Assembly (NCBI GenBank): GCA_938074565.1 | Contig: CALJEQ010000006.1 | Coordinates: forward strand, 186,001 to 250,000 | Origin: an uncultured Alkaliphilus sp. | GTDB taxonomy: Bacteria; Bacillota; Clostridia; Peptostreptococcales; Natronincolaceae | DNA: 64,000 nt | Direction of reading: 5' to 3' | Part shown: positions 1 to 64,000 of the stretch, piece by piece | Position numbering within the stretch: position 1 is the first letter of the stretch | How the letters are laid out: every line of letters starts with the position of its first letter | The notes under the pieces: generated by a model | The model's input: the letters and a program-made list of their open reading frames with translations, nothing else | What the model was told of the DNA's origin: nothing | The model's database searches: none | Program-made: the position numbers and the translations under genes

Positions 1-430
1 CTGTTGTGTGGGCGAGAACAACAGCAATTTGATCTATAGTTATAGCTGCTTTTCTTTAACATATAGAGGTTGTGTTAAATAATCTGTAATTTATAGTACT
101 TTTACAAATTTTCTGATATAATGTAGAAAAATAATATTTAATTAACAGTGTCAAACAAGACTATCAGGAGTGTTACAATTGTTTGTATCTAATAAACAGT
201 GGTTGTATGATACTGTAAAATGTTAGGGAAATATGTTAGAAAGTTAAAAATTATTTTATAAAGGAAGTGATTAGGAAGAACTGAATTAATGACAAAAAAT
301 TCTAGTTGCAGCCAGTATCAATAGATTAATGTCAAAGGGAAAAATAGAAAGATCAACTTTTAAGCTAGTTCAGGGGAAAAAAGAGTTGCTATCCATTTTT
401 TATTCAAGAATTTAAGGGGGAGAAAAGGAA
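1..430. other. non-coding leader region upstream of the membrane-protein pair
   Basis: I see no convincing gene in these 430 bases. A perfect 7-bp inverted repeat (CTGTTGT at 1-7, ACAACAG at 18-24) lies at the very edge and could be the end of a hairpin belonging to a gene outside the window. A TATAAT hexamer at 117-122 could be a -10 element, but no good -35 partner stands 16-18 bases upstream. Confidence 0.4.
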
Positions 431-1318
431 ATGAAATATAAAAAAGCTATTATAACACTTGTTATTTGTGTTGCAGTTTTAGCAACACTGTCATCATTAG
501 TTGGAGTATTTTCTAATGAAGGGGTGGAGCCCTACGAATTTGAATCTGTATATGGAAAAACTGTAGAAATTTTTGGAAGTGGTGTTTATAAACGTGATTC
601 TTTAACATATGTAATACAGGGGAGAGCCCAAGATGCAATAATTGCCGCAATAGGGGTACCTATTCTTCTTATATCACTTTATTTTGCACAGAAAAATTTA
701 TTAAAGGGTAAATTATTACTTACTGGAATGTTAACCTTCTTTTTGTATACATATATGGGTTATACCTTTCTATGGATATATAACTATTTGTTTTTAGTTT
801 ATATAGCCCTCATGTCATCGAGTTTTTTTGCACTTGCCCTCTCAATAATGTCAATTGATTTAGATGAACTAAAGGTAGCCTTTAATGAAAAACTTCCAAT
901 TAAGCTTTTAGCTGGGTTTCAAATTGTACTTGGAATTTTTATAGGGATGCTTTGGTTAGGAAGGATTCTACCAGCTGTCATAAACAATACAGTACCAGTA
1001 GATTTAGATCATTATTCCTCACTGGTTATACAAGGTCTAGATTTAGGATTTATCGTACCTCTAGCATTTTTATCAGCTATTTTACTATTAAGAAGAAATG
1101 TTTTTGGTTATCTATTATCTTCTATTGTTATTACAAAAGGGGTGGTACTAGGGGTTTCAGTTACAGCAGTTATTACGTCACTAATCTATTCAGGCAAAGA
1201 TCCGAGCATTGTGGAGTTGGTAATGTTTCCGTCTATAACATTGATAAGTACATATTTAATGTTTATATTTTTAAAAAATGTAAAAGAGCCTTTGAATAAT
1301 AAGGTGAAACATAGTTAA
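431..1318 (+). CDS. polytopic membrane protein of unknown function (first of tandem pair)
   Basis: A 295-residue hydrophobic protein that I do not recognise. It starts with a short charged N-terminus and a membrane segment (about residues 7-27). An extracellular-looking stretch of about 45 residues with a Y-E-F-E-S-V motif follows, then about seven further hydrophobic segments from residue 65 to 285. The start ATG follows an AAGGGGGAGAAAAGG ribosome binding site. It is clearly a paralogue of the next gene: the same length, the same order of segments, and shared blocks such as NEKLPIK, AGFQIV and INNTVPV. No catalytic motif is visible, so function cannot be assigned. A transport or sensing role is possible but only a guess. 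Confidence 0.8.
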   Translation: MKYKKAIITLVICVAVLATLSSLVGVFSNEGVEPYEFESVYGKTVEIFGSGVYKRDSLTYVIQGRAQDAIIAAIGVPILLISLYFAQKNLLKGKLLLTGMLTFFLYTYMGYTFLWIYNYLFLVYIALMSSSFFALALSIMSIDLDELKVAFNEKLPIKLLAGFQIVLGIFIGMLWLGRILPAVINNTVPVDLDHYSSLVIQGLDLGFIVPLAFLSAILLLRRNVFGYLLSSIVITKGVVLGVSVTAVITSLIYSGKDPSIVELVMFPSITLISTYLMFIFLKNVKEPLNNKVKHS

Positions 1319-1442
1319 ATGAAATTTACCATGTAGTTGGGGAGACTAGGTATTTTTTTATGAACAGTGAAGTATTAAATATTTATACCAGTAACAGTTC
1401 CCCAACGAGTTATTTATAAAAAATCAGTGCGGAGGAAGGACT

Positions 1443-2330
1443 ATGAAATTTAAAAAAACGATGTTGATTCTGGTTATTACTATTGTGGTCTTAGCAGGAT
1501 TGTCATCATACACTTCAGTATTTTCTGATAAAGGTGATGGACAATATGAGTTTGAGTCTGTTTTTGGAGAAAAGGTAGAAATTTATGGAGGAGGAAATTA
1601 TAAACGTGATTCTATATCATATGCATTACAGGGAATAGCCCAAGATGCCTTAATCGGGTTTATATTTATTCCAATGCTTATCGTGTCATTTTATTTTGCT
1701 CGGAAAAATTCATTAAGAGGCAAACTTATGCTTACGGGAACCTTATCTTATTTTGCTTATACATTCTTGACCTATACGTATTTATGGGTCTTTAATAGTT
1801 TATTCTTGGTTTATGTAATATGTATGTCGGCAAGTTTTTTTGCACTTTTTCTTTCAGTATTGTCGTTTGATCTCGAAGAACTAAAGTTATCCTTTAATGA
1901 AAAGCTTCCAATTAAGTTTATAGCTGGGTTTCAAATTGTTTTTGGTATTGCAATTGCACTACTTTGGTTGGAGAAAGTTCTACCTGCTCTCATTAATAAT
2001 ACAGTACCTGTAGGTATAGACCATTATTCGACTTTGGTTATTCAAGCAACAGATTTAGCATTTATCTTACCCCTATCATTTATATCGGCTGTATTATTAA
2101 TTAAAAGAAATGCTGTTGGATATATGTTATCCTCTATCATTATTATTAAAGGGTTTGTTTTAGGCTCAGCGGTTACTAGTATGGTTATACTTTTAATGAG
2201 TTCAGGTATAGAGATAAACATTGCAGAGATTATAATGTTTCCTGCAATAACATTGTTAAGTACTTATCTAATGTATATATTATTAAAGAATGTCAAACAG
2301 CCTGTAAATCATAAGGGGATAAATTTATAA
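1443..2330 (+). CDS. polytopic membrane protein of unknown function (second of tandem pair)
   Basis: A 295-residue paralogue of the preceding gene, separated from it by about 125 bases, with a GGAGGAAGG ribosome binding site before the ATG. The eight-segment hydrophobic pattern and the conserved blocks NEKLPIK, AGFQIVF and LINNTVPV are retained, as is a short extracellular Y-E-F-E-S-V motif. The two copies are clearly similar along their whole length but have diverged at many positions, so the duplication is not recent. The gene ends at a strong bidirectional terminator shared with the convergent gene. I cannot assign a function. Confidence 0.8.
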   Translation: MKFKKTMLILVITIVVLAGLSSYTSVFSDKGDGQYEFESVFGEKVEIYGGGNYKRDSISYALQGIAQDALIGFIFIPMLIVSFYFARKNSLRGKLMLTGTLSYFAYTFLTYTYLWVFNSLFLVYVICMSASFFALFLSVLSFDLEELKLSFNEKLPIKFIAGFQIVFGIAIALLWLEKVLPALINNTVPVGIDHYSTLVIQATDLAFILPLSFISAVLLIKRNAVGYMLSSIIIIKGFVLGSAVTSMVILLMSSGIEINIAEIIMFPAITLLSTYLMYILLKNVKQPVNHKGINL

Positions 2331-2380
2331 AACAAAGCTAAAAGAAACTAAATAATAATATTTTGATTATACTTACAAAA

Positions 2381-2428
2381 AAACTCCTTCTTGATATATA
2401 TAATTTATATGTATATCAGAAGGAGTTT
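2381..2428. terminator. bidirectional intrinsic terminator
   Basis: A long inverted repeat (AAACTCCTTCTTGATATA paired with TATATCAGAAGGAGTTT, one bulge) has an A-run on the left and a T-run on the right. It can terminate both the membrane-protein genes (+) and the convergent exported-protein gene (-). Confidence 0.85.
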
Positions 2429-2500
2429 TAGTTTACTAAAGATACAGATTTAATGTACCGTTATATTTGCTAATAGTTGAAATAAATTATTTGTTTATTA

Positions 2501-3244
2501 TTATCTTAATTTAAACCATACAGCGGCAGATTCATTAGATCTATTAATTACAGCAACAGGAGTATCTCCTTTATCAACTAAGAAATATGCCCAGCCTTCA
2601 AATTCAGCACCTTGGAATAATTCTGTTTGCCATGCAGGTTTTAAACCAGCTACACTAACAAAATCAGAATATTTTGTACCAGTGGCACTAAATAGTTCAA
2701 ACATACTATTGTTAATTCTTATAGTATCCTTTTCTAAAGAATTAACTTTAATCTTGAATTTAGCTAGTACATATTCTTTGCCATCTTTAGGAGCATCGTT
2801 AAATTGATTTGCTTCTTTTACCATTTTTAAAGCGGCATCTCCTGAAACAAGTTCTAATAAGGTAATATCATAATTTTGTTTTCCATAATACCAGTCAGCA
2901 TTTACAACAGTGACTGTTTGATTAATTGTTGCAGGACTTGTTCTTGATGTTGTATTTTTGTTTTGTTGAGAAGTTGGAGTACCCTTATCTTTAATCTTTA
3001 CAGTATTAATTGATGCTTCCCATATAACTTCTTTATTTAACATTTCAGATATACTTCTTAGGGGTACATATGTAGTGCCATTGTAAACGATATTATCAGA
3101 TTTTACCTTAACATCATTAACAGTAATATTTACACTATTAAACATTACTTTAATGGTTTTTGCAAATCCTCCGGCAAAGGTAAAACTCATCACCATTAAA
3201 CACACTAAAAAACCTGAAACAAAACCTCTAATTTCTTTTTTCAT
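2501..3244 (-). CDS. exported protein with copper-amine-oxidase N-terminal domain and DUF4352-like domain
   Basis: A 247-residue exported protein with a signal peptide (residues 1-29, basic start then a hydrophobic core). Residues about 33-88 match the copper amine oxidase N-terminal domain common in Firmicute surface proteins: a V-x-V-x-G-T-T-Y-V-P-L-R-S-type segment followed by W-E-A-S-I-N-T-V-K-I. After a Ser/Thr/Gln-rich linker, residues 118-247 resemble the DUF4352 immunoglobulin-like fold (Y-V-L-A-K-F-K-I-K-V, W-A-Y-F-L-V). These domains have no proven enzymatic role in Clostridia and are thought to act at the cell surface. The start has an AAGGAGG site. It is monocistronic and faces a long divergent intergenic region. 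Confidence 0.8.
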   Translation of the reverse strand: MKKEIRGFVSGFLVCLMVMSFTFAGGFAKTIKVMFNSVNITVNDVKVKSDNIVYNGTTYVPLRSISEMLNKEVIWEASINTVKIKDKGTPTSQQNKNTTSRTSPATINQTVTVVNADWYYGKQNYDITLLELVSGDAALKMVKEANQFNDAPKDGKEYVLAKFKIKVNSLEKDTIRINNSMFELFSATGTKYSDFVSVAGLKPAWQTELFQGAEFEGWAYFLVDKGDTPVAVINRSNESAAVWFKLR

Positions 3245-3707
3245 AAAAAGCCTCCTTATAATTTAAAAATTTAAATATTACAAACATTATATACTATTCT
3301 ACGGCGCTTGTAAAATTAATGGAAAAATTTTTGTGAAAAAATCATATTTATAACATAATAATAAAATTTATAAACAAAGCTCTATTAAATATTTACATTT
3401 TTTAATATGGAATACAATTTGTAGGATAATACAATATAGAGAAAAACCGTGTTTGATGACTTGGATGTAATGAAAGTGACTTAATTATTTTTTTTATATA
3501 TAAAAAATGTATATTAACTTTGAATATATATACAAAATGAGCTATAATAGAGTAAATATGTTAATTTATAAAATAAATTGAGTCGTTTTTAAAATTAAAT
3601 TATTTAAAAGAATAAAAAAATAAAAAGGGAGTATCAGTAATATGCTTTTTTATCAACCATTTTAGATATATTATTAGGTCAAGCTAAGGAACTTAAGGGG
3701 TGAGCCA
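3245..3707. other. divergent AT-rich intergenic region
   Basis: This gap of about 460 bases between the divergent exported protein and the GGDEF/HD-GYP gene holds a good plus-strand promoter (see 3520-3548) and a leader of about 150 nt. A very short frame in the leader (ATG at 3642, seven codons, with GGGAG about 10 nt upstream) could be a leader peptide, but support is weak. I found no c-di-GMP riboswitch motif. Confidence 0.4.
3520..3548 (+). promoter_or_regulatory. sigma-A-type promoter for the GGDEF/HD-GYP gene
   Basis: TTGAAT (3520-3525), a 17-base spacer, then a perfect TATAAT (3543-3548). It lies about 150 nt upstream of the start codon at 3708. Confidence 0.6.
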
Positions 3708-5468
3708 ATGTTAATACAGCTGAGTAAGTTAATCAATAATGAAAAAAAAACATGTGGGTTTTTATTGTTCTTGTGCATTTATGGTATATTATTATTTCCT
3801 ATTGCTGTACTCGTTCAAGATGGTATGGTAATCGGAGTGATGGCGTTGATATTAGTTATAGTTGCCAGTGCAAAGTGGCTTACTACTGGGGGGATAATAT
3901 CTGCTTTGTGGGCTAGTGTGGTGATAATAGGAAACTTTTTAGTTGCTCCTTATCACATGTTAGGAAGCATGGTCATCTTCTTCACAACTGGAATTGTTGT
4001 AGGGGCATTAGCAAAAAAATTACATGATCACCATTTACAATTAGTATTAAAGAATGAAGCCTTAATTTGGGAAAAAAAGCATTTAGAAGCACTATTTAGA
4101 AACTCACTAGATGCCATCGTATTTTTAGACAAAAATTACTTAATAGTGGACGCAAATCAACACTTTATCCAACTGTTTGGGTATGAAAGAGAGTCCATAT
4201 TAGGAAAGGAATTAGATTATGTTATTCAGATGAGGGAAAAAGGTATAGATGATGGAACACTAAAAAAACAAATGCTGGAAAATGGTGAACAGTTTTTAGT
4301 GGAATCTACATGTTATAATAAAGATTCAAAGGTAATAGAAGTACTTATTAAAGGAGTACCAATTATTATAGATAATGTAATCGTAGGGGGGTATGCCATT
4401 TATGATGACATTACTAACCGTAAATATTATGAAAAACAACTTAAGTACTTGAGTTTTCATGATCAATTAACTGATATTAACAATAGGCTATTCTTTGAAC
4501 AAAACATAGATCAAGTTACTAGTAAAAATGAGTATCCTATCAGTATTATTACAGCAGATCTTAATGGACTAAAACTCATAAATGATACAATGGGGCACTA
4601 TAAAGGTGATGAATTACTAAAGGCTACAGCAAATGTGTTGAAAAATGCTGTAAGAAATACAGATCTGGTCTTTAGAATAGGTGGAGATGAATTTGCTATT
4701 ATTCTACCTTTAACTGATGAAAAGAATTGCGAAATAATGGTAAATCAAATCCGTTCTGCCATTAAAGAGTATAATAAAGACAATAAAGAGACACAAACAC
4801 AAATAAGTATTTCAATAGGTATGGCAACTGCTAAAAATGACGAAATATCTTTGAAGGAAGTTTTTAAAAGAGCTGATGATTTAATGTATGGTGAAAAACT
4901 TTACCAAAGTGCAAGTGTAAGGGCTCAGCTTATAAATACACTAATGGCTGCTTTATCAGAACGAGATCATATTACAGAAGGACATGCTCAAAGACTTGCG
5001 GAAATGAGCCTGTTGATAGGTGAAAAATCCGGATTACCTCCCAATCGCTTTGGAAGTTTAACACTTCTGGCACAGGTACACGATATAGGAAAGGTTGGAA
5101 TCCCTGATAGTATATTACATAAAACAGGTCCCTTGACTGATGAAGAGTGGAAAATAATGCGACAACATTCAGAGAAAGGGTATCGAATTGCTTTAGCATC
5201 ACCAGATCTGTCTAGCATAGCTGATTTAATACTTAAGCACCATGAGAAATGGGATGGTACAGGATATCCTTTAGGTATTAAAGGAGAAGAAATACCGCTG
5301 GAATGTAGAATTATATCTATAGTAGATGCATTTGATGCCATGACAAATGATAGACCTTATCGTAAAGCAAAAAGTAAAGAAGTGGCAATAGAAGAAATAA
5401 AAAAGTGTGCTGGTACTCAATTTGATCCAACCCTTGTGGAAATATTTTTAGAGGTGGTACAGTCTTAA
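3708..5468 (+). CDS. membrane PAS-GGDEF-HD-GYP cyclic-di-GMP signalling protein
   Basis: A 586-residue signalling protein. Residues about 15-115 form several membrane segments, and residues 125-240 a PAS sensor domain (F-R-N-S-L-D-A-I-V-F-L-D). A diguanylate cyclase domain has an intact G-G-D-E-F at about 325-329. The C-terminal HD-GYP phosphodiesterase has H-D at 458-459, the H-H-E-K-W-D-G-T-G-Y-P segment near 510-521 and D-A-F-D-A-M-T-N-D-R-P-Y-R. Both catalytic signatures look intact, so the protein may make and break cyclic di-GMP, with the PAS and membrane part deciding the balance. It stands alone with its own promoter and a strong terminator. The ATG is preceded by AAGGGGTGAG. Confidence 0.9.
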   Translation: MLIQLSKLINNEKKTCGFLLFLCIYGILLFPIAVLVQDGMVIGVMALILVIVASAKWLTTGGIISALWASVVIIGNFLVAPYHMLGSMVIFFTTGIVVGALAKKLHDHHLQLVLKNEALIWEKKHLEALFRNSLDAIVFLDKNYLIVDANQHFIQLFGYERESILGKELDYVIQMREKGIDDGTLKKQMLENGEQFLVESTCYNKDSKVIEVLIKGVPIIIDNVIVGGYAIYDDITNRKYYEKQLKYLSFHDQLTDINNRLFFEQNIDQVTSKNEYPISIITADLNGLKLINDTMGHYKGDELLKATANVLKNAVRNTDLVFRIGGDEFAIILPLTDEKNCEIMVNQIRSAIKEYNKDNKETQTQISISIGMATAKNDEISLKEVFKRADDLMYGEKLYQSASVRAQLINTLMAALSERDHITEGHAQRLAEMSLLIGEKSGLPPNRFGSLTLLAQVHDIGKVGIPDSILHKTGPLTDEEWKIMRQHSEKGYRIALASPDLSSIADLILKHHEKWDGTGYPLGIKGEEIPLECRIISIVDAFDAMTNDRPYRKAKSKEVAIEEIKKCAGTQFDPTLVEIFLEVVQS

Positions 5469-5534
5469 CTATATATAGGTAATAGTACGGGTTACAGCAT
5501 ATATAAATTAAACTCCTTATAAATATATAATTAA

Positions 5535-5590
5535 ACAAGTAAAAACCCTTTACATTATACTATATTGTTAAGGGTTTTTACTTGTTTATC
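5535..5590 (+). terminator. strong intrinsic terminator
   Basis: A 16-bp perfect stem (ACAAGTAAAAACCCTT at 5535-5550 with its complement at 5570-5585), followed by a T-rich stretch, ends the GGDEF/HD-GYP transcript. Confidence 0.85.
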
Positions 5591-5608
5591 TGGGCAGATT
5601 TACGACTA

Positions 5609-5637
5609 TTGGAAATGAAAGAAAGTCCTGTTATAAT
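5609..5637 (+). promoter_or_regulatory. sigma-A-type promoter for the XRE regulator
   Basis: TTGGAA (5609-5614), a 17-base spacer and TATAAT (5632-5637). The start codon follows about 40 nt later with an AGAGGTGAA ribosome binding site. Confidence 0.6.
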
Positions 5638-5678
5638 AATATTGGATAAAGTATAAAAATTGAAATAGAGGTGAACCT

Positions 5679-6371
5679 ATGAATCGAGTTGCTGTAAAGA
5701 TAAAAGAAGCAAGAATAAAGTCGAAAATGACTGAAAAACAATTAGCGAAAAAATGCGGGTTAACAGAAAATTATATTATGCAAATAGAGTCAGGTAAAAA
5801 AGTAATTAATGAAAAAGCAGCTGAAAACATTCTAAATATTTTGGGAGAAAAAATAGAATTTGTATGTCAACAAGCGATGGTTGAAGAAAAATCTCCTATA
5901 ACTAAAGAAGCAAAACGAGAAGATAAAAATAAAGAAGTGTTTCAACCTATACAACCTACAGAACAATGGGCTGATGCATTGGCTAATATTATTAGGAAGT
6001 TTCCTATATATGAAGTGAATACAAATAAAATAGTAAGCTACAAAGAATTACCCATCCTCAATAAAAAAATAGAAGGATATAATTGGGAAAAAATTTTATT
6101 TATTCAATCTCCTAATAATGAGATGGAGAGTTTACGTATCAAAAAGGATGATATTATCACCATTTATAAGACAAATGAGATACATAATAATAGCATTTAT
6201 TTATTTGAAATGAATGAAAAAAAGATGATTAGACAATTGCGAAAAGAATCGAATAATAAAGTAAGTATTTCTACTGGTACAAAAGGAACTGATCCAATCA
6301 TAACAGAATTAAACAAGGTCAAATTAATTGGAAAATGTGTCAAAGTAGAGTTTAGTTTGGATAATAAATAA
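5679..6371 (+). CDS. XRE-family regulator with an S24-peptidase-like C-terminal domain
   Basis: A 230-residue protein. Residues 7-60 form a classic Cro/C1-type helix-turn-helix (L-A-K-K-C-G-L-T-E-N-Y-I-M-Q-I-E-S-G-K). After a charged linker, residues about 110-225 resemble the LexA/S24 fold: a region like S-M-E-P-x-I-x-x-G-D is present as N-E-M-E-S-L-R-I-K-K-D-D-I, and a lysine is retained in K-K-M-I-R-Q-L. By eye the catalytic serine appears to be replaced, so self-cleavage is doubtful. The fold probably serves dimerisation or sensing. No phage genes surround it and its target is unknown. Confidence 0.75.
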   Translation: MNRVAVKIKEARIKSKMTEKQLAKKCGLTENYIMQIESGKKVINEKAAENILNILGEKIEFVCQQAMVEEKSPITKEAKREDKNKEVFQPIQPTEQWADALANIIRKFPIYEVNTNKIVSYKELPILNKKIEGYNWEKILFIQSPNNEMESLRIKKDDIITIYKTNEIHNNSIYLFEMNEKKMIRQLRKESNNKVSISTGTKGTDPIITELNKVKLIGKCVKVEFSLDNK

Positions 6372-6591
6372 AATTTGTAGTAGTAAGATAGATATGATTT
6401 TACACTGATAAAAGCCTTCAGATTCAAAAACTAAGTAATTCAGCGACTGTAACCATACAAAAATATGTAGAGTACTGAAATCTTGGTAAAATAAAATAAT
6501 AATATTAATCAATAAAAGGATATAAATACAAAGTAATTATTAAAAAAAAGGGTATATTACCAATAGTTAAATATCTATTGGAGGGATTAAT

Positions 6592-7068
6592 ATGAAAGAA
6601 ATTGTATTAGCAGGGGGCTGTTTTTGGGGAGTAGAAGCTTACTTTTTAAGAAAAAAAGGAATTTTAGAGACAGAAGTTGCCTATGCAAATGGCCATATGG
6701 AAAATCCAACATATAAAGAAGTTTGTAGTGGAATAACAGGTCATGTTGAAGTATGTCTTATTAAATATGATGAAGAAGTTATTAGTCTTGAAGAAATATT
6801 AGAGTACTTTTGGAAAATTATAGATCCAATTGCTGTAGATCGTCAAGGTCCAGATGTGGGACATCAGTATAGAACGGGTATATATTATATACATAAAGAA
6901 GACTTAGTCGTTATATTAAAGTCTCTAGAAGAACAACAACTTAAATATCAAGAAAAAATAGCAACAGAGGTTGAACCATTAAAATCCTACTATACCGCTG
7001 AAGTTCATCATCAAAAGTATCTTATAAAAAATCCTAATGGTTATTGTCATATTGATCTAACGAAATAA
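6592..7068 (+). CDS. msrA: peptide-methionine (S)-S-oxide reductase
   Basis: This 158-residue enzyme reduces methionine-S-sulfoxide in proteins. The N-terminal signature G-G-C-F-W-G-V-E (Cys10 catalytic) is intact. Further family blocks are G-H-V-E-V, D-P-x-x-x-D-R-Q-G-x-D-x-G-x-Q-Y-R and a C-terminal G-Y-C-H with a possible resolving Cys152. The length is normal. Some relatives in alkaliphilic clostridia use selenocysteine at the catalytic position; here the codon is TGT, so this copy is the ordinary cysteine form. A TTGGAGGGA site precedes the start and a terminator follows closely, so it is probably monocistronic. Confidence 0.95.
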
Positions 7069-7099
7069 CATAAATTAAATATCAACAATAAAAAGAAGG

Positions 7100-7129
7100 A
7101 TAGCTATGATAATACATGGCTATTTTTTA
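7100..7129 (+). terminator. intrinsic terminator after msrA
   Basis: ATAGCTATG (7100-7108) pairs with CATGGCTAT (7115-7123) with one G-U pair, followed by a T-run. Confidence 0.75.
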
Positions 7130-7244
7130 TGTTAATATGTTAAATTACACTACTAGTGTATACTATTTTATGATTAAAAGTTAGTTATATCATAGCAATA
7201 AATAATTAAATAAATTAATAAGTTAAAAAATATATGGATTTGTA

Positions 7245-7294
7245 TTGACAAAATACACAAAATGCAATAGAATAATAGTTAGTTAAACTAACTA
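7245..7294 (+). promoter_or_regulatory. promoter with palindromic MarR operator
   Basis: TTGACA (7245-7250), a 17-base spacer and TAGAAT (7268-7273) form a good promoter. Directly downstream of the -10 is a perfect palindrome with a central A: TAGTTAGTT at 7276-7284 and AACTAACTA at 7286-7294. MarR proteins bind such 16-20 bp palindromes, so this is very probably the autoregulatory operator of the gene starting at 7316. Confidence 0.7.
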
Positions 7295-7315
7295 ACTTTA
7301 TACGAGGTGAGAACA

Positions 7316-7750
7316 ATGGATAATCAAATGAGTTATAGATTATCAGAAGCTATGTCAGCATTTTGTAGGGCTAATATGAATCAAAAGACTAACCTACCAA
7401 TACGTTCTAGTGAAATGGGTGCATTAATATTCATCACTTTAAATGCGGGGGAACTAGGGGTAAGGGCAGTAGAATTAAGTGATTATTTCGGTATAAAAAA
7501 ATCTTCTGTAAGTTCTATTATCATTTCTTTAGAAAAATTAGGGTACATTAAGCGAACTATATCAGAAAGTGATAAAAGAAGCAGTCCACTTTTTCCTACT
7601 GAAGAGGGGTTAAAGTTGGTTAATGAAGCTTTTGAAGAATATCATAGAATTTCCAGTAAGCTAGTTGCTAAAATTGGTTCGGAAAAATGTGAAGAGTTTT
7701 TGCAAGTACTTAATATGGCAACAAAAATAATTTTGAATGGAGATGTGTAG
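7316..7750 (+). CDS. MarR-family transcriptional regulator
   Basis: A 144-residue winged-helix regulator of the MarR type. The recognition region is V-E-L-S-D-Y-F-G-I-K-K-S-S-V-S-S-I-I-x-x-L-E-K-L-G-Y-I-K-R, and the wing is S-E-S-D-K-R-S-S-P-L-F-P-T-E-E-G. I chose the ATG at 7316 because CGAGGTGAG lies at the right distance, although an in-frame GTG exists nine bases upstream. It is co-transcribed with the NAD(P)-binding reductase that starts three bases after its stop. The palindrome in the promoter suggests autoregulation in response to an electrophile or quinone-like ligand, which is inference. Confidence 0.9.
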   Translation: MDNQMSYRLSEAMSAFCRANMNQKTNLPIRSSEMGALIFITLNAGELGVRAVELSDYFGIKKSSVSSIIISLEKLGYIKRTISESDKRSSPLFPTEEGLKLVNEAFEEYHRISSKLVAKIGSEKCEEFLQVLNMATKIILNGDV

Positions 7751-7752
7751 AC

Positions 7753-8616
7753 ATGAGAGTAATGGTAACTGGTGCGTTGGGAAATGTAGGAAAATACGTT
7801 TTAGAAAGTCTGCTTAGTAAGGGAGTTCAGGTGGTGGCAGCAGATATAAGCATTGAAAAACTTAATAATTTTTATGGGAAAATGGATAATGTAAAATCTG
7901 TGTATTTTGATTTTACAGACCCAAAGACCTTTAAATCAGCACTGAAGGATGTAGATAGGGTATTTTTAATGCGTCCACCCCACTTAGGTAAACCAGAGGA
8001 TTTACTGCCATTTGTGGAAGCCATGTCTCAAGCAAATATTAAGCTAGTGTCTTTCCTTTCTCTTATGGGAGTAGAAAATAATCCAATACCACCCCATCAT
8101 AAAATTGAAAAATTTATTGAAAAATACAATATACCATATGCCCATATAAGACCAGGATTTTTTATGCAAAATATTTCTGGCATACATGCCTATGAAATAA
8201 AAAATCAGAATCAAATATTTATACCTGCTGGCACGAGTAAAACTAGTTTTATTGATGCTAAAGATATTGGTCTTGCCATTGCAACTGTCCTTGCTTCACC
8301 AGATAAATATAAGAATACACAACATACTATCACTGGTCCAGAGTCTTTAGATTATTATCAAATTGCAGATACTCTTACCAATGTGTTAGGTAGAAAAATA
8401 AAATATGCAAAACCATCATATTTAAAATATCGTAGTGTATATATTAAAAATAGAGGTTTTGATAAAGATTATGTTAATGTAACGGTAATGCTTTACTTTA
8501 TGACAAGAATGGGGACAGCAAAAAAAGTAACTGATGAGTTTGAAAAATTAACAGGTAAAAAAGCTAGAACTTTTAAAGAATTTGCTTTAGAGAATATTGA
8601 GGCTTTTCAACAATAA
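7753..8616 (+). CDS. NmrA/SDR-type NAD(P)-binding oxidoreductase
   Basis: A 287-residue atypical short-chain dehydrogenase of the NmrA/QOR2 group. The N-terminal dinucleotide motif is T-G-A-L-G-N-V-G-K-Y-V (residues 6-16), followed by D-F-T-D-P and V-F-L-M-R-P-P. The substrate region has H-I-R-P-G-F-F-M-Q-N and F-I-D-A-K-D-I-G, typical of this family. Such enzymes reduce quinones or act as redox sensors. Immediate linkage to the MarR gene suggests a stress-inducible two-gene unit. A strong terminator follows. Confidence 0.85.
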   Translation: MRVMVTGALGNVGKYVLESLLSKGVQVVAADISIEKLNNFYGKMDNVKSVYFDFTDPKTFKSALKDVDRVFLMRPPHLGKPEDLLPFVEAMSQANIKLVSFLSLMGVENNPIPPHHKIEKFIEKYNIPYAHIRPGFFMQNISGIHAYEIKNQNQIFIPAGTSKTSFIDAKDIGLAIATVLASPDKYKNTQHTITGPESLDYYQIADTLTNVLGRKIKYAKPSYLKYRSVYIKNRGFDKDYVNVTVMLYFMTRMGTAKKVTDEFEKLTGKKARTFKEFALENIEAFQQ

Positions 8617-8634
8617 TAAAATATGTAAGAAAAC

Positions 8635-8669
8635 AAAGACCAAAGAAGGATAGAACTTCTTTGGTCTTT
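8635..8669 (+). terminator. intrinsic terminator of the marR operon
   Basis: A perfect 14-bp stem (AAAGACCAAAGAAG at 8635-8648 with CTTCTTTGGTCTTT at 8656-8669) has a 7-base loop. Confidence 0.85.
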
Positions 8670-8737
8670 ATTAAATTCATTTGATTTATATAAACATTTA
8701 TGATAAATTTAAACTAAAGTTTAAAAGGGATGGTGTT

Positions 8738-9844
8738 ATGACTCAAAGAGAAAAAGAGATATTACATATTATTAAAAAAGATCCCATGATCTCACAACAA
8801 GAAATAGCTGACTTACTAAATATAAATCGTTCATCGGTGGCAGTACATATTGCAAACCTTATGAAAAAAGGATATATAAAGGGGAAAGGGTATATTGTCA
8901 AAGAAGAAAAGATGGTTTGTGTAATAGGTGGCTCTAATATAGACTTACAAGGATTCCCTAATGAAAAACTAACATTAATGGACTCTAATCAAGGGAAAAT
9001 TGAAACGTCACTAGGGGGAGTAGGGAGAAATATAGCAGAAAATTTAGCTAGACTTTCAGTTCCTGTAAGGTTGTTGTCGGCGGTGGGGGATGATTTTTAT
9101 GGACAAAAACTGATGGAAGAAAGTTCCACACTGGGCATTGATTTGAAGAATATGTTCATTTCAAAAGAACATCCTACATCAATGTATCTTTCCATAATGG
9201 ACGAAGATCACGATATGAAAGTTGCCATATCACAAATGGATGTTTATGAAAAGATGGATAAAAAGTATATTCAAGATAACCATCTTTTAATAAAAAATTC
9301 AAACCTTATAGTATTAGATGCCAATATCCCTCAAAATACCATAGACTATATCAGTAGCCTTTTTCAAGAGACCCCTATATTTGTTGATCCAGTATCAACG
9401 GTTAAAGCCATGAGGCTAAAAAACTCAATGGGTAAGTACCATACAATTAAGCCAAATATTTATGAGGTATCGAAACTGTTGGATATGGAGATACATACTA
9501 TTAATGATGTGAGAAAAGCAGGAGAAATTCTCTTAAGTTATGGGATAAAAAGAGCCTTTATAAGTATGGGAAAAGATGGAGTATTTGCTTGTGATAAGGA
9601 TAATGAATTGCTGGTGAAGGCAAAAATATATAATATTAAAAGTGCCACAGGAGCTGGAGATGCGTTTATGGCAGGTCTAGTTAGTGGCTATCTAAAGGGT
9701 AAAACATTAGAGGAAGCTACTGTTTATTCGACAGGTGCTTCTATATTAGCTTTAAAAAGCTATCATACTATAAATCCAGTTATGTCAGAAGATGAAGTAT
9801 TGAAGATATTAGATAATACTGAAATACAAATAAAAATATATTAA
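8738..9844 (+). CDS. psuK: pseudouridine kinase with N-terminal helix-turn-helix
   Basis: A 368-residue PfkB-family sugar/nucleoside kinase. Residues 1-55 form a winged helix-turn-helix (Q-Q-E-I-A-D-L-L-N-I-N-R-S-S-V-A-V-H-I), an arrangement common in Firmicute PsuK-like kinases. The kinase part shows G-G-S-N-I-D, G-G-V-G-R-N-I-A-E-N, P-N-I-Y-E and the catalytic anion-hole motif A-T-G-A-G-D-A-F-M-A-G near residues 307-317. It phosphorylates pseudouridine to pseudouridine-5'-phosphate for the next enzyme, PsuG. I chose the ATG at 8738 because AAAAGGGATGG precedes it; an upstream in-frame start at 8681 lacks a site. The HTH may let the kinase regulate its own operon. Confidence 0.88.
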   Translation: MTQREKEILHIIKKDPMISQQEIADLLNINRSSVAVHIANLMKKGYIKGKGYIVKEEKMVCVIGGSNIDLQGFPNEKLTLMDSNQGKIETSLGGVGRNIAENLARLSVPVRLLSAVGDDFYGQKLMEESSTLGIDLKNMFISKEHPTSMYLSIMDEDHDMKVAISQMDVYEKMDKKYIQDNHLLIKNSNLIVLDANIPQNTIDYISSLFQETPIFVDPVSTVKAMRLKNSMGKYHTIKPNIYEVSKLLDMEIHTINDVRKAGEILLSYGIKRAFISMGKDGVFACDKDNELLVKAKIYNIKSATGAGDAFMAGLVSGYLKGKTLEEATVYSTGASILALKSYHTINPVMSEDEVLKILDNTEIQIKIY

Positions 9845-9863
9845 AGAAAATATGGAGGTAAAT

Positions 9864-10775
9864 ATGAAACAGTTTCTTGAGATGAGTTTAGAAGTAAAGG
9901 AAGCCTTAGAAACAGGCAAACCAGTTGTAGCACTGGAGTCTACCATTATTTCCCACGGTATGCCCTACCCACAAAATTTAGAAACAGCATTAAAAGTAGA
10001 AAGTATAGTTAGGGAGTATGGGGCTGTGCCTGCTACAATAGGAATTATAAAAGGCAAACTTAAAGCTGGATTAACAATGGATGAACTGCAATATTTTGCA
10101 ACGGCTAAAAATATAGTAAAGACTAGTAGAAGAGACTTACCCTATGTTACAGCAAATCAATTAGATGGTGCTACCACCGTTGCCTCCACTATGATTATTG
10201 CGAAAATGGCTGGAATCAAAGTATTTGTAACAGGTGGAATAGGTGGTGTTCATCGGGGTGCAGAACAAACCTTTGATATTTCAGCAGACCTTAAAGAACT
10301 AGCCAATACAGAAGTGGCTGTTATATGTGCAGGAGCAAAATCCATTTTAGACATTGGGCTTACATTAGAATATTTAGAGACGGAAGGTGTTCCTGTTTTA
10401 GGATATGGAACGGAAGATTTTCCAGCCTTCTATACAAGAAAAAGTGGATTTAAGGCAGACTATAAAGTAGAAGACCCAAAGATGATGGCACAGTTAATTC
10501 ATGACAAGTGGGCAATGAAGCTTGTAGGTGGAGTTGTTATCGGAAATCCTATTCCACAAGAGCATGAACTAGATCCCTTATTTATTAATCAAGCTATAGA
10601 AGATGCCCTTTATAAAGCTGATGAAGAAGGGATTAAAGGTAAGGCTGTTACACCATTTTTATTAGATTACCTAAAGAAAATAACTAAGGGAGATAGTTTA
10701 AAGGCTAACATAGAATTAGTATACAATAATGCAAGAGTAGGTGCTGCAATCGCTGTAGAGCTGGCTAAGTTATAA
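9864..10775 (+). CDS. psuG: pseudouridine-5'-phosphate glycosidase
   Basis: This 303-residue enzyme cleaves the C-C glycosidic bond of pseudouridine-5'-phosphate to uracil and ribose-5-phosphate. Diagnostic blocks are A-L-E-S-T-I-I-S-H-G-M-P-Y-P (about residues 24-37), V-T-G-G-I-G-G-V-H-R-G-A and V-I-C-A-G-A-K-S-I-L-D. It starts 19 bases after psuK with GGAGG, so the pair forms an operon. Length is typical of the family (about 300). Together they recycle pseudouridine from RNA turnover. Confidence 0.95.
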   Translation: MKQFLEMSLEVKEALETGKPVVALESTIISHGMPYPQNLETALKVESIVREYGAVPATIGIIKGKLKAGLTMDELQYFATAKNIVKTSRRDLPYVTANQLDGATTVASTMIIAKMAGIKVFVTGGIGGVHRGAEQTFDISADLKELANTEVAVICAGAKSILDIGLTLEYLETEGVPVLGYGTEDFPAFYTRKSGFKADYKVEDPKMMAQLIHDKWAMKLVGGVVIGNPIPQEHELDPLFINQAIEDALYKADEEGIKGKAVTPFLLDYLKKITKGDSLKANIELVYNNARVGAAIAVELAKL

Positions 10776-10844
10776 TGTACAATATATAGTGGTATACATT
10801 GAAAAAATACAAAGTAGCATAATTAGAAAGGAAGAAAAATACTT

Positions 10845-11258
10845 ATGAATAGAATAACAACTCAAAACCTACAAAAGTGTATGGAATATAGCTATAACGA
10901 CAAAATATCGGCATCGGAATATGCTTCTCTAATAAGATTCTTAGTAATGACTATAAATAAACAATTACCTATAGAGTTATTGGACAATACCAATGATAAA
11001 ATATTAAAAGTACAAATAATAAACTTTGAAATTGATTATAAAGAGGCACAAGAAGGAGAGGCTGACAACTTAACTATAAACTATAAAATAGAAGGTGAAG
11101 AAAATCAGCAAACATTAAGTTTAATTAATACAGGAAAAGATAAAGTAAGTAAAGATTCAAAAAGTGGATCTAGTACTTTCTATAGATATTATGTTTATGC
11201 AGAGAGTAACGAAGAAGGATACCGTGTTACATTTAATAGAAGAGTGACGAAAAAATAA
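10845..11258 (+). CDS. hypothetical protein
   Basis: A 137-residue acidic, soluble protein that I do not recognise. It has no signal peptide, membrane segment or cysteine-rich motif. Several beta-strand-like segments occur in the second half (I-N-F-E-I-D-Y, L-T-I-N-Y-K-I, S-T-F-Y-R-Y-Y-V-Y). It has a good GGAAGAAAAA site, lies 70 bases after psuG and ends at a very strong terminator, so it may be part of the psu transcript or stand alone. Confidence 0.65.
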   Translation: MNRITTQNLQKCMEYSYNDKISASEYASLIRFLVMTINKQLPIELLDNTNDKILKVQIINFEIDYKEAQEGEADNLTINYKIEGEENQQTLSLINTGKDKVSKDSKSGSSTFYRYYVYAESNEEGYRVTFNRRVTKK

Positions 11259-11280
11259 AGTACAAAATAGTAAAATAGAA

Positions 11281-11322
11281 CAACCCCCCTTGAAAATAAT
11301 GGATTCCAAGGGGGGTTGTTTG
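11281..11322. terminator. strong bidirectional terminator
   Basis: A perfect 12-bp GC-rich stem (CAACCCCCCTTG at 11281-11292 with its complement at 11307-11318), between convergent genes. Confidence 0.85.
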
Positions 11323-11401
11323 ATAATATAGACTTATTATGAGTACCATCATTAAGAAGGAGAATAAATCTATAATAGAGTTACTTATATATTAGATATA
11401 C

Positions 11402-13342
11402 CTATTGGATAATTAGTCTTTGTCCAACTGTTAGTTGACTTGGGTTGGTAATACTATTGTTTTTGATAATGGTATCCATAGAAATACCATATTTTTGTGA
11501 AATTGACCATAAGCTCTCACCAGCCATTACTACATGGGTTATTGTTGTTGGGCTTTGTTTTGAAGGGATAAAAATCTTCTGACCAACAAAAATAGTATTT
11601 GGATTAGTAATATTGTTTGCAGAAACAATTTCATCAACAGTTACTTGGTGGTTTGTTGCAATTTTCCCAAGAGTATCTCCAGCTTTAATAATATACTCTA
11701 TTGTTATTGGAGCAGGAGGCGCTGGAAGGGAGGGTGTAGGAACTTTTAAAACTTGCCCAACAAAGATCATATTAGCATTGGTTAACTGATTTATTTCCGT
11801 TAGATATGCTGTTGTTGTGGCGTGCTTTTCAGCAATTTTACCTAACGTATCCCCTTTTTCAACTGTATAAGTTCCTATTGTAGCACCTATAGGTGGAACA
11901 ACTGGAGTTGAAGGAGGGGTTTGTTTTGTAGGAACTTTTAATTGTTGTCCTACAAATAACATGTTAGGGTTTGCAAGTTGGTTGATTTCTGTAAGGTAAC
12001 CAGCAGTAGTTGAAAATCTTTCAGCAATTCTTCCTAGAGTATCTCCACTTTCAACGGTGTAGGTTTCAAAAGTTACAGGTTGCTTTTCTTCAGTAGGAAG
12101 TTTAGAGAATAAAAATGAAGAAATTCCTGTATTATCAGAGGCAATAAAACGATCACCAACAACCATCATAGGAACTAGAAATCTATTAGCAAATAAGTCC
12201 TCGTTAACTTTTTCTCCACTCTTAATATTATAAAGCTTAATTTTACGATTATTTTCTAATATAATGTGATTATTTGTAGAGATAAAAGGCATTCTACTGT
12301 GAATCAATTGTCCATTACTATTAGAATCAGCATATCTCACATTCCAGTTTTCACCACCAGTGGATGCGTTTAAGGAAATTAAGTTACCTCTATTATCAAT
12401 AAAGTTTACTGCGTCATTAGTTGCATTTAATACACCATTTCGGTGACTAACTCCAAAGTTATTTAGCAACTTATATTGCCATAGGTTTCTACCAGTTGAG
12501 GCATTAAATGCCCTTACAGTAACATTATTGGTGTTTGTAGATACATCTAAAAACAATCTTCCATTTTGATAAACTGGAAAACCAGAAGATGGTGAAAGGT
12601 GAGGGTGAATAGGGGCAATCCACTGAACAAAGGAAGTGTTTTGATCTAATGCATATAAGTTTGTCTCCATAGTGATTTGATTATTTATGAAGAAAAATAC
12701 TTTACCTTCTCCAGTGACAAGTTTTATAGGCATAGGATCATGTTGTCCTAAAGAATGAGACCACTTTCTTTTTCCTGTAGAAGCATCTACTGCAATAATC
12801 TTATTGTTTTTTAAAGGTTGTTTTGTAAATTCATCTACAGAACCATAATAAACATTTCCATTATCAAGTGTAAGGGTACTAAATTTTTCATGCTCTAAAG
12901 GGTCAATTGTCCACTTGATTTCATGGGTATTTCCATGATTTTGAAGTGCATAAATTTTTTCTGATGTTAATAGATAAACCATAGAGCCAGATGCTACTAT
13001 TTGATGTATTTCTTTTGAATTATCAGAAACAAATTCCCATTGGATTGTATTGTTTGTTAGATTTATGGAATACAACTTATGGGGTGCATTCAAATTAGTA
13101 GTATAAATAGTATTAGAATTAACGATGGACCACGGCCTATTTCCTGCTGCAATAGTATTATATTCAGTACTGAATTGTGGATTATGGGTTACAGGAGCAA
13201 AAAAAGAATTTCCAGAATTCCCTCCGTAGGTAAACCATGTATTCAATTGATTGTTGGTAATAGCATCAGCTTTATAGGGTACTAATGCTGATGAGAATAT
13301 CAATAGAGTTAGTACTAAACTAATTAGTATTTTATTTTTCAT
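11402..13342 (-). CDS. secreted PQQ-repeat protein with four C-terminal LysM domains
   Basis: A 646-residue exported protein. It has a signal peptide (residues 1-27). A beta-propeller-like region (about 30-415) has PQQ/quinoprotein-type repeats such as A-V-D-A-S-T-G-K-R-K-W-S and A-F-N-A-S-T-G-R-N-L-W-Q. Four LysM peptidoglycan-binding modules follow at about 427-470, 488-531, 548-591 and 600-645, each with a G-D/E-T/S-L-x-x-I-A core, joined by proline-rich linkers. LysM repeats anchor proteins to the cell wall. The propeller may bind ligands or proteins, as no enzyme active site is visible. The start has AAAGGAGA. It is monocistronic. Confidence 0.88.
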   Translation of the reverse strand: MKNKILISLVLTLLIFSSALVPYKADAITNNQLNTWFTYGGNSGNSFFAPVTHNPQFSTEYNTIAAGNRPWSIVNSNTIYTTNLNAPHKLYSINLTNNTIQWEFVSDNSKEIHQIVASGSMVYLLTSEKIYALQNHGNTHEIKWTIDPLEHEKFSTLTLDNGNVYYGSVDEFTKQPLKNNKIIAVDASTGKRKWSHSLGQHDPMPIKLVTGEGKVFFFINNQITMETNLYALDQNTSFVQWIAPIHPHLSPSSGFPVYQNGRLFLDVSTNTNNVTVRAFNASTGRNLWQYKLLNNFGVSHRNGVLNATNDAVNFIDNRGNLISLNASTGGENWNVRYADSNSNGQLIHSRMPFISTNNHIILENNRKIKLYNIKSGEKVNEDLFANRFLVPMMVVGDRFIASDNTGISSFLFSKLPTEEKQPVTFETYTVESGDTLGRIAERFSTTAGYLTEINQLANPNMLFVGQQLKVPTKQTPPSTPVVPPIGATIGTYTVEKGDTLGKIAEKHATTTAYLTEINQLTNANMIFVGQVLKVPTPSLPAPPAPITIEYIIKAGDTLGKIATNHQVTVDEIVSANNITNPNTIFVGQKIFIPSKQSPTTITHVVMAGESLWSISQKYGISMDTIIKNNSITNPSQLTVGQRLIIQ

Positions 13343-13718
13343 TTAAATCTCCTTTCTAGAATAGATAATAAATATAAAAAAGAATACATATAAAAGTAAC
13401 ACGGTTTACATAATGTGCACAACTATCAGTTTATGGTAAATAAGAGTAAAGAATTATTTACAAAACAATTATTTAGTGGAGAATGAGTTATAAGAGGGAA
13501 GCTATAATAAAACATGCTTTAAATAAGTTTTCAAATATAAGATAAATATAAAATAAAGTTTTAATAAAATTAAAAAAATTATAGAATGATAGTGTACTGA
13601 TGTTTAATAGATTTTAATAAGGATAAATAAGTATTAGGTAGTTTTATTTGTATTTTATATAATAAAAAATATTTTAAAATAAAGTTTTTTCAATAAATCT
13701 CTTTTAGGAGGATTAGTT
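13343..13718. other. divergent intergenic region
   Basis: This very AT-rich gap of about 375 bases between the minus-strand PQQ/LysM gene and the plus-strand aldehyde dehydrogenase should hold promoters for both. I see no distinctive repeat, RNA or further gene. Confidence 0.4.
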
Positions 13719-15113
13719 ATGCTAGATGATAGTAAGGAAACTAAAGATATACCATTTAAATATATAGAAAAACAAAAAGAATATTTTTATAGTGGAGCAA
13801 CAAGAAGTTATGAATTTAGAATAGAACAACTACGCAAATTAAAAGTTGCAGTCAAAAAGAGGGAAGAAAGGATACTGGAAGCACTTTACAAAGATTTAGG
13901 TAAAAACAGTTATGAAGGATATATAACAGAAATTGGCATGATTTATGAAGAAATAGAATTTACATTAAAGCGTTTAAAAAAATGGATGAAACCCCAAAAA
14001 GTAAGAACACCAATTTTCCAACCCTTTTCTAAATCCATGGTATATAGTGAGCCAAGAGGAGTAGCTTTAATTATTGCACCTTGGAATTATCCCTTTCAAT
14101 TACTAATGGCACCGTTAATTGGAGCAATAGCAGCGGGGAATACTTGTTTAATAAAGACATCAAAAAATTCACCTTACACCAGTAAAATTATCCAAGAAAT
14201 TATAATAGATAGCTTTGAAGATCGTTATATTCACTATATAGATGGTGGAAATGATGAAGTGATGAAAGTTTTAGAAGAAAAAATTGACTTCGTATTCTTT
14301 ACAGGAAGTCCAAAAGTAGGAAGTCAAATTATGCAAAAAGCATCTAAAAACTTAATTCCAATAGTATTAGAATTAGGTGGTAAAAGTCCAGCAATTATTG
14401 ATAAAAATGCAGATGTAAAAATGGCAGCTTACCGTCTAATATGGGCTAAATTATTGAATAGTGGTCAAACTTGCATTGCACCTGACCATGTTTATATTCA
14501 TCAATCAATTAAAGATGTATTTATAAAAAAGGCAACTGAGGTGATTGAAGAGTTTTATGGAAGTGACATTGCTAAGTCTAAAGATTATGGTAGGATTATT
14601 AATACAAAACAATTTGATAGACTTGTTTCGTATTTAGACAAAGATAAAATTGTATATGGTGGAAGTTTTGATAGGAACAATTTATTTATTGAACCTACCA
14701 TAATGGATAATATTTCCTATGAAGATAAAATAATGGAAGATGAAATTTTTGGTCCAATACTTCCACTTCTTATTTATGAAGACATAAATAGTATAATAAA
14801 CGAAATTAAAAGAAAGCCAAAACCATTAGCACTATATGTATACACATCAGATAATCAGGTGGAGGAAAAAATTATTAGAGAGATACAATTTGGTGGCGGT
14901 TGTATAAATGACTCTATATCCCATGTTTCAAACCCCCACTTGCCTTTTGGCGGTGTAGGAAATAGTGGAATGGGTTCTTATCATGGAAAAGCTAGCTTTG
15001 ATACATTTTCCCATAAAAAAAGCATATTAAAGAAATCTAATTTCTTTAATATGAAACTGCCTTTTCCACCATATGAAGGAAAAATTAAGATTGTAAAAAA
15101 ATTATTAAAATAA
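13719..15113 (+). CDS. class 3-type aldehyde dehydrogenase
   Basis: A 464-residue NAD(P)-dependent aldehyde dehydrogenase of the class 3 fatty-aldehyde type (YwdH-like), which oxidises aldehydes to acids. Visible signatures are I-I-A-P-W-N-Y-P-F-Q (cofactor), F-T-G-S-P-K-V-G, L-E-L-G-G-K-S-P (catalytic Glu near 218) and G-Q-T-C-I-A-P-D with the nucleophile Cys252. The C-terminal G-F-G-G-V/G-M-G-S-Y-H-G-K-type segment is characteristic of this subgroup. A hydrophobic C-terminal anchor is absent. The ATG has a TTAGGAGGA site. It is monocistronic with its own terminator. Confidence 0.92.
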   Translation: MLDDSKETKDIPFKYIEKQKEYFYSGATRSYEFRIEQLRKLKVAVKKREERILEALYKDLGKNSYEGYITEIGMIYEEIEFTLKRLKKWMKPQKVRTPIFQPFSKSMVYSEPRGVALIIAPWNYPFQLLMAPLIGAIAAGNTCLIKTSKNSPYTSKIIQEIIIDSFEDRYIHYIDGGNDEVMKVLEEKIDFVFFTGSPKVGSQIMQKASKNLIPIVLELGGKSPAIIDKNADVKMAAYRLIWAKLLNSGQTCIAPDHVYIHQSIKDVFIKKATEVIEEFYGSDIAKSKDYGRIINTKQFDRLVSYLDKDKIVYGGSFDRNNLFIEPTIMDNISYEDKIMEDEIFGPILPLLIYEDINSIINEIKRKPKPLALYVYTSDNQVEEKIIREIQFGGGCINDSISHVSNPHLPFGGVGNSGMGSYHGKASFDTFSHKKSILKKSNFFNMKLPFPPYEGKIKIVKKLLK

Positions 15114-15130
15114 AAAAATTGCAAATATAG

Positions 15131-15168
15131 AAAAAACACTTACAAAAACAGAGAGTAAGTGTTTTTTT
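15131..15168 (+). terminator. intrinsic terminator after the aldehyde dehydrogenase
   Basis: AAACACTTAC pairs with GTAAGTGTTT, followed by a T-run (stem arms near 15134-15143 and 15155-15164). Confidence 0.85.
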
Positions 15169-15342
15169 AGTGTAAAAGAATAGTAGTAAACTAAATGTTA
15201 ACTGATTTTTTGTCAAATAATAGGGACTAAGTATTATTCGGATGATTAATGTATTTGTTTGTAATTTTTTATGGTATATTTTTCTTGAATCTGATACAAT
15301 AATCTATATATAGCACAAAAAAAATGGAGGGAGTGTAGAATA

Positions 15343-17421
15343 ATGAACTTTAAAACCCTTAGAAGTCAGCTGATCGTTCTTCTATTAGTTATCTCAATTG
15401 TTCCTGCCATAATCATTTTTTTCACTGTAAAAAATGAAATAACAATAAGGGCTGAACAAGAATTTATTACTTCAATAACTAATGAAGTAGTTCAAGTGGA
15501 CAATGGTATGAATTTGTATTTTGATATGGTATCAAAAAATTCTAAGTTTTTATCAATGAATGAAAACGTTATACTTGCTGATGAGACCATCAGTAGTTTT
15601 ATTGAGTTTGAAGGTAGAACAGAAGGTACTGTCCCTTATTCTCCTAAAGATAATGGCGGTATTGAAGCCGAAATATATAAAATATATGAAAAATTTGCAG
15701 AAGCCCATCCAAATTCAGCCTATGTATATATGGGAACAAAGCATGGTGGTTACATACAGTGGCCTGCCCATGATATGTCTTTAGGATATGATCCTAGAAC
15801 TAGACCTTTTTATAAAATTGCTTTAGAGAATCCTAATGAAGTAGTAAGAACTGCACCTTATCAATCAATGTCAGATGATACAATTATCATAAGTACCGTT
15901 ACTGCTATTAAAGATAAAAACAATGAAGTAATAGGTGTACAAGGTTTAGATGTAAGTTTAGGTCAATTAACTGATATTATAAAAGAAATAACTATTGGAA
16001 AAACAGGATATATTATTTTAACAGATAGTGATGGAGTTATTTTGGCTAATCCTATAAATCCAGAGTTAAACTTTGGAAGTATTGAAGAATTGGGTTCAAC
16101 TAAGTTAAGTAATATAAAAGAGATTACAGATAGTCATTTAGAAGTTACGTTGGATGGGAAAGCACACATAGCAAGTATTTACACTTCACCAAAAACAGGG
16201 TGGAAGTATATTGCTATTATTGAAAAAGATGAGCTCTTAGCATCAATGAAAAATTTAAGAGATAAACTTATAGCAATATTCACATTACTAGTAGTAATCT
16301 GTTTTCTGTTAGCATTGTGGTTTTCAAGTAGAATATCTAAACCAATTGTTAATTTATCAGGTGTTATTAATAGATTATCTCAATATGATTTATCGTTGGA
16401 TGAAAAACACAGTGGTAGAAAATACATAGGTAGAAAAGATGAAATTGGCATTATCGCCAATGCTTTGGAAACAATGCAAAATAACTTTGTTACTTTAGTG
16501 AGAAATATTGCAAATACATCTCAACAGGTTGCAAACTCTTCAGAAAGACTATCTTTTACTAGTAAACAATTGGCTACTACATCAGAAGAAGTTGCTAACA
16601 CAATAGAAGATATTGCAAGAGGAGCAAGTCAACAAGCACAGGATACCGGAGAAGGCGCTGTAAAGGTTAATGAGTTAGGAAAGTTAATAGAAAAAGATCA
16701 TATTTACGCTAGAGACTTAAATGAATCAATCAGTGAAGTGAATAATTTAAAAGATGAAGGTTTTGAAATGTTAAAGCAACTTACAGAAAAAACTAGAGTA
16801 AGTAATCGTTCGGCTAGAGAAGTTCAAGAAATTATTGTAAATACCAATAAAAGCGCTGAAAAAATTGAGATTGCAAGTCAAATGATAAGAAATATTGCTG
16901 AACAAACTAATTTATTGGCTTTAAATGCAGCTATTGAAGCAGCTAGAGCAGGTGACGCAGGAAGAGGTTTTTCTGTAGTGGCAGAAGAAATTAGAAAACT
17001 AGCAGAACAATCTAATCGTTTTACTGGTGAAATTGCTGTAATTATTGAGGAACTAACAGATAAGACAGAACATGCAGTTACAACTATAGAAGAAGTTGGT
17101 AAAATTGTTAATTCTCAAACAGAGAGTGTCGAAATAACAAATGCTAAATTCGAAGGAATTGCTGCTGCAATCGAAAAAATGAAAAAAGTAATAGATTGTA
17201 TTAATGATTCAGGTAAGGAAATGGAAGTTAAAAAAGAAGAATTAATCAATATTATTGACAACTTATCTAACGTATCTCAGGATAATGCAGCTGGAACTGA
17301 GGAAACTTCTGCTTCGATGGAGGAACAGACAGCTTCTTTAGAAGAGATTTCCCAAGCTAATGAAGTATTATCTAAGTTAGCACAGGAGATGCAACACACC
17401 ATAGCTAAATTTAAATATTAA
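15343..17421 (+). CDS. methyl-accepting chemotaxis protein with dCache sensor
   Basis: A 692-residue chemoreceptor. Residues 7-28 are a first membrane helix, and about 35-285 an extracellular double-Cache sensor ([27 protein letters not shown]). A second membrane helix lies at about 306-326, followed by a HAMP region. The long cytoplasmic signalling coiled coil carries the invariant hairpin tip [18 protein letters not shown] near 520-540. dCache domains of this kind usually bind amino acids or small organic acids. It has a TGGAGGGAG site and a terminator on its far side. Confidence 0.92.
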
Positions 17422-17438
17422 CAATTAAATGATATTAA

Positions 17439-17474
17439 GGGACATTCACTAAGAATAAGATGTCCCCTTTTTTT
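17439..17474 (+). terminator. intrinsic terminator of the chemoreceptor gene
   Basis: GGGACAT (17439-17445) pairs with ATGTCCC (17460-17466), followed by a T-run. Confidence 0.8.
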
Positions 17475-17641
17475 ACCTATACATCAGTAGTTTGTTATTT
17501 ATGTTTCGATATTTAGTTAACGGTAAGCTTACAATTCATATAATTAAAAATAATATGTATAGTAGTAATATCTAAAAATGTAAAATTAAGTAGTGTTGTG
17601 GCTTTTTTTTTGGAATTCTTAAAAATTTTGTATAAAACCAG

Positions 17642-17671
17642 TTGACGATACGAAATGATAAAATGTATAAT
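17642..17671 (+). promoter_or_regulatory. candidate promoter (distal)
   Basis: TTGACG (17642-17647), an 18-base spacer and a perfect TATAAT (17666-17671). It lies about 580 nt upstream of the first cluster gene, so a transcript from here would carry a very long leader or an unrecognised small RNA. Confidence 0.45.
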
Positions 17672-18139
17672 TTAAGTAGAGATTAGTAAAAAACGGTATT
17701 GTTTACTTTTTGTACACTTGAAATAGTATAAATCGTACTTACACTTTAAAAAATATATTAGTATAAATTTTGTGCAATGTTACAAAGATTTTAAATTTTT
17801 AAAAAATTAGTTGAATTATAAATTTTTTTGTGGGATAATCGTATTATACATTTATTTTGCATAATTGTTAAATTTTAAAACCATCGACTATTAATAGAGG
17901 TAGACCATACTTGTTTTTTCATAGTATTAAGGTGGTTATAAAAATTATTTTAGATTTAACCAATGTAATTTGTTAACGTTTAATAGGTGTAATTGTAAAA
18001 AAATATACCTATGTTTTATTTATATAAAGAATTTTAGTTAATGTAAGCAATGGGATGATTTAAATAATATTAATTAGTGTCAGTACAGAATTTTGTCGAT
18101 AAAAAAATCGTAAAAAGATGCTATTAACCTTTATTTAAC

Positions 18140-18168
18140 TTGAACTGTGGTAAATATTGTGGCATAAT
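18140..18168 (+). promoter_or_regulatory. candidate promoter of the biosynthetic cluster (proximal)
   Basis: TTGAAC (18140-18145), a 17-base spacer and CATAAT (18163-18168), about 85 nt before the acyltransferase start. Another candidate (TTGAAT 17811-17816, 17 bases, GATAAT 17834-17839) lies further upstream. Confidence 0.45.
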
Positions 18169-18252
18169 CATATTAAACAACAAATGACAATTGAACCAGT
18201 AATTATGTAAAAAACTACACTATTCTCATAATAGTGATTGTGAGGTGAAAAA

Positions 18253-19227
18253 ATGGAGGAATTAACAAAGAAAAGAAATGCTTTTTTATTTCAAGGAGTA
18301 GGTGCTGAATATCATAAACTAATACATCTTTTGAACGATGAACAATTAGAAGAATTAAAGTACTACTGCTCTTTAGCGAATAAAGAAATTGGTCTTGATT
18401 TGTGGAATTATTTATTTAACTTTACAACAACAAAACATGACAAAATGTTTAATGACTGGATTGCTATTTATACTTGTGACTATATTATTTACAATACATA
18501 TTTGAATTTTAATCTTAAACCAGATGTACTATTAGGGTATAGTATGGGTTTAATAACAGCAATGGCTTGTAGTAAATCGATCACATATGAAGCGGGACTA
18601 CATTTGTTATTAAGTGTCTATGATTATCCTCGTCTAGCTTCTAGAAAAGAAGAGTCTATGGCTGTAATTATAGGGCTTTCCTACAACGATGTTGATAAAA
18701 TAATTCTAGAAAATAAACTTGAAAAATTTGTAGAAATAGCCAGTGAAAATAATGACTTTTGTATTATTATTTCTGGAAGCAAGATGGGTGTCTTAAAATT
18801 GATGGAACTAGCTGAAAATGAAGGTGCTTTAAAGGTTAAGGAAATAAATGCTCCCTATGCTTTTCATTCACAACATGCTTCAGCAGGACTTGAAAAATTT
18901 ATAAAAGATGTAACAGAAACAGAGGTTTTAGACACTGATATACCGATTATTTCAAGTCTCGACCAAAGTGTTATTCACAAAGCAGAAGATTTAAAAAAGG
19001 AACTTATAAAGAATATGCCAGGAAGAATGTACTGGAAAACTGCAATAGAAAAAATAGGTAGTATGGGTATAGATAATTTTATTGAAGTTAGCTTAGAAGA
19101 TTCAATTAGCAAGTTTTCCAAAATGATAAATTCTAATTATGAGTTTTTAACTTATAGCAAAATTCTTAAAATGAGAAGAAAACAAGAGAAATTAAGTAAA
19201 TTAACCGATGTTTCTAAAAGTGTATAG
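18253..19227 (+). CDS. discrete acyltransferase (malonyl-CoA:ACP transacylase-like)
   Basis: A 324-residue FabD/trans-AT-fold acyltransferase. The N-terminal F-L-F-Q-G-V-G, the nucleophile elbow G-Y-S-M-G (Ser near residue 98, usually G-H-S-x-G) and the catalytic histidine motif Y-A-F-H-S-Q near 205 are intact. The Phe in the x-A-F-H-S motif is typical of malonyl-loading enzymes. It is therefore expected to load an extender, probably malonyl, onto the ACPs encoded nearby. It is the first gene of the cluster, with a strong TGAGGTG site, and is only 30-45% like ordinary FabD by impression, closer to free-standing polyketide acyltransferases. It starts the operon that leads into the AOR gene 35 bases downstream. 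Confidence 0.85.
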   Translation: MEELTKKRNAFLFQGVGAEYHKLIHLLNDEQLEELKYYCSLANKEIGLDLWNYLFNFTTTKHDKMFNDWIAIYTCDYIIYNTYLNFNLKPDVLLGYSMGLITAMACSKSITYEAGLHLLLSVYDYPRLASRKEESMAVIIGLSYNDVDKIILENKLEKFVEIASENNDFCIIISGSKMGVLKLMELAENEGALKVKEINAPYAFHSQHASAGLEKFIKDVTETEVLDTDIPIISSLDQSVIHKAEDLKKELIKNMPGRMYWKTAIEKIGSMGIDNFIEVSLEDSISKFSKMINSNYEFLTYSKILKMRRKQEKLSKLTDVSKSV

Positions 19228-19262
19228 TAAAGAACTTTAAAAGATTAAATGGAGAAGATAAT

Positions 19263-21344
19263 ATGAAAAAGGTTAAGGATAACAATATAGTTTATATCGA
19301 TTTGTCTCTGAAAAAAGTACATAAAGAAGAAATTAGTCCGAAGTTAAGAAAAGAGTTTATGGGTGGTACTGGAATTAACACAAAAATTCTTTATGATTCA
19401 GAAGCAATGTATCATGATGCATTATCAGAAAAAAATGTACTTGTTTTTGGGGTAGGTCCAGCAGTTGCCACAGGATTAATAGCGGGTAACCGATGTACGA
19501 TAACAGCTAAGAGTCCTATTACCGATATCTATGGTGATTCAAATATAGGCGGCGACTTTACTCTAAGAATGAGGGCTGTTGGAATTGATCATCTTGTATT
19601 TAACGGAAAAGCTGAAACACCTGTTTATATACATATTGATAAGGCAGGAGAAGTACATATTCTGGATGCAACAGACTTATGGGGTAGCGGAACCCATAAA
19701 ACTACAGACACTTTGATGGAACGACATGGTAGTGACAGTGAGGTAGCTTGTATTGGACCAGCTGGAGAAAAGCTAGTAAGATATGCTTGCGTTATGATGT
19801 CAAAAACCCATGCAGCAGGACGTGCAGGTATGGGGTGCGTCATGGGGTCTAAAAATATAAAAGCTATTGTTATAGAACGTAATAAATCTAATCCACCAAT
19901 ATATGATCAGGAAAAAGTTAATGAAATTAAAAAGATATGGCTTGATGGTTGCAAAAATTCCCTTACTACAAGATTAGGGAAAGTATATGGATCATTATTT
20001 CTAATAGAATCAAATGTTAAGGGAAAACACCTTCCTATAAGAAACTTTAAAACAGGTGATGATGAAAATGCCGAAAATATTTTTCCCCATAAGTTTGTAT
20101 TAGACCATGTGACTAAGAAGAGAGGGTGTTACGCTTGCCCCGTAGCTTGCTCAAAATCTTATGAAGTTAAAGAAGGAAAATACAAGGGGTTAAAGGGAGA
20201 AAGAATAGAATTTGGTACTGCCGCCAGTCTTGGTCCAGTGGTGGGGGTATTTGATTGGCCAAGTATTTTACATTTAAAATTATTAACCGATGATATTGGC
20301 GTTGACTCAATGGAGTTTGGTGGCGTAATAGGGTTGATTTTAGAATGTCAAGAACGTGGAATAATCAAAGATGTAGATGGTAGAGTAGTTAAGTTTGGAG
20401 ATGTTGATGATATTGAGTATCTTACCCATAAGCTAGGTAATAGAGATGGGATGGGAGATATATTAGCTGAAGGCGTGTATCGTATAGGTAAGTTGTTAAA
20501 TGCTGAAGATTATGCGTTCTGTATAAAAAAGGCTTCCTCTAATCCGCCAACAGCTAGTCGAAAGGTAAGGGCATTAGGTTATATTACTTCAACTAGAGGT
20601 GGAGACCACCTTAGAAGTTTTTGTTTTACGATGCAAAATGGAGGATATGCCACAGCTAAACACGTATTCAAACTTAAAAATGCTGAAAAACATCTAAACA
20701 ATCCAGATAAACAGGGTCGTATACTTTGGTGGCATGAAAATTACAAAAATATTGTAGACTCCCTTGGTGTATGTCTCTTTGCTATACAAGGACTTCCAAG
20801 TATGGGGGTAGGGTATTACAGTGATTTTGCAAAAGTTATGAATGCTTTCTTTAATTTAGATACAACAGCTGAGGAAGTAATGGATACTGCAGAACGTATT
20901 TATCAATTACAAAATTCATTTAATGTTAACTGTGGAATGTCTATTGATGATTATCAATGGCCAACACGTAAGAAAGATGCTGATATTGATGATGAATTTA
21001 TTAAAGCCTCAACTCTTACTACTACAGATCGAGATGCTCCTGGAATGTTACCCGAATATTTTGCATTTAGAGGGTTAAGTAGTGATGGTATACCAACAGT
21101 AAAGAGATTTGTAGAGTTAGGATTAAGTGACTATATAGATAAAGCAAAAATAGTAGATATTAAAGAAGTTAAAAGGATGAGTGAGTTAATAGAAGAAGTT
21201 GCGATAGATCCTAAATTCTCTAGTATCGATAAGAAGAAAGCTCACATTAGTGCAGCACTTGTGGGTAAATTATTCAATTATAAGCACAAAGTACAAAGTA
21301 AGAAGTACTTGAAAGAAAAGCAATCTTTAGAAAAAGGCAAGTAA
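19263..21344 (+). CDS. aldehyde:ferredoxin oxidoreductase (tungsten/molybdenum)
   Basis: A 693-residue AOR-family enzyme, normally interconverting aldehydes and carboxylates with ferredoxin and a bis-pterin tungsten cofactor. The N-terminal domain has G-G-T-G-I-N-T-K, and the pterin-binding region G-R-A-G-M-G-C-V-M-G-S-K. The [4Fe-4S] cluster ligands are C-Y-A-C-P-V-A-C (Cys289, 292, 296) and a distal Cys504 in L-G-V-C-L-F. Length is slightly above the usual 605-620. Its position between an acyltransferase and an ACP gene is unusual. It suggests oxidation or reduction of a starter or product acyl group (acid to aldehyde) in the cluster, rather than central amino-acid fermentation. Confidence 0.9.
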   Translation: MKKVKDNNIVYIDLSLKKVHKEEISPKLRKEFMGGTGINTKILYDSEAMYHDALSEKNVLVFGVGPAVATGLIAGNRCTITAKSPITDIYGDSNIGGDFTLRMRAVGIDHLVFNGKAETPVYIHIDKAGEVHILDATDLWGSGTHKTTDTLMERHGSDSEVACIGPAGEKLVRYACVMMSKTHAAGRAGMGCVMGSKNIKAIVIERNKSNPPIYDQEKVNEIKKIWLDGCKNSLTTRLGKVYGSLFLIESNVKGKHLPIRNFKTGDDENAENIFPHKFVLDHVTKKRGCYACPVACSKSYEVKEGKYKGLKGERIEFGTAASLGPVVGVFDWPSILHLKLLTDDIGVDSMEFGGVIGLILECQERGIIKDVDGRVVKFGDVDDIEYLTHKLGNRDGMGDILAEGVYRIGKLLNAEDYAFCIKKASSNPPTASRKVRALGYITSTRGGDHLRSFCFTMQNGGYATAKHVFKLKNAEKHLNNPDKQGRILWWHENYKNIVDSLGVCLFAIQGLPSMGVGYYSDFAKVMNAFFNLDTTAEEVMDTAERIYQLQNSFNVNCGMSIDDYQWPTRKKDADIDDEFIKASTLTTTDRDAPGMLPEYFAFRGLSSDGIPTVKRFVELGLSDYIDKAKIVDIKEVKRMSELIEEVAIDPKFSSIDKKKAHISAALVGKLFNYKHKVQSKKYLKEKQSLEKGK

Positions 21345-21386
21345 AATAATTAATATATAATAATACAATAATAGGAGGACGATATT

Positions 21387-21689
21387 ATGAAAAACTTAAC
21401 ACCTGAATTAAAAGAGGAAATTAGAGAGTTGGTATTTGAATTTTTTTCAGAAGAGTGTGAAGTTGAGTTAGATGAATTAAGTGATGAAACAACAATATTA
21501 AATGACTTAGATGGAGATTCATTATTATTTGTAGAATTAGTTGAACTAATGAAAAAGAAATATGACTTAAATATCCAACTACAAACAATTGGAAAATACC
21601 TATTAAAGAACCCTGCTGAGACAATTGCACAAGTTGTAGAAACATCTTACTTAATTTATCAACATGAGAATGAAATTGTAAACTTATAG
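21387..21689 (+). CDS. acyl carrier protein (first copy)
   Basis: A 100-residue acidic carrier protein. The phosphopantetheine attachment serine is Ser45 in the D-G-D-S-L-L-F motif. Four-helix carrier-protein features (F-V-E-L-V-E-L-M-K-K-K-Y) surround it, followed by a C-terminal extension ending H-E-N-E-I-V-N-L. It is longer than a fatty-acid ACP (about 77 residues). It is about 92% identical in protein to the copy at 22512 yet differs at many synonymous sites. It would be activated by the Sfp-type transferase encoded at the end of the cluster. A TAGGAGGA site precedes the ATG. Confidence 0.9.
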   Translation: MKNLTPELKEEIRELVFEFFSEECEVELDELSDETTILNDLDGDSLLFVELVELMKKKYDLNIQLQTIGKYLLKNPAETIAQVVETSYLIYQHENEIVNL

Positions 21690-21699
21690 GATAGTAGAT

Positions 21700-22446
21700 A
21701 TGATGACTCAGGAACAATATAAATCTGGGATAACTACTTTTGAAGTTAACAATGGTATTGGAATTCTTACAATAAATAATGGAATGCAAAATAAAATAAG
21801 TGAGCCAGAATTTTTAGAATTAGATAGTTTAAAACAATGGCTATCACAAGAAGACATTAAAGGCTTAATTATTACTGGAAAGGGAAGACATTTCTCTGCC
21901 GGAGCAGATGTTGATTACATAAAAGAGTGTAAGAATAATCCATCAGTGCTGGGAGAGAAACTTACAAAAGGGAGAGCAATCTTAAATTATATTGAAACGT
22001 TACCAATTGTTACGGTGGCTGCAATTAGTGGAGTCTGCTTTGGGGCAGGTCTAGAAATTGCATTAAGTTGTCAATTTAGAATAGGTGCTTCAAATGCTCT
22101 TTTGGCTCTTCCAGAATCTAATTTAGGCATTATGCCTGGATTAACAGGAACAATTCGTTTACCAAAAAAAATAGGAAAAACAAAAGCACTAGAAATGATT
22201 ATTACTGGTAAAACGGTACCAGCCGATGAAGCTTTAGAATTGGGATTGGTAGATAAAGTAGTTCCTAATAAAAATCATGTTTCAGCTGCAACTCAGTTTA
22301 TAGAAGAACTAACTGAAAACAAAACCCAATTACAAATAAACAGTATTATTCAATCGGTAAATAATGCAATTTATGAAACCGAAGAACAAGCAATGATAAA
22401 GGAATTAGAAATGTTTTTAGAGTTAGTTAAAGATATTAATATATAG
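21700..22446 (+). CDS. enoyl-CoA hydratase/isomerase-family protein (crotonase 1)
   Basis: A 248-residue crotonase-fold enzyme. The oxyanion-hole loop H-F-S-A-G-A-D-V-D, the second loop G-V-C-F-G-A-G-L-E-I-A, and the two acidic positions equivalent to rat crotonase Glu144 (L-E-I-A) and Glu164 (L-P-E-S) are all present. It could dehydrate 3-hydroxyacyl chains or shift double bonds on the ACP-bound intermediate. It starts 10 bases after the first ACP gene and precedes the second. Its relation to PksH/PksI beta-branching crotonases is possible but the true HMG-synthase partner is missing. Confidence 0.87.
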   Translation: MMTQEQYKSGITTFEVNNGIGILTINNGMQNKISEPEFLELDSLKQWLSQEDIKGLIITGKGRHFSAGADVDYIKECKNNPSVLGEKLTKGRAILNYIETLPIVTVAAISGVCFGAGLEIALSCQFRIGASNALLALPESNLGIMPGLTGTIRLPKKIGKTKALEMIITGKTVPADEALELGLVDKVVPNKNHVSAATQFIEELTENKTQLQINSIIQSVNNAIYETEEQAMIKELEMFLELVKDINI

Positions 22447-22511
22447 TCATTATTTATTTATCTATAACTTATTAATATTAATTTTATTAAATAGGAGGAT
22501 GAGGGGTTATT

Positions 22512-22817
22512 ATGAAAAACTTAACACCAGAAATCAAAGAAGAATTAAAAGAATTAGTTTATGAGTTCTTTTCAGAAGAATGTGAAGTTGAATTAGAGGA
22601 ATTAAGTGATGAAACTACAATTCTTAACGATCTTGATGGAGATTCACTTTTATTTGTTGAGTTAGTTGAGTTAATGAAAAAGAAGTATGACTTAAACATT
22701 CAATTACAAACAATTGGTAAGTACCTACTTAAAAATCCAGCAGAAAACATTGGACAAGTAGTAGAAACCTCTTATTTAATTTATCAACACGAAAACGAAA
22801 TAATTAATTTAGGATAA
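22512..22817 (+). CDS. acyl carrier protein (second copy)
   Basis: A 101-residue carrier protein nearly identical to the copy at 21387. I count about eight substitutions plus one extra C-terminal Gly, with the attachment serine again at Ser45 in D-G-D-S-L-L-F. The substitutions are conservative (I/L, K/R, F/Y, D/E), while the DNA carries many silent changes, which points to an old duplication held by selection. Paired ACPs in one cluster often increase flux or split loading and elongation roles. It has an AGGAGGATGAGGGG site. Confidence 0.9.
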   Translation: MKNLTPEIKEELKELVYEFFSEECEVELEELSDETTILNDLDGDSLLFVELVELMKKKYDLNIQLQTIGKYLLKNPAENIGQVVETSYLIYQHENEIINLG

Positions 22818-23006
22818 TAAAAAGATACTTGGAGGCTTTTCAGCAGAGTTCGAGGCTATAATTTGTTGCATTTATTTAACTTATTTTAGAGTAAGTTTTA
22901 ATCATTGCAGTTATTAAAATATTAAAGCTAAACAATGTTGTTAAGCCTTCTTAAATATTTTTCTCTATTAGAATTAATTAATGAATGTCTATATAACTAA
23001 AAATTC

Positions 23007-23037
23007 TTATTGATAGTCCAAAAGTAGTTATCAATAA
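23007..23037. repeat. inverted repeat in the intergenic region
   Basis: A perfect 9-bp inverted repeat (TTATTGATA at 23007-23015 and TATCAATAA at 23029-23037) with a 13-base spacer lies 39 bases before the SRPBCC-like gene. It lacks a T-run, so it may be an operator or an RNA hairpin rather than a terminator. Confidence 0.5.
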
Positions 23038-23075
23038 AAAGTATACTTCTTTTACTATTGAACAGGGGGTTTAAG

Positions 23076-23594
23076 ATGTTTAAATGGTTTAAAAATTTGT
23101 TTGCTAAAGGGGTAAATAAAGAAGAAAGCTTTATAACTGCTTCGTTGTTTATGAAGGCAGATGAAGTGGAATTTAAGGATTTTAAAGATTATATATACGA
23201 TACTGATAAGTTTAAAAAATGGTTTAACTCTTTCCCTTTTGTATGGTTGTCATTTGACAGAAAGAGGTTTGAAGTAGGATGTAAGGCGAAAATTAGTTTT
23301 ACATTTCCACCATTTACCTACAGTATGGTAGTTACAAATGTATCAGAAGATTCCTTTGATGCTGTCAGTTCAGGTGGTTTATTAACTGGTAAAACATCAA
23401 TGAAGTTTACTAGAAATGAAGAGGGAATATTATTAGAAGATCCCCACTGGCTTTCTGGAATTAATGTGTTTTTTCATAAATACTATTCTTGGTTTTTAGC
23501 TCCTATGCATGTGCCTTATATGAAATATAGGTACTATGTTTTGAAGAAGATGATACTTAAGGAGAAGAAAAAGAAGATGGAAGGAAAAGTATAA
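23076..23594 (+). CDS. hypothetical SRPBCC/cyclase-like protein of the cluster
   Basis: A 172-residue basic protein without clear motif identity. The pattern of strands (C-K-A-K-I-S-F-T-F-P-P-F-T-Y-S-M-V-V-T-N-V) and a long amphipathic C-terminal helix ending in a lysine-rich tail resemble small lipid- or polyketide-binding SRPBCC proteins. This is a fold guess from pattern only. I chose the ATG at 23076 because AGGGGG sits just upstream; a longer in-frame TTG start at 23058 would swallow that site. It lies between the carrier-protein block and the thioesterase, so binding of a chain or cyclising it is plausible. Confidence 0.6.
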   Translation: MFKWFKNLFAKGVNKEESFITASLFMKADEVEFKDFKDYIYDTDKFKKWFNSFPFVWLSFDRKRFEVGCKAKISFTFPPFTYSMVVTNVSEDSFDAVSSGGLLTGKTSMKFTRNEEGILLEDPHWLSGINVFFHKYYSWFLAPMHVPYMKYRYYVLKKMILKEKKKKMEGKV

Positions 23595-23596
23595 CA

Positions 23597-24001
23597 ATGA
23601 TGAAACATGAGTACCCAATTGAAGTACGTGGTTATGAATTAGATTCTTTTAATCATGTTAATAACGCTGTATACGTAAATTACATTGAGGCAGCTAGATG
23701 GGCTTTTTTTAAAGATAATAATTGGCTAGATAGCATGATGAATGCAGGCTTACTGTTGGTAGTAATTGAAACTAACATTCGTTATATTAATGAACTAAAG
23801 ATCTTTGATAAAGCCATTGTTAGAAGTAAATGGCACTATGACGGTAACTATTTAATAGCTGATCAAAACATCTATAAGGAAGAAACCAATCAAAAAGTTG
23901 TTAAATCAACAGTGAAATTGATTTTTGTTTCTACTGATAGGATAATACAGGAACTTCCTGAATTTATTAAAAATGAATTGGATAATGGGGTAGCAGTATG
24001 A
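23597..24001 (+). CDS. hotdog-fold acyl-thioesterase (4-HBT family)
   Basis: A 134-residue single hotdog domain with the YbgC/FcbC signature Y-E-L-D-S-F-N-H-V-N-N-A-V-Y-V-N-Y-I-E (residues 13-31). Asp16 is the expected catalytic residue. These enzymes hydrolyse acyl-CoA or acyl-ACP. In this cluster it may release the finished chain or edit stalled intermediates. It starts just after the SRPBCC-like gene and overlaps the next gene by four bases (ATGA), indicating translational coupling. Confidence 0.85.
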   Translation: MMKHEYPIEVRGYELDSFNHVNNAVYVNYIEAARWAFFKDNNWLDSMMNAGLLLVVIETNIRYINELKIFDKAIVRSKWHYDGNYLIADQNIYKEETNQKVVKSTVKLIFVSTDRIIQELPEFIKNELDNGVAV

Positions 24002-24681
24002 TGGAAAAACAACAATCTTATTTGCTTATTCAGAATTCTACAGCTTATCTCTATATTTCTAATGTTAGTAATATCCTTAATTTTAAAGAAGAAATTGATG
24101 AGAATATCACTAATGATAAAGTCAATTCCTTGGTTATTATTTGGAATAGTCTAAATAGTCACTCAAACACAACAACTAAAGATGAAAAATTAGAAATATA
24201 TAGATGGTTAAATACACTGAAAATTATCTCAGTGGCAGTGGTAGATGCTGATTGTAGTGGTGATTTGCTAGAACTAATAATGATTTGCGATATTCGACTA
24301 GGAGGAAATAAGTTATCTATTAAATTTCCAGAGGACGAATCTGAATTTACTTTCAACTTTGAAGAACGTTGTAATTTGTTGATGGGAACAGACAGAATAT
24401 CTATTAGTTACAATAGCTTACTAAAGTCAACTTTAAACCATCAAGAAGTCCTTAACTTAGGGTTGATAAATAAAGTTATTAATACAGAGGGCTTAATAGA
24501 TGAGATTGAAGCTTACATCAATAAACTGATTGGCAATAAAAGTATTGAACAGATTAATTCAATTAAAAAGTGCTTTAATAATTATAAGCGTTTAGGTTTA
24601 AGTGCTAATCGTGAATTGTTATTAGTAGAAGAATGTAAACAATCTTGTTATTTAATTGCTAAAAAATATTTAGAAAAGTAG
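23998..24681 (+). CDS. degenerate crotonase-like protein
   Basis: A 227-residue protein of crotonase fold, judged by the segment S-G-D-L-L-E-L-I-M-I-C-D-I-R-L-G and the following F-P-E-D. The glutamates of the two acidic positions appear retained. The first oxyanion-hole loop (H-F-S-A-G-A-D in its neighbours) is absent and replaced by a charged Ser/Thr-rich stretch. It may therefore be a non-catalytic partner or act by a changed mechanism. It is sandwiched between the thioesterase, with which it overlaps, and a canonical crotonase. Confidence 0.7.
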   Translation: MMEKQQSYLLIQNSTAYLYISNVSNILNFKEEIDENITNDKVNSLVIIWNSLNSHSNTTTKDEKLEIYRWLNTLKIISVAVVDADCSGDLLELIMICDIRLGGNKLSIKFPEDESEFTFNFEERCNLLMGTDRISISYNSLLKSTLNHQEVLNLGLINKVINTEGLIDEIEAYINKLIGNKSIEQINSIKKCFNNYKRLGLSANRELLLVEECKQSCYLIAKKYLEK

Positions 24682-24689
24682 GATATGAG

Positions 24690-25406
24690 ATGAAGATTGA
24701 ATTAACTAAAGTGTATTATGAAGAAAAAGATAATATTGGATATATTGTGATTAATGAACCACCTGCAAACAAAATGACAAGCTTATTTCTTAAAGAATTC
24801 ACTTATTTGGTTCATGAACATATTACGCAGTCAAAAGTTAAAGGAATAATAATAACTGGTAAGGGAAGACACTTTTGTTCAGGTGCAGATGTTGACCAGC
24901 TTCAAGAAATGGTGGCAACCAACTGTATTATGTCAAGTGAAGGTGATTTAACGGCTTACCCTGTGTGGTATGTAGATAATAGAATGGCTTTTGACTACTT
25001 TAGCCAACTTAATATTCCTGTTATTAGCGCTATAAATGGATTTTGTATAGGCTCAGGTTTTGAATTAGCATTATGTAGTCATATACGAATCTGTGGAAAT
25101 GGAGCATTTGTAGGGCTTCCAGAATCAACATTTGGTATTATGCCAGGAGTTACTGGAACTCTAAGATACTTAGAGTTAATAGGTTTAGGTAAATCTCTTG
25201 AATTAATATTAAATGGGGATACCTTTTATGCAGAAGAGGCTTTAAAAATAGGAGTTATTGATGGAATTGTTAACAAGAAAGAAACTTTAACTTATTGTGA
25301 AAAACTAATTAGATTTATATTAGAAGATGATAAGCCATATTCAAAAGTTAATGTTACTGAATATATAAAACGTTTCAATGAAATTTATTATAAAAATATA
25401 GAGTGA
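24690..25406 (+). CDS. enoyl-CoA hydratase/isomerase-family protein (crotonase 3)
   Basis: A 238-residue crotonase with H-F-C-S-G-A-D-V-D (oxyanion loop), G-F-C-I-G-S-G-F-E-L-A-L-C and L-P-E-S-T-F-G-I-M-P-G, so both acidic positions are kept. It resembles crotonase 1 in the active-site segments but has a variable insertion (T-A-Y-P-V-W-Y-V-D-N-R-M). It probably acts on the ACP-bound chain as dehydratase or isomerase. It is closely spaced with both neighbours. Confidence 0.87.
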   Translation: MKIELTKVYYEEKDNIGYIVINEPPANKMTSLFLKEFTYLVHEHITQSKVKGIIITGKGRHFCSGADVDQLQEMVATNCIMSSEGDLTAYPVWYVDNRMAFDYFSQLNIPVISAINGFCIGSGFELALCSHIRICGNGAFVGLPESTFGIMPGVTGTLRYLELIGLGKSLELILNGDTFYAEEALKIGVIDGIVNKKETLTYCEKLIRFILEDDKPYSKVNVTEYIKRFNEIYYKNIE

Positions 25407-25421
25407 AGGGAAATGTGAAAC

Positions 25422-26537
25422 ATGGAAAAAAACGTTAAATTAGTTGGTACAAGTACATATCTTCCAGGAGAACCTATAAAATTCGACGACATTAATAACT
25501 ATCTTGGAGGTTTTCCAAATGCTCCAAAAAAGATTCAAAGATGGGCAGAAAGAATTCAGCCTATGATGAAGGAAATGCTAGGAATTGAGTATTGTCATTA
25601 TGCATTTAATAACAAGACTCGTACTTTTGATGAAGATTATGTAAGTTTAGCTGTAAAAGCTGCAAAATTGGCTCTTGAAGATGCTAAAATGGAAGCAAAA
25701 GATATTGATTTATTAGTTTATGGTGGTGCATACTCCCACCAAATGCCTCCAATATCAACACGTATTCAAGAAGCTTTAGAAATTGAATTATGTGGTGAAT
25801 TCCATATTCATTCTAACTGTACTTCTGTTTACAAAGCCCTTAAATTAGCCCATACAATGTTAAAAACTGGAGAATATAAAAATGCTCTTGTGGTTTCTTC
25901 AAATGTAGCAAGTTCTTGTTTTGTACCAGAATTCTACAACCAAGAAGTTATCACAAAAGAGGATATATTCTTACGTTGGTATCTTTGTGATGGTGCTGGA
26001 GCTTTTATTTTATCAGCAGTTGATGAAAAAACACAAGGATTCTATTTAGAAAACACATATACTGAATCAGCAGGTGGTAAAAAGGTTGCTGCAATGTTCA
26101 ACAGATACCCAAACCACTATAATAACCCAGCTGACGATTATAAAAATGGTGCTCACCATGTTAGTCAACTTTATTTAGATAAAATGCATAGTTCTGCATT
26201 TGAAGGAAATAATAAAACCATTTTTTACAATGCATTGAAAAGAATGCTAGAATTACAGAATATTGATCTTTCTTCTTTATCTCATTTTGTTGTTAATATG
26301 CCGTCTAAAGCTATTCGTGAAACCATAATGACTGAATGTATAGAACTTGGTGTACCATTGGATAAGTGCTATAGTGCAATTGAGCAAATCGGATACACTG
26401 GACCACCAGCTGCATTGGTTTCTATCGACATTTTGTTGAAAAACACTACATTTAAGAATGGTGACTTAATATACAGTTTTGTAATGGAAGTAAGTAAGTT
26501 TTTACAAGCTGGTTTTACAATCCGTTACATAGAATAA
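25422..26537 (+). CDS. KAS III-like (thiolase-fold) condensing or acyl-transfer protein with altered triad
   Basis: A 371-residue thiolase-superfamily protein of the FabH/KAS III type. The nucleophile is Cys133 in H-S-N-C-T-S-V-Y-K-A. By eye, the usual H-Q-A-N motif is replaced by V-N-M-P-S, and the G-N-T-S-A-A motif by G-Y-T-G-P-P-A. The His and Asn used for decarboxylative condensation therefore seem missing. Relatives with altered residues act as acyltransferases or make starters by other mechanisms. It could prime the pathway or transfer an acyl group to the sugar or scaffold. I rejected HMG-CoA synthase because its own signature is not visible. Confidence 0.8.
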   Translation: MEKNVKLVGTSTYLPGEPIKFDDINNYLGGFPNAPKKIQRWAERIQPMMKEMLGIEYCHYAFNNKTRTFDEDYVSLAVKAAKLALEDAKMEAKDIDLLVYGGAYSHQMPPISTRIQEALEIELCGEFHIHSNCTSVYKALKLAHTMLKTGEYKNALVVSSNVASSCFVPEFYNQEVITKEDIFLRWYLCDGAGAFILSAVDEKTQGFYLENTYTESAGGKKVAAMFNRYPNHYNNPADDYKNGAHHVSQLYLDKMHSSAFEGNNKTIFYNALKRMLELQNIDLSSLSHFVVNMPSKAIRETIMTECIELGVPLDKCYSAIEQIGYTGPPAALVSIDILLKNTTFKNGDLIYSFVMEVSKFLQAGFTIRYIE

Positions 26538-26556
26538 TATAAGTGAGGAGATTGCT

Positions 26557-27957
26557 ATGAAAATTTTATTGGTAAACCCAATAATTCCTTATAAGTTTAA
26601 AATGTTTGACTATGCTGATGAAGCTGGTAGAGCAGCTATTAAAAGACGTGTTTTAGTAGGCCCTCCACTAGGTTTAAATGAATTAGCAGCAGTGGTTCCT
26701 GATGAAGATGTTATTATTATTGACCAAAAAGCTGAATTAGATGCAGATCCTAACTTTGATTTCGAGTCTCATTTAATTAAAGAGTTGGAAAATTTTAGAC
26801 CAGACATCGTAGGGATTACCTGCTTAACTTCTCAATATAATTCAGTATTAAAAATGCTTCAAATAGTAAAGCAGTTCAACAATAAAATTTTGACTACTGT
26901 AGGTGGAATTCATCCATCTTCATGCCCAGAAGACTTTGCTGGATCTAAAGCTGATATTATCAGTCTTGCCTTAGGTAAATACAGTTTTCATCAGATAGTA
27001 AAAGAATTTAAACAGCATGGAGAAAATGCAGATTTCACCAAAATACCAAGTATAGTTATTAATAATGGAACTAGCTTACATTATACAAAATCTTATAAAG
27101 AAGTAAGCTATAAAGATTTTAAAGAGAACTTTTTATTAGATGAAGTAATACCTAATAGAGAATTAACAGATAGATATGATTATAAAATACCTCACCTAGA
27201 TAAAAGAGTTCATTATCTAAGTACATCTCAAGGATGTACCCATAAATGTAATTTCTGTTACCTATGGGAAATGACCCACGGTCGTTATTACTATCGTGAT
27301 GTAGAATCCATTATTAGTGAATTAAAACTAATGGATCGTTACCCTATTATAAGATTCTGTGATGCCCATACATTTGGAGACATCAATAAGTCAAAACTCT
27401 TATTTAACAGAATTATTGAAGAAGGGCTAAATCATCATCAGTTTATTGCAGATGTAAGAACTGATACAGTAATTAAACATCCAGATTTAATGGAATTAGC
27501 TGTAAAAGCGGGACTAAGGGTAACTATATGTGGACTTGAAGCCACCAGTGATGAAGAACTAGAGAGTTACGGAAAAGACAATTCAATTGCTAACATAGAA
27601 GAAGCTTTAAAGACATTAAATCAACTTGGCTTATATGTAAGTGGTAATTATATTGTTAGACCAGACTATGATGAATCTGATTTTGAACGTTTAGCACGTT
27701 TCGTAGAAGATAATCCAATCTACCATTCAGGATTCACTATTTTGACTCCATTCCCTGGTACAGCCCAATGGGAAGAATTAAAAGATGAGATTGTAATTAG
27801 AGACTTAGACTACTATAATCTTACAAATGCTGTTACAAGAACGAAACTTCCAGAGGAAGCGTTCTACAAACAAGTTTCAGATCTTTACGCCCATAGTGGT
27901 AGAATGACAGAGAAATATTTCTCTATGTATGGTAAGTATAAGCTGTCGGGGGTATAA
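26557..27957 (+). CDS. B12-binding-type radical SAM enzyme
   Basis: A 466-residue class B-type radical SAM protein. Residues 1-150 form a cobalamin-binding-like Rossmann domain (K-I-L-L-V-N-P at the start, D-I-V-G-I-T-C-L-T-S, T-V-G-G-I-H-P-S). The radical SAM core has C-T-H-K-C-N-F-C (Cys227, 231, 234), followed by a GxIxGxPxE-like G-L-E-A-T-S-D-E-E-L region. I do not see a D-x-H-x-x-G cobalamin motif, which many members of the class also lack. Likely roles are C-methylation, cyclisation or desaturation of the chain. It lies upstream of the dehydrogenase in the same operon. Confidence 0.87.
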   Translation: MKILLVNPIIPYKFKMFDYADEAGRAAIKRRVLVGPPLGLNELAAVVPDEDVIIIDQKAELDADPNFDFESHLIKELENFRPDIVGITCLTSQYNSVLKMLQIVKQFNNKILTTVGGIHPSSCPEDFAGSKADIISLALGKYSFHQIVKEFKQHGENADFTKIPSIVINNGTSLHYTKSYKEVSYKDFKENFLLDEVIPNRELTDRYDYKIPHLDKRVHYLSTSQGCTHKCNFCYLWEMTHGRYYYRDVESIISELKLMDRYPIIRFCDAHTFGDINKSKLLFNRIIEEGLNHHQFIADVRTDTVIKHPDLMELAVKAGLRVTICGLEATSDEELESYGKDNSIANIEEALKTLNQLGLYVSGNYIVRPDYDESDFERLARFVEDNPIYHSGFTILTPFPGTAQWEELKDEIVIRDLDYYNLTNAVTRTKLPEEAFYKQVSDLYAHSGRMTEKYFSMYGKYKLSGV

Positions 27958-27961
27958 ATTT

Positions 27962-29104
27962 ATGAAAACTGCAGTTATTGGAAAAGGGAAAATGGGAAGA
28001 GATATATTCAATCATTTCTTCCAATATGACGGTGAATTTGTTTTAATCTGTAGAAGTCAAGATGACGTTGAAAAGCTAACTAATACATTTGAAAAACAGC
28101 TTAAAAAAATGTTAAATAGAGGCTATTTATCAGAAGTTGAATATGATGAAAAGATGAAGTCTTTTTTAGTATCAACTGATTATAACGACTTAGCAGATTG
28201 TGACCTTGTAATTGAGTCAGTTGTTGAAGACTTACAAGTAAAACAAAATATTTTCGAAAAAATTGAATCTATCGTTAAGCCAGAGTGTATTTTAGCTACT
28301 AATACATCATCAATACGTTTAAATAGGATCTTTGAAAATTGCGCAACTAAAAACAGATGTATAGGAATGCATTTCTTTTTTCCAGTAAAGATTACTAGAA
28401 CTGTTGAAATAAACAGAACTAGATTTACTGAACAAAAATATGTAGATATAGTTAGAGATTTATTAATAAAAGCAAATAAACACCCACTTGAATTAAAAGA
28501 AGAAGCTAATATGATTTTATCTAAAATGCTTCTAAATTTAATCAGTGAAGCCTATATTATTTATCAAGAAAAGTTCCTATCCATTGAAGAAATTGATAAA
28601 GTCTTAAAAGAGAACCTTGTAACCTTTGGCTTATTTGAAATAATTGATGCTACAGGCATTCACATTATTTTAGAGAGTAGAGAGAATTTTATAAGTGAAC
28701 GTTATGAAAAACTATATGAACCTTTCTATATTAAAGGTAAACAATTGATGGAAGAAGGATATGGTGGTGGTGCAGGTAATAAAGGCCTATTAGCCTATGA
28801 ACAAGAGCATCCATTGACTTTTAATCAGCTAGATGAAAATTCTTTATGTGATTATAAGCAAAATATCGTTTTAAGACTACAAAGTATTCTAATCAACGAA
28901 TTAGCATATTTAATTGAAAATAAATATGTTGAAAGAGATGGCATGAATGAAGCAGTTAAAGAAATTCTTGGATTCTCGGAAGATCCCATCAGTATGCTGA
29001 GAGGATTAGGAGAGGAAAAAATCAAAGAGTGCCTATTAAATAGTTATCAAAAATATCAAGACAAAATCTACCAACCATTGGACTTAACTGTTTTAGGCAG
29101 TTAG
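27962..29104 (+). CDS. 3-hydroxyacyl-CoA dehydrogenase-family protein
   Basis: A 380-residue FadB/Hbd-like dehydrogenase. The N-terminal NAD-binding domain has G-K-G-K-M-G-R-D (usually G-x-G-x-M-G), and C-D-L-V-I-E-S-V-V-E-D, A-T-N-T-S-S and G-M-H-F-F-F-P-V are family hallmarks. Two C-terminal helical domains follow, the second with a Y-G-G-G-A-G-N-K-G-L-L-A-Y motif. It normally reduces or oxidises 3-keto/3-hydroxyacyl groups and can stand in for the missing FabG. I chose ATG 27962 because GGGGG lies at the right distance; the longer frame from 27929 starts inside the radical SAM gene. Confidence 0.85.
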   Translation: MKTAVIGKGKMGRDIFNHFFQYDGEFVLICRSQDDVEKLTNTFEKQLKKMLNRGYLSEVEYDEKMKSFLVSTDYNDLADCDLVIESVVEDLQVKQNIFEKIESIVKPECILATNTSSIRLNRIFENCATKNRCIGMHFFFPVKITRTVEINRTRFTEQKYVDIVRDLLIKANKHPLELKEEANMILSKMLLNLISEAYIIYQEKFLSIEEIDKVLKENLVTFGLFEIIDATGIHIILESRENFISERYEKLYEPFYIKGKQLMEEGYGGGAGNKGLLAYEQEHPLTFNQLDENSLCDYKQNIVLRLQSILINELAYLIENKYVERDGMNEAVKEILGFSEDPISMLRGLGEEKIKECLLNSYQKYQDKIYQPLDLTVLGS

Positions 29105-29135
29105 TTCCATATAGTTATATAAGGAGAGATAGTTT

Positions 29136-30356
29136 ATGACTAATGAAAATAGAACTGTAATTACCGGAATGGGTATGATTACCTCTCTAGGTTTAGATGT
29201 AGAAACTACTTGGAATAACTTAGTTGAAGGACGTTCTGGGGTTAAGGAAATATCTCTATTCGATGCCAGTAATTTAGAAACAAGAATAGCAGCGGAAGTT
29301 AGCGCAGAATTTGAAAAATTTGTTGAAAAACAAATAGCTCGTAGAACTAGAAAGCAAATGACTAGAACTACAAGAATGACAATGGCAGCTGCTAACGAAG
29401 CTATTAAAGATAGTGGTATAAACTTTGATAATTATGAAAGAACCAGAATTGCTGTTATTTTAGGTGTAATAACTACTTCATATAATGATATGGAAAAAGA
29501 ACAGTCAGATTCTCATGTTATTGTAAGATCAATGCCAAATGCACCAAGTGCATGGATTTCTATGACTTATGGATTAGAAGGTCCTAACTTTAACGTTTCT
29601 ACAGCATGTGCAGCTTCTGCTTATGCAATTGGGTTAGGTAATCAAATGATTAAGTCTGGTTTGGCGGATGTTGTTATAGTAGGTGGAGCTGACTCCCACA
29701 TAGAGCCATTACATATTGCTGGCTTCAATCAAATTATGGCTATGTCAGTAAGAAATGACGAGCCACAAAAAGCATGTAGACCTTTTAGTGCAACAAGAGA
29801 TGGTTTTGTAATGGGTGAAGGTGCTGGAGTTATGGTATTGGAATCTGAAAAGTCAGCTAAGGCAAGAAATGCTAAGGTTTATGCTGAATTGGCAGGTTAT
29901 GCAATTACCAGTGAAGCTACTGATATTACTGCACCAAAGGAAAATGGAGTAGGAATGGCAAAGACCATGAGGATGGCGTTAGAAAACGCTGGTGTAAAAC
30001 ATGATGAAATAGATTACATCAATGCCCACGGTACTTCTACTTACTTAAATGATAAATATGAAACACTTGGTATTAAAGAATGTTTCGGAGATTGGGCAAA
30101 GTCACTTGCTGTTTCTTCAACTAAGGCTATGCATGGGCATACTTTGGGTGCTGCTGGTGCAATAGAAGGAATTGTTACTGTATTGAGCATACATAATCAA
30201 ATGGCTGTACCAACAATTAACTACGATGATCCTGATCCAGAATTAGATCTTGATTATATTCCAAATCAGTCTAGAGCAATGAATATTAGGGCAGCTCTAT
30301 CAAATTCATTTGGTTTTGGTGGACACAATGCTACACTTGTATTTAAAAAATATTAG
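29136..30356 (+). CDS. beta-ketoacyl-ACP synthase II-type condensing enzyme
   Basis: A 406-residue KAS II (FabF-like) enzyme with an intact catalytic set: Cys158 in S-T-A-C-A-A-S, His298 in N-A-H-G-T-S and His335 in H-G-H-T-L-G-A-A-G. It performs decarboxylative condensation on ACP-bound chains. It is the only normal elongating condensing enzyme in the cluster, so the chain must be extended by an iterative process. The Cys rules out a decarboxylase-only KS of the beta-branching type (which has Ser). It has a good AGGAGAG site. Confidence 0.93.
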   Translation: MTNENRTVITGMGMITSLGLDVETTWNNLVEGRSGVKEISLFDASNLETRIAAEVSAEFEKFVEKQIARRTRKQMTRTTRMTMAAANEAIKDSGINFDNYERTRIAVILGVITTSYNDMEKEQSDSHVIVRSMPNAPSAWISMTYGLEGPNFNVSTACAASAYAIGLGNQMIKSGLADVVIVGGADSHIEPLHIAGFNQIMAMSVRNDEPQKACRPFSATRDGFVMGEGAGVMVLESEKSAKARNAKVYAELAGYAITSEATDITAPKENGVGMAKTMRMALENAGVKHDEIDYINAHGTSTYLNDKYETLGIKECFGDWAKSLAVSSTKAMHGHTLGAAGAIEGIVTVLSIHNQMAVPTINYDDPDPELDLDYIPNQSRAMNIRAALSNSFGFGGHNATLVFKKY

Positions 30357-30373
30357 AAGGAGATAGGATTAAT

Positions 30374-31384
30374 ATGAGACAATATCTTATAACTGGCGGT
30401 GCAGGTTTTATTGGTTCTAACTTTGTTCGTTATCTTTATAATAATGAGCAAAACATTAGAGTACGTGTTTTAGATAAACTTACGTATTCTGGAAATATGG
30501 ACAACTTAGCAGATTTTGTAAATAGAGATGATTTTGAATTTATTCATGGAGATATATGTGATGATGAAGTAGTTAAAAAGGCAATGGTGGGAGTTAATGT
30601 TGTAGTTAATTTTGCTGCTGAAGTTGCTGTTGACCGTTCTATTAAAGAGCATCAATCTTTTCTTAAAACCGACGTTTTAGGGGTACATGTTCTTTTAGAA
30701 AATGCTTTAGCTCATAAAGAATCAATTGAAAGATTTATCCAAATTTCAACTGATGAAGTTTATGGACATATTTTGGAAGGAAGCTTCACAGAGACTTCTG
30801 AATTAAAGCCACGTAATCCATACTCTGCGTCAAAACTTGGTGGAGAGAGACTAGCATATAGTTACTATGCAACTTATGATATGCCTGTTATTGTAACCCG
30901 TGCATCTAATAACTATGGACCTTGGGCATATCCAGAAAAAGTAATTCCTCTTTTCATAACTAACCTAGTAGAAGGACACCAAGTACCTATCTATGGTGAA
31001 GGAAATCAAGTTAGAGACTGGTTGTATGTAGATGATCATTGTAGTGCTATATACCACTTAATACATAATGGTAAAAATGGCGAGGTTTACAATGTTGGTG
31101 GAGATCAAGAGTGTACTAATTTAGAGTTAACGAAAAAGATACTAGAGTTACTGGGTAAAGATGAATCTTCTATTAAGTTCGTAGCTGATAGACCAGGACA
31201 TGATTTAAGATATAGTTTAGATATTTCTAAGTTAGAAGCTACTGGTTGGAAACCTGAATATGATTTAGAAACAGGACTTAAAAAGACTGTGGACTGGTAT
31301 ATTAGTCATCCAGAGTATTGGAAGAAATTAAAAGATAATATGGATAAAAGATATATTGAAGGGTTCTGGGGAAATAAAAAGTAA
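30374..31384 (+). CDS. rmlB: NDP-glucose 4,6-dehydratase (RmlB-like)
   Basis: A 336-residue extended short-chain dehydrogenase. It has the NAD-binding G-G-A-G-F-I-G-S (residues 8-15), S-T-D-E-V-Y-G-H, the catalytic Y-S-A-S-K (Tyr150, Lys154), and R-A-S-N-N-Y-G-P typical of dTDP-glucose 4,6-dehydratases. It makes the 4-keto-6-deoxy sugar that begins most deoxysugar pathways. It pairs with the RmlA-like gene 264 bases downstream and with the glycosyltransferase, so the cluster product is very probably glycosylated. Confidence 0.93.
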   Translation: MRQYLITGGAGFIGSNFVRYLYNNEQNIRVRVLDKLTYSGNMDNLADFVNRDDFEFIHGDICDDEVVKKAMVGVNVVVNFAAEVAVDRSIKEHQSFLKTDVLGVHVLLENALAHKESIERFIQISTDEVYGHILEGSFTETSELKPRNPYSASKLGGERLAYSYYATYDMPVIVTRASNNYGPWAYPEKVIPLFITNLVEGHQVPIYGEGNQVRDWLYVDDHCSAIYHLIHNGKNGEVYNVGGDQECTNLELTKKILELLGKDESSIKFVADRPGHDLRYSLDISKLEATGWKPEYDLETGLKKTVDWYISHPEYWKKLKDNMDKRYIEGFWGNKK

Positions 31385-31425
31385 ATAGTAACTAAAAAGT
31401 ATTTATAATAGTAGTGATTTATGAT

Positions 31426-31566
31426 TATGCAAAACTAAACCTGACAGTACGTATTTTTCAAGACATCCTAATCTAATATAGTTGAAAGGAATAGTCTTGA
31501 TGATATTATTGGAAGGTTTATTTTGCATAGTTAAAGATTATGTACAAATCTAGTTTTATCTGTCAG
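31426..31566 (+). ncRNA. structured intergenic element with crossed inverted repeats (candidate cis-RNA)
   Basis: Between the dehydratase and RmlA genes three inverted repeats sit in a small space. They are TATGCAAAA (31426-31434) with TTTTGCATA (31521-31529), TCAAGAC (31458-31464) with GTCTTGA (31494-31500) nested inside, and CTGACAG (31441-31447) with CTGTCAG (31560-31566), which crosses the first pair. The crossing order would give a pseudoknot or two alternative folds. I know of no Rfam family with these motifs; identity remains open. Confidence 0.35.
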
Positions 31567-31648
31567 TAAGTAAAACAGTAATTTGTATTTATACAATTGG
31601 CTTATCCCACAGTAAAAAGTACAAAACTAATTGAGCGAGGTGTTGTTA

Positions 31649-32401
31649 ATGCGTGGTGTTATTTTAGCAGGTGGACATGGAAAGAGATTACATCCTTTGA
31701 CGCTAGTAACTAATAAACATTTATTACCAGTTTATAAAAAACCAATGATTTATTATCCAATAGAGACTTTAGTAAAAGTAGGTATAAAAGAAATTCTTAT
31801 TGTTACTTCTGGTGAATATTTAGGGCATTTCTTCAGACTTCTTCAAACAGGAAAAGAGTGGGGCGTTAAGATTCACTATGCAATCCAAGAAGGTAGCGAT
31901 GGCACCGGAGCAGCATTATTATGTGCTGAGGAATTTGTTAAAGATGATGACTTTGTGGTTATTCTTGGAGACAACATTGTATCTGAAGATATAAAAGGCT
32001 TTGTTGATGAGTTTGAAGAAGAGAAAAAACAATTTAAAGCTAAAACATTAATAACTAAAGTAGAAGATCCCACCAAATATGGTGTTGTAGAATTTGAAGA
32101 TAAAAGAATAACAAGATTAGTTGAAAAGCCAAAAGACGCTTTCTCTAATTATGTTAATACAGGGTTATGGATATTTCAACCTGAAGTATTCTCTTTATTT
32201 AAACAATTAAAGAAGAGTGCAAGAGGTGAATATGAAACAACGGATGTATTAAACGCATATGCTGAACAAGGGTTGCTGACATATGGTATGCTAACATCTA
32301 AATGGACTGATGCAGGTTCTTTTGAACAGCTTTATCAGGCTACTGTTTTAATGAAGGAGCTTGAAGAACAAGAAGCTGCAAAGGGAGGAAGTACCATATG
32401 A
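31649..32401 (+). CDS. rmlA: glucose-1-phosphate thymidylyltransferase-like nucleotidyltransferase
   Basis: A 250-residue sugar nucleotidyltransferase. The N-terminal G-V-I-L-A-G-G-H-G-K-R-L-H-P-L-T is the nucleotide-binding signature. P-V-Y-K-K-P-M-I-Y-Y-P and G-D-N-I-V place it with RmlA-type enzymes, which make dTDP-glucose. It is shorter than the 290-residue RmlA and closer to archaeal or short forms. The ATG at 31649 follows GCGAGGTG and is better than the upstream frame at 31631. It overlaps the next gene by four bases (ATGA). Confidence 0.9.
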   Translation: MRGVILAGGHGKRLHPLTLVTNKHLLPVYKKPMIYYPIETLVKVGIKEILIVTSGEYLGHFFRLLQTGKEWGVKIHYAIQEGSDGTGAALLCAEEFVKDDDFVVILGDNIVSEDIKGFVDEFEEEKKQFKAKTLITKVEDPTKYGVVEFEDKRITRLVEKPKDAFSNYVNTGLWIFQPEVFSLFKQLKKSARGEYETTDVLNAYAEQGLLTYGMLTSKWTDAGSFEQLYQATVLMKELEEQEAAKGGSTI

Positions 32402-33600
32402 AAAAAATAGTGTTTATTAACTTCCCAGTTAATGGCCATGTAAATCCACAAATCAATCTATGTAGGGAATTAGCAAGTAAAGATGTAAAATTAATTTATT
32501 ATACTTTTGACGATTTCTTTCCTAAGTTTAAAGGTATAGATAACCTGGAGTTACGTCCTTATCCAGAAGAGTTTAAGAAATACTATTATGGGTTAGCAGG
32601 GGATGCAGCACTGCAAAGAAAGTTCATAGCTTATTTATGGGTATTTTACTCATTGGCAGAAAAAGTATTGCCATTTACTTTGAGTGAAGTTGAAAAGGAA
32701 AAACCAGACTTGATTATTTGCGATACACTTGCAATATATGGTAAAATAGCTGCAAGGAAATATAATATCCCTATGACGTATTTCTTCTCATCCCTCATGG
32801 GCGATTCAATTGCTATGAAAAAATTGCCAGCATTGACTATAGGCTTATTAAAAAGTGCAGTACTACATTTTCCCTACGTAATAAAATTCAATAAAGTAAT
32901 GAAGCGTTTGGAAAAGCAACATGGTAAAATTATTGATAAACCGCAGGAAATTATGGCACATCAAGACTTATTCTCTTTTGTAATGACATCAAGAGAATTA
33001 CATCCTGGTGGAGATTTATATGGTGACAACGTAAAATTTGTTGGACCAGCTCATGTTGATGACAGTGAAATACCAGACAATAAAGATACAATATTTATTA
33101 GTATTGGTACAATTGCCATTAGCGAGACCTTTTGGGATAAAGCCATAGAAGCAACAAAAGACTTGGGCTATAATGTAGTTATTTCTTTCGGAGGAAATAA
33201 ACACAATAAGATTAAAATGAATAGCTTACCTGAAAATGTAAAGGTTTATGAAAATCTTAATTTAGAAGAATACCGAAACGTGTTAAAACGAGGTGTATTG
33301 TTTATTTCCCACGGTGGATTTAATAGTATAAGTGACTCAATTCTTTATAAAACACCATTATTAATTTGTCCTGTATCTTCAGAACAAGCTACTAACGGAA
33401 AATTAATAGAACAAATGGGATGTGGTCAATTATATCCTAAACTTGAGGTTGACGTAAAATCCTTACAAAAGAAAGCACTGGAAGTAATAAATAGCGATAG
33501 CGCAAAAGTGGGATTAGAGAAATACAGACAATCTTTCTTGAACTCTATGGGGTATAAAAAGGCTGTAGAAGAGTTAAACAAAGAATTTAATCTGTATTAA
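32398..33600 (+). CDS. macrolide-type family 1 glycosyltransferase
   Basis: A 400-residue GT1/UGT-like enzyme. The N-terminal acceptor side has F-P-V-N-G-H-V-N-P (the His is the expected catalytic base), and the C-terminal donor-binding site has H-G-G-F-N-S-I-S-D near residue 305 followed by C-P-V-S-S-E-Q. Such enzymes add a nucleotide-activated sugar to hydroxylated natural products (MGT family). It is directly coupled to rmlA, which fits transfer of a deoxysugar onto the cluster product. Confidence 0.9.
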   Translation: MKKIVFINFPVNGHVNPQINLCRELASKDVKLIYYTFDDFFPKFKGIDNLELRPYPEEFKKYYYGLAGDAALQRKFIAYLWVFYSLAEKVLPFTLSEVEKEKPDLIICDTLAIYGKIAARKYNIPMTYFFSSLMGDSIAMKKLPALTIGLLKSAVLHFPYVIKFNKVMKRLEKQHGKIIDKPQEIMAHQDLFSFVMTSRELHPGGDLYGDNVKFVGPAHVDDSEIPDNKDTIFISIGTIAISETFWDKAIEATKDLGYNVVISFGGNKHNKIKMNSLPENVKVYENLNLEEYRNVLKRGVLFISHGGFNSISDSILYKTPLLICPVSSEQATNGKLIEQMGCGQLYPKLEVDVKSLQKKALEVINSDSAKVGLEKYRQSFLNSMGYKKAVEELNKEFNLY

Positions 33601-33615
33601 GGGAGAGGATAAACA

Positions 33616-34110
33616 ATGAATAAAGATCTTGTTATTTATTATTCAAAAAACGGTACGACTATGGAAACTGTAGAGAAAATGAAAAAGGCTTCTAACAATC
33701 AAGTAGATGTACTGGATATTAACAGTAAGGATACTAAAGACCTAAGTCAATATAATAGAATTTTCATTGGATGTGGGGTTGTTGCAAGTAACTTACCAGG
33801 TAAAGTTGTTAAATATATTAAAGCTAACAGTACTTTATTAAAGTCAAAGAAAGTTGTGTTTTTTATACATGGTCTTATTTCTGAATCTAACTACTCAGGA
33901 ATGGTTGATACCGCTGTAAAAAATTTAATACCTTCCAGCAACTATGAAGTAGTATATTTGGGAGGTAAACTTGATATAAATAAGCAAAACTTTATCATCA
34001 AGAAAATGCTATTAGTAATAGCTAAACAGAATAATCTAGATCCTAATAATGCCAATACATTAAATGAAAAGAGTATCTCAAAATTATTAAAATATTTTGA
34101 AGCTAACTAG
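33616..34110 (+). CDS. flavodoxin-like protein
   Basis: A 164-residue FMN-binding flavodoxin-fold protein. The phosphate-binding loop is Y-S-K-N-G-T-T-M-E-T (residues 9-18), followed by the F-I-G-C-G-V flavin loop. It may deliver low-potential electrons to the radical SAM enzyme or to a reductase of the cluster, or be a small quinone/flavin reductase. It is spaced 15 bases after the glycosyltransferase with a GGGAGAGG site. Confidence 0.82.
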   Translation: MNKDLVIYYSKNGTTMETVEKMKKASNNQVDVLDINSKDTKDLSQYNRIFIGCGVVASNLPGKVVKYIKANSTLLKSKKVVFFIHGLISESNYSGMVDTAVKNLIPSSNYEVVYLGGKLDINKQNFIIKKMLLVIAKQNNLDPNNANTLNEKSISKLLKYFEAN

Positions 34111-34117
34111 TTCTTTT

Positions 34118-34816
34118 ATGACTTTACAAGAAATTTATAAAAAGATTGCATCATGCAAAATAGTAGACATAGAAGGTTGTACTGGATGGCTCATTAATAT
34201 TAAAGATTTTTATGAATATAGTAATGAAATAAAAAAAAGCTTATCCAGTGAAGAGGTAGAAAAAAGTAATAAAATAAGAATTGAAAAGAAAAAGTTGACA
34301 TTTTTCCTGCGTAAAGGAATAACTCGGATTATACTTAGTCATTATTTTAATATAAATCTAGATGAAGTAAGATATGACTACAATGAGTATGGAAAACCTT
34401 TCATATCCCATAGAGATTATAAAAACTATGGATTTAATATCTCTCATTCAAAAGAATATCTATTTGTAGGTATTGTTAAGGATAAAGAAATTGGAGTAGA
34501 TATAGAAAAAATTAATTTAGGTTTAAATCATCACCTATTAGCTGAAAGTGTATTTTCCACTGAAGAAATGGCTTTATATAATAATTATGACGATTTTAAT
34601 AAATTATGCTCTTTTTATAAAGCATGGGTGCAGAAGGAAGCCATAAGTAAAGCAATAGGAAGGGGTATTGCTATTGGGTTTAATGAGTTTTCCGTTAATA
34701 TTAACCCTAATAATAATGAGGAAGAATACATAACTAACGTTAAAAGTGTACAACATCCTATTATTGTTAGGGTAAAATGCGAGGATAACTACTATAAGGC
34801 AACAGCATTAATATGA
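34118..34816 (+). CDS. Sfp-type 4'-phosphopantetheinyl transferase
   Basis: A 232-residue Sfp-family enzyme that transfers phosphopantetheine to carrier proteins. Motifs are F-N-I-S-H-S-K-E-Y-L-F-V, I-G-V-D-I-E (Mg-binding Asp and Glu) and F-Y-K-A-W-V-Q-K-E-A-I-S-K-A near the end. Its presence confirms that the two ACPs need activation by a dedicated enzyme. No ribosome binding site is obvious; the start is probably ATG 34118, eight bases after the previous stop, although an earlier in-frame TTG at 34097 overlaps the flavodoxin gene. It is the last gene of the core operon. Confidence 0.88.
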   Translation: MTLQEIYKKIASCKIVDIEGCTGWLINIKDFYEYSNEIKKSLSSEEVEKSNKIRIEKKKLTFFLRKGITRIILSHYFNINLDEVRYDYNEYGKPFISHRDYKNYGFNISHSKEYLFVGIVKDKEIGVDIEKINLGLNHHLLAESVFSTEEMALYNNYDDFNKLCSFYKAWVQKEAISKAIGRGIAIGFNEFSVNINPNNNEEEYITNVKSVQHPIIVRVKCEDNYYKATALI

Positions 34817-35150
34817 ATAATAAAATAAATATTAAATACAGCTGAAGGAGATTGCCTTACATTTAATAAAAAGGGGGATAACATAACTTAAATAGGAAAA
34901 TTGACATCCATTTGTCCATCAAACAATAATTAGTTTAGGACATAATGGAGTATAAGTTGGATACATTTTATTAATAAATTTGTAAAAAAAATTTTAAAAG
35001 ATTTGCAAACTTTTACAAAACATATTCGTATATGATTACGTAGAGTGTTAGATGGATGTTTTTATGAACTAAATGGTTACCGGTGCCAGTAGTAAAGTTT
35101 TATTATGGGTGTAACAAAAATAGAGTAAAATATTATTTAGGGGGGCATAT
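34817..35150. other. intergenic region between core cluster and export genes
   Basis: These 334 bases hold no gene that I can support. They contain a promoter-like TTGACA (34901-34906), an 18-base spacer and AATAAT (34925-34930), pointing to the permease gene. A small G/C-containing imperfect inverted repeat around ACCGGT lies near 35077-35091. Confidence 0.4.
34901..34930 (+). promoter_or_regulatory. candidate promoter of the export operon
   Basis: Consensus TTGACA (34901-34906), an 18-base spacer and AATAAT (34925-34930), about 220 nt before the permease start. Confidence 0.45.
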
Positions 35151-38090
35151 ATGCTATATTTAAAGCTAGTTTTTCGTGGAATATTAAGACACAAAAAAAG
35201 AGGTATAAAGTTTTTTGCACTTCTTACAATTTGTTTTATGATGTCAATATTTAGCTTGAGTTTTCAAAATAGTTTTTATGAAGAATATGTTGAATTGGGT
35301 ATCAATGCACGAAATGCCCATATTAACATTCTACCTTCAGATTCCGTTTGGTTAAAAGAATCCTTTACAGCAATACAAAAAGAAGGAATACCGTTATTAA
35401 AGGTTGACAATGAATTTGATAAGTTTATCAATGACATGCCAGAGGTGGAAGTAGGCACTCCGATGATAGAAGTAGGAGGAGCTTTTTATACAAAGGAAGG
35501 AAAAATTCAGTCTGGAGGAACCGTAACAGGAGTTAAGGCGGCAGATTTCAGAAGAATATTTCCAGGTATTGTTCTAATCGAAGGCGATGATGATATGACG
35601 GTTAAACCTGGATCAGACACAATTCCATTTCTAAGATGGGAAGTACAAGGAAGAGAAAAAGTACAAAATCTTGATAGGTTTGTAAAAGATGACTTTAAAG
35701 TTTCAGGTGAAGAATTCGAAAGCTTTAAATCTAAAGTTGTCAAAGATATGCCAGAGCTTTTTAGCAACAGTAGCTATGAAGGCGAACAAGGGACTAATAA
35801 GTTTATTAGTGAACTTGATGCTGCTCTTGTAAAAAAAGATTTATACAGTAGCATACCAACGACTTACATAGGAAATGATACTTTTCATGTTAATTATATT
35901 ATTGATGAGTTAAAAGCATTTTCTAGCGAAAAGGAAATTGAATTAAAGAACTGGAATAAGAGATTAATCCAATCTATTTACCCAGAATATATAAATGAGG
36001 TATTAGAAACGATTGCCCTTAATAGACCAATGGGACTATTTGTTGAATCTACAGATGATACTAGACCACCTGTATTAGTTCCAATCGAGTTTGTAGGTTA
36101 TGTAGAAGGAATTCCTGAGTTTTATGGGTATAATTTTATTGAAATAGATATTCTACAACAGTATCTTGATGTAGATTCTGATGAATATACCCACTATTTA
36201 ATTCGTTTACACGACGAGGCAAATATACCAATTGTAATGGAGAAATTACAGGAATATATAGATAGTAAAGGTTTAGATTATAAGGTAGTTGATTATAAGT
36301 ATATTGGTGGAAAAACCCATATGCCCCTTGCCATCGGTGTTTCTTTAGTTTTTAGTGTGTTGGTGGTACTGTTCTTAATTATTTCTGTTTTCTTTGTGGT
36401 TTATATTGTAACAGTTTCACTTATAAGAAGACGTAAAGAGATGGGTACTGTAATGACATTAGGAATGAGCCGTATGGAAAATATAATGGTCATTATTGGA
36501 GAGAATATGGTCATTATGACACTGGCATGGATGACGGCGTCAATAGTAATGGGTGTATTTCTAGCTTATTTTTCTAAGAATGGATTAGGCGGTATTGTAT
36601 TCTTTCCAAAAGGTAAATTATATTTCAATTTTAAATATAGTTACTTTATTTATGCTTACTTGCTTATTGCAATTCCAGGTACTATTGCGTCCTTTGTACC
36701 TACCTTAAAATTAAAAAATGTCAATATTATTGAGCTACTAAGGGGAGAAGTTTCAAAGAGAAAGAATGGCTCAACTTCAAAGTTCAATGGAGATGTACTT
36801 AAAAATGCTAATAATAAAATTTCATTAACACTTAAATTAGCAGTCCGTAACATTTTTGCCAGTAGAAAAAGAAATATTATTATATTTGCTATTTTTACAT
36901 CGGTAGTTACTATTGTATATTTATTCCTTGCCTTTGGTGATGGAGCAGTATCAAACTTTAGAAATGGTTTCCAAGCCCTTAACAATCCTAGAGCAGAAAT
37001 TATGGGAACTAAAAAGGGATACGGAAACATATTCAAGGTCAATTCTAATGCTGATGAATTAAAGGAAATGACTGTTAGTGATTATGACGTATTATTAGAA
37101 GAAATACAGAATATGAGTTTTGTAGATTACGCCTATGGAAAAACAATACCTGTAGATTTAGATCTATTTTATAATGAGGCTAGATTTAAGAATCTAAGTA
37201 TACGTGGGCTTGACGAAACTATGCATAAATACATTTTATCAAAGGTAGAAATAGTGGAAGGAAACATGTTGAATCCTCAAGATAAAAACACACTATTACT
37301 AAATATCGTAAATAAGCCAGAGATTAATGCTAAAGTAGGAGATAAAATAACCGTTTTAGGAACTGACGTATTTAATCATGTTGTAACTGAAGAATTCACA
37401 GTTGCTGGTTATTATAAACCTAAAATAGACAATCCGTTTTTTACCACTTTAGTATTCACAGATATTCAAGGTTTTCAAGCTGTATCGGGATATGTAAGTA
37501 ATGAAATCAACTTCTTGAATATTGATATTAAAAAGGGAACTGACGTAAAAAGTGCTGTTTCTCAATTAAATCAATGGGCGCAAGACAATAGTCTTGATGT
37601 AGAATTTGATGCTTTTGCAAATATCTATGTACGAGATGACGAAATTTATGGTTCTGGTAGAAAAATGATTTCTGTACTTACATATTTGGTTATCTTCTTT
37701 GTAATGATAGGGATCATTAATATGATTTTAATCAATCTATTTGACCGTAGAAAAGAAATTGGCACCTATTATTGTGTTGGAGCTGAAAAGTCTCTGTTAA
37801 TAGGAGTCTATACGTGTGAATTATTAATTATTAATATTGTTGCTACAATAGTAGGTTCTATTAATGGATTTGGGTTACAAAAGATAATAAATGCTTTTAA
37901 GATTACTTCATCAAATCCAGGAGTACAATTAGCTTTTGGGGGAGGTACATTCTATATCGAATTCAATTTCTCAACAATAGTTTCACTATTCATTAGCGTT
38001 GTAGTTATAACCTCAATAATTTCACTATTTTCTTTAAGGTCATCTTTACAAGTTTCGCCAATAGCAGCAATACAAGAAATTGAAGAATAA
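35151..38090 (+). CDS. FtsX-family ABC transporter permease (large, two FtsX modules)
   Basis: A 979-residue permease of the MacB/LolC/E type. A first membrane helix near residues 20-38 is followed by a large extracellular domain of about 350 residues. A three-helix FtsX block lies at about 400-520, then a second half with another membrane helix near 575-600, a second extracellular domain (to about 830) and a final FtsX block (840-975). L-I-R-R-R-K-E-M-G-T-V and L-F-D-R-R-K-E-I-G-T-Y are the conserved cytosolic coupling motifs. It forms an exporter or extractor with the ATPase at 38985. Confidence 0.88.
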   Translation: MLYLKLVFRGILRHKKRGIKFFALLTICFMMSIFSLSFQNSFYEEYVELGINARNAHINILPSDSVWLKESFTAIQKEGIPLLKVDNEFDKFINDMPEVEVGTPMIEVGGAFYTKEGKIQSGGTVTGVKAADFRRIFPGIVLIEGDDDMTVKPGSDTIPFLRWEVQGREKVQNLDRFVKDDFKVSGEEFESFKSKVVKDMPELFSNSSYEGEQGTNKFISELDAALVKKDLYSSIPTTYIGNDTFHVNYIIDELKAFSSEKEIELKNWNKRLIQSIYPEYINEVLETIALNRPMGLFVESTDDTRPPVLVPIEFVGYVEGIPEFYGYNFIEIDILQQYLDVDSDEYTHYLIRLHDEANIPIVMEKLQEYIDSKGLDYKVVDYKYIGGKTHMPLAIGVSLVFSVLVVLFLIISVFFVVYIVTVSLIRRRKEMGTVMTLGMSRMENIMVIIGENMVIMTLAWMTASIVMGVFLAYFSKNGLGGIVFFPKGKLYFNFKYSYFIYAYLLIAIPGTIASFVPTLKLKNVNIIELLRGEVSKRKNGSTSKFNGDVLKNANNKISLTLKLAVRNIFASRKRNIIIFAIFTSVVTIVYLFLAFGDGAVSNFRNGFQALNNPRAEIMGTKKGYGNIFKVNSNADELKEMTVSDYDVLLEEIQNMSFVDYAYGKTIPVDLDLFYNEARFKNLSIRGLDETMHKYILSKVEIVEGNMLNPQDKNTLLLNIVNKPEINAKVGDKITVLGTDVFNHVVTEEFTVAGYYKPKIDNPFFTTLVFTDIQGFQAVSGYVSNEINFLNIDIKKGTDVKSAVSQLNQWAQDNSLDVEFDAFANIYVRDDEIYGSGRKMISVLTYLVIFFVMIGIINMILINLFDRRKEIGTYYCVGAEKSLLIGVYTCELLIINIVATIVGSINGFGLQKIINAFKITSSNPGVQLAFGGGTFYIEFNFSTIVSLFISVVVITSIISLFSLRSSLQVSPIAAIQEIEE

Positions 38091-38126
38091 GGTGACTTAT
38101 ACAATTTAAGGAGCGAGGTGTCGATA

Positions 38127-38945
38127 ATGACAAAGTTAGTTAATAGAGGGATAATTTGTTTAGCATGTGTATTACTAATTGCATCTAGTATTTATGCCCA
38201 GCCAGGTAGTTCTACATCAGTTGATAAAGAGAAAACTAAGACAGAAACACAAGTAACTGAAAAAAGTGTAGACAATCAATCGGTTAAATCTATTTTAACT
38301 GAAATGGATTCACGAATGAATAAAGAAAGTCTACTAACCGTTATTATGGAAGTAATAGATGGGGATAGCTTGACTGAGTATAAATTTCTGATGAAGGCTA
38401 AGGATAATAATCAATTTTTATTATTACGTTATCTATCGCCAGATCGTTGGAAAAACACAGATATATTAATGATTAGTGAAGATATATGGATATATGATAG
38501 GAACTCTGATCGTTTTATGCAAGTACCACGAAGCCTTGCCTTCGGAGGAACTGATATTGCCCACGGAGATATGATGAGATTAAACATATCAAATAACTAT
38601 GATGGAGAAATAATTGCAGAAGATGATGAAACATGGGTGCTAAATCTAACATCTCATAATAGAAATATGCCATATTATAATATTGAGTTAACAATCAATA
38701 AAGAATGGTATTATCCTATTAGAGCTGAATTATACTCAAAGTCAAAAAAACATATTAAAACAGTAGAATACACTGAGGTACAAGAATTAAACGGAACTAT
38801 GAAACCAACAAAATATACTTTTTATTCGCCTTACGAACCAGATAAATATAATATTGTAAAGATAATTGATGAAGAGTTAAAAGAATATCCAGATTATATA
38901 TTCAATATATGGGCAATTAGATCTGGACTTGATGAAAATTATTAA
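38127..38945 (+). CDS. LolA-like outer-membrane-lipoprotein-sorting-type protein
   Basis: A 272-residue exported protein with an N-terminal signal (residues 1-24; A-Q-P near a cleavage site). The mature part matches the lipoprotein-sorting fold: F-L-M-K-A-K-D-N, L-L-R-Y-L-S-P-D-R-W-K, I-W-I-Y-D-R-N-S-D-R-F-M-Q-V-P-R and Y-Y-N-I-E-L-T-I-N. This is a beta-half-barrel that carries hydrophobic molecules. The start is probably ATG 38127, though an in-frame GTG at 38118 is possible. It lies between the permease and its ATPase, so it is likely the lipid or lipophilic-product carrier of that transporter. Confidence 0.8.
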   Translation: MTKLVNRGIICLACVLLIASSIYAQPGSSTSVDKEKTKTETQVTEKSVDNQSVKSILTEMDSRMNKESLLTVIMEVIDGDSLTEYKFLMKAKDNNQFLLLRYLSPDRWKNTDILMISEDIWIYDRNSDRFMQVPRSLAFGGTDIAHGDMMRLNISNNYDGEIIAEDDETWVLNLTSHNRNMPYYNIELTINKEWYYPIRAELYSKSKKHIKTVEYTEVQELNGTMKPTKYTFYSPYEPDKYNIVKIIDEELKEYPDYIFNIWAIRSGLDENY

Positions 38946-38984
38946 TTATATATACCAATCTAGGGTAAAAGGAAGGAATATAAT

Positions 38985-39683
38985 ATGAACTTAATAAAAA
39001 TAAATCAATTAAGTAAACAGTATTTAATGGGAAAGACAGTTATCAATGCTTTAAATGATGTAAATATTGAAATTGATAAGGGCGAGTATGTTTGTATTGC
39101 TGGTCCATCTGGTTCAGGGAAGTCAACATTTTTAAATTTATTGGGATTAATTGATACCCCAACTTCAGGTGAGATTATTTTTGATGGTCAAAGTGTTTTT
39201 AAATTAAAAGAAAAAGAACTTCATCGTTTTCGTAAAGATAGAATATCATTTATTTTTCAAAACTTTAATTTAATACCAATTTTATCAGCTTATGAAAATA
39301 TTGATTTCCCAATGCTTATTAATAAAGTACCTAAAAGCGAAAGACAGTATAGAATTGATAAATTGTCTGAGGCTGTTGGGGTAAGACAATATTTAAATCA
39401 TAGACCAGATGAACTTTCTGGTGGTCAGCAACAAAGGGTTTCTATTGCAAGAGCCTTGGTTACAAATCCAGAAGTAGTAATAGCAGATGAACCTACTGCT
39501 AATTTAGATACTACAAATACAAATAATATCCTTGCTTTACTAAAACAATTACAAAGGGATGAAGATACTACCTTTATTATTGCTACACATGACCCAGATA
39601 TTATGAAACAAGCAGATCGTTTAATTAGTATAAGAGATGGAAAAGTAGAAAAAAACATATACCAAGTAGAAAAGAATAAATAA
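38985..39683 (+). CDS. ABC transporter ATP-binding protein (LolD/MacB type)
   Basis: A 232-residue ABC ATPase. It has Walker A G-P-S-G-S-G-K-S-T, Q-loop F-Q-N-F-N-L-I-P, signature L-S-G-G-Q-Q-Q-R, Walker B V-V-I-A-D-E-P-T and the switch His in A-T-H-D-P. This set is typical of the lipoprotein/macrolide exporter group. It energises the FtsX permease at 35151. A GGAAGGAAT site precedes the ATG. Confidence 0.95.
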   Translation: MNLIKINQLSKQYLMGKTVINALNDVNIEIDKGEYVCIAGPSGSGKSTFLNLLGLIDTPTSGEIIFDGQSVFKLKEKELHRFRKDRISFIFQNFNLIPILSAYENIDFPMLINKVPKSERQYRIDKLSEAVGVRQYLNHRPDELSGGQQQRVSIARALVTNPEVVIADEPTANLDTTNTNNILALLKQLQRDEDTTFIIATHDPDIMKQADRLISIRDGKVEKNIYQVEKNK

Positions 39684-39755
39684 TTTAAAGTGTTGAGGGT
39701 TTAATTGTGTTATTAAAATGTGATATTAACTAAAGGGATACAAAGGAGATATAAA

Positions 39756-40391
39756 ATGGATATTTTAGTAATAGCAACACATTTAGATGATGAAGTAATT
39801 GGTTGCGGTGGTGCCATTTTAAAGCATGTAGATGAAGGTCATAATGTTTATGTATGCTTCGTCTGTGGAGGTACTTCCGTACGTTATCCGGATAAAGAGT
39901 TAGTGGAAACTAGAAGAAATCATGCTCGAAAAGCTGGGGAAGTGTTAGGTGTTAAAGAAATATTTTTTTATGATTTTCCTATCATAATGCTTGATACAGT
40001 ACCCCAATTAGAAATTGTAACAGCATTAGAAAAAGTGATTTATCAAGTTAAACCTCAAATTATTTACACCCATTTTAGTGATGACATGAATTCAGATCAT
40101 AGGATTGTACATGATGCAACAATGATTTGGTGTCGTCCAGCAAAATCACCTTTTTTACAGAAAGTGTTATACTATGAAATATTTGCTTCCACCCGAAATT
40201 TTAACCCAAATTACTATATCAAGATTGATAAGTATATTGATAAGAAATTAGAAGCTCTTTCAGTTTATACGACGGAAATTAATGTACCAACAAGAACTTT
40301 AGAAACTATTAGAAAAGTTGCAGCCTATAGAGGTATAGAAACTAATACAGAGTATGCTGAAGGGTATATTCTACATAGGCAAATAGAGTAA
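39756..40391 (+). CDS. PIG-L family N-acetylglucosaminyl-type deacetylase
   Basis: A 211-residue zinc deacetylase. The metal motif is T-H-L-D-D-E-V (His9, Asp11, Asp12), with a third histidine in D-H-R-I-V-H-D. PIG-L enzymes remove acetyl groups from N-acetyl sugars, as in bacillithiol or mycothiol synthesis and in antibiotic sugars. The start is ATG 39756, after AAAGGAGAT. Next to the ABC transporter and the GNAT gene it may deacetylate a sugar or lipid of the cluster product. Assignment to the cluster is inference. Confidence 0.85.
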   Translation: MDILVIATHLDDEVIGCGGAILKHVDEGHNVYVCFVCGGTSVRYPDKELVETRRNHARKAGEVLGVKEIFFYDFPIIMLDTVPQLEIVTALEKVIYQVKPQIIYTHFSDDMNSDHRIVHDATMIWCRPAKSPFLQKVLYYEIFASTRNFNPNYYIKIDKYIDKKLEALSVYTTEINVPTRTLETIRKVAAYRGIETNTEYAEGYILHRQIE

Positions 40392-40417
40392 TATTTAGTG
40401 TAAAAAAGGGAGGAGAT

Positions 40418-41350
40418 ATGGTGGAGTATAAAGTTATTACTAATGATTTGGAAAAAAGCTTATTTGTTGATGCATGGGCAGCTGCTTTCGGTTACAGGTT
40501 AGATGATGAGGTATACTCTTGGTTATTTCATAATGGTTTAAATAACATGTATGGAATTTTTGATAAGGATAAGGTAGTTGCTGGATACTGTCTTTTAGAT
40601 CAAAAAGTTGTGTATAATGGTGAAGTTGTTGATGGAGCTTTATGTAATAATGTTTTTGTTACCCCCGATTATCAAGGAATGCAATTGTTTACAAAGTTAG
40701 GGCATTTTTCTCTTCAACAGGCAGGGGAACAAGGCATTAAAGTTGCTATTGGTATACCAAATAAAAATGCTGTGGCAGGTCATAAAAAAGTAGGTTGGAC
40801 TTTTCAGAATGAAATCAACTTCTTAGAGAAGAATAGAGGGGAAAAGGCTAATACTACACAAAATAGCAATATGGTAGCCATTACTATTGAAAATTATAAT
40901 GAATACCAAGACAGATTAGAACAGTTTTCATTAGACATTTCTCGTCAACGTAGTTTTTCAGTAGTAAAAGACAAGGTTTTCTTTAAATGGAGATATTTAC
41001 AACGTCCATCTGTAGATTACAAAATATTCTTTTTAGTAGAAAATGAAGTATTTAAGGGGTACGTGGTGTATAAATATTATGATGGCATGAAGCGACTACA
41101 TATTGTAGATATAGAGGCAGCCGATGAGGAAGCTTTTAATGAGTTGCTAAATTTAGCCGAAGGTTTTGAAGAACCATTTACCTTAGTAAATGTTTGGGGA
41201 TCAAGTGCTTACTATGATAATTTTATTAAAGCTGATTTTACCATTAGTACAGAAACAAATCACTTGATTGCTATTAAACCAGGTGTAGATGAACCAATTC
41301 AATTAGGTGATAAAGTTAATATTGTATTGGGGGATAATGAAGTGTTTTAG
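40418..41350 (+). CDS. GNAT-family N-acetyltransferase
   Basis: A 310-residue GNAT-type protein. The acetyl-CoA region is near residues 75-130 (V-F-V-T-P-D-Y-Q-G-M-Q-L-F-T-K-L, then G-I-P-N-K-N-A-V-A-G-H-K-K-V-G-W). A second half (about 160-300) has the pattern of a second, sterile GNAT-like domain, as in Eis-type two-domain enzymes. It lies 26 bases after the deacetylase with a GGGAGGAG site, so the two probably share a substrate or modify the same sugar or amine. Its transcript ends at a very strong terminator. Confidence 0.8.
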   Translation: MVEYKVITNDLEKSLFVDAWAAAFGYRLDDEVYSWLFHNGLNNMYGIFDKDKVVAGYCLLDQKVVYNGEVVDGALCNNVFVTPDYQGMQLFTKLGHFSLQQAGEQGIKVAIGIPNKNAVAGHKKVGWTFQNEINFLEKNRGEKANTTQNSNMVAITIENYNEYQDRLEQFSLDISRQRSFSVVKDKVFFKWRYLQRPSVDYKIFFLVENEVFKGYVVYKYYDGMKRLHIVDIEAADEEAFNELLNLAEGFEEPFTLVNVWGSSAYYDNFIKADFTISTETNHLIAIKPGVDEPIQLGDKVNIVLGDNEVF

Positions 41351-41357
41351 AACTTAG

Positions 41358-41425
41358 ACACTCTCTTTACATGAAAAAATGATTAATATTTAATTAATTC
41401 ATTGTATGTAAAGAGAGTGTTTTTA
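41358..41425 (+). terminator. strong intrinsic terminator of the export/tailoring operon
   Basis: A 15-bp perfect stem (ACACTCTCTTTACAT at 41358-41372 with its complement at 41406-41420) followed by a T-run. It marks the end of the operon that begins at the permease gene. Confidence 0.85.
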
Positions 41426-41481
41426 CTAATTGGAGTTTTCATGTATGAATGAACTGCCATCAGAAAAGGTGTGAAAATAAT

Positions 41482-42360
41482 ATGAAGAAAAAGATATTAT
41501 TAACTGGAGCCAATGGTTTTATTGGCCGCAGTTTTATTGAAAACATCGATATAAGTATATATGACATTTTTGCATTAAGTAATGAAAAGGAATTTAATGG
41601 AGAAAAGTCTCAAATTCAAGAATATTTCTCGGTTGACATTAGTAAGCCCTTCAACATTAATATCGATTTTGATGCTATAATTCATATGGCAGCTTTGAAT
41701 GTAACTAGCATCCAAAGTGAGATTCCCTATGATCGTTTTAGAGCAGTTAATGTAGATGGTACGAAAAACGTAATAGATAGCTGTTCCTATAAGAAATTTA
41801 TTTATTTTTCTACAGCAAATTTATATGATAAGAATACAAATTTAATTACTGAGGACTCTAGTTTAATGCCAACTACTCATTATGAACGTTCAAAACATGA
41901 GGCAGAGTTACTCTGTAAAGAGTATGTAGAAAAAGAGAAATTAATTATTTTAAGACCTGTAAATATTACAGGTGTAAAACAAGAGAATAGGGCAATGGTT
42001 CCTTATTTCTTTTCAAAGGCAATCAATAATGAAACGATAGAAATTTTTGTACCTGAAAATAGAAAAATACAATTGCTATCGGTGAATGACATAATTAGAT
42101 CAATAGAAATGATAGTAAATAAAGAAAATGTTTATGGTACTTTTAATCTAACTAATACAGATAGTATAGAAATAAAGACACTGGCTGAAAAAATCGTTTC
42201 ATTAAGTAACTCTAAGTCTTCTGTTGTATGTACTAATAGTAACTTAGATTGTAATTTTGAAATTTCTTCCCAAAGAGCTAAAGAATCATTTCAATGGGAA
42301 GCTAAAGATTCTATTAATTCAATAATAAACCAGTATGCTGAATATATTAGTACAAAATAA
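41482..42360 (+). CDS. NAD-dependent epimerase/dehydratase
   Basis: A 292-residue extended SDR enzyme. The N-terminal G-A-N-G-F-I-G-R-S (residues 9-17) binds NAD(P), and H-M-A-A-L-N-V-T, F-S-T-A-N-L-Y and Y-E-R-S-K (catalytic Tyr and Lys) are intact. It probably acts on a nucleotide sugar. It is monocistronic between two strong terminators, so its link to the biosynthetic cluster is by proximity only. It could supply a further step for the deoxysugar. The start at 41482 has AAAAGGTGTG, whereas the upstream ATG at 41449 has no clear site. Confidence 0.82.
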   Translation: MKKKILLTGANGFIGRSFIENIDISIYDIFALSNEKEFNGEKSQIQEYFSVDISKPFNINIDFDAIIHMAALNVTSIQSEIPYDRFRAVNVDGTKNVIDSCSYKKFIYFSTANLYDKNTNLITEDSSLMPTTHYERSKHEAELLCKEYVEKEKLIILRPVNITGVKQENRAMVPYFFSKAINNETIEIFVPENRKIQLLSVNDIIRSIEMIVNKENVYGTFNLTNTDSIEIKTLAEKIVSLSNSKSSVVCTNSNLDCNFEISSQRAKESFQWEAKDSINSIINQYAEYISTK

Positions 42361-42430
42361 ATACTGATATTAAGCTTTTAAATTCCGCCAATATGAAGGC
42401 TACATATCTTTCTATTTTGTTGATTTGTCC

Positions 42431-42466
42431 AACATAAAACCACCCCAACTGGGGTGGTTTTATGTT
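42431..42466. terminator. very strong bidirectional terminator
   Basis: A perfect 16-bp stem with a 4-base loop (AACATAAAACCACCCC at 42431-42446 and its complement at 42451-42466), between convergent genes. Confidence 0.9.
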
Positions 42467-42487
42467 GGATTAAATTTCGAATAAAAA

Positions 42488-43159
42488 CTATTTAAGATAG
42501 GGTTTTGCAGTAAGGTCAGATACACCATATCTTTTACCAGTCTTTTTTGCTCTATAATTTAGGATAAAACTTAATGGATAGAGTAATAACTTAGGTATTT
42601 TGATATTGAGAAGTTCTTGAGGTTTTGAAGAAATTTCTTTATCTTTAAAAATATCTGCTAAAGCAAGATCTAGAGCATGAGTAATTTTCTTTCCTTTTTT
42701 ACCTAGATCCTCCATAGATCTACCATCTATTATTGCACCACCACCGTAACCTAGCCCACCTAACCATTTCATTTTTACAGTTTCAGCAAAACACTTACAT
42801 GAGCCCAATAAAGATTCACAAAGGGATACATCAGGGAATCCACATTGACCAATGGCAAAAAACCTTTTATATAGAAGTAAATTACTAAATTCTGTAGATA
42901 GTTTTTCAAGAAACCAGATAGTAGGGTAGGGTAATGTATCAACGTAAATGGGAGACACTAAACAGATAATGTTATTACGTTTAATTATGTCTTTGATACT
43001 GTCTAAATCTTTAGTACCGTCAAAATATTCTATAATATGTATAATTTCAGCTTTATTACCTGTATTTTCCCATCGTTCTTTTAATGTTTTTGCAAAGATA
43101 TATGAGGTTTTATTCTTTCTACAGCTTCCATTTAATATTAATAAGCTTTTTTCGTACAT
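42488..43159 (-). CDS. flavodoxin-fold NAD(P)H/FMN reductase-like protein
   Basis: A 223-residue flavodoxin-fold protein (L-I-L-N-G-S-C-R-K-N-K-T-S, the FMN phosphate loop), with L-V-S-P-I-Y-V-D-T-L-P-Y-P as the second flavin loop. The tail is extended and basic, ending K-P-Y-L-K. It overlaps its upstream partner by one base (TAATG on the minus strand), which means strong translational coupling. The two likely form a heterodimeric or sequential flavin reductase pair. The substrate is unknown. Confidence 0.75.
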   Translation of the reverse strand: MYEKSLLILNGSCRKNKTSYIFAKTLKERWENTGNKAEIIHIIEYFDGTKDLDSIKDIIKRNNIICLVSPIYVDTLPYPTIWFLEKLSTEFSNLLLYKRFFAIGQCGFPDVSLCESLLGSCKCFAETVKMKWLGGLGYGGGAIIDGRSMEDLGKKGKKITHALDLALADIFKDKEISSKPQELLNIKIPKLLLYPLSFILNYRAKKTGKRYGVSDLTAKPYLK

Positions 43160-43710
43160 TATTGAAAAACCTCCTGGTAGATGTTTTGTAACTGAGTTTC
43201 TAATTTGTGTAGGGTATCATTTTTTTTAAAAACTAGTGTTTTATGATTAAGTTGCATATTAAGGGCATTACTTCCCACTAATTGTTGGAAATTTTCTACC
43301 TGTCCATGTATATCTCCATCAGCCATCCCAATTCCCAATAAAGACTTATTTCCGTAACGCATAGGATGAAGCATGTGACTATTTTTTACAATATAAAGGG
43401 GCATACCTATTAAACAAAGCTTATCTATTGCTTTTTTTAATTGAGATGAGTATCCTCCGAATCTAATAGGAGTAACTAAAACTATGATGTCACTATTTGC
43501 AACTGCCTTTAATATTTCTGGCATATCGTCTTGAAAAACACATTTTCCAGGAGTTTTATAGCAACAAGAAGCACAAGATCGGCAAGGTAATATATTCATA
43601 TTTTTTAGTTTAAAATATGAGAATGATTCATTTTTTTTAATCAATAACTCTTTTAGAGTACCTTCTATATGATTTTCAATTTCCATTGCATCAAGTATAA
43701 CAGATTTCAA
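43159..43710 (-). CDS. iron-sulfur flavoprotein-like reductase
   Basis: A 183-residue flavodoxin-fold protein carrying a compact Cys motif C-R-S-C-A-S-C-C-Y-K-T-P-G-K-C (about residues 43-57), the pattern of the archaeal/clostridial iron-sulfur flavoprotein family that binds a [4Fe-4S] cluster and FMN. L-V-T-P-I-R-F-G-G-Y-S is the flavin loop. It probably moves electrons between ferredoxin and an acceptor. The start is a TTG codon with an AAGGAGG site upstream. It is the first gene of the minus-strand pair. Confidence 0.82.
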   Translation of the reverse strand: MKSVILDAMEIENHIEGTLKELLIKKNESFSYFKLKNMNILPCRSCASCCYKTPGKCVFQDDMPEILKAVANSDIIVLVTPIRFGGYSSQLKKAIDKLCLIGMPLYIVKNSHMLHPMRYGNKSLLGIGMADGDIHGQVENFQQLVGSNALNMQLNHKTLVFKKNDTLHKLETQLQNIYQEVFQ

Positions 43711-44090
43711 AATAACAGCCTCCTTAATTCTTTCAACAGTTATATATCTGTTTAAATAAAAACAAACTTACAATAATATTAATAATATAACTAAATACTT
43801 TATATTATTCCCCATGAGTTACAGAATAATACCATTTCCCTTATACTAACAATCTTAAGTAACAGAACCACTTAAAAAGTTATCTATTATCAAATATATA
43901 CATTACCTTATAATTTTGTTCTTGAATAATAAATTAATTCATAAAAAAATTTTACAGTATAGTTATAAAATTATTGCAGTAAAGAACAACAAACATTAAA
44001 ATAAGTGTAGAGCATAATAAATAAATTAATCTGATACATAATAGGTATATAAGTTTTAAGTAGAATATAGCAAAGAAAGGGATTTATTAA
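43711..44090. other. divergent intergenic region
   Basis: This AT-rich gap of 380 bases between the minus-strand flavoprotein pair and the plus-strand pseudouridine synthase shows no RNA gene or repeat that I can support. Confidence 0.4.
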
Positions 44091-44777
44091 ATGAGAATTA
44101 ATAAATATATCAGTGAAACAGGTATTTGTTCTAGGAGAGAGGCAGATAAATTAATTGAAGAAAAAAAAGTTACCATTAATGGAACCATTGCAGAGCTAGG
44201 TAGTACGGTAATGGAGGGTGACGTAGTTAAAATTAATGGAAAGCCCATAGGAATAAAAAAGAAACCTGTTTACATTGCCTTAAATAAACCAGTAGGTATT
44301 ACATCTACTACAGAAAAACATATACAAGGTAACATCGTAGATTTTGTAAATCATCAAGAAAGGATATTCCCCATTGGTCGATTGGATAAAGACTCTGAAG
44401 GATTAATCTTGTTAACCAATGACGGAGATATAGTTAATAAAATACTAAGGGCTGAAAATAATCACGAAAAAGAATATATTGTTACAGTGAATAAACCCAT
44501 TACAAAAGCTTTTTTAGAGGGTATGTCAAAAGGAGTAAGGATATTAGGAACAAAAACAAAACCATGTAAAGTTCAGAGAATAGACGATCGAGTTTTTAGA
44601 ATTATACTAACACAGGGATTAAACCGTCAAATTCGTCGAATGTGTCAGGTGTTTGGTTATGAGGTTAAAAAGCTTAAACGTATTAGAATCATGAATATTC
44701 ACTTGGAGGGCTTAAAAGTAGGTGAGTGGCGTAATATAACCAACAAAGAAATGAATCAATTAATGAGTTTATTATAA
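44091..44777 (+). CDS. rluF: rRNA pseudouridine synthase of the RluF/RsuA group
   Basis: A 228-residue enzyme with an N-terminal S4 RNA-binding domain ([19 protein letters not shown]) and a RsuA-type catalytic domain with the signature [10 protein letters not shown] (catalytic Asp99). L-N-R-Q-I-R-R-M-C and V-G-I-T-S-T-T are typical for RluF, which modifies U2604 in 23S rRNA. It starts with an AAGAAAGGG site and ends at a good terminator. Confidence 0.88.
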
Positions 44778-44852
44778 CTACATTATACATTAAGTAAAAA
44801 ATATAAAATTATTAATAAATCTGTAAAATATTTAGTAATTGAACTATAAAAT

Positions 44853-44893
44853 GGGTGTAATTGGACAATTTAACAACCAATTATACCCTTTTT
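44853..44893 (+). terminator. intrinsic terminator of the rRNA pseudouridine synthase gene
   Basis: GGGTGTAATTGG (44853-44864) pairs with CCAATTATACCC (44877-44888) with one mismatch, followed by a T-run. Confidence 0.8.
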
Positions 44894-45018
44894 CTGTTTA
44901 TATGACAGATTCTTATCCTGTTTTGATAATAAAATAAAAATTCCGAAAAATAATAAATGGGGTTTTAGCTTAAATACGTAATATTGCAAAGGTGGACATT
45001 TATAAAAATGAAATAATT

Positions 45019-45034
45019 TGGCATTATTCTTGCA
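45019..45034 (+). promoter_or_regulatory. sigma-54-type -24/-12 promoter
   Basis: TGGCAT, five bases, then TTGCA (45019-45034), with an extra T before the TGG. This matches the sigma-54 consensus TGGCAC-N5-TTGCA with one mismatch and the exact spacing. It lies about 60 nt upstream of the start of the cyanophycinase-like gene. No enhancer-binding activator is encoded nearby in this window, so the activator must be elsewhere. Confidence 0.55.
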
Positions 45035-45095
45035 TTAAAAATACACACATAATAGTTTTCAAATATATAATATTAAAAAAATGGGGGTGTTTTAA

Positions 45096-47546
45096 ATGAA
45101 AAATCAAAAGAGATTAAGTTTAGTTCTAATTGTATTGATGATCTTTACCTTGTTTAGTTTTAATGGTTCGGTTCTAGCACAGGAAATGTCTAACATTAGT
45201 GAAGTAACGGTTGAGTCCACCAGCTATATTGCAACTGGATATGAAGCAACCGATGTAAGGATATTACAAGAAGGAAATGCTATTAATGATTTTCAAATAG
45301 GATTCAAACCTCCTTCAAATCAAGCTAAAAGAACAGAAGTACAGAATAAATTTAACGGTTGGCTAGTAATACATTCAACAAAATCACTAGACGAAGCTTG
45401 GAACCATTTAAAGACATTATCACCCGCAGAAATATCAGATTATTCTGTAACAAGTGGAACCAACAGAATATATAGAATAACCAACTATAGTTGGGCAGAT
45501 GGGGCGGCAAATACCTATAGAGCAAATCAAAAAGATGTTGTAACGGGAGCTGAATTTGGTCCAGGTTTATTTCATTTTTATGTAGCCACCTATACAACTG
45601 ATGGAATAGTAGGGTTAGCTAAAGCTGATAAGTCAGCAGATATAAAACCTTATCCTAAAAATGTAACTCTTCAAGGTAGTGGAACAAGCATACAAAACTA
45701 CTCTGTTAATTATAGTTCCTTCAATCATCCAAGTTTAACCCATAACTTCATTTTCTACTCTAAGGATGTTATCTACAGAGATTCAATTCAAAGTCTTTTC
45801 ACTAAAACAAAGGCAGAAATTCAACAATTAAGTGCTGACAATAAGGGTAAATTGGTGACTAATTTAGAAGGTCCAATTAGTTTTAATTCAGGACAAAAAG
45901 AAATTAATGGAACACCATTTGGTAGTGGTGTATATTATGTATATGTTGCTACAGTAGGAGATAATGGAATTCTAAGAATATCCCAAGCAATTGAAACAAT
46001 AGTCACAGCAGCACCACCATTGGTTGATAATACACCAATAGGAGATGGAAAAGGTACTGCCTTTGTTATTGGAGGTTCTACTTCTCAAGCAAATTATGAT
46101 TATGCTAAAAATCTAATTAATAAACCTAAACCAAGAATAGCAATTTTCAATAGTTCAAGGGATGACTTGGCTACAGTTATTAATCACTTTTATTATGAAG
46201 ACCCAACATATAGTTCTTTAGAAAAATCCTTTGCTGAAAAGGGATTTGAACCAGTTTTTATTCCTCTAGCAATTGATAGTGCTTATTTTGTAGCGAATCA
46301 TCCCTACTATGCAGACTTAGTAAAAACCTGTGATATTATTTGGCTTCAAGGGGGAGATCAAAACAAACATGCAAGATCTTTATTAAATGATGATGGAAGT
46401 GATACCTTAATACTAGAAGCTATTAGATTTGTATATAATCGTGGGGGCGTTGTGGCAGGTACAAGTGCAGGTATGCATGTAATGAGTAACCCGTCTTTTG
46501 GCTATGGGACTCCCTACGAAGCGTTGAAAGCAAATAATACAGAGTTTTATAATATATCAGACATACCAGTAACTGGTGACTTATTCCCAGTAATCGACAA
46601 TAATAATTTAGCAGTACCAGGTATTGGAATTGTACCAAACAATGTTCTAAATGATACTCATTTTGATGCAAGAGGTAGACTTGGAAGGTTTTTAGTAGGT
46701 TTAAGGGATACAGGAAAAGAAATAGGGATTGGTTCTGATGAAGGAACAGGTTTAGCAATAAAAAATAATATTGGAACGGTAGTAGGCTTACATGGAGTCT
46801 TTATTGTAGATGTAAGCAATGCAAACTTCGGCCCAAAGGGGACCCTGAATGTATTTAGTGTAACGGGGGTAAAAGTCCATTATTTAACAGAGGGCGACAC
46901 CTATAGTTTTACAACAAAAGAAGTAACCATTGGCGGTGGAAAAACACCTATAGTGGAGAAAAATACTACATTGTATAGTACAAATGATATATTTGGAAAA
47001 TATGAAACCACTAAGGCTATGATTAGTTTGGCTAATAATACGGCTACTTCTTTGACGGCATCGGTAAGCAGTTTAAGTCCACCAAACTTTATAGCTATCT
47101 TTAAGAAAAATGCCAATTCAAAAGCATATGGTTCTACGTTAAGTTATCAAGATACTGCATTAAGTGGCTACAAAAAAACATCTATTGTTGGTATGATGAT
47201 GGAACTTAAAGATCCTAATGCTCCATCAGAACCAATAAAACCTATAATTACAGGTGTTACCCACTATAGTTATCAAGATGAAGTATGGATTGTATTTGAT
47301 GAGAATATTGACCCTGCAACAGTAAATAGAACTAATGTACAGTTAGGGGGAAATACCTATTACAGTAGTTCTTGGCCTAAGGTAGACCCAAGATATCCTA
47401 ATGAAATTGGAGTAAGGGGAAAGAGAAACTTTAGGACGGGTGACAGAGTAACTATTTCAGGAGTAAAAAATTTAGAAGGAGTTGCTGTTGAAACCCAAAC
47501 TTGGGAGCGGGCATCAAATGGCACTTGGTTTAAATTGACACAATAA
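45096..47546 (+). CDS. secreted cyanophycinase-like (S51 peptidase) protein
   Basis: An 816-residue exported protein with a signal peptide (residues 1-28). Two similar N-terminal repeats of about 140 residues (about 40-180 and 190-300) share patterns such as N-Y-S-V-N-Y-S-S and F-G-x-G-x-Y/F-x-x-Y-V-A-T. The catalytic domain at about 310-600 has F-V-I-G-G-S-T-S, W-L-Q-G-G-D-Q-N and the nucleophile elbow G-T-S-A-G-M-H (Ser457). The C-terminal 200 residues are Ig-like. Cyanophycinases hydrolyse the beta-Asp-Arg polymer. Here the enzyme could digest external cyanophycin or act on another isopeptide; substrate specificity cannot be read from sequence. Confidence 0.85.
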   Translation: MKNQKRLSLVLIVLMIFTLFSFNGSVLAQEMSNISEVTVESTSYIATGYEATDVRILQEGNAINDFQIGFKPPSNQAKRTEVQNKFNGWLVIHSTKSLDEAWNHLKTLSPAEISDYSVTSGTNRIYRITNYSWADGAANTYRANQKDVVTGAEFGPGLFHFYVATYTTDGIVGLAKADKSADIKPYPKNVTLQGSGTSIQNYSVNYSSFNHPSLTHNFIFYSKDVIYRDSIQSLFTKTKAEIQQLSADNKGKLVTNLEGPISFNSGQKEINGTPFGSGVYYVYVATVGDNGILRISQAIETIVTAAPPLVDNTPIGDGKGTAFVIGGSTSQANYDYAKNLINKPKPRIAIFNSSRDDLATVINHFYYEDPTYSSLEKSFAEKGFEPVFIPLAIDSAYFVANHPYYADLVKTCDIIWLQGGDQNKHARSLLNDDGSDTLILEAIRFVYNRGGVVAGTSAGMHVMSNPSFGYGTPYEALKANNTEFYNISDIPVTGDLFPVIDNNNLAVPGIGIVPNNVLNDTHFDARGRLGRFLVGLRDTGKEIGIGSDEGTGLAIKNNIGTVVGLHGVFIVDVSNANFGPKGTLNVFSVTGVKVHYLTEGDTYSFTTKEVTIGGGKTPIVEKNTTLYSTNDIFGKYETTKAMISLANNTATSLTASVSSLSPPNFIAIFKKNANSKAYGSTLSYQDTALSGYKKTSIVGMMMELKDPNAPSEPIKPIITGVTHYSYQDEVWIVFDENIDPATVNRTNVQLGGNTYYSSSWPKVDPRYPNEIGVRGKRNFRTGDRVTISGVKNLEGVAVETQTWERASNGTWFKLTQ

Positions 47547-47550
47547 AATT

Positions 47551-47599
47551 AAAGTCAGTCCCCAAACCTATTTTAAGATAAGTTGGGGGCTGACTTTTG
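47551..47599. terminator. bidirectional intrinsic terminator
   Basis: AAAGTCAGTCCCCAA (47551-47565) pairs with TTGGGGGCTGACTTT (47583-47597; one mismatch), between convergent genes. Confidence 0.85.
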
Positions 47600-47633
47600 A
47601 CAGTTACAAATGAAGTTGGATATTTCATCAATC

Positions 47634-48845
47634 TTATTTAACTTCCTTTTCTAAACGATTGTAAATAGAACGGACACCCTTCCACCAATTTTGGTCTTCT
47701 GCATATTTACGATTAATCCATTGAAATGGATCTATATCATCTGGTCGATCCTTTGATAAATTAATAATGGTACGGGACGCTATCTTTGAAGAATCAGTAA
47801 TATCAGTATTATAACGCTGCCAACTATAAAATACATTAAAAGGATTATTAGCTATTTCCGAAGCTGATGGGTTATCCTTAGGTACAAAACCTTGTTCATG
47901 TCCAGTAATGGCAAATAGTACAAGGGGATTCAGTTGAAACTCTTTAGCTGTTTCAATAATAGCAGAAAAATAAGGTTCTTCCTTTAATAGTGAGTTGCGA
48001 GTATCTAAGTAATCCTTTAACTTTGCTTCGTTAATGTCCTTATAGTGAAAAGAAGTATGCAGATGGGGATGTTGTTGAACAATAGGGACTTCCGCAGCTA
48101 ATATAACTTCTTGATTATTTGTCAATAAAGGAAAAATAAATATGCCAATAAGGCAGATGGACAAAGTCGAGAAGATATATATAGGTCTTATTTTTCCCAG
48201 TAAATTCATCAAAAAGTAATTCTTTTTATCATTAAATTCTTCTTTTTTATTTTTATTTACCTCAATGTCTTTATGGAAAACAACTGTATTTACAGGGGTT
48301 GTTATTTCTAATGGCTCATTATACGTTTCTAAGACCTCATTAGGTATTTCAGTAGTAATAGGTTGGTTTGTATCATTAGAACTTTCAATTATAATTTCTT
48401 CTTTTACATCAACTTTTGCCGTAGTAGATTCATTAGTAGAGTCAATTGCTTCATTAATATGTAAAGTGTTTTTATACTCAATCATTATGTTTTTGTCGAT
48501 GGGATGACTAACGTGGGAGTTAACCCAGTTACAGAGGTTGTTTAAAAAATCATCATCATCAATACCTAAAGAAAGGGACGCTTCTAAAACATCATGTAAG
48601 AATAAACCATCTTGTTTAGTTGAAAAAGTATCCTTAGATAATTGTTGAAATAGTTCTTGTCGATGTTGAGGGGGTATATGCATCAACTGTTTTTCAATGA
48701 TGGTACGCAGCGTATTTCCCAGTATAAGGGCTTTTTTACCATTATCATATAGGGGATATTTATTATCAATATAGTTTCTTAGTTGAATAATGTCGTTTTT
48801 TAGTATTATTTTTATGGTTTTTAATTCTAGAAAAAAATCCTTCAC
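47634..48845 (-). CDS. membrane protein with lysozyme-like (glucosaminidase-type) C-terminal domain
   Basis: A 403-residue protein. The cytoplasmic-looking N-terminal part (about 1-220) is rich in Asn, Thr and acidic residues, followed by one membrane helix near 223-245. The outer C-terminal domain (about 265-400) has A-I-T-G-H-E-Q-G-F (probable catalytic Glu), N-N-P-F-N-V-F and W-W-K-G-V-R-S-I-Y, the pattern of Firmicute peptidoglycan glucosaminidase/mannosyl-endo-N-acetylglucosaminidase-like domains. Start is GTG at the minus-strand end 48845. A role in cell-wall turnover or sporulation is plausible. The N-terminal part may be a sensor. Confidence 0.72.
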   Translation of the reverse strand: MKDFFLELKTIKIILKNDIIQLRNYIDNKYPLYDNGKKALILGNTLRTIIEKQLMHIPPQHRQELFQQLSKDTFSTKQDGLFLHDVLEASLSLGIDDDDFLNNLCNWVNSHVSHPIDKNIMIEYKNTLHINEAIDSTNESTTAKVDVKEEIIIESSNDTNQPITTEIPNEVLETYNEPLEITTPVNTVVFHKDIEVNKNKKEEFNDKKNYFLMNLLGKIRPIYIFSTLSICLIGIFIFPLLTNNQEVILAAEVPIVQQHPHLHTSFHYKDINEAKLKDYLDTRNSLLKEEPYFSAIIETAKEFQLNPLVLFAITGHEQGFVPKDNPSASEIANNPFNVFYSWQRYNTDITDSSKIASRTIINLSKDRPDDIDPFQWINRKYAEDQNWWKGVRSIYNRLEKEVK

Positions 48846-49112
48846 TGTTTCACACCCTAAGTTAATATTCTTGTAAAAAGTATCTCTATTTATTATATAT
48901 TATTATCCTTATGATTTCTATCAGGAAAAACTAGACAATCATTATATTGACATGCTTCTTGTTTTAAATATAAAATGATACTTGAAATATAAGTGTACAG
49001 GGTAGAAAATTTTACATATCTAAAGTAAAACTGAACAGTGGCATTTGCAATTAAATTATAAAGTTTAGTGACATAATATAAAAAACATGATTGATGAAAG
49101 GAAGGAATATGT

Positions 49113-49970
49113 TTGGAAAACGAATTTAACAACACAAATAATTTAAATAATATAGAACACAATAACAACGATAAAGATCAAAAAATATGTTTAGATTCAA
49201 ATGAACAGGCATGGAATGAAGAGACCTATAATGCTTGGGTAAAAAAGTTTGGTACTCCTAAAGATGCCTTTAATAAAATTAGCAAAGAGCCTACAAAAAC
49301 ATTATCAGTTATATATGATAAAATGGGAGAAGTAAAGGGTAAAAAAATAATGAATGTAATGGGTTCCAATGGTACAAAGGCTGTGGCATTGGCATTATTA
49401 GGGGCAGATGTAAGTGTAGTAGATTTTTCTCAAGGTAATAAACGTTATGCTATGGAATTAGCAGAGGTAGCGGGGGTAAAAATACACTATATATTATCTA
49501 ATGTTCTTAATTTAACAGAAGAACATTTAACGGGAGATTATGATGTTGTGTTTGCTGAAATTGGAATTTTGCATTATTTTACAGAATTAAAACCTTTTAT
49601 ACAAATTATCTATAAACTTTTGGGGGATAAAGGAAGATTTGTACTTAGAGACTTCCATCCTGTTACCACTAAACTAATTACTTCTAGGGGTACAACTGCT
49701 AAAATTCGTAAGCATAAAGTGACAGGTGACTATTTTGATACTTCATTAGAGGAAAAAGACATTTCTTATTCTAAATATTTAACTGATACAGCACCAACTA
49801 AAGTACTTTTACGTAAATGGAATATGGGGGAAATTATAACTGCTATTGCTGAAGAAGGATTTTTAATTAAAAGCTTAGATGAAGAGCCCAATCTGTCTTG
49901 TGAGGTCTATGATAAGGGGATTCCAAAGACATTTTCTTTAGTGGCAGAAAAAAGAAGGGAGTTAGAATAA
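49113..49970 (+). CDS. class I SAM-dependent methyltransferase
   Basis: A 285-residue methyltransferase. After a low-complexity Asn-rich N-terminus (residues 1-25), the SAM-binding fold is visible: I-M-N-V-M-G-S-N-G-T-K-A-V-A (motif I), V-S-V-V-D-F-S (acidic residue after strand 2), N-V-L-N-L, and D-V-V-F-A-E-I-G-I-L-H-Y-F. The end has H-P-V-T-T-K-L. The substrate is not predictable. The start is a TTG at 49113 with AAAGGAAGG at good distance; the nearby ATG at 49109 is out of frame. Confidence 0.83.
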   Translation: MENEFNNTNNLNNIEHNNNDKDQKICLDSNEQAWNEETYNAWVKKFGTPKDAFNKISKEPTKTLSVIYDKMGEVKGKKIMNVMGSNGTKAVALALLGADVSVVDFSQGNKRYAMELAEVAGVKIHYILSNVLNLTEEHLTGDYDVVFAEIGILHYFTELKPFIQIIYKLLGDKGRFVLRDFHPVTTKLITSRGTTAKIRKHKVTGDYFDTSLEEKDISYSKYLTDTAPTKVLLRKWNMGEIITAIAEEGFLIKSLDEEPNLSCEVYDKGIPKTFSLVAEKRRELE

Positions 49971-49992
49971 AAATTTTAATATTTACATAATA

Positions 49993-50040
49993 AAAAAACT
50001 GTAGGCATAAGGTTTTAACCTTTCTGTCTACAGTTTTTTT
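49993..50040. terminator. bidirectional intrinsic terminator
   Basis: AAAAAACTGTAG pairs with CTACAGTTTTTT (outer arms at 49993-50004 and 50028-50040), with an internal AAGG/CCTT pair, between the methyltransferase and the convergent amidase gene. Confidence 0.8.
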
Positions 50041-51166
50041 AATAATGAACCCTCACTAACCAAAATTTAATTCCTTTATTGTTCCATCCCATATCCCAGG
50101 GAACCCTATATCGATCTGAGTTGTGGGAATTAACAAGAATATATCCTTTTGAATCTTCCCCAGAAACAATAGATATATGAGTAACTTTTCCTTTTTTTTC
50201 ATAGGCTATATAGTCCCCAGGTAAAAGTTTATAGGAAGACTTTAATACAGACTCATAACTACCGTGGGTAATAACCGAAGCTCTCCCGCTATCAATCATA
50301 TAGCTATTAAAGGCATTGGCATTTAACCATGTCCTACTGCCTGCTCCCCTTTCATAATTCCATGTTTTGTTTTTCTTAAATTTTCCGCCTTCATATAACA
50401 TTTGAGATGCAAAATTAGCACAGTCGCCACCTTCGGGGTTATAATCTCTATATTTAGGATTATATTTAAAACCATATTCCGGTAGACTGGCGGCACCACA
50501 ATATTGATCTATATATGCCAATGCGTCAATTCTTCTTTGATTAAGTTCAGAAAGATCTTTAGGTTTGCCTGATAAAATCAATTCTTGTAATTCTTCCACT
50601 TTTAAGTCATCTACATGGAGGGAATCAGCAAATGGATCTGTATACCATTCTCTTGTAATAAACCAGCCATCTCCATTAGGCATTAAATCAATGGAGTAAT
50701 AGGTACCATTTCTAAAATTATTGGAGGTTTCTGGGGTGTCTTCGTACACATATTCATATGCTGTGGAAACTAAAAGGTTTAGTGCAAATCCATCTCCCTT
50801 TTCTTTAATGCTTCTAACAATAATGTGGGAGTCTATTTTATTAAATTTTACAGCCTGTTTACTATCCCATTGATGTAAATATTTCATTTTTTTTAACTCA
50901 TGTTCATAGGCCCATAAACCAGTACGAATATCTTTGTTATAAAGATTTGCCAGTATAGTTTCATCCTGTTCTAATAATGCCTTGTTTCTAAGATTAAATA
51001 TTAATTGTATTTCTTCTGTTAGCATATTAGTTATTTCTTTATCCATAAAGACTGAAGTGTTTTTTGTAGATTGATGCCATAAATAAACACATAAAAAACA
51101 TACCATTAAAATAGAAAAAAATATTAGTATTGTTTTAGCACTTTTAATTCTGATTAGTATAACCAT
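50039..51166 (-). CDS. membrane-anchored amidase-domain (amidase_6) protein
   Basis: A 375-residue protein with an N-terminal membrane anchor (about residues 10-30). An alpha-beta region of about 170 residues is followed by a putative amidase domain (PF12671 type) from about residue 215. Its signatures are Y-C-G-A-A-S-L-P-E-Y-G-F, G-G-D-C-A-N-F-A-S-Q (possible catalytic Cys), and H-I-S-I-V-S-G with V-N-S-H-N-S-D-R toward the end. Such NlpC/P60-like enzymes occur in sporulating Firmicutes and are thought to cut peptide links in the cell wall. The start has a GGAGGTAA site. Confidence 0.85.
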   Translation of the reverse strand: MVILIRIKSAKTILIFFSILMVCFLCVYLWHQSTKNTSVFMDKEITNMLTEEIQLIFNLRNKALLEQDETILANLYNKDIRTGLWAYEHELKKMKYLHQWDSKQAVKFNKIDSHIIVRSIKEKGDGFALNLLVSTAYEYVYEDTPETSNNFRNGTYYSIDLMPNGDGWFITREWYTDPFADSLHVDDLKVEELQELILSGKPKDLSELNQRRIDALAYIDQYCGAASLPEYGFKYNPKYRDYNPEGGDCANFASQMLYEGGKFKKNKTWNYERGAGSRTWLNANAFNSYMIDSGRASVITHGSYESVLKSSYKLLPGDYIAYEKKGKVTHISIVSGEDSKGYILVNSHNSDRYRVPWDMGWNNKGIKFWLVRVHY

Positions 51167-51355
51167 CTGATTACCTCCAAAACATATTCATAGGAGTATA
51201 TGAAATAACAGCGTGTACTATTCTTATGAATTTAGAGTCGGTCATATTAATTATGTAAATTATTTACAAAATAGTATTCATAATAAAGAGGCTATAACAG
51301 GGAATAATAGAAATGTATTAAATATTAGTAGAATAGTATTGAGAGGAGAAATAAT

Positions 51356-52117
51356 ATGGATCAAAGAAATATGATGAATCAACAAAACACAATAAATCAA
51401 CAACCTAGAGAGCTTAGAAATACTATGGTAAACATGAGTAATTTTCAAGGGAATTTTAATTTAGATAAGTCAGGTTTTAATCCCAATATGCCAGGACACC
51501 AAACAAACCATGAAATGATCCTTAGACAAGAGCCTAGAACGGTAAAAAAAGATGGAGCGGGTATCGGGCTTCCTTATGAAACTAGAAAAGAAATGGCTTT
51601 GATGTTAGATGATCATCAGTGTGCATTAACAGTAGCGCTACATCAGTATAATAAACATCATTGGCTAACAGAAGGTGCAGAATCATTTACATCATTACAC
51701 CATATTATAGATGAACATAGAGAAAAAACCAATGACCATATTGACAAAATAGGCGAGAGGGTTGCAAGACTTGGAGGAGTGCCAACTGCTCATCCCGTAA
51801 CACAACATGAACTTTCCTACATTAAACATGAGGTGGAAGGTCGCTACACAATGAGGGATTTTATTCGTAATGATTTAGAACATGAATTAAGAATGCAAGA
51901 AATGATGAGAACACAAATTAAAAGAGCCCATGATTTACAAGACTTTGGTACTGTAGAAGTATTAGAAGAAATATTAAGGGATAGAGAAGACTTAGGTTAC
52001 CATTTATATAGCTTATTAGAAGATGATACATTAGTTAGGGGAATGAAGCATCTATTAGATGGAAATTATGATATTGCAGGTGACGGTTATTTATCACCAG
52101 ATAATAAACTACAATAA
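51356..52117 (+). CDS. dps: Dps/ferritin-like protein with Asn/Gln-rich N-terminal extension
   Basis: A 253-residue protein. The first 75 residues are rich in Asn, Gln and Met and look unfolded. Residues about 80-230 form a Dps four-helix bundle: H-Q-Y-N-K-H-H-W-L-T-E-G-A-E-S-F-T-S-L-H, then H-R-E-K-T-N-D-H-I-D-K-I-G-E-R-V-A-R-L-G-G. Dps proteins store iron, bind DNA and protect against peroxide. The long tail is unusual (normal Dps is about 150-170 residues) and could bind DNA or coat material. An alternative is a spore-coat or manganese-catalase-like structural protein. Confidence 0.75.
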   Translation: MDQRNMMNQQNTINQQPRELRNTMVNMSNFQGNFNLDKSGFNPNMPGHQTNHEMILRQEPRTVKKDGAGIGLPYETRKEMALMLDDHQCALTVALHQYNKHHWLTEGAESFTSLHHIIDEHREKTNDHIDKIGERVARLGGVPTAHPVTQHELSYIKHEVEGRYTMRDFIRNDLEHELRMQEMMRTQIKRAHDLQDFGTVEVLEEILRDREDLGYHLYSLLEDDTLVRGMKHLLDGNYDIAGDGYLSPDNKLQ

Positions 52118-52149
52118 GTCTAAGATTTGATTTTTAAATAAAAAATAGT

Positions 52150-52185
52150 AAAAAGAGGCAAGAAAATTTTATCTTGGCTCTTTTT
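52150..52185 (+). terminator. intrinsic terminator after the Dps-like gene
   Basis: AAAAAGAGGCAAGA (52150-52163) pairs with TCTTGGCTCTTTTT (52172-52185) with one internal mismatch. Confidence 0.75.
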
Positions 52186-52265
52186 ATTATGATAAAATGA
52201 ACTTAAGGAATAAAAGTGCTTAAAAAAATACTTCTCAAGAAATATATCAAAGAAAAAGGGAGGGC

Positions 52266-53762
52266 TTGTTTGTGGAGGAAGTATTAAATGTTATTAAAGA
52301 CAAAACCTTAACCTATCAACAGAAAGTTATTGGACTGGCAAGAATAGCAGAAAACAGTATTAATGTATTATCTATTAGGGAAGATATTGAAGAATATCGA
52401 CAAGAGGGGATAATATGTGATCTTTATGAAGGAAATGCCCCCTATCGACCAAGATACATCGTACCTAACTATGAAAAGTTTATGGCTAAAGGTAGCGAGT
52501 TTTTAGGATTAAAGCCACCCACAGATATTTGGGAAGCTATTAATAACCTGTTAATATTATATAAACATGTGCCTTCCATTACATCATTTCCTGTCTATAT
52601 AGGGAATATTGATACACTATTAGAGCCTTTTGTAACTGACGAAAAGGAAGCAAGAAAAGCAATTAGTTTCTTTTTAACCCATATAGATAGAACATTGACG
52701 GACTCCTTTTGTCATGCCAATATAGGGCCATTGGAAACTACGGCTGGTAAAATAATATTAGAGGTAGAAAAAGAACTTCAAAATGCTGTTCCTAATATCA
52801 CCCTTAAATATAGTGATGAAACAGCAGATGCTTTTGCTATACAAGCAATAGACACTGCTTTAGTGACAGCTAAACCTAGTTTTGCAAACCATGAAATATA
52901 TACTAAAGATTTGGGTAATTATGCTGTTGTTAGTTGCTATAATGGACTACCTATTGGAGGTGGCAGTCATACGTTAGTTAGATTAAACCTTGCAAAGTTG
53001 GCTGAAAAAACCACAGAAATAGAAACCTTTTTAAAGGTAATTCTACCCGATGCCATAGAAAAAATGGTTACTTATATGGATGAACGTATTAGATTTTTAG
53101 TAGAAGAAAGTGAATTTTTTCAAACCAATTTTTTAGTAAAAGAGGGCTTAATTAATTTGGAAAACTTCACCAGTATGTTTGGGATTTTCGGTTTAGCAGA
53201 AGGGGTTAATCACTTAATTCAACCTCAAAACCAAAAAGAAAAATTTGGTCATGGTGATGTAGCCAATGATTTAGGAATGAAAATAATTAAAAATATATAT
53301 GAAATAGTAAATCAACATAAGGCAAATTACTGTAATGCATCGGGGGGAAAATACTTATTACATGCCCAAGTGGGAACAGACTTTGATCATGGAATTAGTC
53401 CAGGGTGTAGAATACCCATAGGAGATGAACCTGAAATTCATGAACATCTGTTACAATCTGCAAAGTTTCATCAGTTCTTTCCCGCAGGTATAGGGGATGT
53501 TTTTAAATTTGATAAAACCACTAAAAACAACCCTAAATATATACTGGACATTATTAAAGGAGCTTTTACAATAGGGATGCGTTACTTTTCACTGTATTGT
53601 ACACACAGTGACGTAGTACGTATTACTGGATATTTGGTAAAACGTTCAGATATGGAGAAACTAGAAAGTGGTGAACAGGTGCTTCACGACACCGTTGTAT
53701 TAGGTCTGGGTTCTGTAAAGAATCAAAAAGTGTTGGATAGAAGGCTTAGAAAAGATGAATAA
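52266..53762 (+). CDS. yjjI: YjjI-type glycyl radical enzyme
   Basis: A 498-residue glycyl-radical enzyme of unknown substrate. The C-terminal radical motif is R-I-T-G-Y (radical Gly about residue 455), with S-P-G-C-R-I-P-I-G-D nearer the active site. It is much shorter than pyruvate formate-lyase (about 750) and fits the YjjI family in length. The start is either the TTG at 52266 or, more likely by spacing to AGGGAGGG, the GTG at 52272. It is followed by its own activase with an 8-base overlap, a pairing conserved for this family. An anaerobic radical reaction on a small metabolite is expected. Confidence 0.88.
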   Translation: MFVEEVLNVIKDKTLTYQQKVIGLARIAENSINVLSIREDIEEYRQEGIICDLYEGNAPYRPRYIVPNYEKFMAKGSEFLGLKPPTDIWEAINNLLILYKHVPSITSFPVYIGNIDTLLEPFVTDEKEARKAISFFLTHIDRTLTDSFCHANIGPLETTAGKIILEVEKELQNAVPNITLKYSDETADAFAIQAIDTALVTAKPSFANHEIYTKDLGNYAVVSCYNGLPIGGGSHTLVRLNLAKLAEKTTEIETFLKVILPDAIEKMVTYMDERIRFLVEESEFFQTNFLVKEGLINLENFTSMFGIFGLAEGVNHLIQPQNQKEKFGHGDVANDLGMKIIKNIYEIVNQHKANYCNASGGKYLLHAQVGTDFDHGISPGCRIPIGDEPEIHEHLLQSAKFHQFFPAGIGDVFKFDKTTKNNPKYILDIIKGAFTIGMRYFSLYCTHSDVVRITGYLVKRSDMEKLESGEQVLHDTVVLGLGSVKNQKVLDRRLRKDE

Positions 53763-54591
53763 GGGATTTATTAATCGTATTTTACCCTTTAGTTCTGTTG
53801 ATGGTCCTGGGAATAGAACAGCTATATTTCTTCAAGGTTGTAATTTTAATTGTTTATATTGTCATAATCCTGAAACAATTAATATTTGTAATCATTGTGG
53901 AAAATGTTTGGAAGTTTGTAAGATGGATGCTTTATCTATTGTTGAAGGAAAGGTGAAATGGGCTAAAGACAATTGCAACCATTGTCATCGGTGTATTAAA
54001 TTATGCAAATACAATAGTTCTCCACGGGTTTTTGAAGCATCAGTGGAGGAAATAATGGCAGTTTTAAAAAAGAATAAGGTGTTTATTTCTGGAATTACAG
54101 TATCAGGAGGAGAATGTACATTACAAATTCCCTTCTTAGTAGAGTTATTTAAAGAAGTTAAAAAATTAGACTTAACCATTTTTGTAGATACCAACGGGTC
54201 TATTCCTTTATGGAATGAAGGAGAGTTTGTTACATTAGCAGATCAATTTATGGTGGATTTAAAATCTATAGATGCACAGGAACATAAGTCTTTAACAGGT
54301 TCTGACTTTAACATTATTGTAGACAATATTAAATACCTTTCTAAACTCAATAAATTACATGAAGTTAGAACTGTGATTGTACCAAATCTATTAAACAATA
54401 GAAGAAATGTAGAGGAGACTAGTTTGTTAGTTGCTTCATTGAATCCCCTTATAAAATATAAGTTAATAAAATATAGAGGGTTAGGAGTTAGGGAAGGCTT
54501 AATTAATGATTCTTCCCCTACTGAAGAAGACATGAATAAATTGGAAAAAATAGCAAAGGATAATGGTTGTGAAGATGTACAAATAATATAA
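53755..54591 (+). CDS. yjjW: glycyl radical enzyme activase (radical SAM, YjjW type)
   Basis: A 278-residue radical SAM activase. The core motif is C-N-F-N-C-L-Y-C (Cys29, Cys33, Cys36), followed by a ferredoxin-type insertion with two CxxCxxCxxxC patterns (C-N-H-C-G-K-C-L-E-V-C and C-N-H-C-H-R-C-I-K-L-C). S-G-G-E-C and D-T-N-G are typical. The enzyme uses a [4Fe-4S] cluster and SAM to place the glycyl radical on the protein encoded upstream, with which it overlaps by 8 bases. Confidence 0.92.
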   Translation: MNKGFINRILPFSSVDGPGNRTAIFLQGCNFNCLYCHNPETINICNHCGKCLEVCKMDALSIVEGKVKWAKDNCNHCHRCIKLCKYNSSPRVFEASVEEIMAVLKKNKVFISGITVSGGECTLQIPFLVELFKEVKKLDLTIFVDTNGSIPLWNEGEFVTLADQFMVDLKSIDAQEHKSLTGSDFNIIVDNIKYLSKLNKLHEVRTVIVPNLLNNRRNVEETSLLVASLNPLIKYKLIKYRGLGVREGLINDSSPTEEDMNKLEKIAKDNGCEDVQII

Positions 54592-54668
54592 GCAATTGTA
54601 TAATTAAACTAAGGAAAAATAATCGCTTAATTAAAAAAGTAAGATACAAAGACAAAGGAGGGTCTGCA

Positions 54669-55211
54669 TTGATTAAACAGATAAAAGTAAAATTGGATAC
54701 TGTAGAGGGAATGCTTTATTTTTGGCAGGCAACAAAAGATCGAGAAAAGGTTGGCGAAACCTACCTAAATAATATGGCAAGTTTTCCAGAAATGGAGTAT
54801 ATATACGATGATGAGTTTAATAAAGAATCTGTTAGAATGGCACTTAGCGCCATATCAAATAGGGAGATATTTCATAGTGAAAGCAAGAAAGAACGAAAGT
54901 ATTGGAATAATAATATGTGGATGATGGAAGACTTAGGTTATACGAATATGATGGTAACCCCTTTAAAAGTATTAAACTTAGATGCCATTACTGAAAAGTT
55001 GAATAATAAGGGTATTATTTCAAAGTACGAAGAATTAGAAGTGTTTTTTATTCCTGCCCACCAAGATGAATATTCTATACATGATAATAAACTAATTATT
55101 AATTTCTTTCGAGTTAAGCCTGATTTAGTAGAAGAAGATAAATTATTCATTGGAGAAACGCCAATTATAGACTACATAGAAGAAAAATTGGTGGAGTTAT
55201 TGAATAAATAA
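54669..55211 (+). CDS. hypothetical protein after the glycyl radical pair
   Basis: A 180-residue soluble protein that I do not recognise. It has mixed alpha/beta patterning, with D-T-V-E-G-M-L-Y-F-W-Q-A near the start, two Trp-rich patches (Y-W-N-N-N-M-W-M-M-E-D) and a C-terminal amphipathic helix. The start is a TTG after an excellent AAGGAGGGT site. It lies 78 bases after the activase and ends at a terminator, so it may belong to the same transcript. No function is assigned. Confidence 0.7.
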   Translation: MIKQIKVKLDTVEGMLYFWQATKDREKVGETYLNNMASFPEMEYIYDDEFNKESVRMALSAISNREIFHSESKKERKYWNNNMWMMEDLGYTNMMVTPLKVLNLDAITEKLNNKGIISKYEELEVFFIPAHQDEYSIHDNKLIINFFRVKPDLVEEDKLFIGETPIIDYIEEKLVELLNK

Positions 55212-55251
55212 TTGAAAGCGTTTTAACTATGAGTTTATATTTATTATTAGT

Positions 55252-55284
55252 AAAGTCTTTCCTAAATTAAGGAGAGACTTTTTG
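55252..55284 (+). terminator. intrinsic terminator of the glycyl radical operon
   Basis: AAAGTCTTTCCT (55252-55263) pairs with AGGAGAGACTTT (55270-55281; one G-U pair), followed by TTTTTG. Confidence 0.75.
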
Positions 55285-55324
55285 TTATTATACAAGATTT
55301 TTTTAGAGAGTATTTATCGGTTTA

Positions 55325-56257
55325 TTACTTCTTTTTTAGTTTTGGTAGTGTCTCTTTTAACCAATCCATTACTTTAGAAAAGTCTTGTTGTTTTTTACTG
55401 GCTTCAAAATCATTAAAAGGACAACCTCTATTTTTAATTCGTTCAATAATACTTTCCATAGGGAATTGAGTTGGGCTTAAAGTACTAGATACCTCTTGCC
55501 AAAATAATGGAGTTGCCACTAAAGCTTCATCATTACCCCTTAAAGAGTAGGGAGCAATAATGGTTTTACCAGCAGCATGTTGAAGATAATCTACATATAG
55601 TCGATTATCTCTTTTTTTCTTCATCCGTTCAGTGGTAAACCACTTAGGCTCTTTATTGGTTAGAAAATTTGCAATAAACTCTGTAAATATTCTTGTTTCT
55701 TCATAGGTATAAGTATCTTCTGGTAGGGGTATATAAACCTGTAGACCCTTATTACCAGAGGTTTTAATAAAAGAAATTAAATCTAATCTATCAAAAATTT
55801 CCTTCATTATTAAAGCTCCCTCTACAGCTAAATTAAACTCATTTCGAGAGGGGGGGTCTAGGTCGAAAACAATTTCAGATGGCTTACTGGAATATATAGT
55901 ATTAAAGGGAGTATGTAGGTCGATGGAGGCTTGATTACCTAACCATACTAATGTTGGTAAATCTGAACATACTATATAATTTATATCCTCCAGTAAATCT
56001 GTAGAAATAAAGTTTGGAGCATAACTGGGGCAACTTTTTTGGTAAAAATATTCTTCATCTATACCATTTGGGTAGCGTAATACCGTTAAATGACGTTGTT
56101 GTAAAAATGGTAGTAAGTAGGGGGAGACTTCAATTAAATATTGTAAGTATTCCAATTTTACAATGTTTTTTTTCTTCCATAAAACCTTAGAAGGGTTTGT
56201 AATATCCAGTTGTTGGTTTTCTATGGTGATGGTATGTCTTTCTTTAAGTTTAGCCAT
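55325..56257 (-). CDS. ligD: LigD-type primase/polymerase (NHEJ)
   Basis: A 310-residue stand-alone version of the polymerase domain found in multidomain LigD. The catalytic region V-F-D-L-D-P-P carries the metal-binding Asp residues, and L-R-Y-P-N-G, K-T-S-G-N-K-G-L-Q-V-Y and I-A-P-Y-S-L-R-G are family signatures. It fills or extends ends during non-homologous end joining. It is the last gene of the minus-strand Ku-ligase-polymerase operon and starts with an excellent AGGAGGA site 9 bases after the ligase. Confidence 0.9.
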   Translation of the reverse strand: MAKLKERHTITIENQQLDITNPSKVLWKKKNIVKLEYLQYLIEVSPYLLPFLQQRHLTVLRYPNGIDEEYFYQKSCPSYAPNFISTDLLEDINYIVCSDLPTLVWLGNQASIDLHTPFNTIYSSKPSEIVFDLDPPSRNEFNLAVEGALIMKEIFDRLDLISFIKTSGNKGLQVYIPLPEDTYTYEETRIFTEFIANFLTNKEPKWFTTERMKKKRDNRLYVDYLQHAAGKTIIAPYSLRGNDEALVATPLFWQEVSSTLSPTQFPMESIIERIKNRGCPFNDFEASKKQQDFSKVMDWLKETLPKLKKK

Positions 56258-56266
56258 ATAGTCCTC

Positions 56267-57106
56267 CTAATAAATAAAATCAATAAATATTGGGGATCTT
56301 AAAATCCCCTTTGATGTAAAGGCACGTCCCTTTAGTCGGCACTTTAATAAGGGGGTAAGATGTATATATTCCCTATCTTCATGGGTTATAATGGTTTTTG
56401 ATATCTTAAAGAAGGCTTCCCGATGAACAGGTGACATACCTGTTAGAACTAATCCTAGAGGTCTTAAATCTTCATGGCAACATACTAAGGCATTATCACT
56501 CTTTCTATAACCTGAAATAGATGCCACTACTTCAATCCAATTAATAATTTTCAACCAATTGGAGGACCGTTTACCTACATATATGGAGTTTTTTCGTTTT
56601 GCTACAATTCCCTCTAAACAATTCGCTTCAGAAGTTTTAAATAGTTCTTCTCCTTCGGTGTCTATAAAAGATACTTTACGGACAGTGCCCCCATCCTGCA
56701 CCAATTCATTTAAAATCTCTTTCCTTTCTAAAAGAGGTAGAGGTCTTAAATCTTTACCCTTATGATATAAAATATCAAATACCATGAAGGTAACAGGATG
56801 GGTTTCAATAGCTTGTAATATTTTTTCTTCTTTTTTAAGAGAAAAACGTTTTTTAATTCCTTCAAAATCATCCCTACCTAAGGCATCAAAAACCATTGCT
56901 TCACCATCTAAAACAGTATCAGCAGGAAGTTTTTTTAAAAGTTCAGGTAATTGTTTTGTAGCATTTCCTTTATTTCTTGTATAAAGAAAAGGTTCTTTAA
57001 TATTAGAACATATTAGACGAAAACCATCGTACTTAGTCTCAAATATAAAATCTGGTGAAGAAAAAGGAGTTTTAGCAGTTTCCAATAGCATGGGGGGATA
57101 AAACAT
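56267..57106 (-). CDS. ATP-dependent DNA ligase (NHEJ)
   Basis: A 279-residue ATP-dependent ligase with the nucleotidyl-lysine motif K-Y-D-G-F-R (Lys25), D-G-E-A-M (motif III), F-D-I-L-Y (motif IV), E-G-I-V-A-K (motif V region) and W-L-K-I-I (motif VI side). The enzyme has only the minimal catalytic and OB parts, as in small LigD ligase domains. It lies 2 bases from the Ku gene, so translation is coupled. It seals double-strand breaks with the polymerase and Ku. Confidence 0.92.
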   Translation of the reverse strand: MFYPPMLLETAKTPFSSPDFIFETKYDGFRLICSNIKEPFLYTRNKGNATKQLPELLKKLPADTVLDGEAMVFDALGRDDFEGIKKRFSLKKEEKILQAIETHPVTFMVFDILYHKGKDLRPLPLLERKEILNELVQDGGTVRKVSFIDTEGEELFKTSEANCLEGIVAKRKNSIYVGKRSSNWLKIINWIEVVASISGYRKSDNALVCCHEDLRPLGLVLTGMSPVHREAFFKISKTIITHEDREYIHLTPLLKCRLKGRAFTSKGILRSPIFIDFIY

Positions 57107-57108
57107 AA

Positions 57109-57930
57109 CTAAGCCTTCTTTCTTTCAGCAGTATCGGCTTTTTTACGGGTTGAGGTTGTTTTCTTGGGCTTGGTTTTCTTTATACTTTCTTCTAATGCCT
57201 TCATTAAGTCAACAACATTATCTGCCTGTTTTGATTCAACACCTGTTTCATTGGCTACCTTTTCTTGTATTAATTCCATTAAGGCTGTACGATAATCATC
57301 TGTATATTTTTCTGGTTCAAAAACCTCCGTCAATTGATCTATTAGTAGGGTAGCAGTGTCCAACTCTTTTTTAGAGAGATCAACAGTTTCAGGAATATTG
57401 GGGACTTCTTCAATAGATCGCACTTCATCTGGGAAGTGTATTGTTTCCATAATTAAAGTGTTATTGTAGGGACGAATGATTGCCAGTTTTTCTTTAGAAC
57501 GAATCATAATCTTTGCCAAACCAATTTTTTTTGCATCTGATAAAGACTGCCTCAATAGGGCATAGGCTTTTGCACCACCATCACCAGGACTAAGGTAATA
57601 GGAACGGTCAAAATAAATGGGATCTATCTCTTCTAGTTTAACAAAATTGATAATATCAACAGCTTTTCCCTCTTGTTCCTTCTTTAATTTTTCCATTTCT
57701 TCGTCATCTAAAATAATGAATTTATCGGGGGAATATTCGTAAGCCATGACAATATCTTCTTGTGTTACTTCTTCATTACAATGTTCACAGGTTTTTTTAT
57801 ATCTAATTGGTGTTTTACATTTCTTATGTAGTTGTCTTAATTTTATATCTCGGTCTTCAGTGGCGGCATGAAGTTTTACAGGTATATTAACCAGCCCAAA
57901 ACTAATACTTCCCTTCCATACTGTATGCAT
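57109..57930 (-). CDS. ku: Ku protein (NHEJ end-binding)
   Basis: A 273-residue prokaryotic Ku that binds DNA ends and recruits the ligase. The N-terminus M-H-T-V-W-K-G-S-I-S-F-G-L-V-N-I-P-V is diagnostic, followed by C-x2-C-type cysteines (C-E-H-C) and a long alpha-beta barrel. The C-terminal 30 residues are lysine-rich (K-K-T-K-P-K-K-T-type), as in other Ku proteins that use this tail to bind or thread on DNA. It is the first gene of the minus-strand operon. Confidence 0.95.
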   Translation of the reverse strand: MHTVWKGSISFGLVNIPVKLHAATEDRDIKLRQLHKKCKTPIRYKKTCEHCNEEVTQEDIVMAYEYSPDKFIILDDEEMEKLKKEQEGKAVDIINFVKLEEIDPIYFDRSYYLSPGDGGAKAYALLRQSLSDAKKIGLAKIMIRSKEKLAIIRPYNNTLIMETIHFPDEVRSIEEVPNIPETVDLSKKELDTATLLIDQLTEVFEPEKYTDDYRTALMELIQEKVANETGVESKQADNVVDLMKALEESIKKTKPKKTTSTRKKADTAERKKA

Positions 57931-58025
57931 AACAACACTCCTTAAGGTTGAATTTTAACATTATTTTTTGTAATAATTTATATTTGATTCATTAATTTTA
58001 AGAAATGTCGATATTAATGAGTTTA

Positions 58026-58055
58026 TTGACTTAAAGAGGGTTAAAGTGGTAATAT
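58026..58055 (+). promoter_or_regulatory. candidate promoter of the B3/4-hgcAB operon
   Basis: TTGACT (58026-58031), an 18-base spacer and TAATAT (58050-58055), about 130 nt before the B3/4 gene. A strong ribosome site and a six-codon frame (ATG at 58090) lie in the leader. Confidence 0.4.
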
Positions 58056-58187
58056 TTAGCTAATAAATGATTTGAAAGAAGGAGGGTTCATGACTATCGA
58101 CTATATCTAAAAATCTCTAATAATAAAGTTTATAAAAATAACTATGGTGACAACTATAAAAAGGATTAAAAGGAGTAAATACAGATA

Positions 58188-58859
58188 ATGAAAATTTATA
58201 TTTCAGATAAAATTAAAGAAGCAAGCCCCAACATTACACTAGGTTGTATAATGGGAAAAGTTAAGGTGGAAAAACATAACCCACAGCTGTGGGAGGAAAT
58301 TTTAAAGATGTGTAATGATATTTCCACTGCTATGGAGGTTACTGATATAGCCAAAAGTAAAAATATTAAAGATGGAAGGATGGTTTATCGTAGCTTGGGG
58401 ATTGATCCAACAAGATACCGTTTATCTTCAGAATCTTTATTAAGAAGGGCAATAAAAGGTAAAGATTTATATCAAGTTAATAACGTTGTGGACATAAATA
58501 ACTTAATTTCCATAAAGTCAAAGTACCCTGTTTGTACCTATGATGTGGAAAAATTAAAAGGTACTATAAAGTTTACTGTTGGTGAAGCAGGAGATTTCTA
58601 TGAGGGAATAGGACGAGGCATGTTTAATGTTGAAAATTTTCCAGTATTTGAAGATGGGGAAGGAAAGTTTGGTAGCACTACATCAGATTCTGAAAGAGCC
58701 ATGATTACCAATGAAACTAAAGAGTTTTTAATGATTTTGGTTTCCTTTAATGGTGATAAGGCTATGGAGGCATATTTAAATGAAGCAGTTGATTTATTAA
58801 CTAAATATGCCAGTGGTGAAGGGTTATTATATCAATGTATTAAAGGAAGTGGCAATTAA
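58188..58859 (+). CDS. B3/4 (tRNA-binding-domain-like) protein
   Basis: A 223-residue protein of the B3/B4 domain family, known from phenylalanyl-tRNA synthetase beta chains and stand-alone editing-like proteins. It has the family-like D-x-N-N-L-I-S-I-K-S-K-Y-P-V segment and G-D-F-Y-E-G-I-G-R. It lies just upstream of hgcA on the same strand (66 bases). It may edit mischarged tRNA or bind a small molecule. A direct mercury role is not supported. It has an AAAGGAG site. Confidence 0.78.
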   Translation: MKIYISDKIKEASPNITLGCIMGKVKVEKHNPQLWEEILKMCNDISTAMEVTDIAKSKNIKDGRMVYRSLGIDPTRYRLSSESLLRRAIKGKDLYQVNNVVDINNLISIKSKYPVCTYDVEKLKGTIKFTVGEAGDFYEGIGRGMFNVENFPVFEDGEGKFGSTTSDSERAMITNETKEFLMILVSFNGDKAMEAYLNEAVDLLTKYASGEGLLYQCIKGSGN

Positions 58860-58925
58860 ATTTAATGATAAATTTCTAAGAATGAGATGAGCATAGAACA
58901 GTATTGCAAAGAGATGGGGTGTATT

Positions 58926-60110
58926 ATGTTGAATGAGGAAGATAATGTTAAAGCACAAAATATTGAAAATAAAAGTTGTTGAGCTGTAGACACCACAAAG
59001 TCTTCTGGGTTGGAAGATAAAATAATAAAAAAGTTTAATAACAAAAATGAAGAAAGTATAAGTGATGACAAAATATTGCATTTAGTTTCTGGAACAATAG
59101 ATTCAAGTATTGGGGAAATAAAAAAAATTACAGAAGAATGGTTAATGAAGGATACCTTAGGGGCTATTTCTGTACGTTTAGGTTTTGGTAGAGATACATA
59201 TAAAGTACCTACGGGGCTATATGCCCTAGGAAATCCCAACTCTGACTCACCGGTATTAGTAACAGCCAACTATAAACTTACATTAGATTACGTAAGAAGA
59301 GATATAAATGGTTTAGATGTATGGATATTAATAATTGATACAAAAGGCGTTAATGTTTGGTGTGCAGCAGGAAAGGGAACTTTTTCTACAGAAGAAATTA
59401 TATATCAAATAAAAAAATGTAAGTTAGAAAAGTTAGTAAATCACAGGGAGTTAATTCTCCCGCAACTGGGGGCACCTGGGGTAGAAGCCTATCAAATATT
59501 AAAATATACAGGATTTACTGCCCATTACGGACCTGTAAGTTCAAAAGATATAAAGGCATATCTCAAAAATAATAAAAAAGCTACAACAGAAATGAGAAAA
59601 GTAAACTTTAATACAGTAGATAGATTAACAGTTGCAGTGTTAGAGTTGGTTCATAGTATAAAATTATTATCCTATATATTTTTACTAATTTTAATAACTA
59701 CAATATTTAGTGAAGTATCATTTAATGGATATAGCAAATTCCTTATAGCGCTAAATAATACAATTCCGTATTTAGTTGCAATAATAATTGGTTCAATATT
59801 TGTACCGTTATTATTACCTTTTATACCATTTAAAATGTTTTCAGTGAAAGCATTAGTTTTGGCAGTATTGTGGAGTTTCGTAGTAATAAGGTACAAAGAA
59901 GTGTTTATGTATATAAATGATTGGAGGGTTTTGACAGCACATGTTTTAGGTTTGACCTCTGTTATCGTATATTTAGGTTTAAATTTTACTGGGTCTTCAA
60001 CCTATGTTTCTTTTTCTGGAGTTTATAAAGAAACCATTCTCACAATCCCAGTATTAGTAGTGGCTATTTTTATGTCACTGGCATTATTGGTAAGTAAAAT
60101 CTTTATATAA
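58926..60110 (+). CDS. hgcA: mercury methylation corrinoid protein HgcA, candidate selenoprotein (in-frame UGA)
   Basis: A 394-residue corrinoid protein that donates a methyl group to Hg(II) together with HgcB. The diagnostic cap-helix motif is N-V-W-C-A-A-G-K (Cys146, lower cobalt ligand), preceded by P-V-L-V-T-A-N-Y-K-L and followed by L-I-L-P-Q-L-G-A-P-G-V and H-Y-G-P-V. About five membrane helices lie at 235-390. I choose the ATG at 58926: its frame reads through one UGA (58980-58982, residue 19), giving a Ser-Cys-Sec-Ala motif. A frame without UGA begins only at TTG 59010 with no convincing ribosome site. A hairpin with a G-rich loop follows the UGA at SECIS distance. If the UGA is a true stop, the protein would be the 366-residue form. 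Confidence 0.85.
58980..59018 (+). promoter_or_regulatory. candidate bacterial SECIS element in hgcA
   Basis: UGA at 58980-58982 is followed by 17 bases and a hairpin: GTCTTCT (59000-59006), loop GGGTT (59007-59011), GGAAGAT (59012-59018), with two G-U pairs. The first loop G lies 25 nt after the UGA, within the 16-37 nt window described for bacterial SECIS elements, which need a G in the first two loop positions. Confidence 0.65.
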
Positions 60111-60127
60111 CTATAGGGGGAATCAAA

Positions 60128-60394
60128 TTGACAATGACTTATTTGAGAAATGTAGCAAAAATAAGCTTAAAGACGGAAAAGTGCATTGGTTGCGGTATAT
60201 GTGTAAATGTATGTCCCCATGAAGTTTTCATAGTTAATAATAGAAAAGCAGTTTTAAAATATAAGGATAATTGTATAGAATGTGGTGCTTGTGATAAAAA
60301 TTGCCCTTTTAAGGCAATTGAAGTAAAGGCTGGGGTTGGATGAGCCTATGCAATCCTAAAAGGGTGGCTTACTGGTAGTAAGCCTTGTTGTTAA
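60128..60394 (+). CDS. hgcB: mercury methylation ferredoxin HgcB, candidate selenoprotein (in-frame UGA)
   Basis: An 88-residue 2[4Fe-4S] ferredoxin, the electron partner of HgcA. Cluster motifs are C-I-G-C-G-I-C-V-N-V-C-P (Cys19, 22, 25, 29) and C-I-E-C-G-A-C-D-K-N-C-P (Cys49, 52, 55, 59), and the N-terminal T-Y-L-R-N-V-A matches the family. The frame then meets UGA (60341-60343, residue 72) exactly where HgcB has its conserved third-motif cysteine after A-G-V-G. Reading on gives A-Y-A-I-L-K-G-W-L-T-G-S-K-P-C-C and a TAA, restoring the Cys-Cys terminus known to be needed in HgcB. A 71-residue truncated form is the alternative. It starts with TTG 60128, 17 bases after hgcA, preceded by AGGGGG. 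Confidence 0.9.
60341..60384 (+). promoter_or_regulatory. candidate bacterial SECIS element in hgcB
   Basis: UGA at 60341-60343 is followed after 22 bases by a perfect 7-bp hairpin: GGCTTAC (60366-60372), loop TGGTA (60373-60377), GTAAGCC (60378-60384). The loop G is at its second position, about 31 nt after the UGA, and carries a GGU like the fdhF element of E. coli. The hairpin is inside the extended reading frame. Confidence 0.75.
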
Positions 60395-60870
60395 TAAAAT
60401 AAATTTTTTGAGAACTCTAACATCTTAGGGTTCTTTTTTCATGATAAATATGGTAATATAATTTAGATATTTACAAATCAACATTCGGTATGTGGCAATT
60501 AATTTAAACTTATAACTAAATATAGTTCGGTTTTTAACTTAACAAAAAATGTAGTAACCTACTAATAAATCGTTATATTTAATTTTTTATAATAATCTAA
60601 AAAGTTCATTTCAAGAATATTAGTAATATATTTTAATTAGTAAGAATGATAGCTCACAAGACATCATACATTTTAATAAATATAATAAGTTTAAATGTAA
60701 ATTTTTTAAATAACAGTAACATAACAATCAAAAATTATAATGAATAGAGAATAAAAATTTAAATAAATTAATTTTTTTAAGGGGAAATTTTATAATAAAG
60801 GGGGCAAGTTTTAAATAAAGTTTTTACAGGGGAAATAGGTGGAATAATAAAAGATGAAAGGAGTATATTA
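60395..60870. other. intergenic region after hgcB
   Basis: These 475 bases contain the operon terminator (60411-60439) and a long AT-rich leader of the next gene. I found no further gene or RNA motif. Confidence 0.45.
60411..60439 (+). terminator. intrinsic terminator of the hgcAB operon
   Basis: AGAACTCTAA (60411-60420) pairs with TTAGGGTTCT (60425-60434) with one G-U pair, followed by a T-run. It lies downstream of the extended hgcB frame, so the hairpin at 60366-60384 is not needed as a terminator. Confidence 0.8.
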
Positions 60871-63800
60871 ATGAAAAAAAATTTAACTAGGGCTTTAAGT
60901 TTTATATTATTATTTTTCATGTTATTTTCAAATTTATTCAATTCTACAACATCATTAGTTTTTGGACAAGATGTAGTACCATCATTTAGATTATTACAAA
61001 ATGGAGATTTTGAAGAATGGAGCGGTAGTACACCTGTGGGTTGGATGGGTTCTAAAAGCAATATTCCAGTATCTGCAATGATTAAATATACTCAAAGTAG
61101 CAAATCTGGTGGAACTGCTGTTCAATTAATAGAGACGGGTACGGCTAACGGCGACCATAAAAGATTCAACAGTAAAGCCTACTCTATTATAGCAGGAAAG
61201 GAATATACTGTAACCTACTGGGTTCGAGGCAAGGGACAAATAAGAAATGCCTTCTATAGAGATGGAAATTATTCGGCATACTCTGCCTATACTGTGGTGG
61301 ATTCTTTAGAATGGCAACCAATTACATATAAATTTTCTTATGCAAAGTCCGTAAATGATGTAGAACTAATATTTTCTGTACTAAAAACCAGTGCAGAGAA
61401 AGATCATATCCAAATAGATGATGTGCAAGTTTTTGCTGAACCAGATCCAGCACCAGTTGTTGAACCCGTTACAGCAAATGTACCCAATGGTGCTGTGGAG
61501 GCAGGTACCTTAGTAAGTTTAGACACTACAACCACAGGGGCTTCAGTTTATTATACCAACAATGGAGAAACCCCCACTAAGGAATCTATTCCATATACTG
61601 AACCTATTGTTATCGATAAGACCACAACAATAAAGGCTATAGCTTTTCTAGGACCTGATGCCAGTTCGGTTACTACCTATCAATATACAGTGGTAACACC
61701 GTCGACTTATACTAATATTTCGGTAGTTAAAACATTACCAAAAGATTCGGATATAACAATTGAGGGAATCGTCACCACAAAGCCAGGTAGTTTTGGTGGT
61801 AAAGGGTTTTATATTCAAGATGCAACTGGAGGTGCTTATGTATTTCATTCCTCCAACGATTTTGGAGTTACAAGGGGAAATACCGTAAGGGTTACAGGGA
61901 AAACATCTGAATATAATGGGGGTTTTCAAATTACACCCATCAGTGTTGAGATTGTTTCCAACACCAGTGTAGAACCACAACCTGTTGAAATTAATTTATC
62001 AACAGTTGAAAAAGAAAACGAAGGAAAGCTAGTCAAAATTAATAATGTATCAGTAACAAACATTGCTGTTAGTTCTCAAAAAACAGCAACCATAACAGTA
62101 ACAGATGGTATAAATACCAGAAATGTTATTTTAGACAATAGAACAGGGCAAAACTCAGATGATGTATCAGCTGTTTTAAAAGTAGGGGATGTACTAGACG
62201 TTATTGGTGTAGTAGGTCACAACACCAATGGACATAGGTTATTATTAAGAAGTGTAGAAGACTTAGTTTTAGGAGATGAAACTACAGTTTCAATTGTAAA
62301 GGCAACACCTAATTCGGGGGCAGTAATAGCTGGAACAGAGGTAACTCTTTCAACATCTACTAAGGATGCTACTATTTTTTATACAACGACAGGTGGAGAA
62401 CCAAGTACACCTTATACTGAACCAATTATAATTAACGAAGCAACTATAATACATACCAAAGCAGTAAAGGGCGGATTAGAGGATAGTAATACCAGTAGCT
62501 ACTCTTATACAGTTGTTGAAGCTATTGGAGATACAGTAACGATAGAAAGAGCAAAACAATTACCTGTAAATACAGAAACCAACATAGAAGGGATAGTAAC
62601 TGCTGTTTATGGAAATCGTGAAGCATACATTCAAAACAGTATTGCGGGTATCCAAATTAATATTGTTGGAATAGATACTAAAGTAAAAGTTGGGGACTTC
62701 ATTAGTGTAAAGGGTAAAGTAAGCGAGTTTAGAGGGGAAGTGCAATTTCTTCCTACAAAGTTAGATGATATTACAGTAATAAGCAGAGATAATACTCTTC
62801 CAGAAGCTGTAAAGGTAACTTTAAAGGATGCGGGGCAAGCCGATGGAAATATCAGTATTACTAAAGCCTTAACCGAATATCAAGGAAAAGGTAAAACAAT
62901 TACAGTTAGGGGAGTCATTACAAATAAGTTACCTAATGGTGAATATGCTATGGAAATAGCAGACTTAAAAGACCCATCTAAAGTAATGAATGTACAATTA
63001 ATTGAAGGGTATCGTCAGTTTAATATTACAGAAAAGCACAACCCCAGTGCTTTAGGAAGAATTGTATTAGTAACGGGTCAAGAAGAAAATTATAACAATA
63101 AACCAGCTATTAAACGGGTAGGTAAGTATGACTCCACCACAAAAATCACCACATTTGATAAGTATCATGTTGGTTTTGACATTGAAGGAATGCGTATAAC
63201 TACAGGAAGTTTTGAAGTAACAGGTAAAGATGCAAATGGTTTGTTTGTTAAAGACGGCGATGGAAGTAGTTATATTTATACAGGAAGGGCTACCAACTTT
63301 CAGTTGGCACAAATTAAAATAGGAGACTGGTACTCTGTAACAGGTACAGTAGCATTCTACGATAAAACACAAATTAAACTGGCAGATGGTAAAGACTTAG
63401 TATTTCAAGTGCCACCAGGGCAACAAGACCCAAGGGAGCCACTGGTTTTAAATGCAAAACCAGGAAACTTTGTATCAATTTTTGATAATAGTCCTTTAAT
63501 TTCTGCAAATATAGAAAAAACAGAGGATGACATCAAATTTGAAGAGGTTAAACTATTTTTAGATGGAGACTTAGTGGAGCATCAGTTGGATGAAGGAAGT
63601 ATGTTGATTACATATCAAGCTACAGATCTTTATTTAGGTCAACATGATGTAACCATCCATGTCCCAGATGTTGCTGGTAGAGAAAAGGTATTTAAGTGGC
63701 ATTTTTCTGTGGCAAAACAACAACCAAATTATAAGTTTTTCTTTGGTGTTCCCCACTCCCATACAGCCTATTCAGACGGAGCAGGTACACCTACACAAGC

Positions 63801-64000
63801 CTTTGAACATGCAAGGGGTAACGGGTTAGACTTCCTTGTGGCAACAGACCACTCCAACTGGTACGATGGTGTTAAGGAAGGGAACTTTGAATTTAATGCA
63901 GGTAGAAACGAATATGTTGAAACAATGAACCCCAAAACAAGTGCGCCATCTTCTTGGTGGAAAACCAGACTAGAAGCAGAAGCTGTTAATCAAAAATATG
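60871..64000 (+). CDS. large secreted PHP-domain (CehA/McbA-like) metallohydrolase, 3' end outside window
   Basis: A partial frame of 1,043 codons open to the window edge. It has a signal peptide (residues 1-31) and a carbohydrate-binding-like jelly-roll domain (about 40-190: L-L-Q-N-G-D-F-E-E-W). Chitobiase/FN3-type domains with Y-Y-T-N-N-G-E-T-P-T near 228 and F-Y-T-T-T-G-G-E-P-S near 500 follow, with several OB-fold nucleic-acid-binding-like domains (I-E-G-I-V-T-T-K-P and relatives). Near residue 960 a PHP metal motif begins: V-P-H-S-H-T-A-Y-S-D-G-A-G-T and then A-T-D-H-S-N-W. PHP proteins are phosphoesterases. This looks like a surface enzyme for nucleic acid or phosphoester use. The start has an AAAGGAG site. 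Confidence 0.88.
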   Translation, partial: MKKNLTRALSFILLFFMLFSNLFNSTTSLVFGQDVVPSFRLLQNGDFEEWSGSTPVGWMGSKSNIPVSAMIKYTQSSKSGGTAVQLIETGTANGDHKRFNSKAYSIIAGKEYTVTYWVRGKGQIRNAFYRDGNYSAYSAYTVVDSLEWQPITYKFSYAKSVNDVELIFSVLKTSAEKDHIQIDDVQVFAEPDPAPVVEPVTANVPNGAVEAGTLVSLDTTTTGASVYYTNNGETPTKESIPYTEPIVIDKTTTIKAIAFLGPDASSVTTYQYTVVTPSTYTNISVVKTLPKDSDITIEGIVTTKPGSFGGKGFYIQDATGGAYVFHSSNDFGVTRGNTVRVTGKTSEYNGGFQITPISVEIVSNTSVEPQPVEINLSTVEKENEGKLVKINNVSVTNIAVSSQKTATITVTDGINTRNVILDNRTGQNSDDVSAVLKVGDVLDVIGVVGHNTNGHRLLLRSVEDLVLGDETTVSIVKATPNSGAVIAGTEVTLSTSTKDATIFYTTTGGEPSTPYTEPIIINEATIIHTKAVKGGLEDSNTSSYSYTVVEAIGDTVTIERAKQLPVNTETNIEGIVTAVYGNREAYIQNSIAGIQINIVGIDTKVKVGDFISVKGKVSEFRGEVQFLPTKLDDITVISRDNTLPEAVKVTLKDAGQADGNISITKALTEYQGKGKTITVRGVITNKLPNGEYAMEIADLKDPSKVMNVQLIEGYRQFNITEKHNPSALGRIVLVTGQEENYNNKPAIKRVGKYDSTTKITTFDKYHVGFDIEGMRITTGSFEVTGKDANGLFVKDGDGSSYIYTGRATNFQLAQIKIGDWYSVTGTVAFYDKTQIKLADGKDLVFQVPPGQQDPREPLVLNAKPGNFVSIFDNSPLISANIEKTEDDIKFEEVKLFLDGDLVEHQLDEGSMLITYQATDLYLGQHDVTIHVPDVAGREKVFKWHFSVAKQQPNYKFFFGVPHSHTAYSDGAGTPTQAFEHARGNGLDFLVATDHSNWYDGVKEGNFEFNAGRNEYVETMNPKTSAPSSWWKTRLEAEAVNQKY

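Follow-up and report, generated by a model that had tools for sequence, protein, structure and literature searches.

The question raised by this locus is whether an in-frame UGA codon in hgcB ends the gene or is read as selenocysteine (Sec). The window, by which we mean the whole stretch of 64,000 nucleotides analysed here, carries hgcA directly ahead of hgcB, and both frames contain a UGA. Our comparative analysis leads us to predict, with a probability of roughly 0.93, that the UGA of hgcB is translated as Sec with the aid of a downstream hairpin, giving an HgcB of 88 residues. The preliminary description of this DNA had already proposed a selenoprotein at this site, and the proposal is well supported by the interchange of Sec and Cys among homologues, by a conserved hairpin and by complete Sec machinery in the genome. 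Together with HgcA, in which we predict a further Sec, this HgcB would make up a version of the mercury-methylation complex with selenium in both proteins.

The hgcB frame and its homologues

Read through the UGA, hgcB (60128..60394, forward strand, with its TAA stop at 60392-60394) encodes an 88-residue dicluster ferredoxin with a predicted Sec72 and a Cys87-Cys88 terminus. The sole in-frame TGA, at 60341..60343, is codon 72; A-G-V-G stands before it, and the 16 read-through residues after it end in Cys-Cys, all as first described. Residue numbers count from TTG 60128. An alternative start, ATG 60134, lies two codons downstream, and we prefer the TTG since the sequence AGGGGG ends 7 nt upstream of it and since the two nearest relatives compared at the N-terminus (L023 and L024) are equally long, although a third (L025) would instead suit the ATG. 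hgcA ends at 60110, which leaves an intergenic gap of 17 bases. With the UGA read through, the protein reaches 118.2 bits against the NCBIfam HgcB model NF040864 (cut-off 99), with residues 4-88 aligned, and HgcB scores 115.7 bits against the same cut-off in a six-frame search of the genome. Both CxxCxxCxxxCP motifs are present (C19, C22, C25, C29-P and C49, C52, C55, C59-P), and their eight cysteines are invariant in 47 aligned sequences, namely the window's and 46 Cys-type rows. Codon 72 falls about 12 residues past the second motif, where the family has a conserved Cys (or Sec), and the tail contains at least one Cys, as the family expects, in the form of Cys87-Cys88. The public gene call at this locus (P0003, 60134-60340) is 69 residues long and terminates at the UGA.

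For comparison we assembled 137 hgcA loci, the window's own included, consisting of the best 80 of 576 confirmed contig stretches and 57 loci from the same order, class and phylum. The 576 came from a contig scan with an alignment as query; the same scan with a single protein as query gave no match. Removal of 7 duplicates left 130 loci, of which two yielded no HgcB (L130, L170) and three end before the site (L114, L125, L132), so that 125 genes are readable. In this sample, which includes the best 80 of 576, the codon at the HgcB site is TGT or TGC in 112 genes and TGA in 13. Our site pattern required Cys or UGA after the motif, and every one of the 125 readable genes matched it. The search thus bears out the claim that the UGA stands in place of a conserved Cys; because relatives of the query are over-represented in the sample, 13 of 125 should not be read as a natural frequency. 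The TGA genes include, among the matches listed, those of Natronincola peptidivorans, Anaeromonas frigoriresistens, Alkaliphilus peptidifermentans, Peptoclostridium litorale and two metagenome bins. That a chance UGA would not produce such a gene, as had been argued from the window alone, holds by virtue of this Sec/Cys interchange and of the constraint on the hairpin described below, and not by virtue of folding alone.

The Cys-Cys ending was also put forward as a conserved feature of the family, and here the claim stands in part: a CC within the last four residues is frequent, being found in 88 of 112 Cys forms (again in the sample that includes the best 80 of 576), but it is not universal, since it occurs in 7 of 13 Sec forms. 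Among the other Sec forms, L164 and L166 have C-x-C or a similar ending, and L062, L063 and L163 have a single tail Cys, the last of these provided that the UGA which follows acts as a stop. The tail of L058 (1137-1187, minus strand), GVGU-VLAIVKGVLTGRGKKA, has no Cys at all and breaks the usual rule. The L163 tail contains a second in-frame TGA (PHCD-TGA-RKYKA, then TAA), which matches the last Cys codon before the stop in L164, its neighbour in the tree; this TGA may either end the gene in the ordinary way or encode another Sec.

Downstream hairpins and a second UGA in hgcA

The hairpin of hgcB (60366..60384, forward strand) has a perfect 7-bp stem, GGCTTAC/GTAAGCC (60366-60372 paired with 60378-60384), and a TGGTA loop (UGGUA in the RNA, 60373-60377), and it starts 22 nt past the UGA, exactly as in the preliminary description. 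Bacterial SECIS elements have a loop of 3-14 nt, lie 16-37 nt from the UGA and carry a G within the first two loop bases. By these limits, taken from general background, the window's hairpin does fit the bacterial rules, and a SECIS-like hairpin with G at the loop start is present in all 13 Sec-HgcB genes. Judged by single-sequence folding, neither this hairpin nor that of hgcA is exceptional: the hgcB hairpin is modestly unusual over 25 nt (z -2.45, equalled by 4 of 200 shuffles), and over 51 nt z is -1.19 (equalled by 24 of 200). An Rfam search of the window returned no family above its gathering score.

The stronger signal comes from comparing genes at the window's exact stem offset, where 82 of the 91 pairs that the 13 Sec genes could make are formed, 5 to 7 of 7 in each gene. 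When synonymous codons were resampled according to the codon usage of hgcA and hgcB at each locus, the mean was 51.7 and the maximum 64, and 82 was reached in none of 5000 draws. Taken gene by gene, two of the 13 miss P 0.05 (L088 at 0.148 and L020 at 0.0605). For the 112 Cys genes the count is 415 of 784 pairs, where the null gives 398.3 and 4 of 500 draws reach the observed value; this excess is small and far below that of the Sec set. Within the Sec genes, two-sided changes occur in 4 of the 7 stem pairs, and the covariation score is higher than in any of the 500 shuffles or the six slides, although one of five covariation measures, further pair types, is unremarkable (reached by 166 of 500 shuffles). 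Of the genes that encode the peptide LTGS[EKR]P, 10 of 10 with Sec but 2 of 11 with Cys form a perfect 5-bp stem (Fisher p 0.0002). A broader scan for the best loop-G hairpin gave medians of -10.6 kcal/mol for Sec and -6.85 kcal/mol for Cys genes (p 0.002); in the same scan 55 of 112 Cys genes also had such a hairpin at -7 kcal/mol or better, so the presence of a hairpin is by itself weak evidence. The 13 hairpins are not independent events, since the Sec genes are related. What the comparison establishes is that the hairpin in Sec genes is kept beyond the demands of the protein sequence.

The UGA of hgcA was overlooked in the preliminary description. A plain list of open reading frames starts hgcA at an internal TTG (59010-60110) and loses the N-terminus, whereas the frame is open back to ATG 58926 if the TGA at 58980..58982 is read, giving M-L-N-E...K-S-C-U-A-V-D. 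The resulting 394-residue corrinoid/membrane protein (58926..60110, forward strand) has a predicted Cys18-Sec19 (motif SCU) near its N-terminus and the cap-helix motif NVWCAAGKG, and at full length it scores 378.8 bits against the NCBIfam HgcA model NF040863 (cut-off 275). A SECIS-like hairpin at 59000..59018 on the same strand, with a 7-bp stem that includes two G-U pairs and a GGGUU loop, starts 17 nt past the UGA. HgcA is therefore a second predicted selenoprotein beside HgcB, with an N-terminal Cys-Sec.

A Cys-UGA ahead of the HgcA core was found at 23 loci. Five were set aside by eye, since the Cys-UGA lies upstream of a plausible start or another UGA comes next (L017, L066, L085, L093, L140), and 18 were kept, so that HgcA Sec occurs at 18 of 130 loci, the window and 17 others, in the sample that includes the best 80 of 576. 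Three of the 18 (L065, L088, L168) lack an ATG ahead of the Cys-Sec, and their start would be TTG or GTG. With the distance limits relaxed to 12-37 nt and in a scan of the 18 Sec genes without a control set, all 18 show, after the UGA, a hairpin whose first two loop bases include a G, at -4.0 to -17.8 kcal/mol. A CC occurs within the 75 residues ahead of the HgcA core at 73 of the 130 loci of this sample, the stretch being untrimmed to the start codon. Across the 125 genes readable at the HgcB site, both proteins have Sec in 9, HgcB alone in 4, HgcA alone in 9 and neither in 103, an association with Fisher p 2e-6 if relatedness is ignored. L020 and L021 have Sec in HgcB together with an HgcA reading that lacks any N-terminal Cys or Sec extension, and HgcB Sec thus appears not to need the Cys-Sec tail of HgcA.

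Selenium machinery and competing explanations

If the UGA is translated as Sec, the genome should be able to make and insert it, and the check for selA, selB, selC and selD that had been called for finds all four on contig C5: selD at 3048-4088 (406.9 bits), selA at 6026-7429 (621.9 bits), selB at 7442-9337 (375 bits) and the tRNA-Sec gene selC at 12636-12728 (72.9 bits). The SelD of this genome itself contains a UGA, in the motif SSAGU (G000 contig C5, L060 3048-4088). We also chose 24 other genomes with hgcA: 17 of Sec type (in HgcA or HgcB), which were all those detected in the set from the same order, class and phylum apart from G992, a duplicate of L066, and 7 Cys-only genomes of our own selection. 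A tRNA-Sec above the family cut-off is present in 17 of 17 Sec-type and 3 of 7 Cys-only genomes; at 60 bits or more, a threshold picked after the scores were known, the counts are 17 of 17 and 2 of 7 (p 0.0005). SelB above its cut-off likewise occurs in 17 of 17 and 3 of 7. Of 14 control genomes, 5 exceed the cut-off for tRNA-Sec and 2 that for SelB, while weaker matches below the cut-offs turn up in every genome and in all 14 controls and are uninformative.

How would the data look if the UGA were simply a true stop, with the cell making a 71-residue ferredoxin core that lacks the helix and the tail? The protein database does carry a 69-residue call at the locus, and UGA does terminate frames elsewhere in the window, ending 3 of its 49 open reading frames of at least 150 residues. 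From this usage the genetic code appears globally unaltered, and we rejected a global code change as the source of the in-frame UGA. We nevertheless consider a true stop very unlikely, for family-like sequence downstream of the codon is kept in the 13 UGA genes, whose proteins have a median identity of 65% (60 residues compared), Cys occupies the site in the other genes, the hairpin is under constraint, and, according to passages of PMC7305189, Ala in place of this Cys abolishes methylation in strain ND132. The notion that the UGA reflects an error in sequencing, or a null mutation of recent origin in a pseudogene, draws on the draft state of the genome, which is in 67 contigs, and is scarcely credible given that the same codon is UGA in another 12 distinct genes, of which six come from named public records, and that hgcA has its own UGA and hairpin, as it does at 17 other loci.

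It is also conceivable that the UGA is suppressed by another amino acid such as Trp or Cys, or is leaky, with no selenium involved. Against this stand the tRNA-Sec and SelB found in all 17 other Sec-type genomes tested, the SECIS-like hairpin at a fixed distance and the use of UGA as a stop elsewhere, and we regard suppression as extremely improbable. A different kind of objection accepts the selenoprotein and supposes that this HgcAB clade acts on a substrate other than mercury. The confinement of the Sec rows to one separate clade could be taken in its favour; on the other hand, HgcA and HgcB both exceed the NCBIfam equivalog cut-offs, and the cap-helix Cys motif of HgcA and both cluster motifs of HgcB are intact, so that we think another substrate unlikely. 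Our preferred reading thus remains that ribosomes would insert Sec at the UGA of hgcB, assisted by the hairpin.

Descent, possible function and known systems

A tree of 125 concatenated HgcA and HgcB rows, built by a quick method with the site and the tail excluded and rooted at its midpoint, places all Sec forms of either protein within one 23-row clade (SH-aLRT 84), which also includes one row with neither Sec (L070). The 13 HgcB-Sec rows fall in an 18-row set (support 98) together with 5 HgcB-Cys rows. Three state changes are needed for HgcB and three for HgcA, and the join of L168 with L088, which is relevant to the history of HgcB, has a support of 19. The simplest reading of the HgcB history would be one gain of Sec and two reversions to Cys, where the unrooted counts are blind to gain versus loss.

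In this sample, which includes the best 80 of 576, the window's closest rows are Natronincola and Alkaliphilus peptidifermentans. Upstream of hgcAB, at 52266-57930, the window has genes for a YjjI-family glycyl radical enzyme, a radical SAM protein, Ku and two LigD-like proteins. Relatives of all five surround hgcAB in Alkaliphilus peptidifermentans, with identities of 84% for Ku, 67 and 53% for the LigD-like proteins, 69% for YjjI and 56% for the radical SAM protein; the YjjI pair is on the opposite side of hgcAB. This common locus suggests common descent. None of the Ku, LigD-like, YjjI or radical SAM genes has a relative at the remaining five named Sec loci tested, and a search of viral contigs found no relative. 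A B3/4-domain gene at 58188-58859 was considered as a member of the hgcAB unit and rejected: the best 80 of 576 loci, in stretches of 3 to 17 kb, some ended by contig edges, contain no B3/4 match, and we therefore treat it as an unrelated neighbour.

What might Sec do in HgcB? Passages of PMC7305189 on Desulfovibrio desulfuricans ND132 report that changing Cys73 to Ala abolishes methylation, and that loss of either tail Cys has no effect whereas loss of both lowers activity by 95%. In the model of the same source the C-terminal helix begins with Cys73, which lies some 13 A from a cluster, and the proposal there is that the tail brings Hg(II) to the corrinoid and passes methylmercury to Cys73. 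Our predicted HgcB structure (mean pLDDT 85.9, 47 sequences, with Cys substituted for Sec) has a helix that begins at residue 72, after the ferredoxin core. Because this helix start parallels that of Cys73, Sec72 most likely replaces Cys73 and, by analogy with the published model (PMC7305189), would accept methylmercury from the C-terminal cysteines. The Cys-Sec tail of HgcA may be a further mercury ligand. Most likely a selenolate would bind Hg(II) or methylmercury more tightly, or exchange it faster, than a thiolate does, the alternative being redox tuning.

One could go further and imagine that a clade of clostridial methylators rebuilt the HgcAB path on selenium, with the Sec in the HgcA tail and the Sec at the HgcB helix start jointly passing on Hg(II) and methylmercury as a selenolate relay, and with HgcB Sec being ancestral to the 18-row clade and later replaced by Cys in two groups. 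We offer this larger picture tentatively and think it rather doubtful as a whole. Selenium binds mercury very tightly, and since the predicted Sec sits where a Cys is needed for methylation, this natural enzyme pair offers a direct test of the role of that residue. Sec and Cys genes of HgcB coexist within one clade, and three named Sec-type species have DSM strain numbers: Natronincola peptidivorans (DSM 18979), Alkaliphilus peptidifermentans (DSM 18978) and Peptoclostridium litorale (DSM 5388).

The preliminary description knew of no report of selenocysteine in HgcB, and this must be corrected, as the prediction has been in print since 2023: the table of a 2026 review (PMC13188914) lists HgcB as a selenoprotein (NF040864, motif GVGU), credited to Haft & Gwadz 2023, and HgcA as well (NF040863, motif CU), credited to Haft & Gwadz 2023 and an older reference, and a passage of a 2024 PNAS paper (PMC11588087) says that recent analyses have suggested that there may be selenoproteins among the homologues of hgcA and hgcB. 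The pair described here is a well-supported further example of this published kind and not a first. What the present analysis may add is that Sec is predicted in both proteins of one genome, along with the evidence from codons on the hairpin and the clade pattern. A literature search on HgcA or HgcB and selenocysteine, judged mostly by titles and abstract openings, found no experimental test of Sec in HgcB announced. PMC2398784, which seems to be the reference 61 that PMC13188914 cites for HgcA, contains none of three subunit terms in its main text, and the main text of PMC12013277 mentions neither HgcA nor HgcB. Among solved structures, a search for HgcA returned only four sequences of corrinoid iron-sulphur protein subunits.

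Four known systems invite comparison. The Sec-assisted organometallic (SAO) system, credited to Haft & Gwadz 2023 in the review (PMC13188914), also consists of predicted selenoproteins for the handling of organometals, but its proteins differ from HgcAB, and a search of this genome for SaoB gave no match, as was equally so in the control genomes. With the Cys-type HgcAB of ND132, as described in passages of PMC7305189, our pair shares both CxxCxxCxxxCP motifs, a conserved residue some 12 positions past the second, a Cys-containing tail and the conserved Cys of HgcA; it differs in having a predicted Sec for Cys73, a shorter tail and a predicted Cys-Sec at the HgcA N-terminus. The remaining two are the selenoprotein forms listed in the review's table. 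The window's HgcB belongs to the same family as NF040864 and has the same GVGU site motif, and we found no difference from that form, except that the window gene is called truncated in the database; its HgcA, like NF040863 with its CU motif, would carry an N-terminal Cys-Sec ahead of the corrinoid domain, and here too we found no difference.
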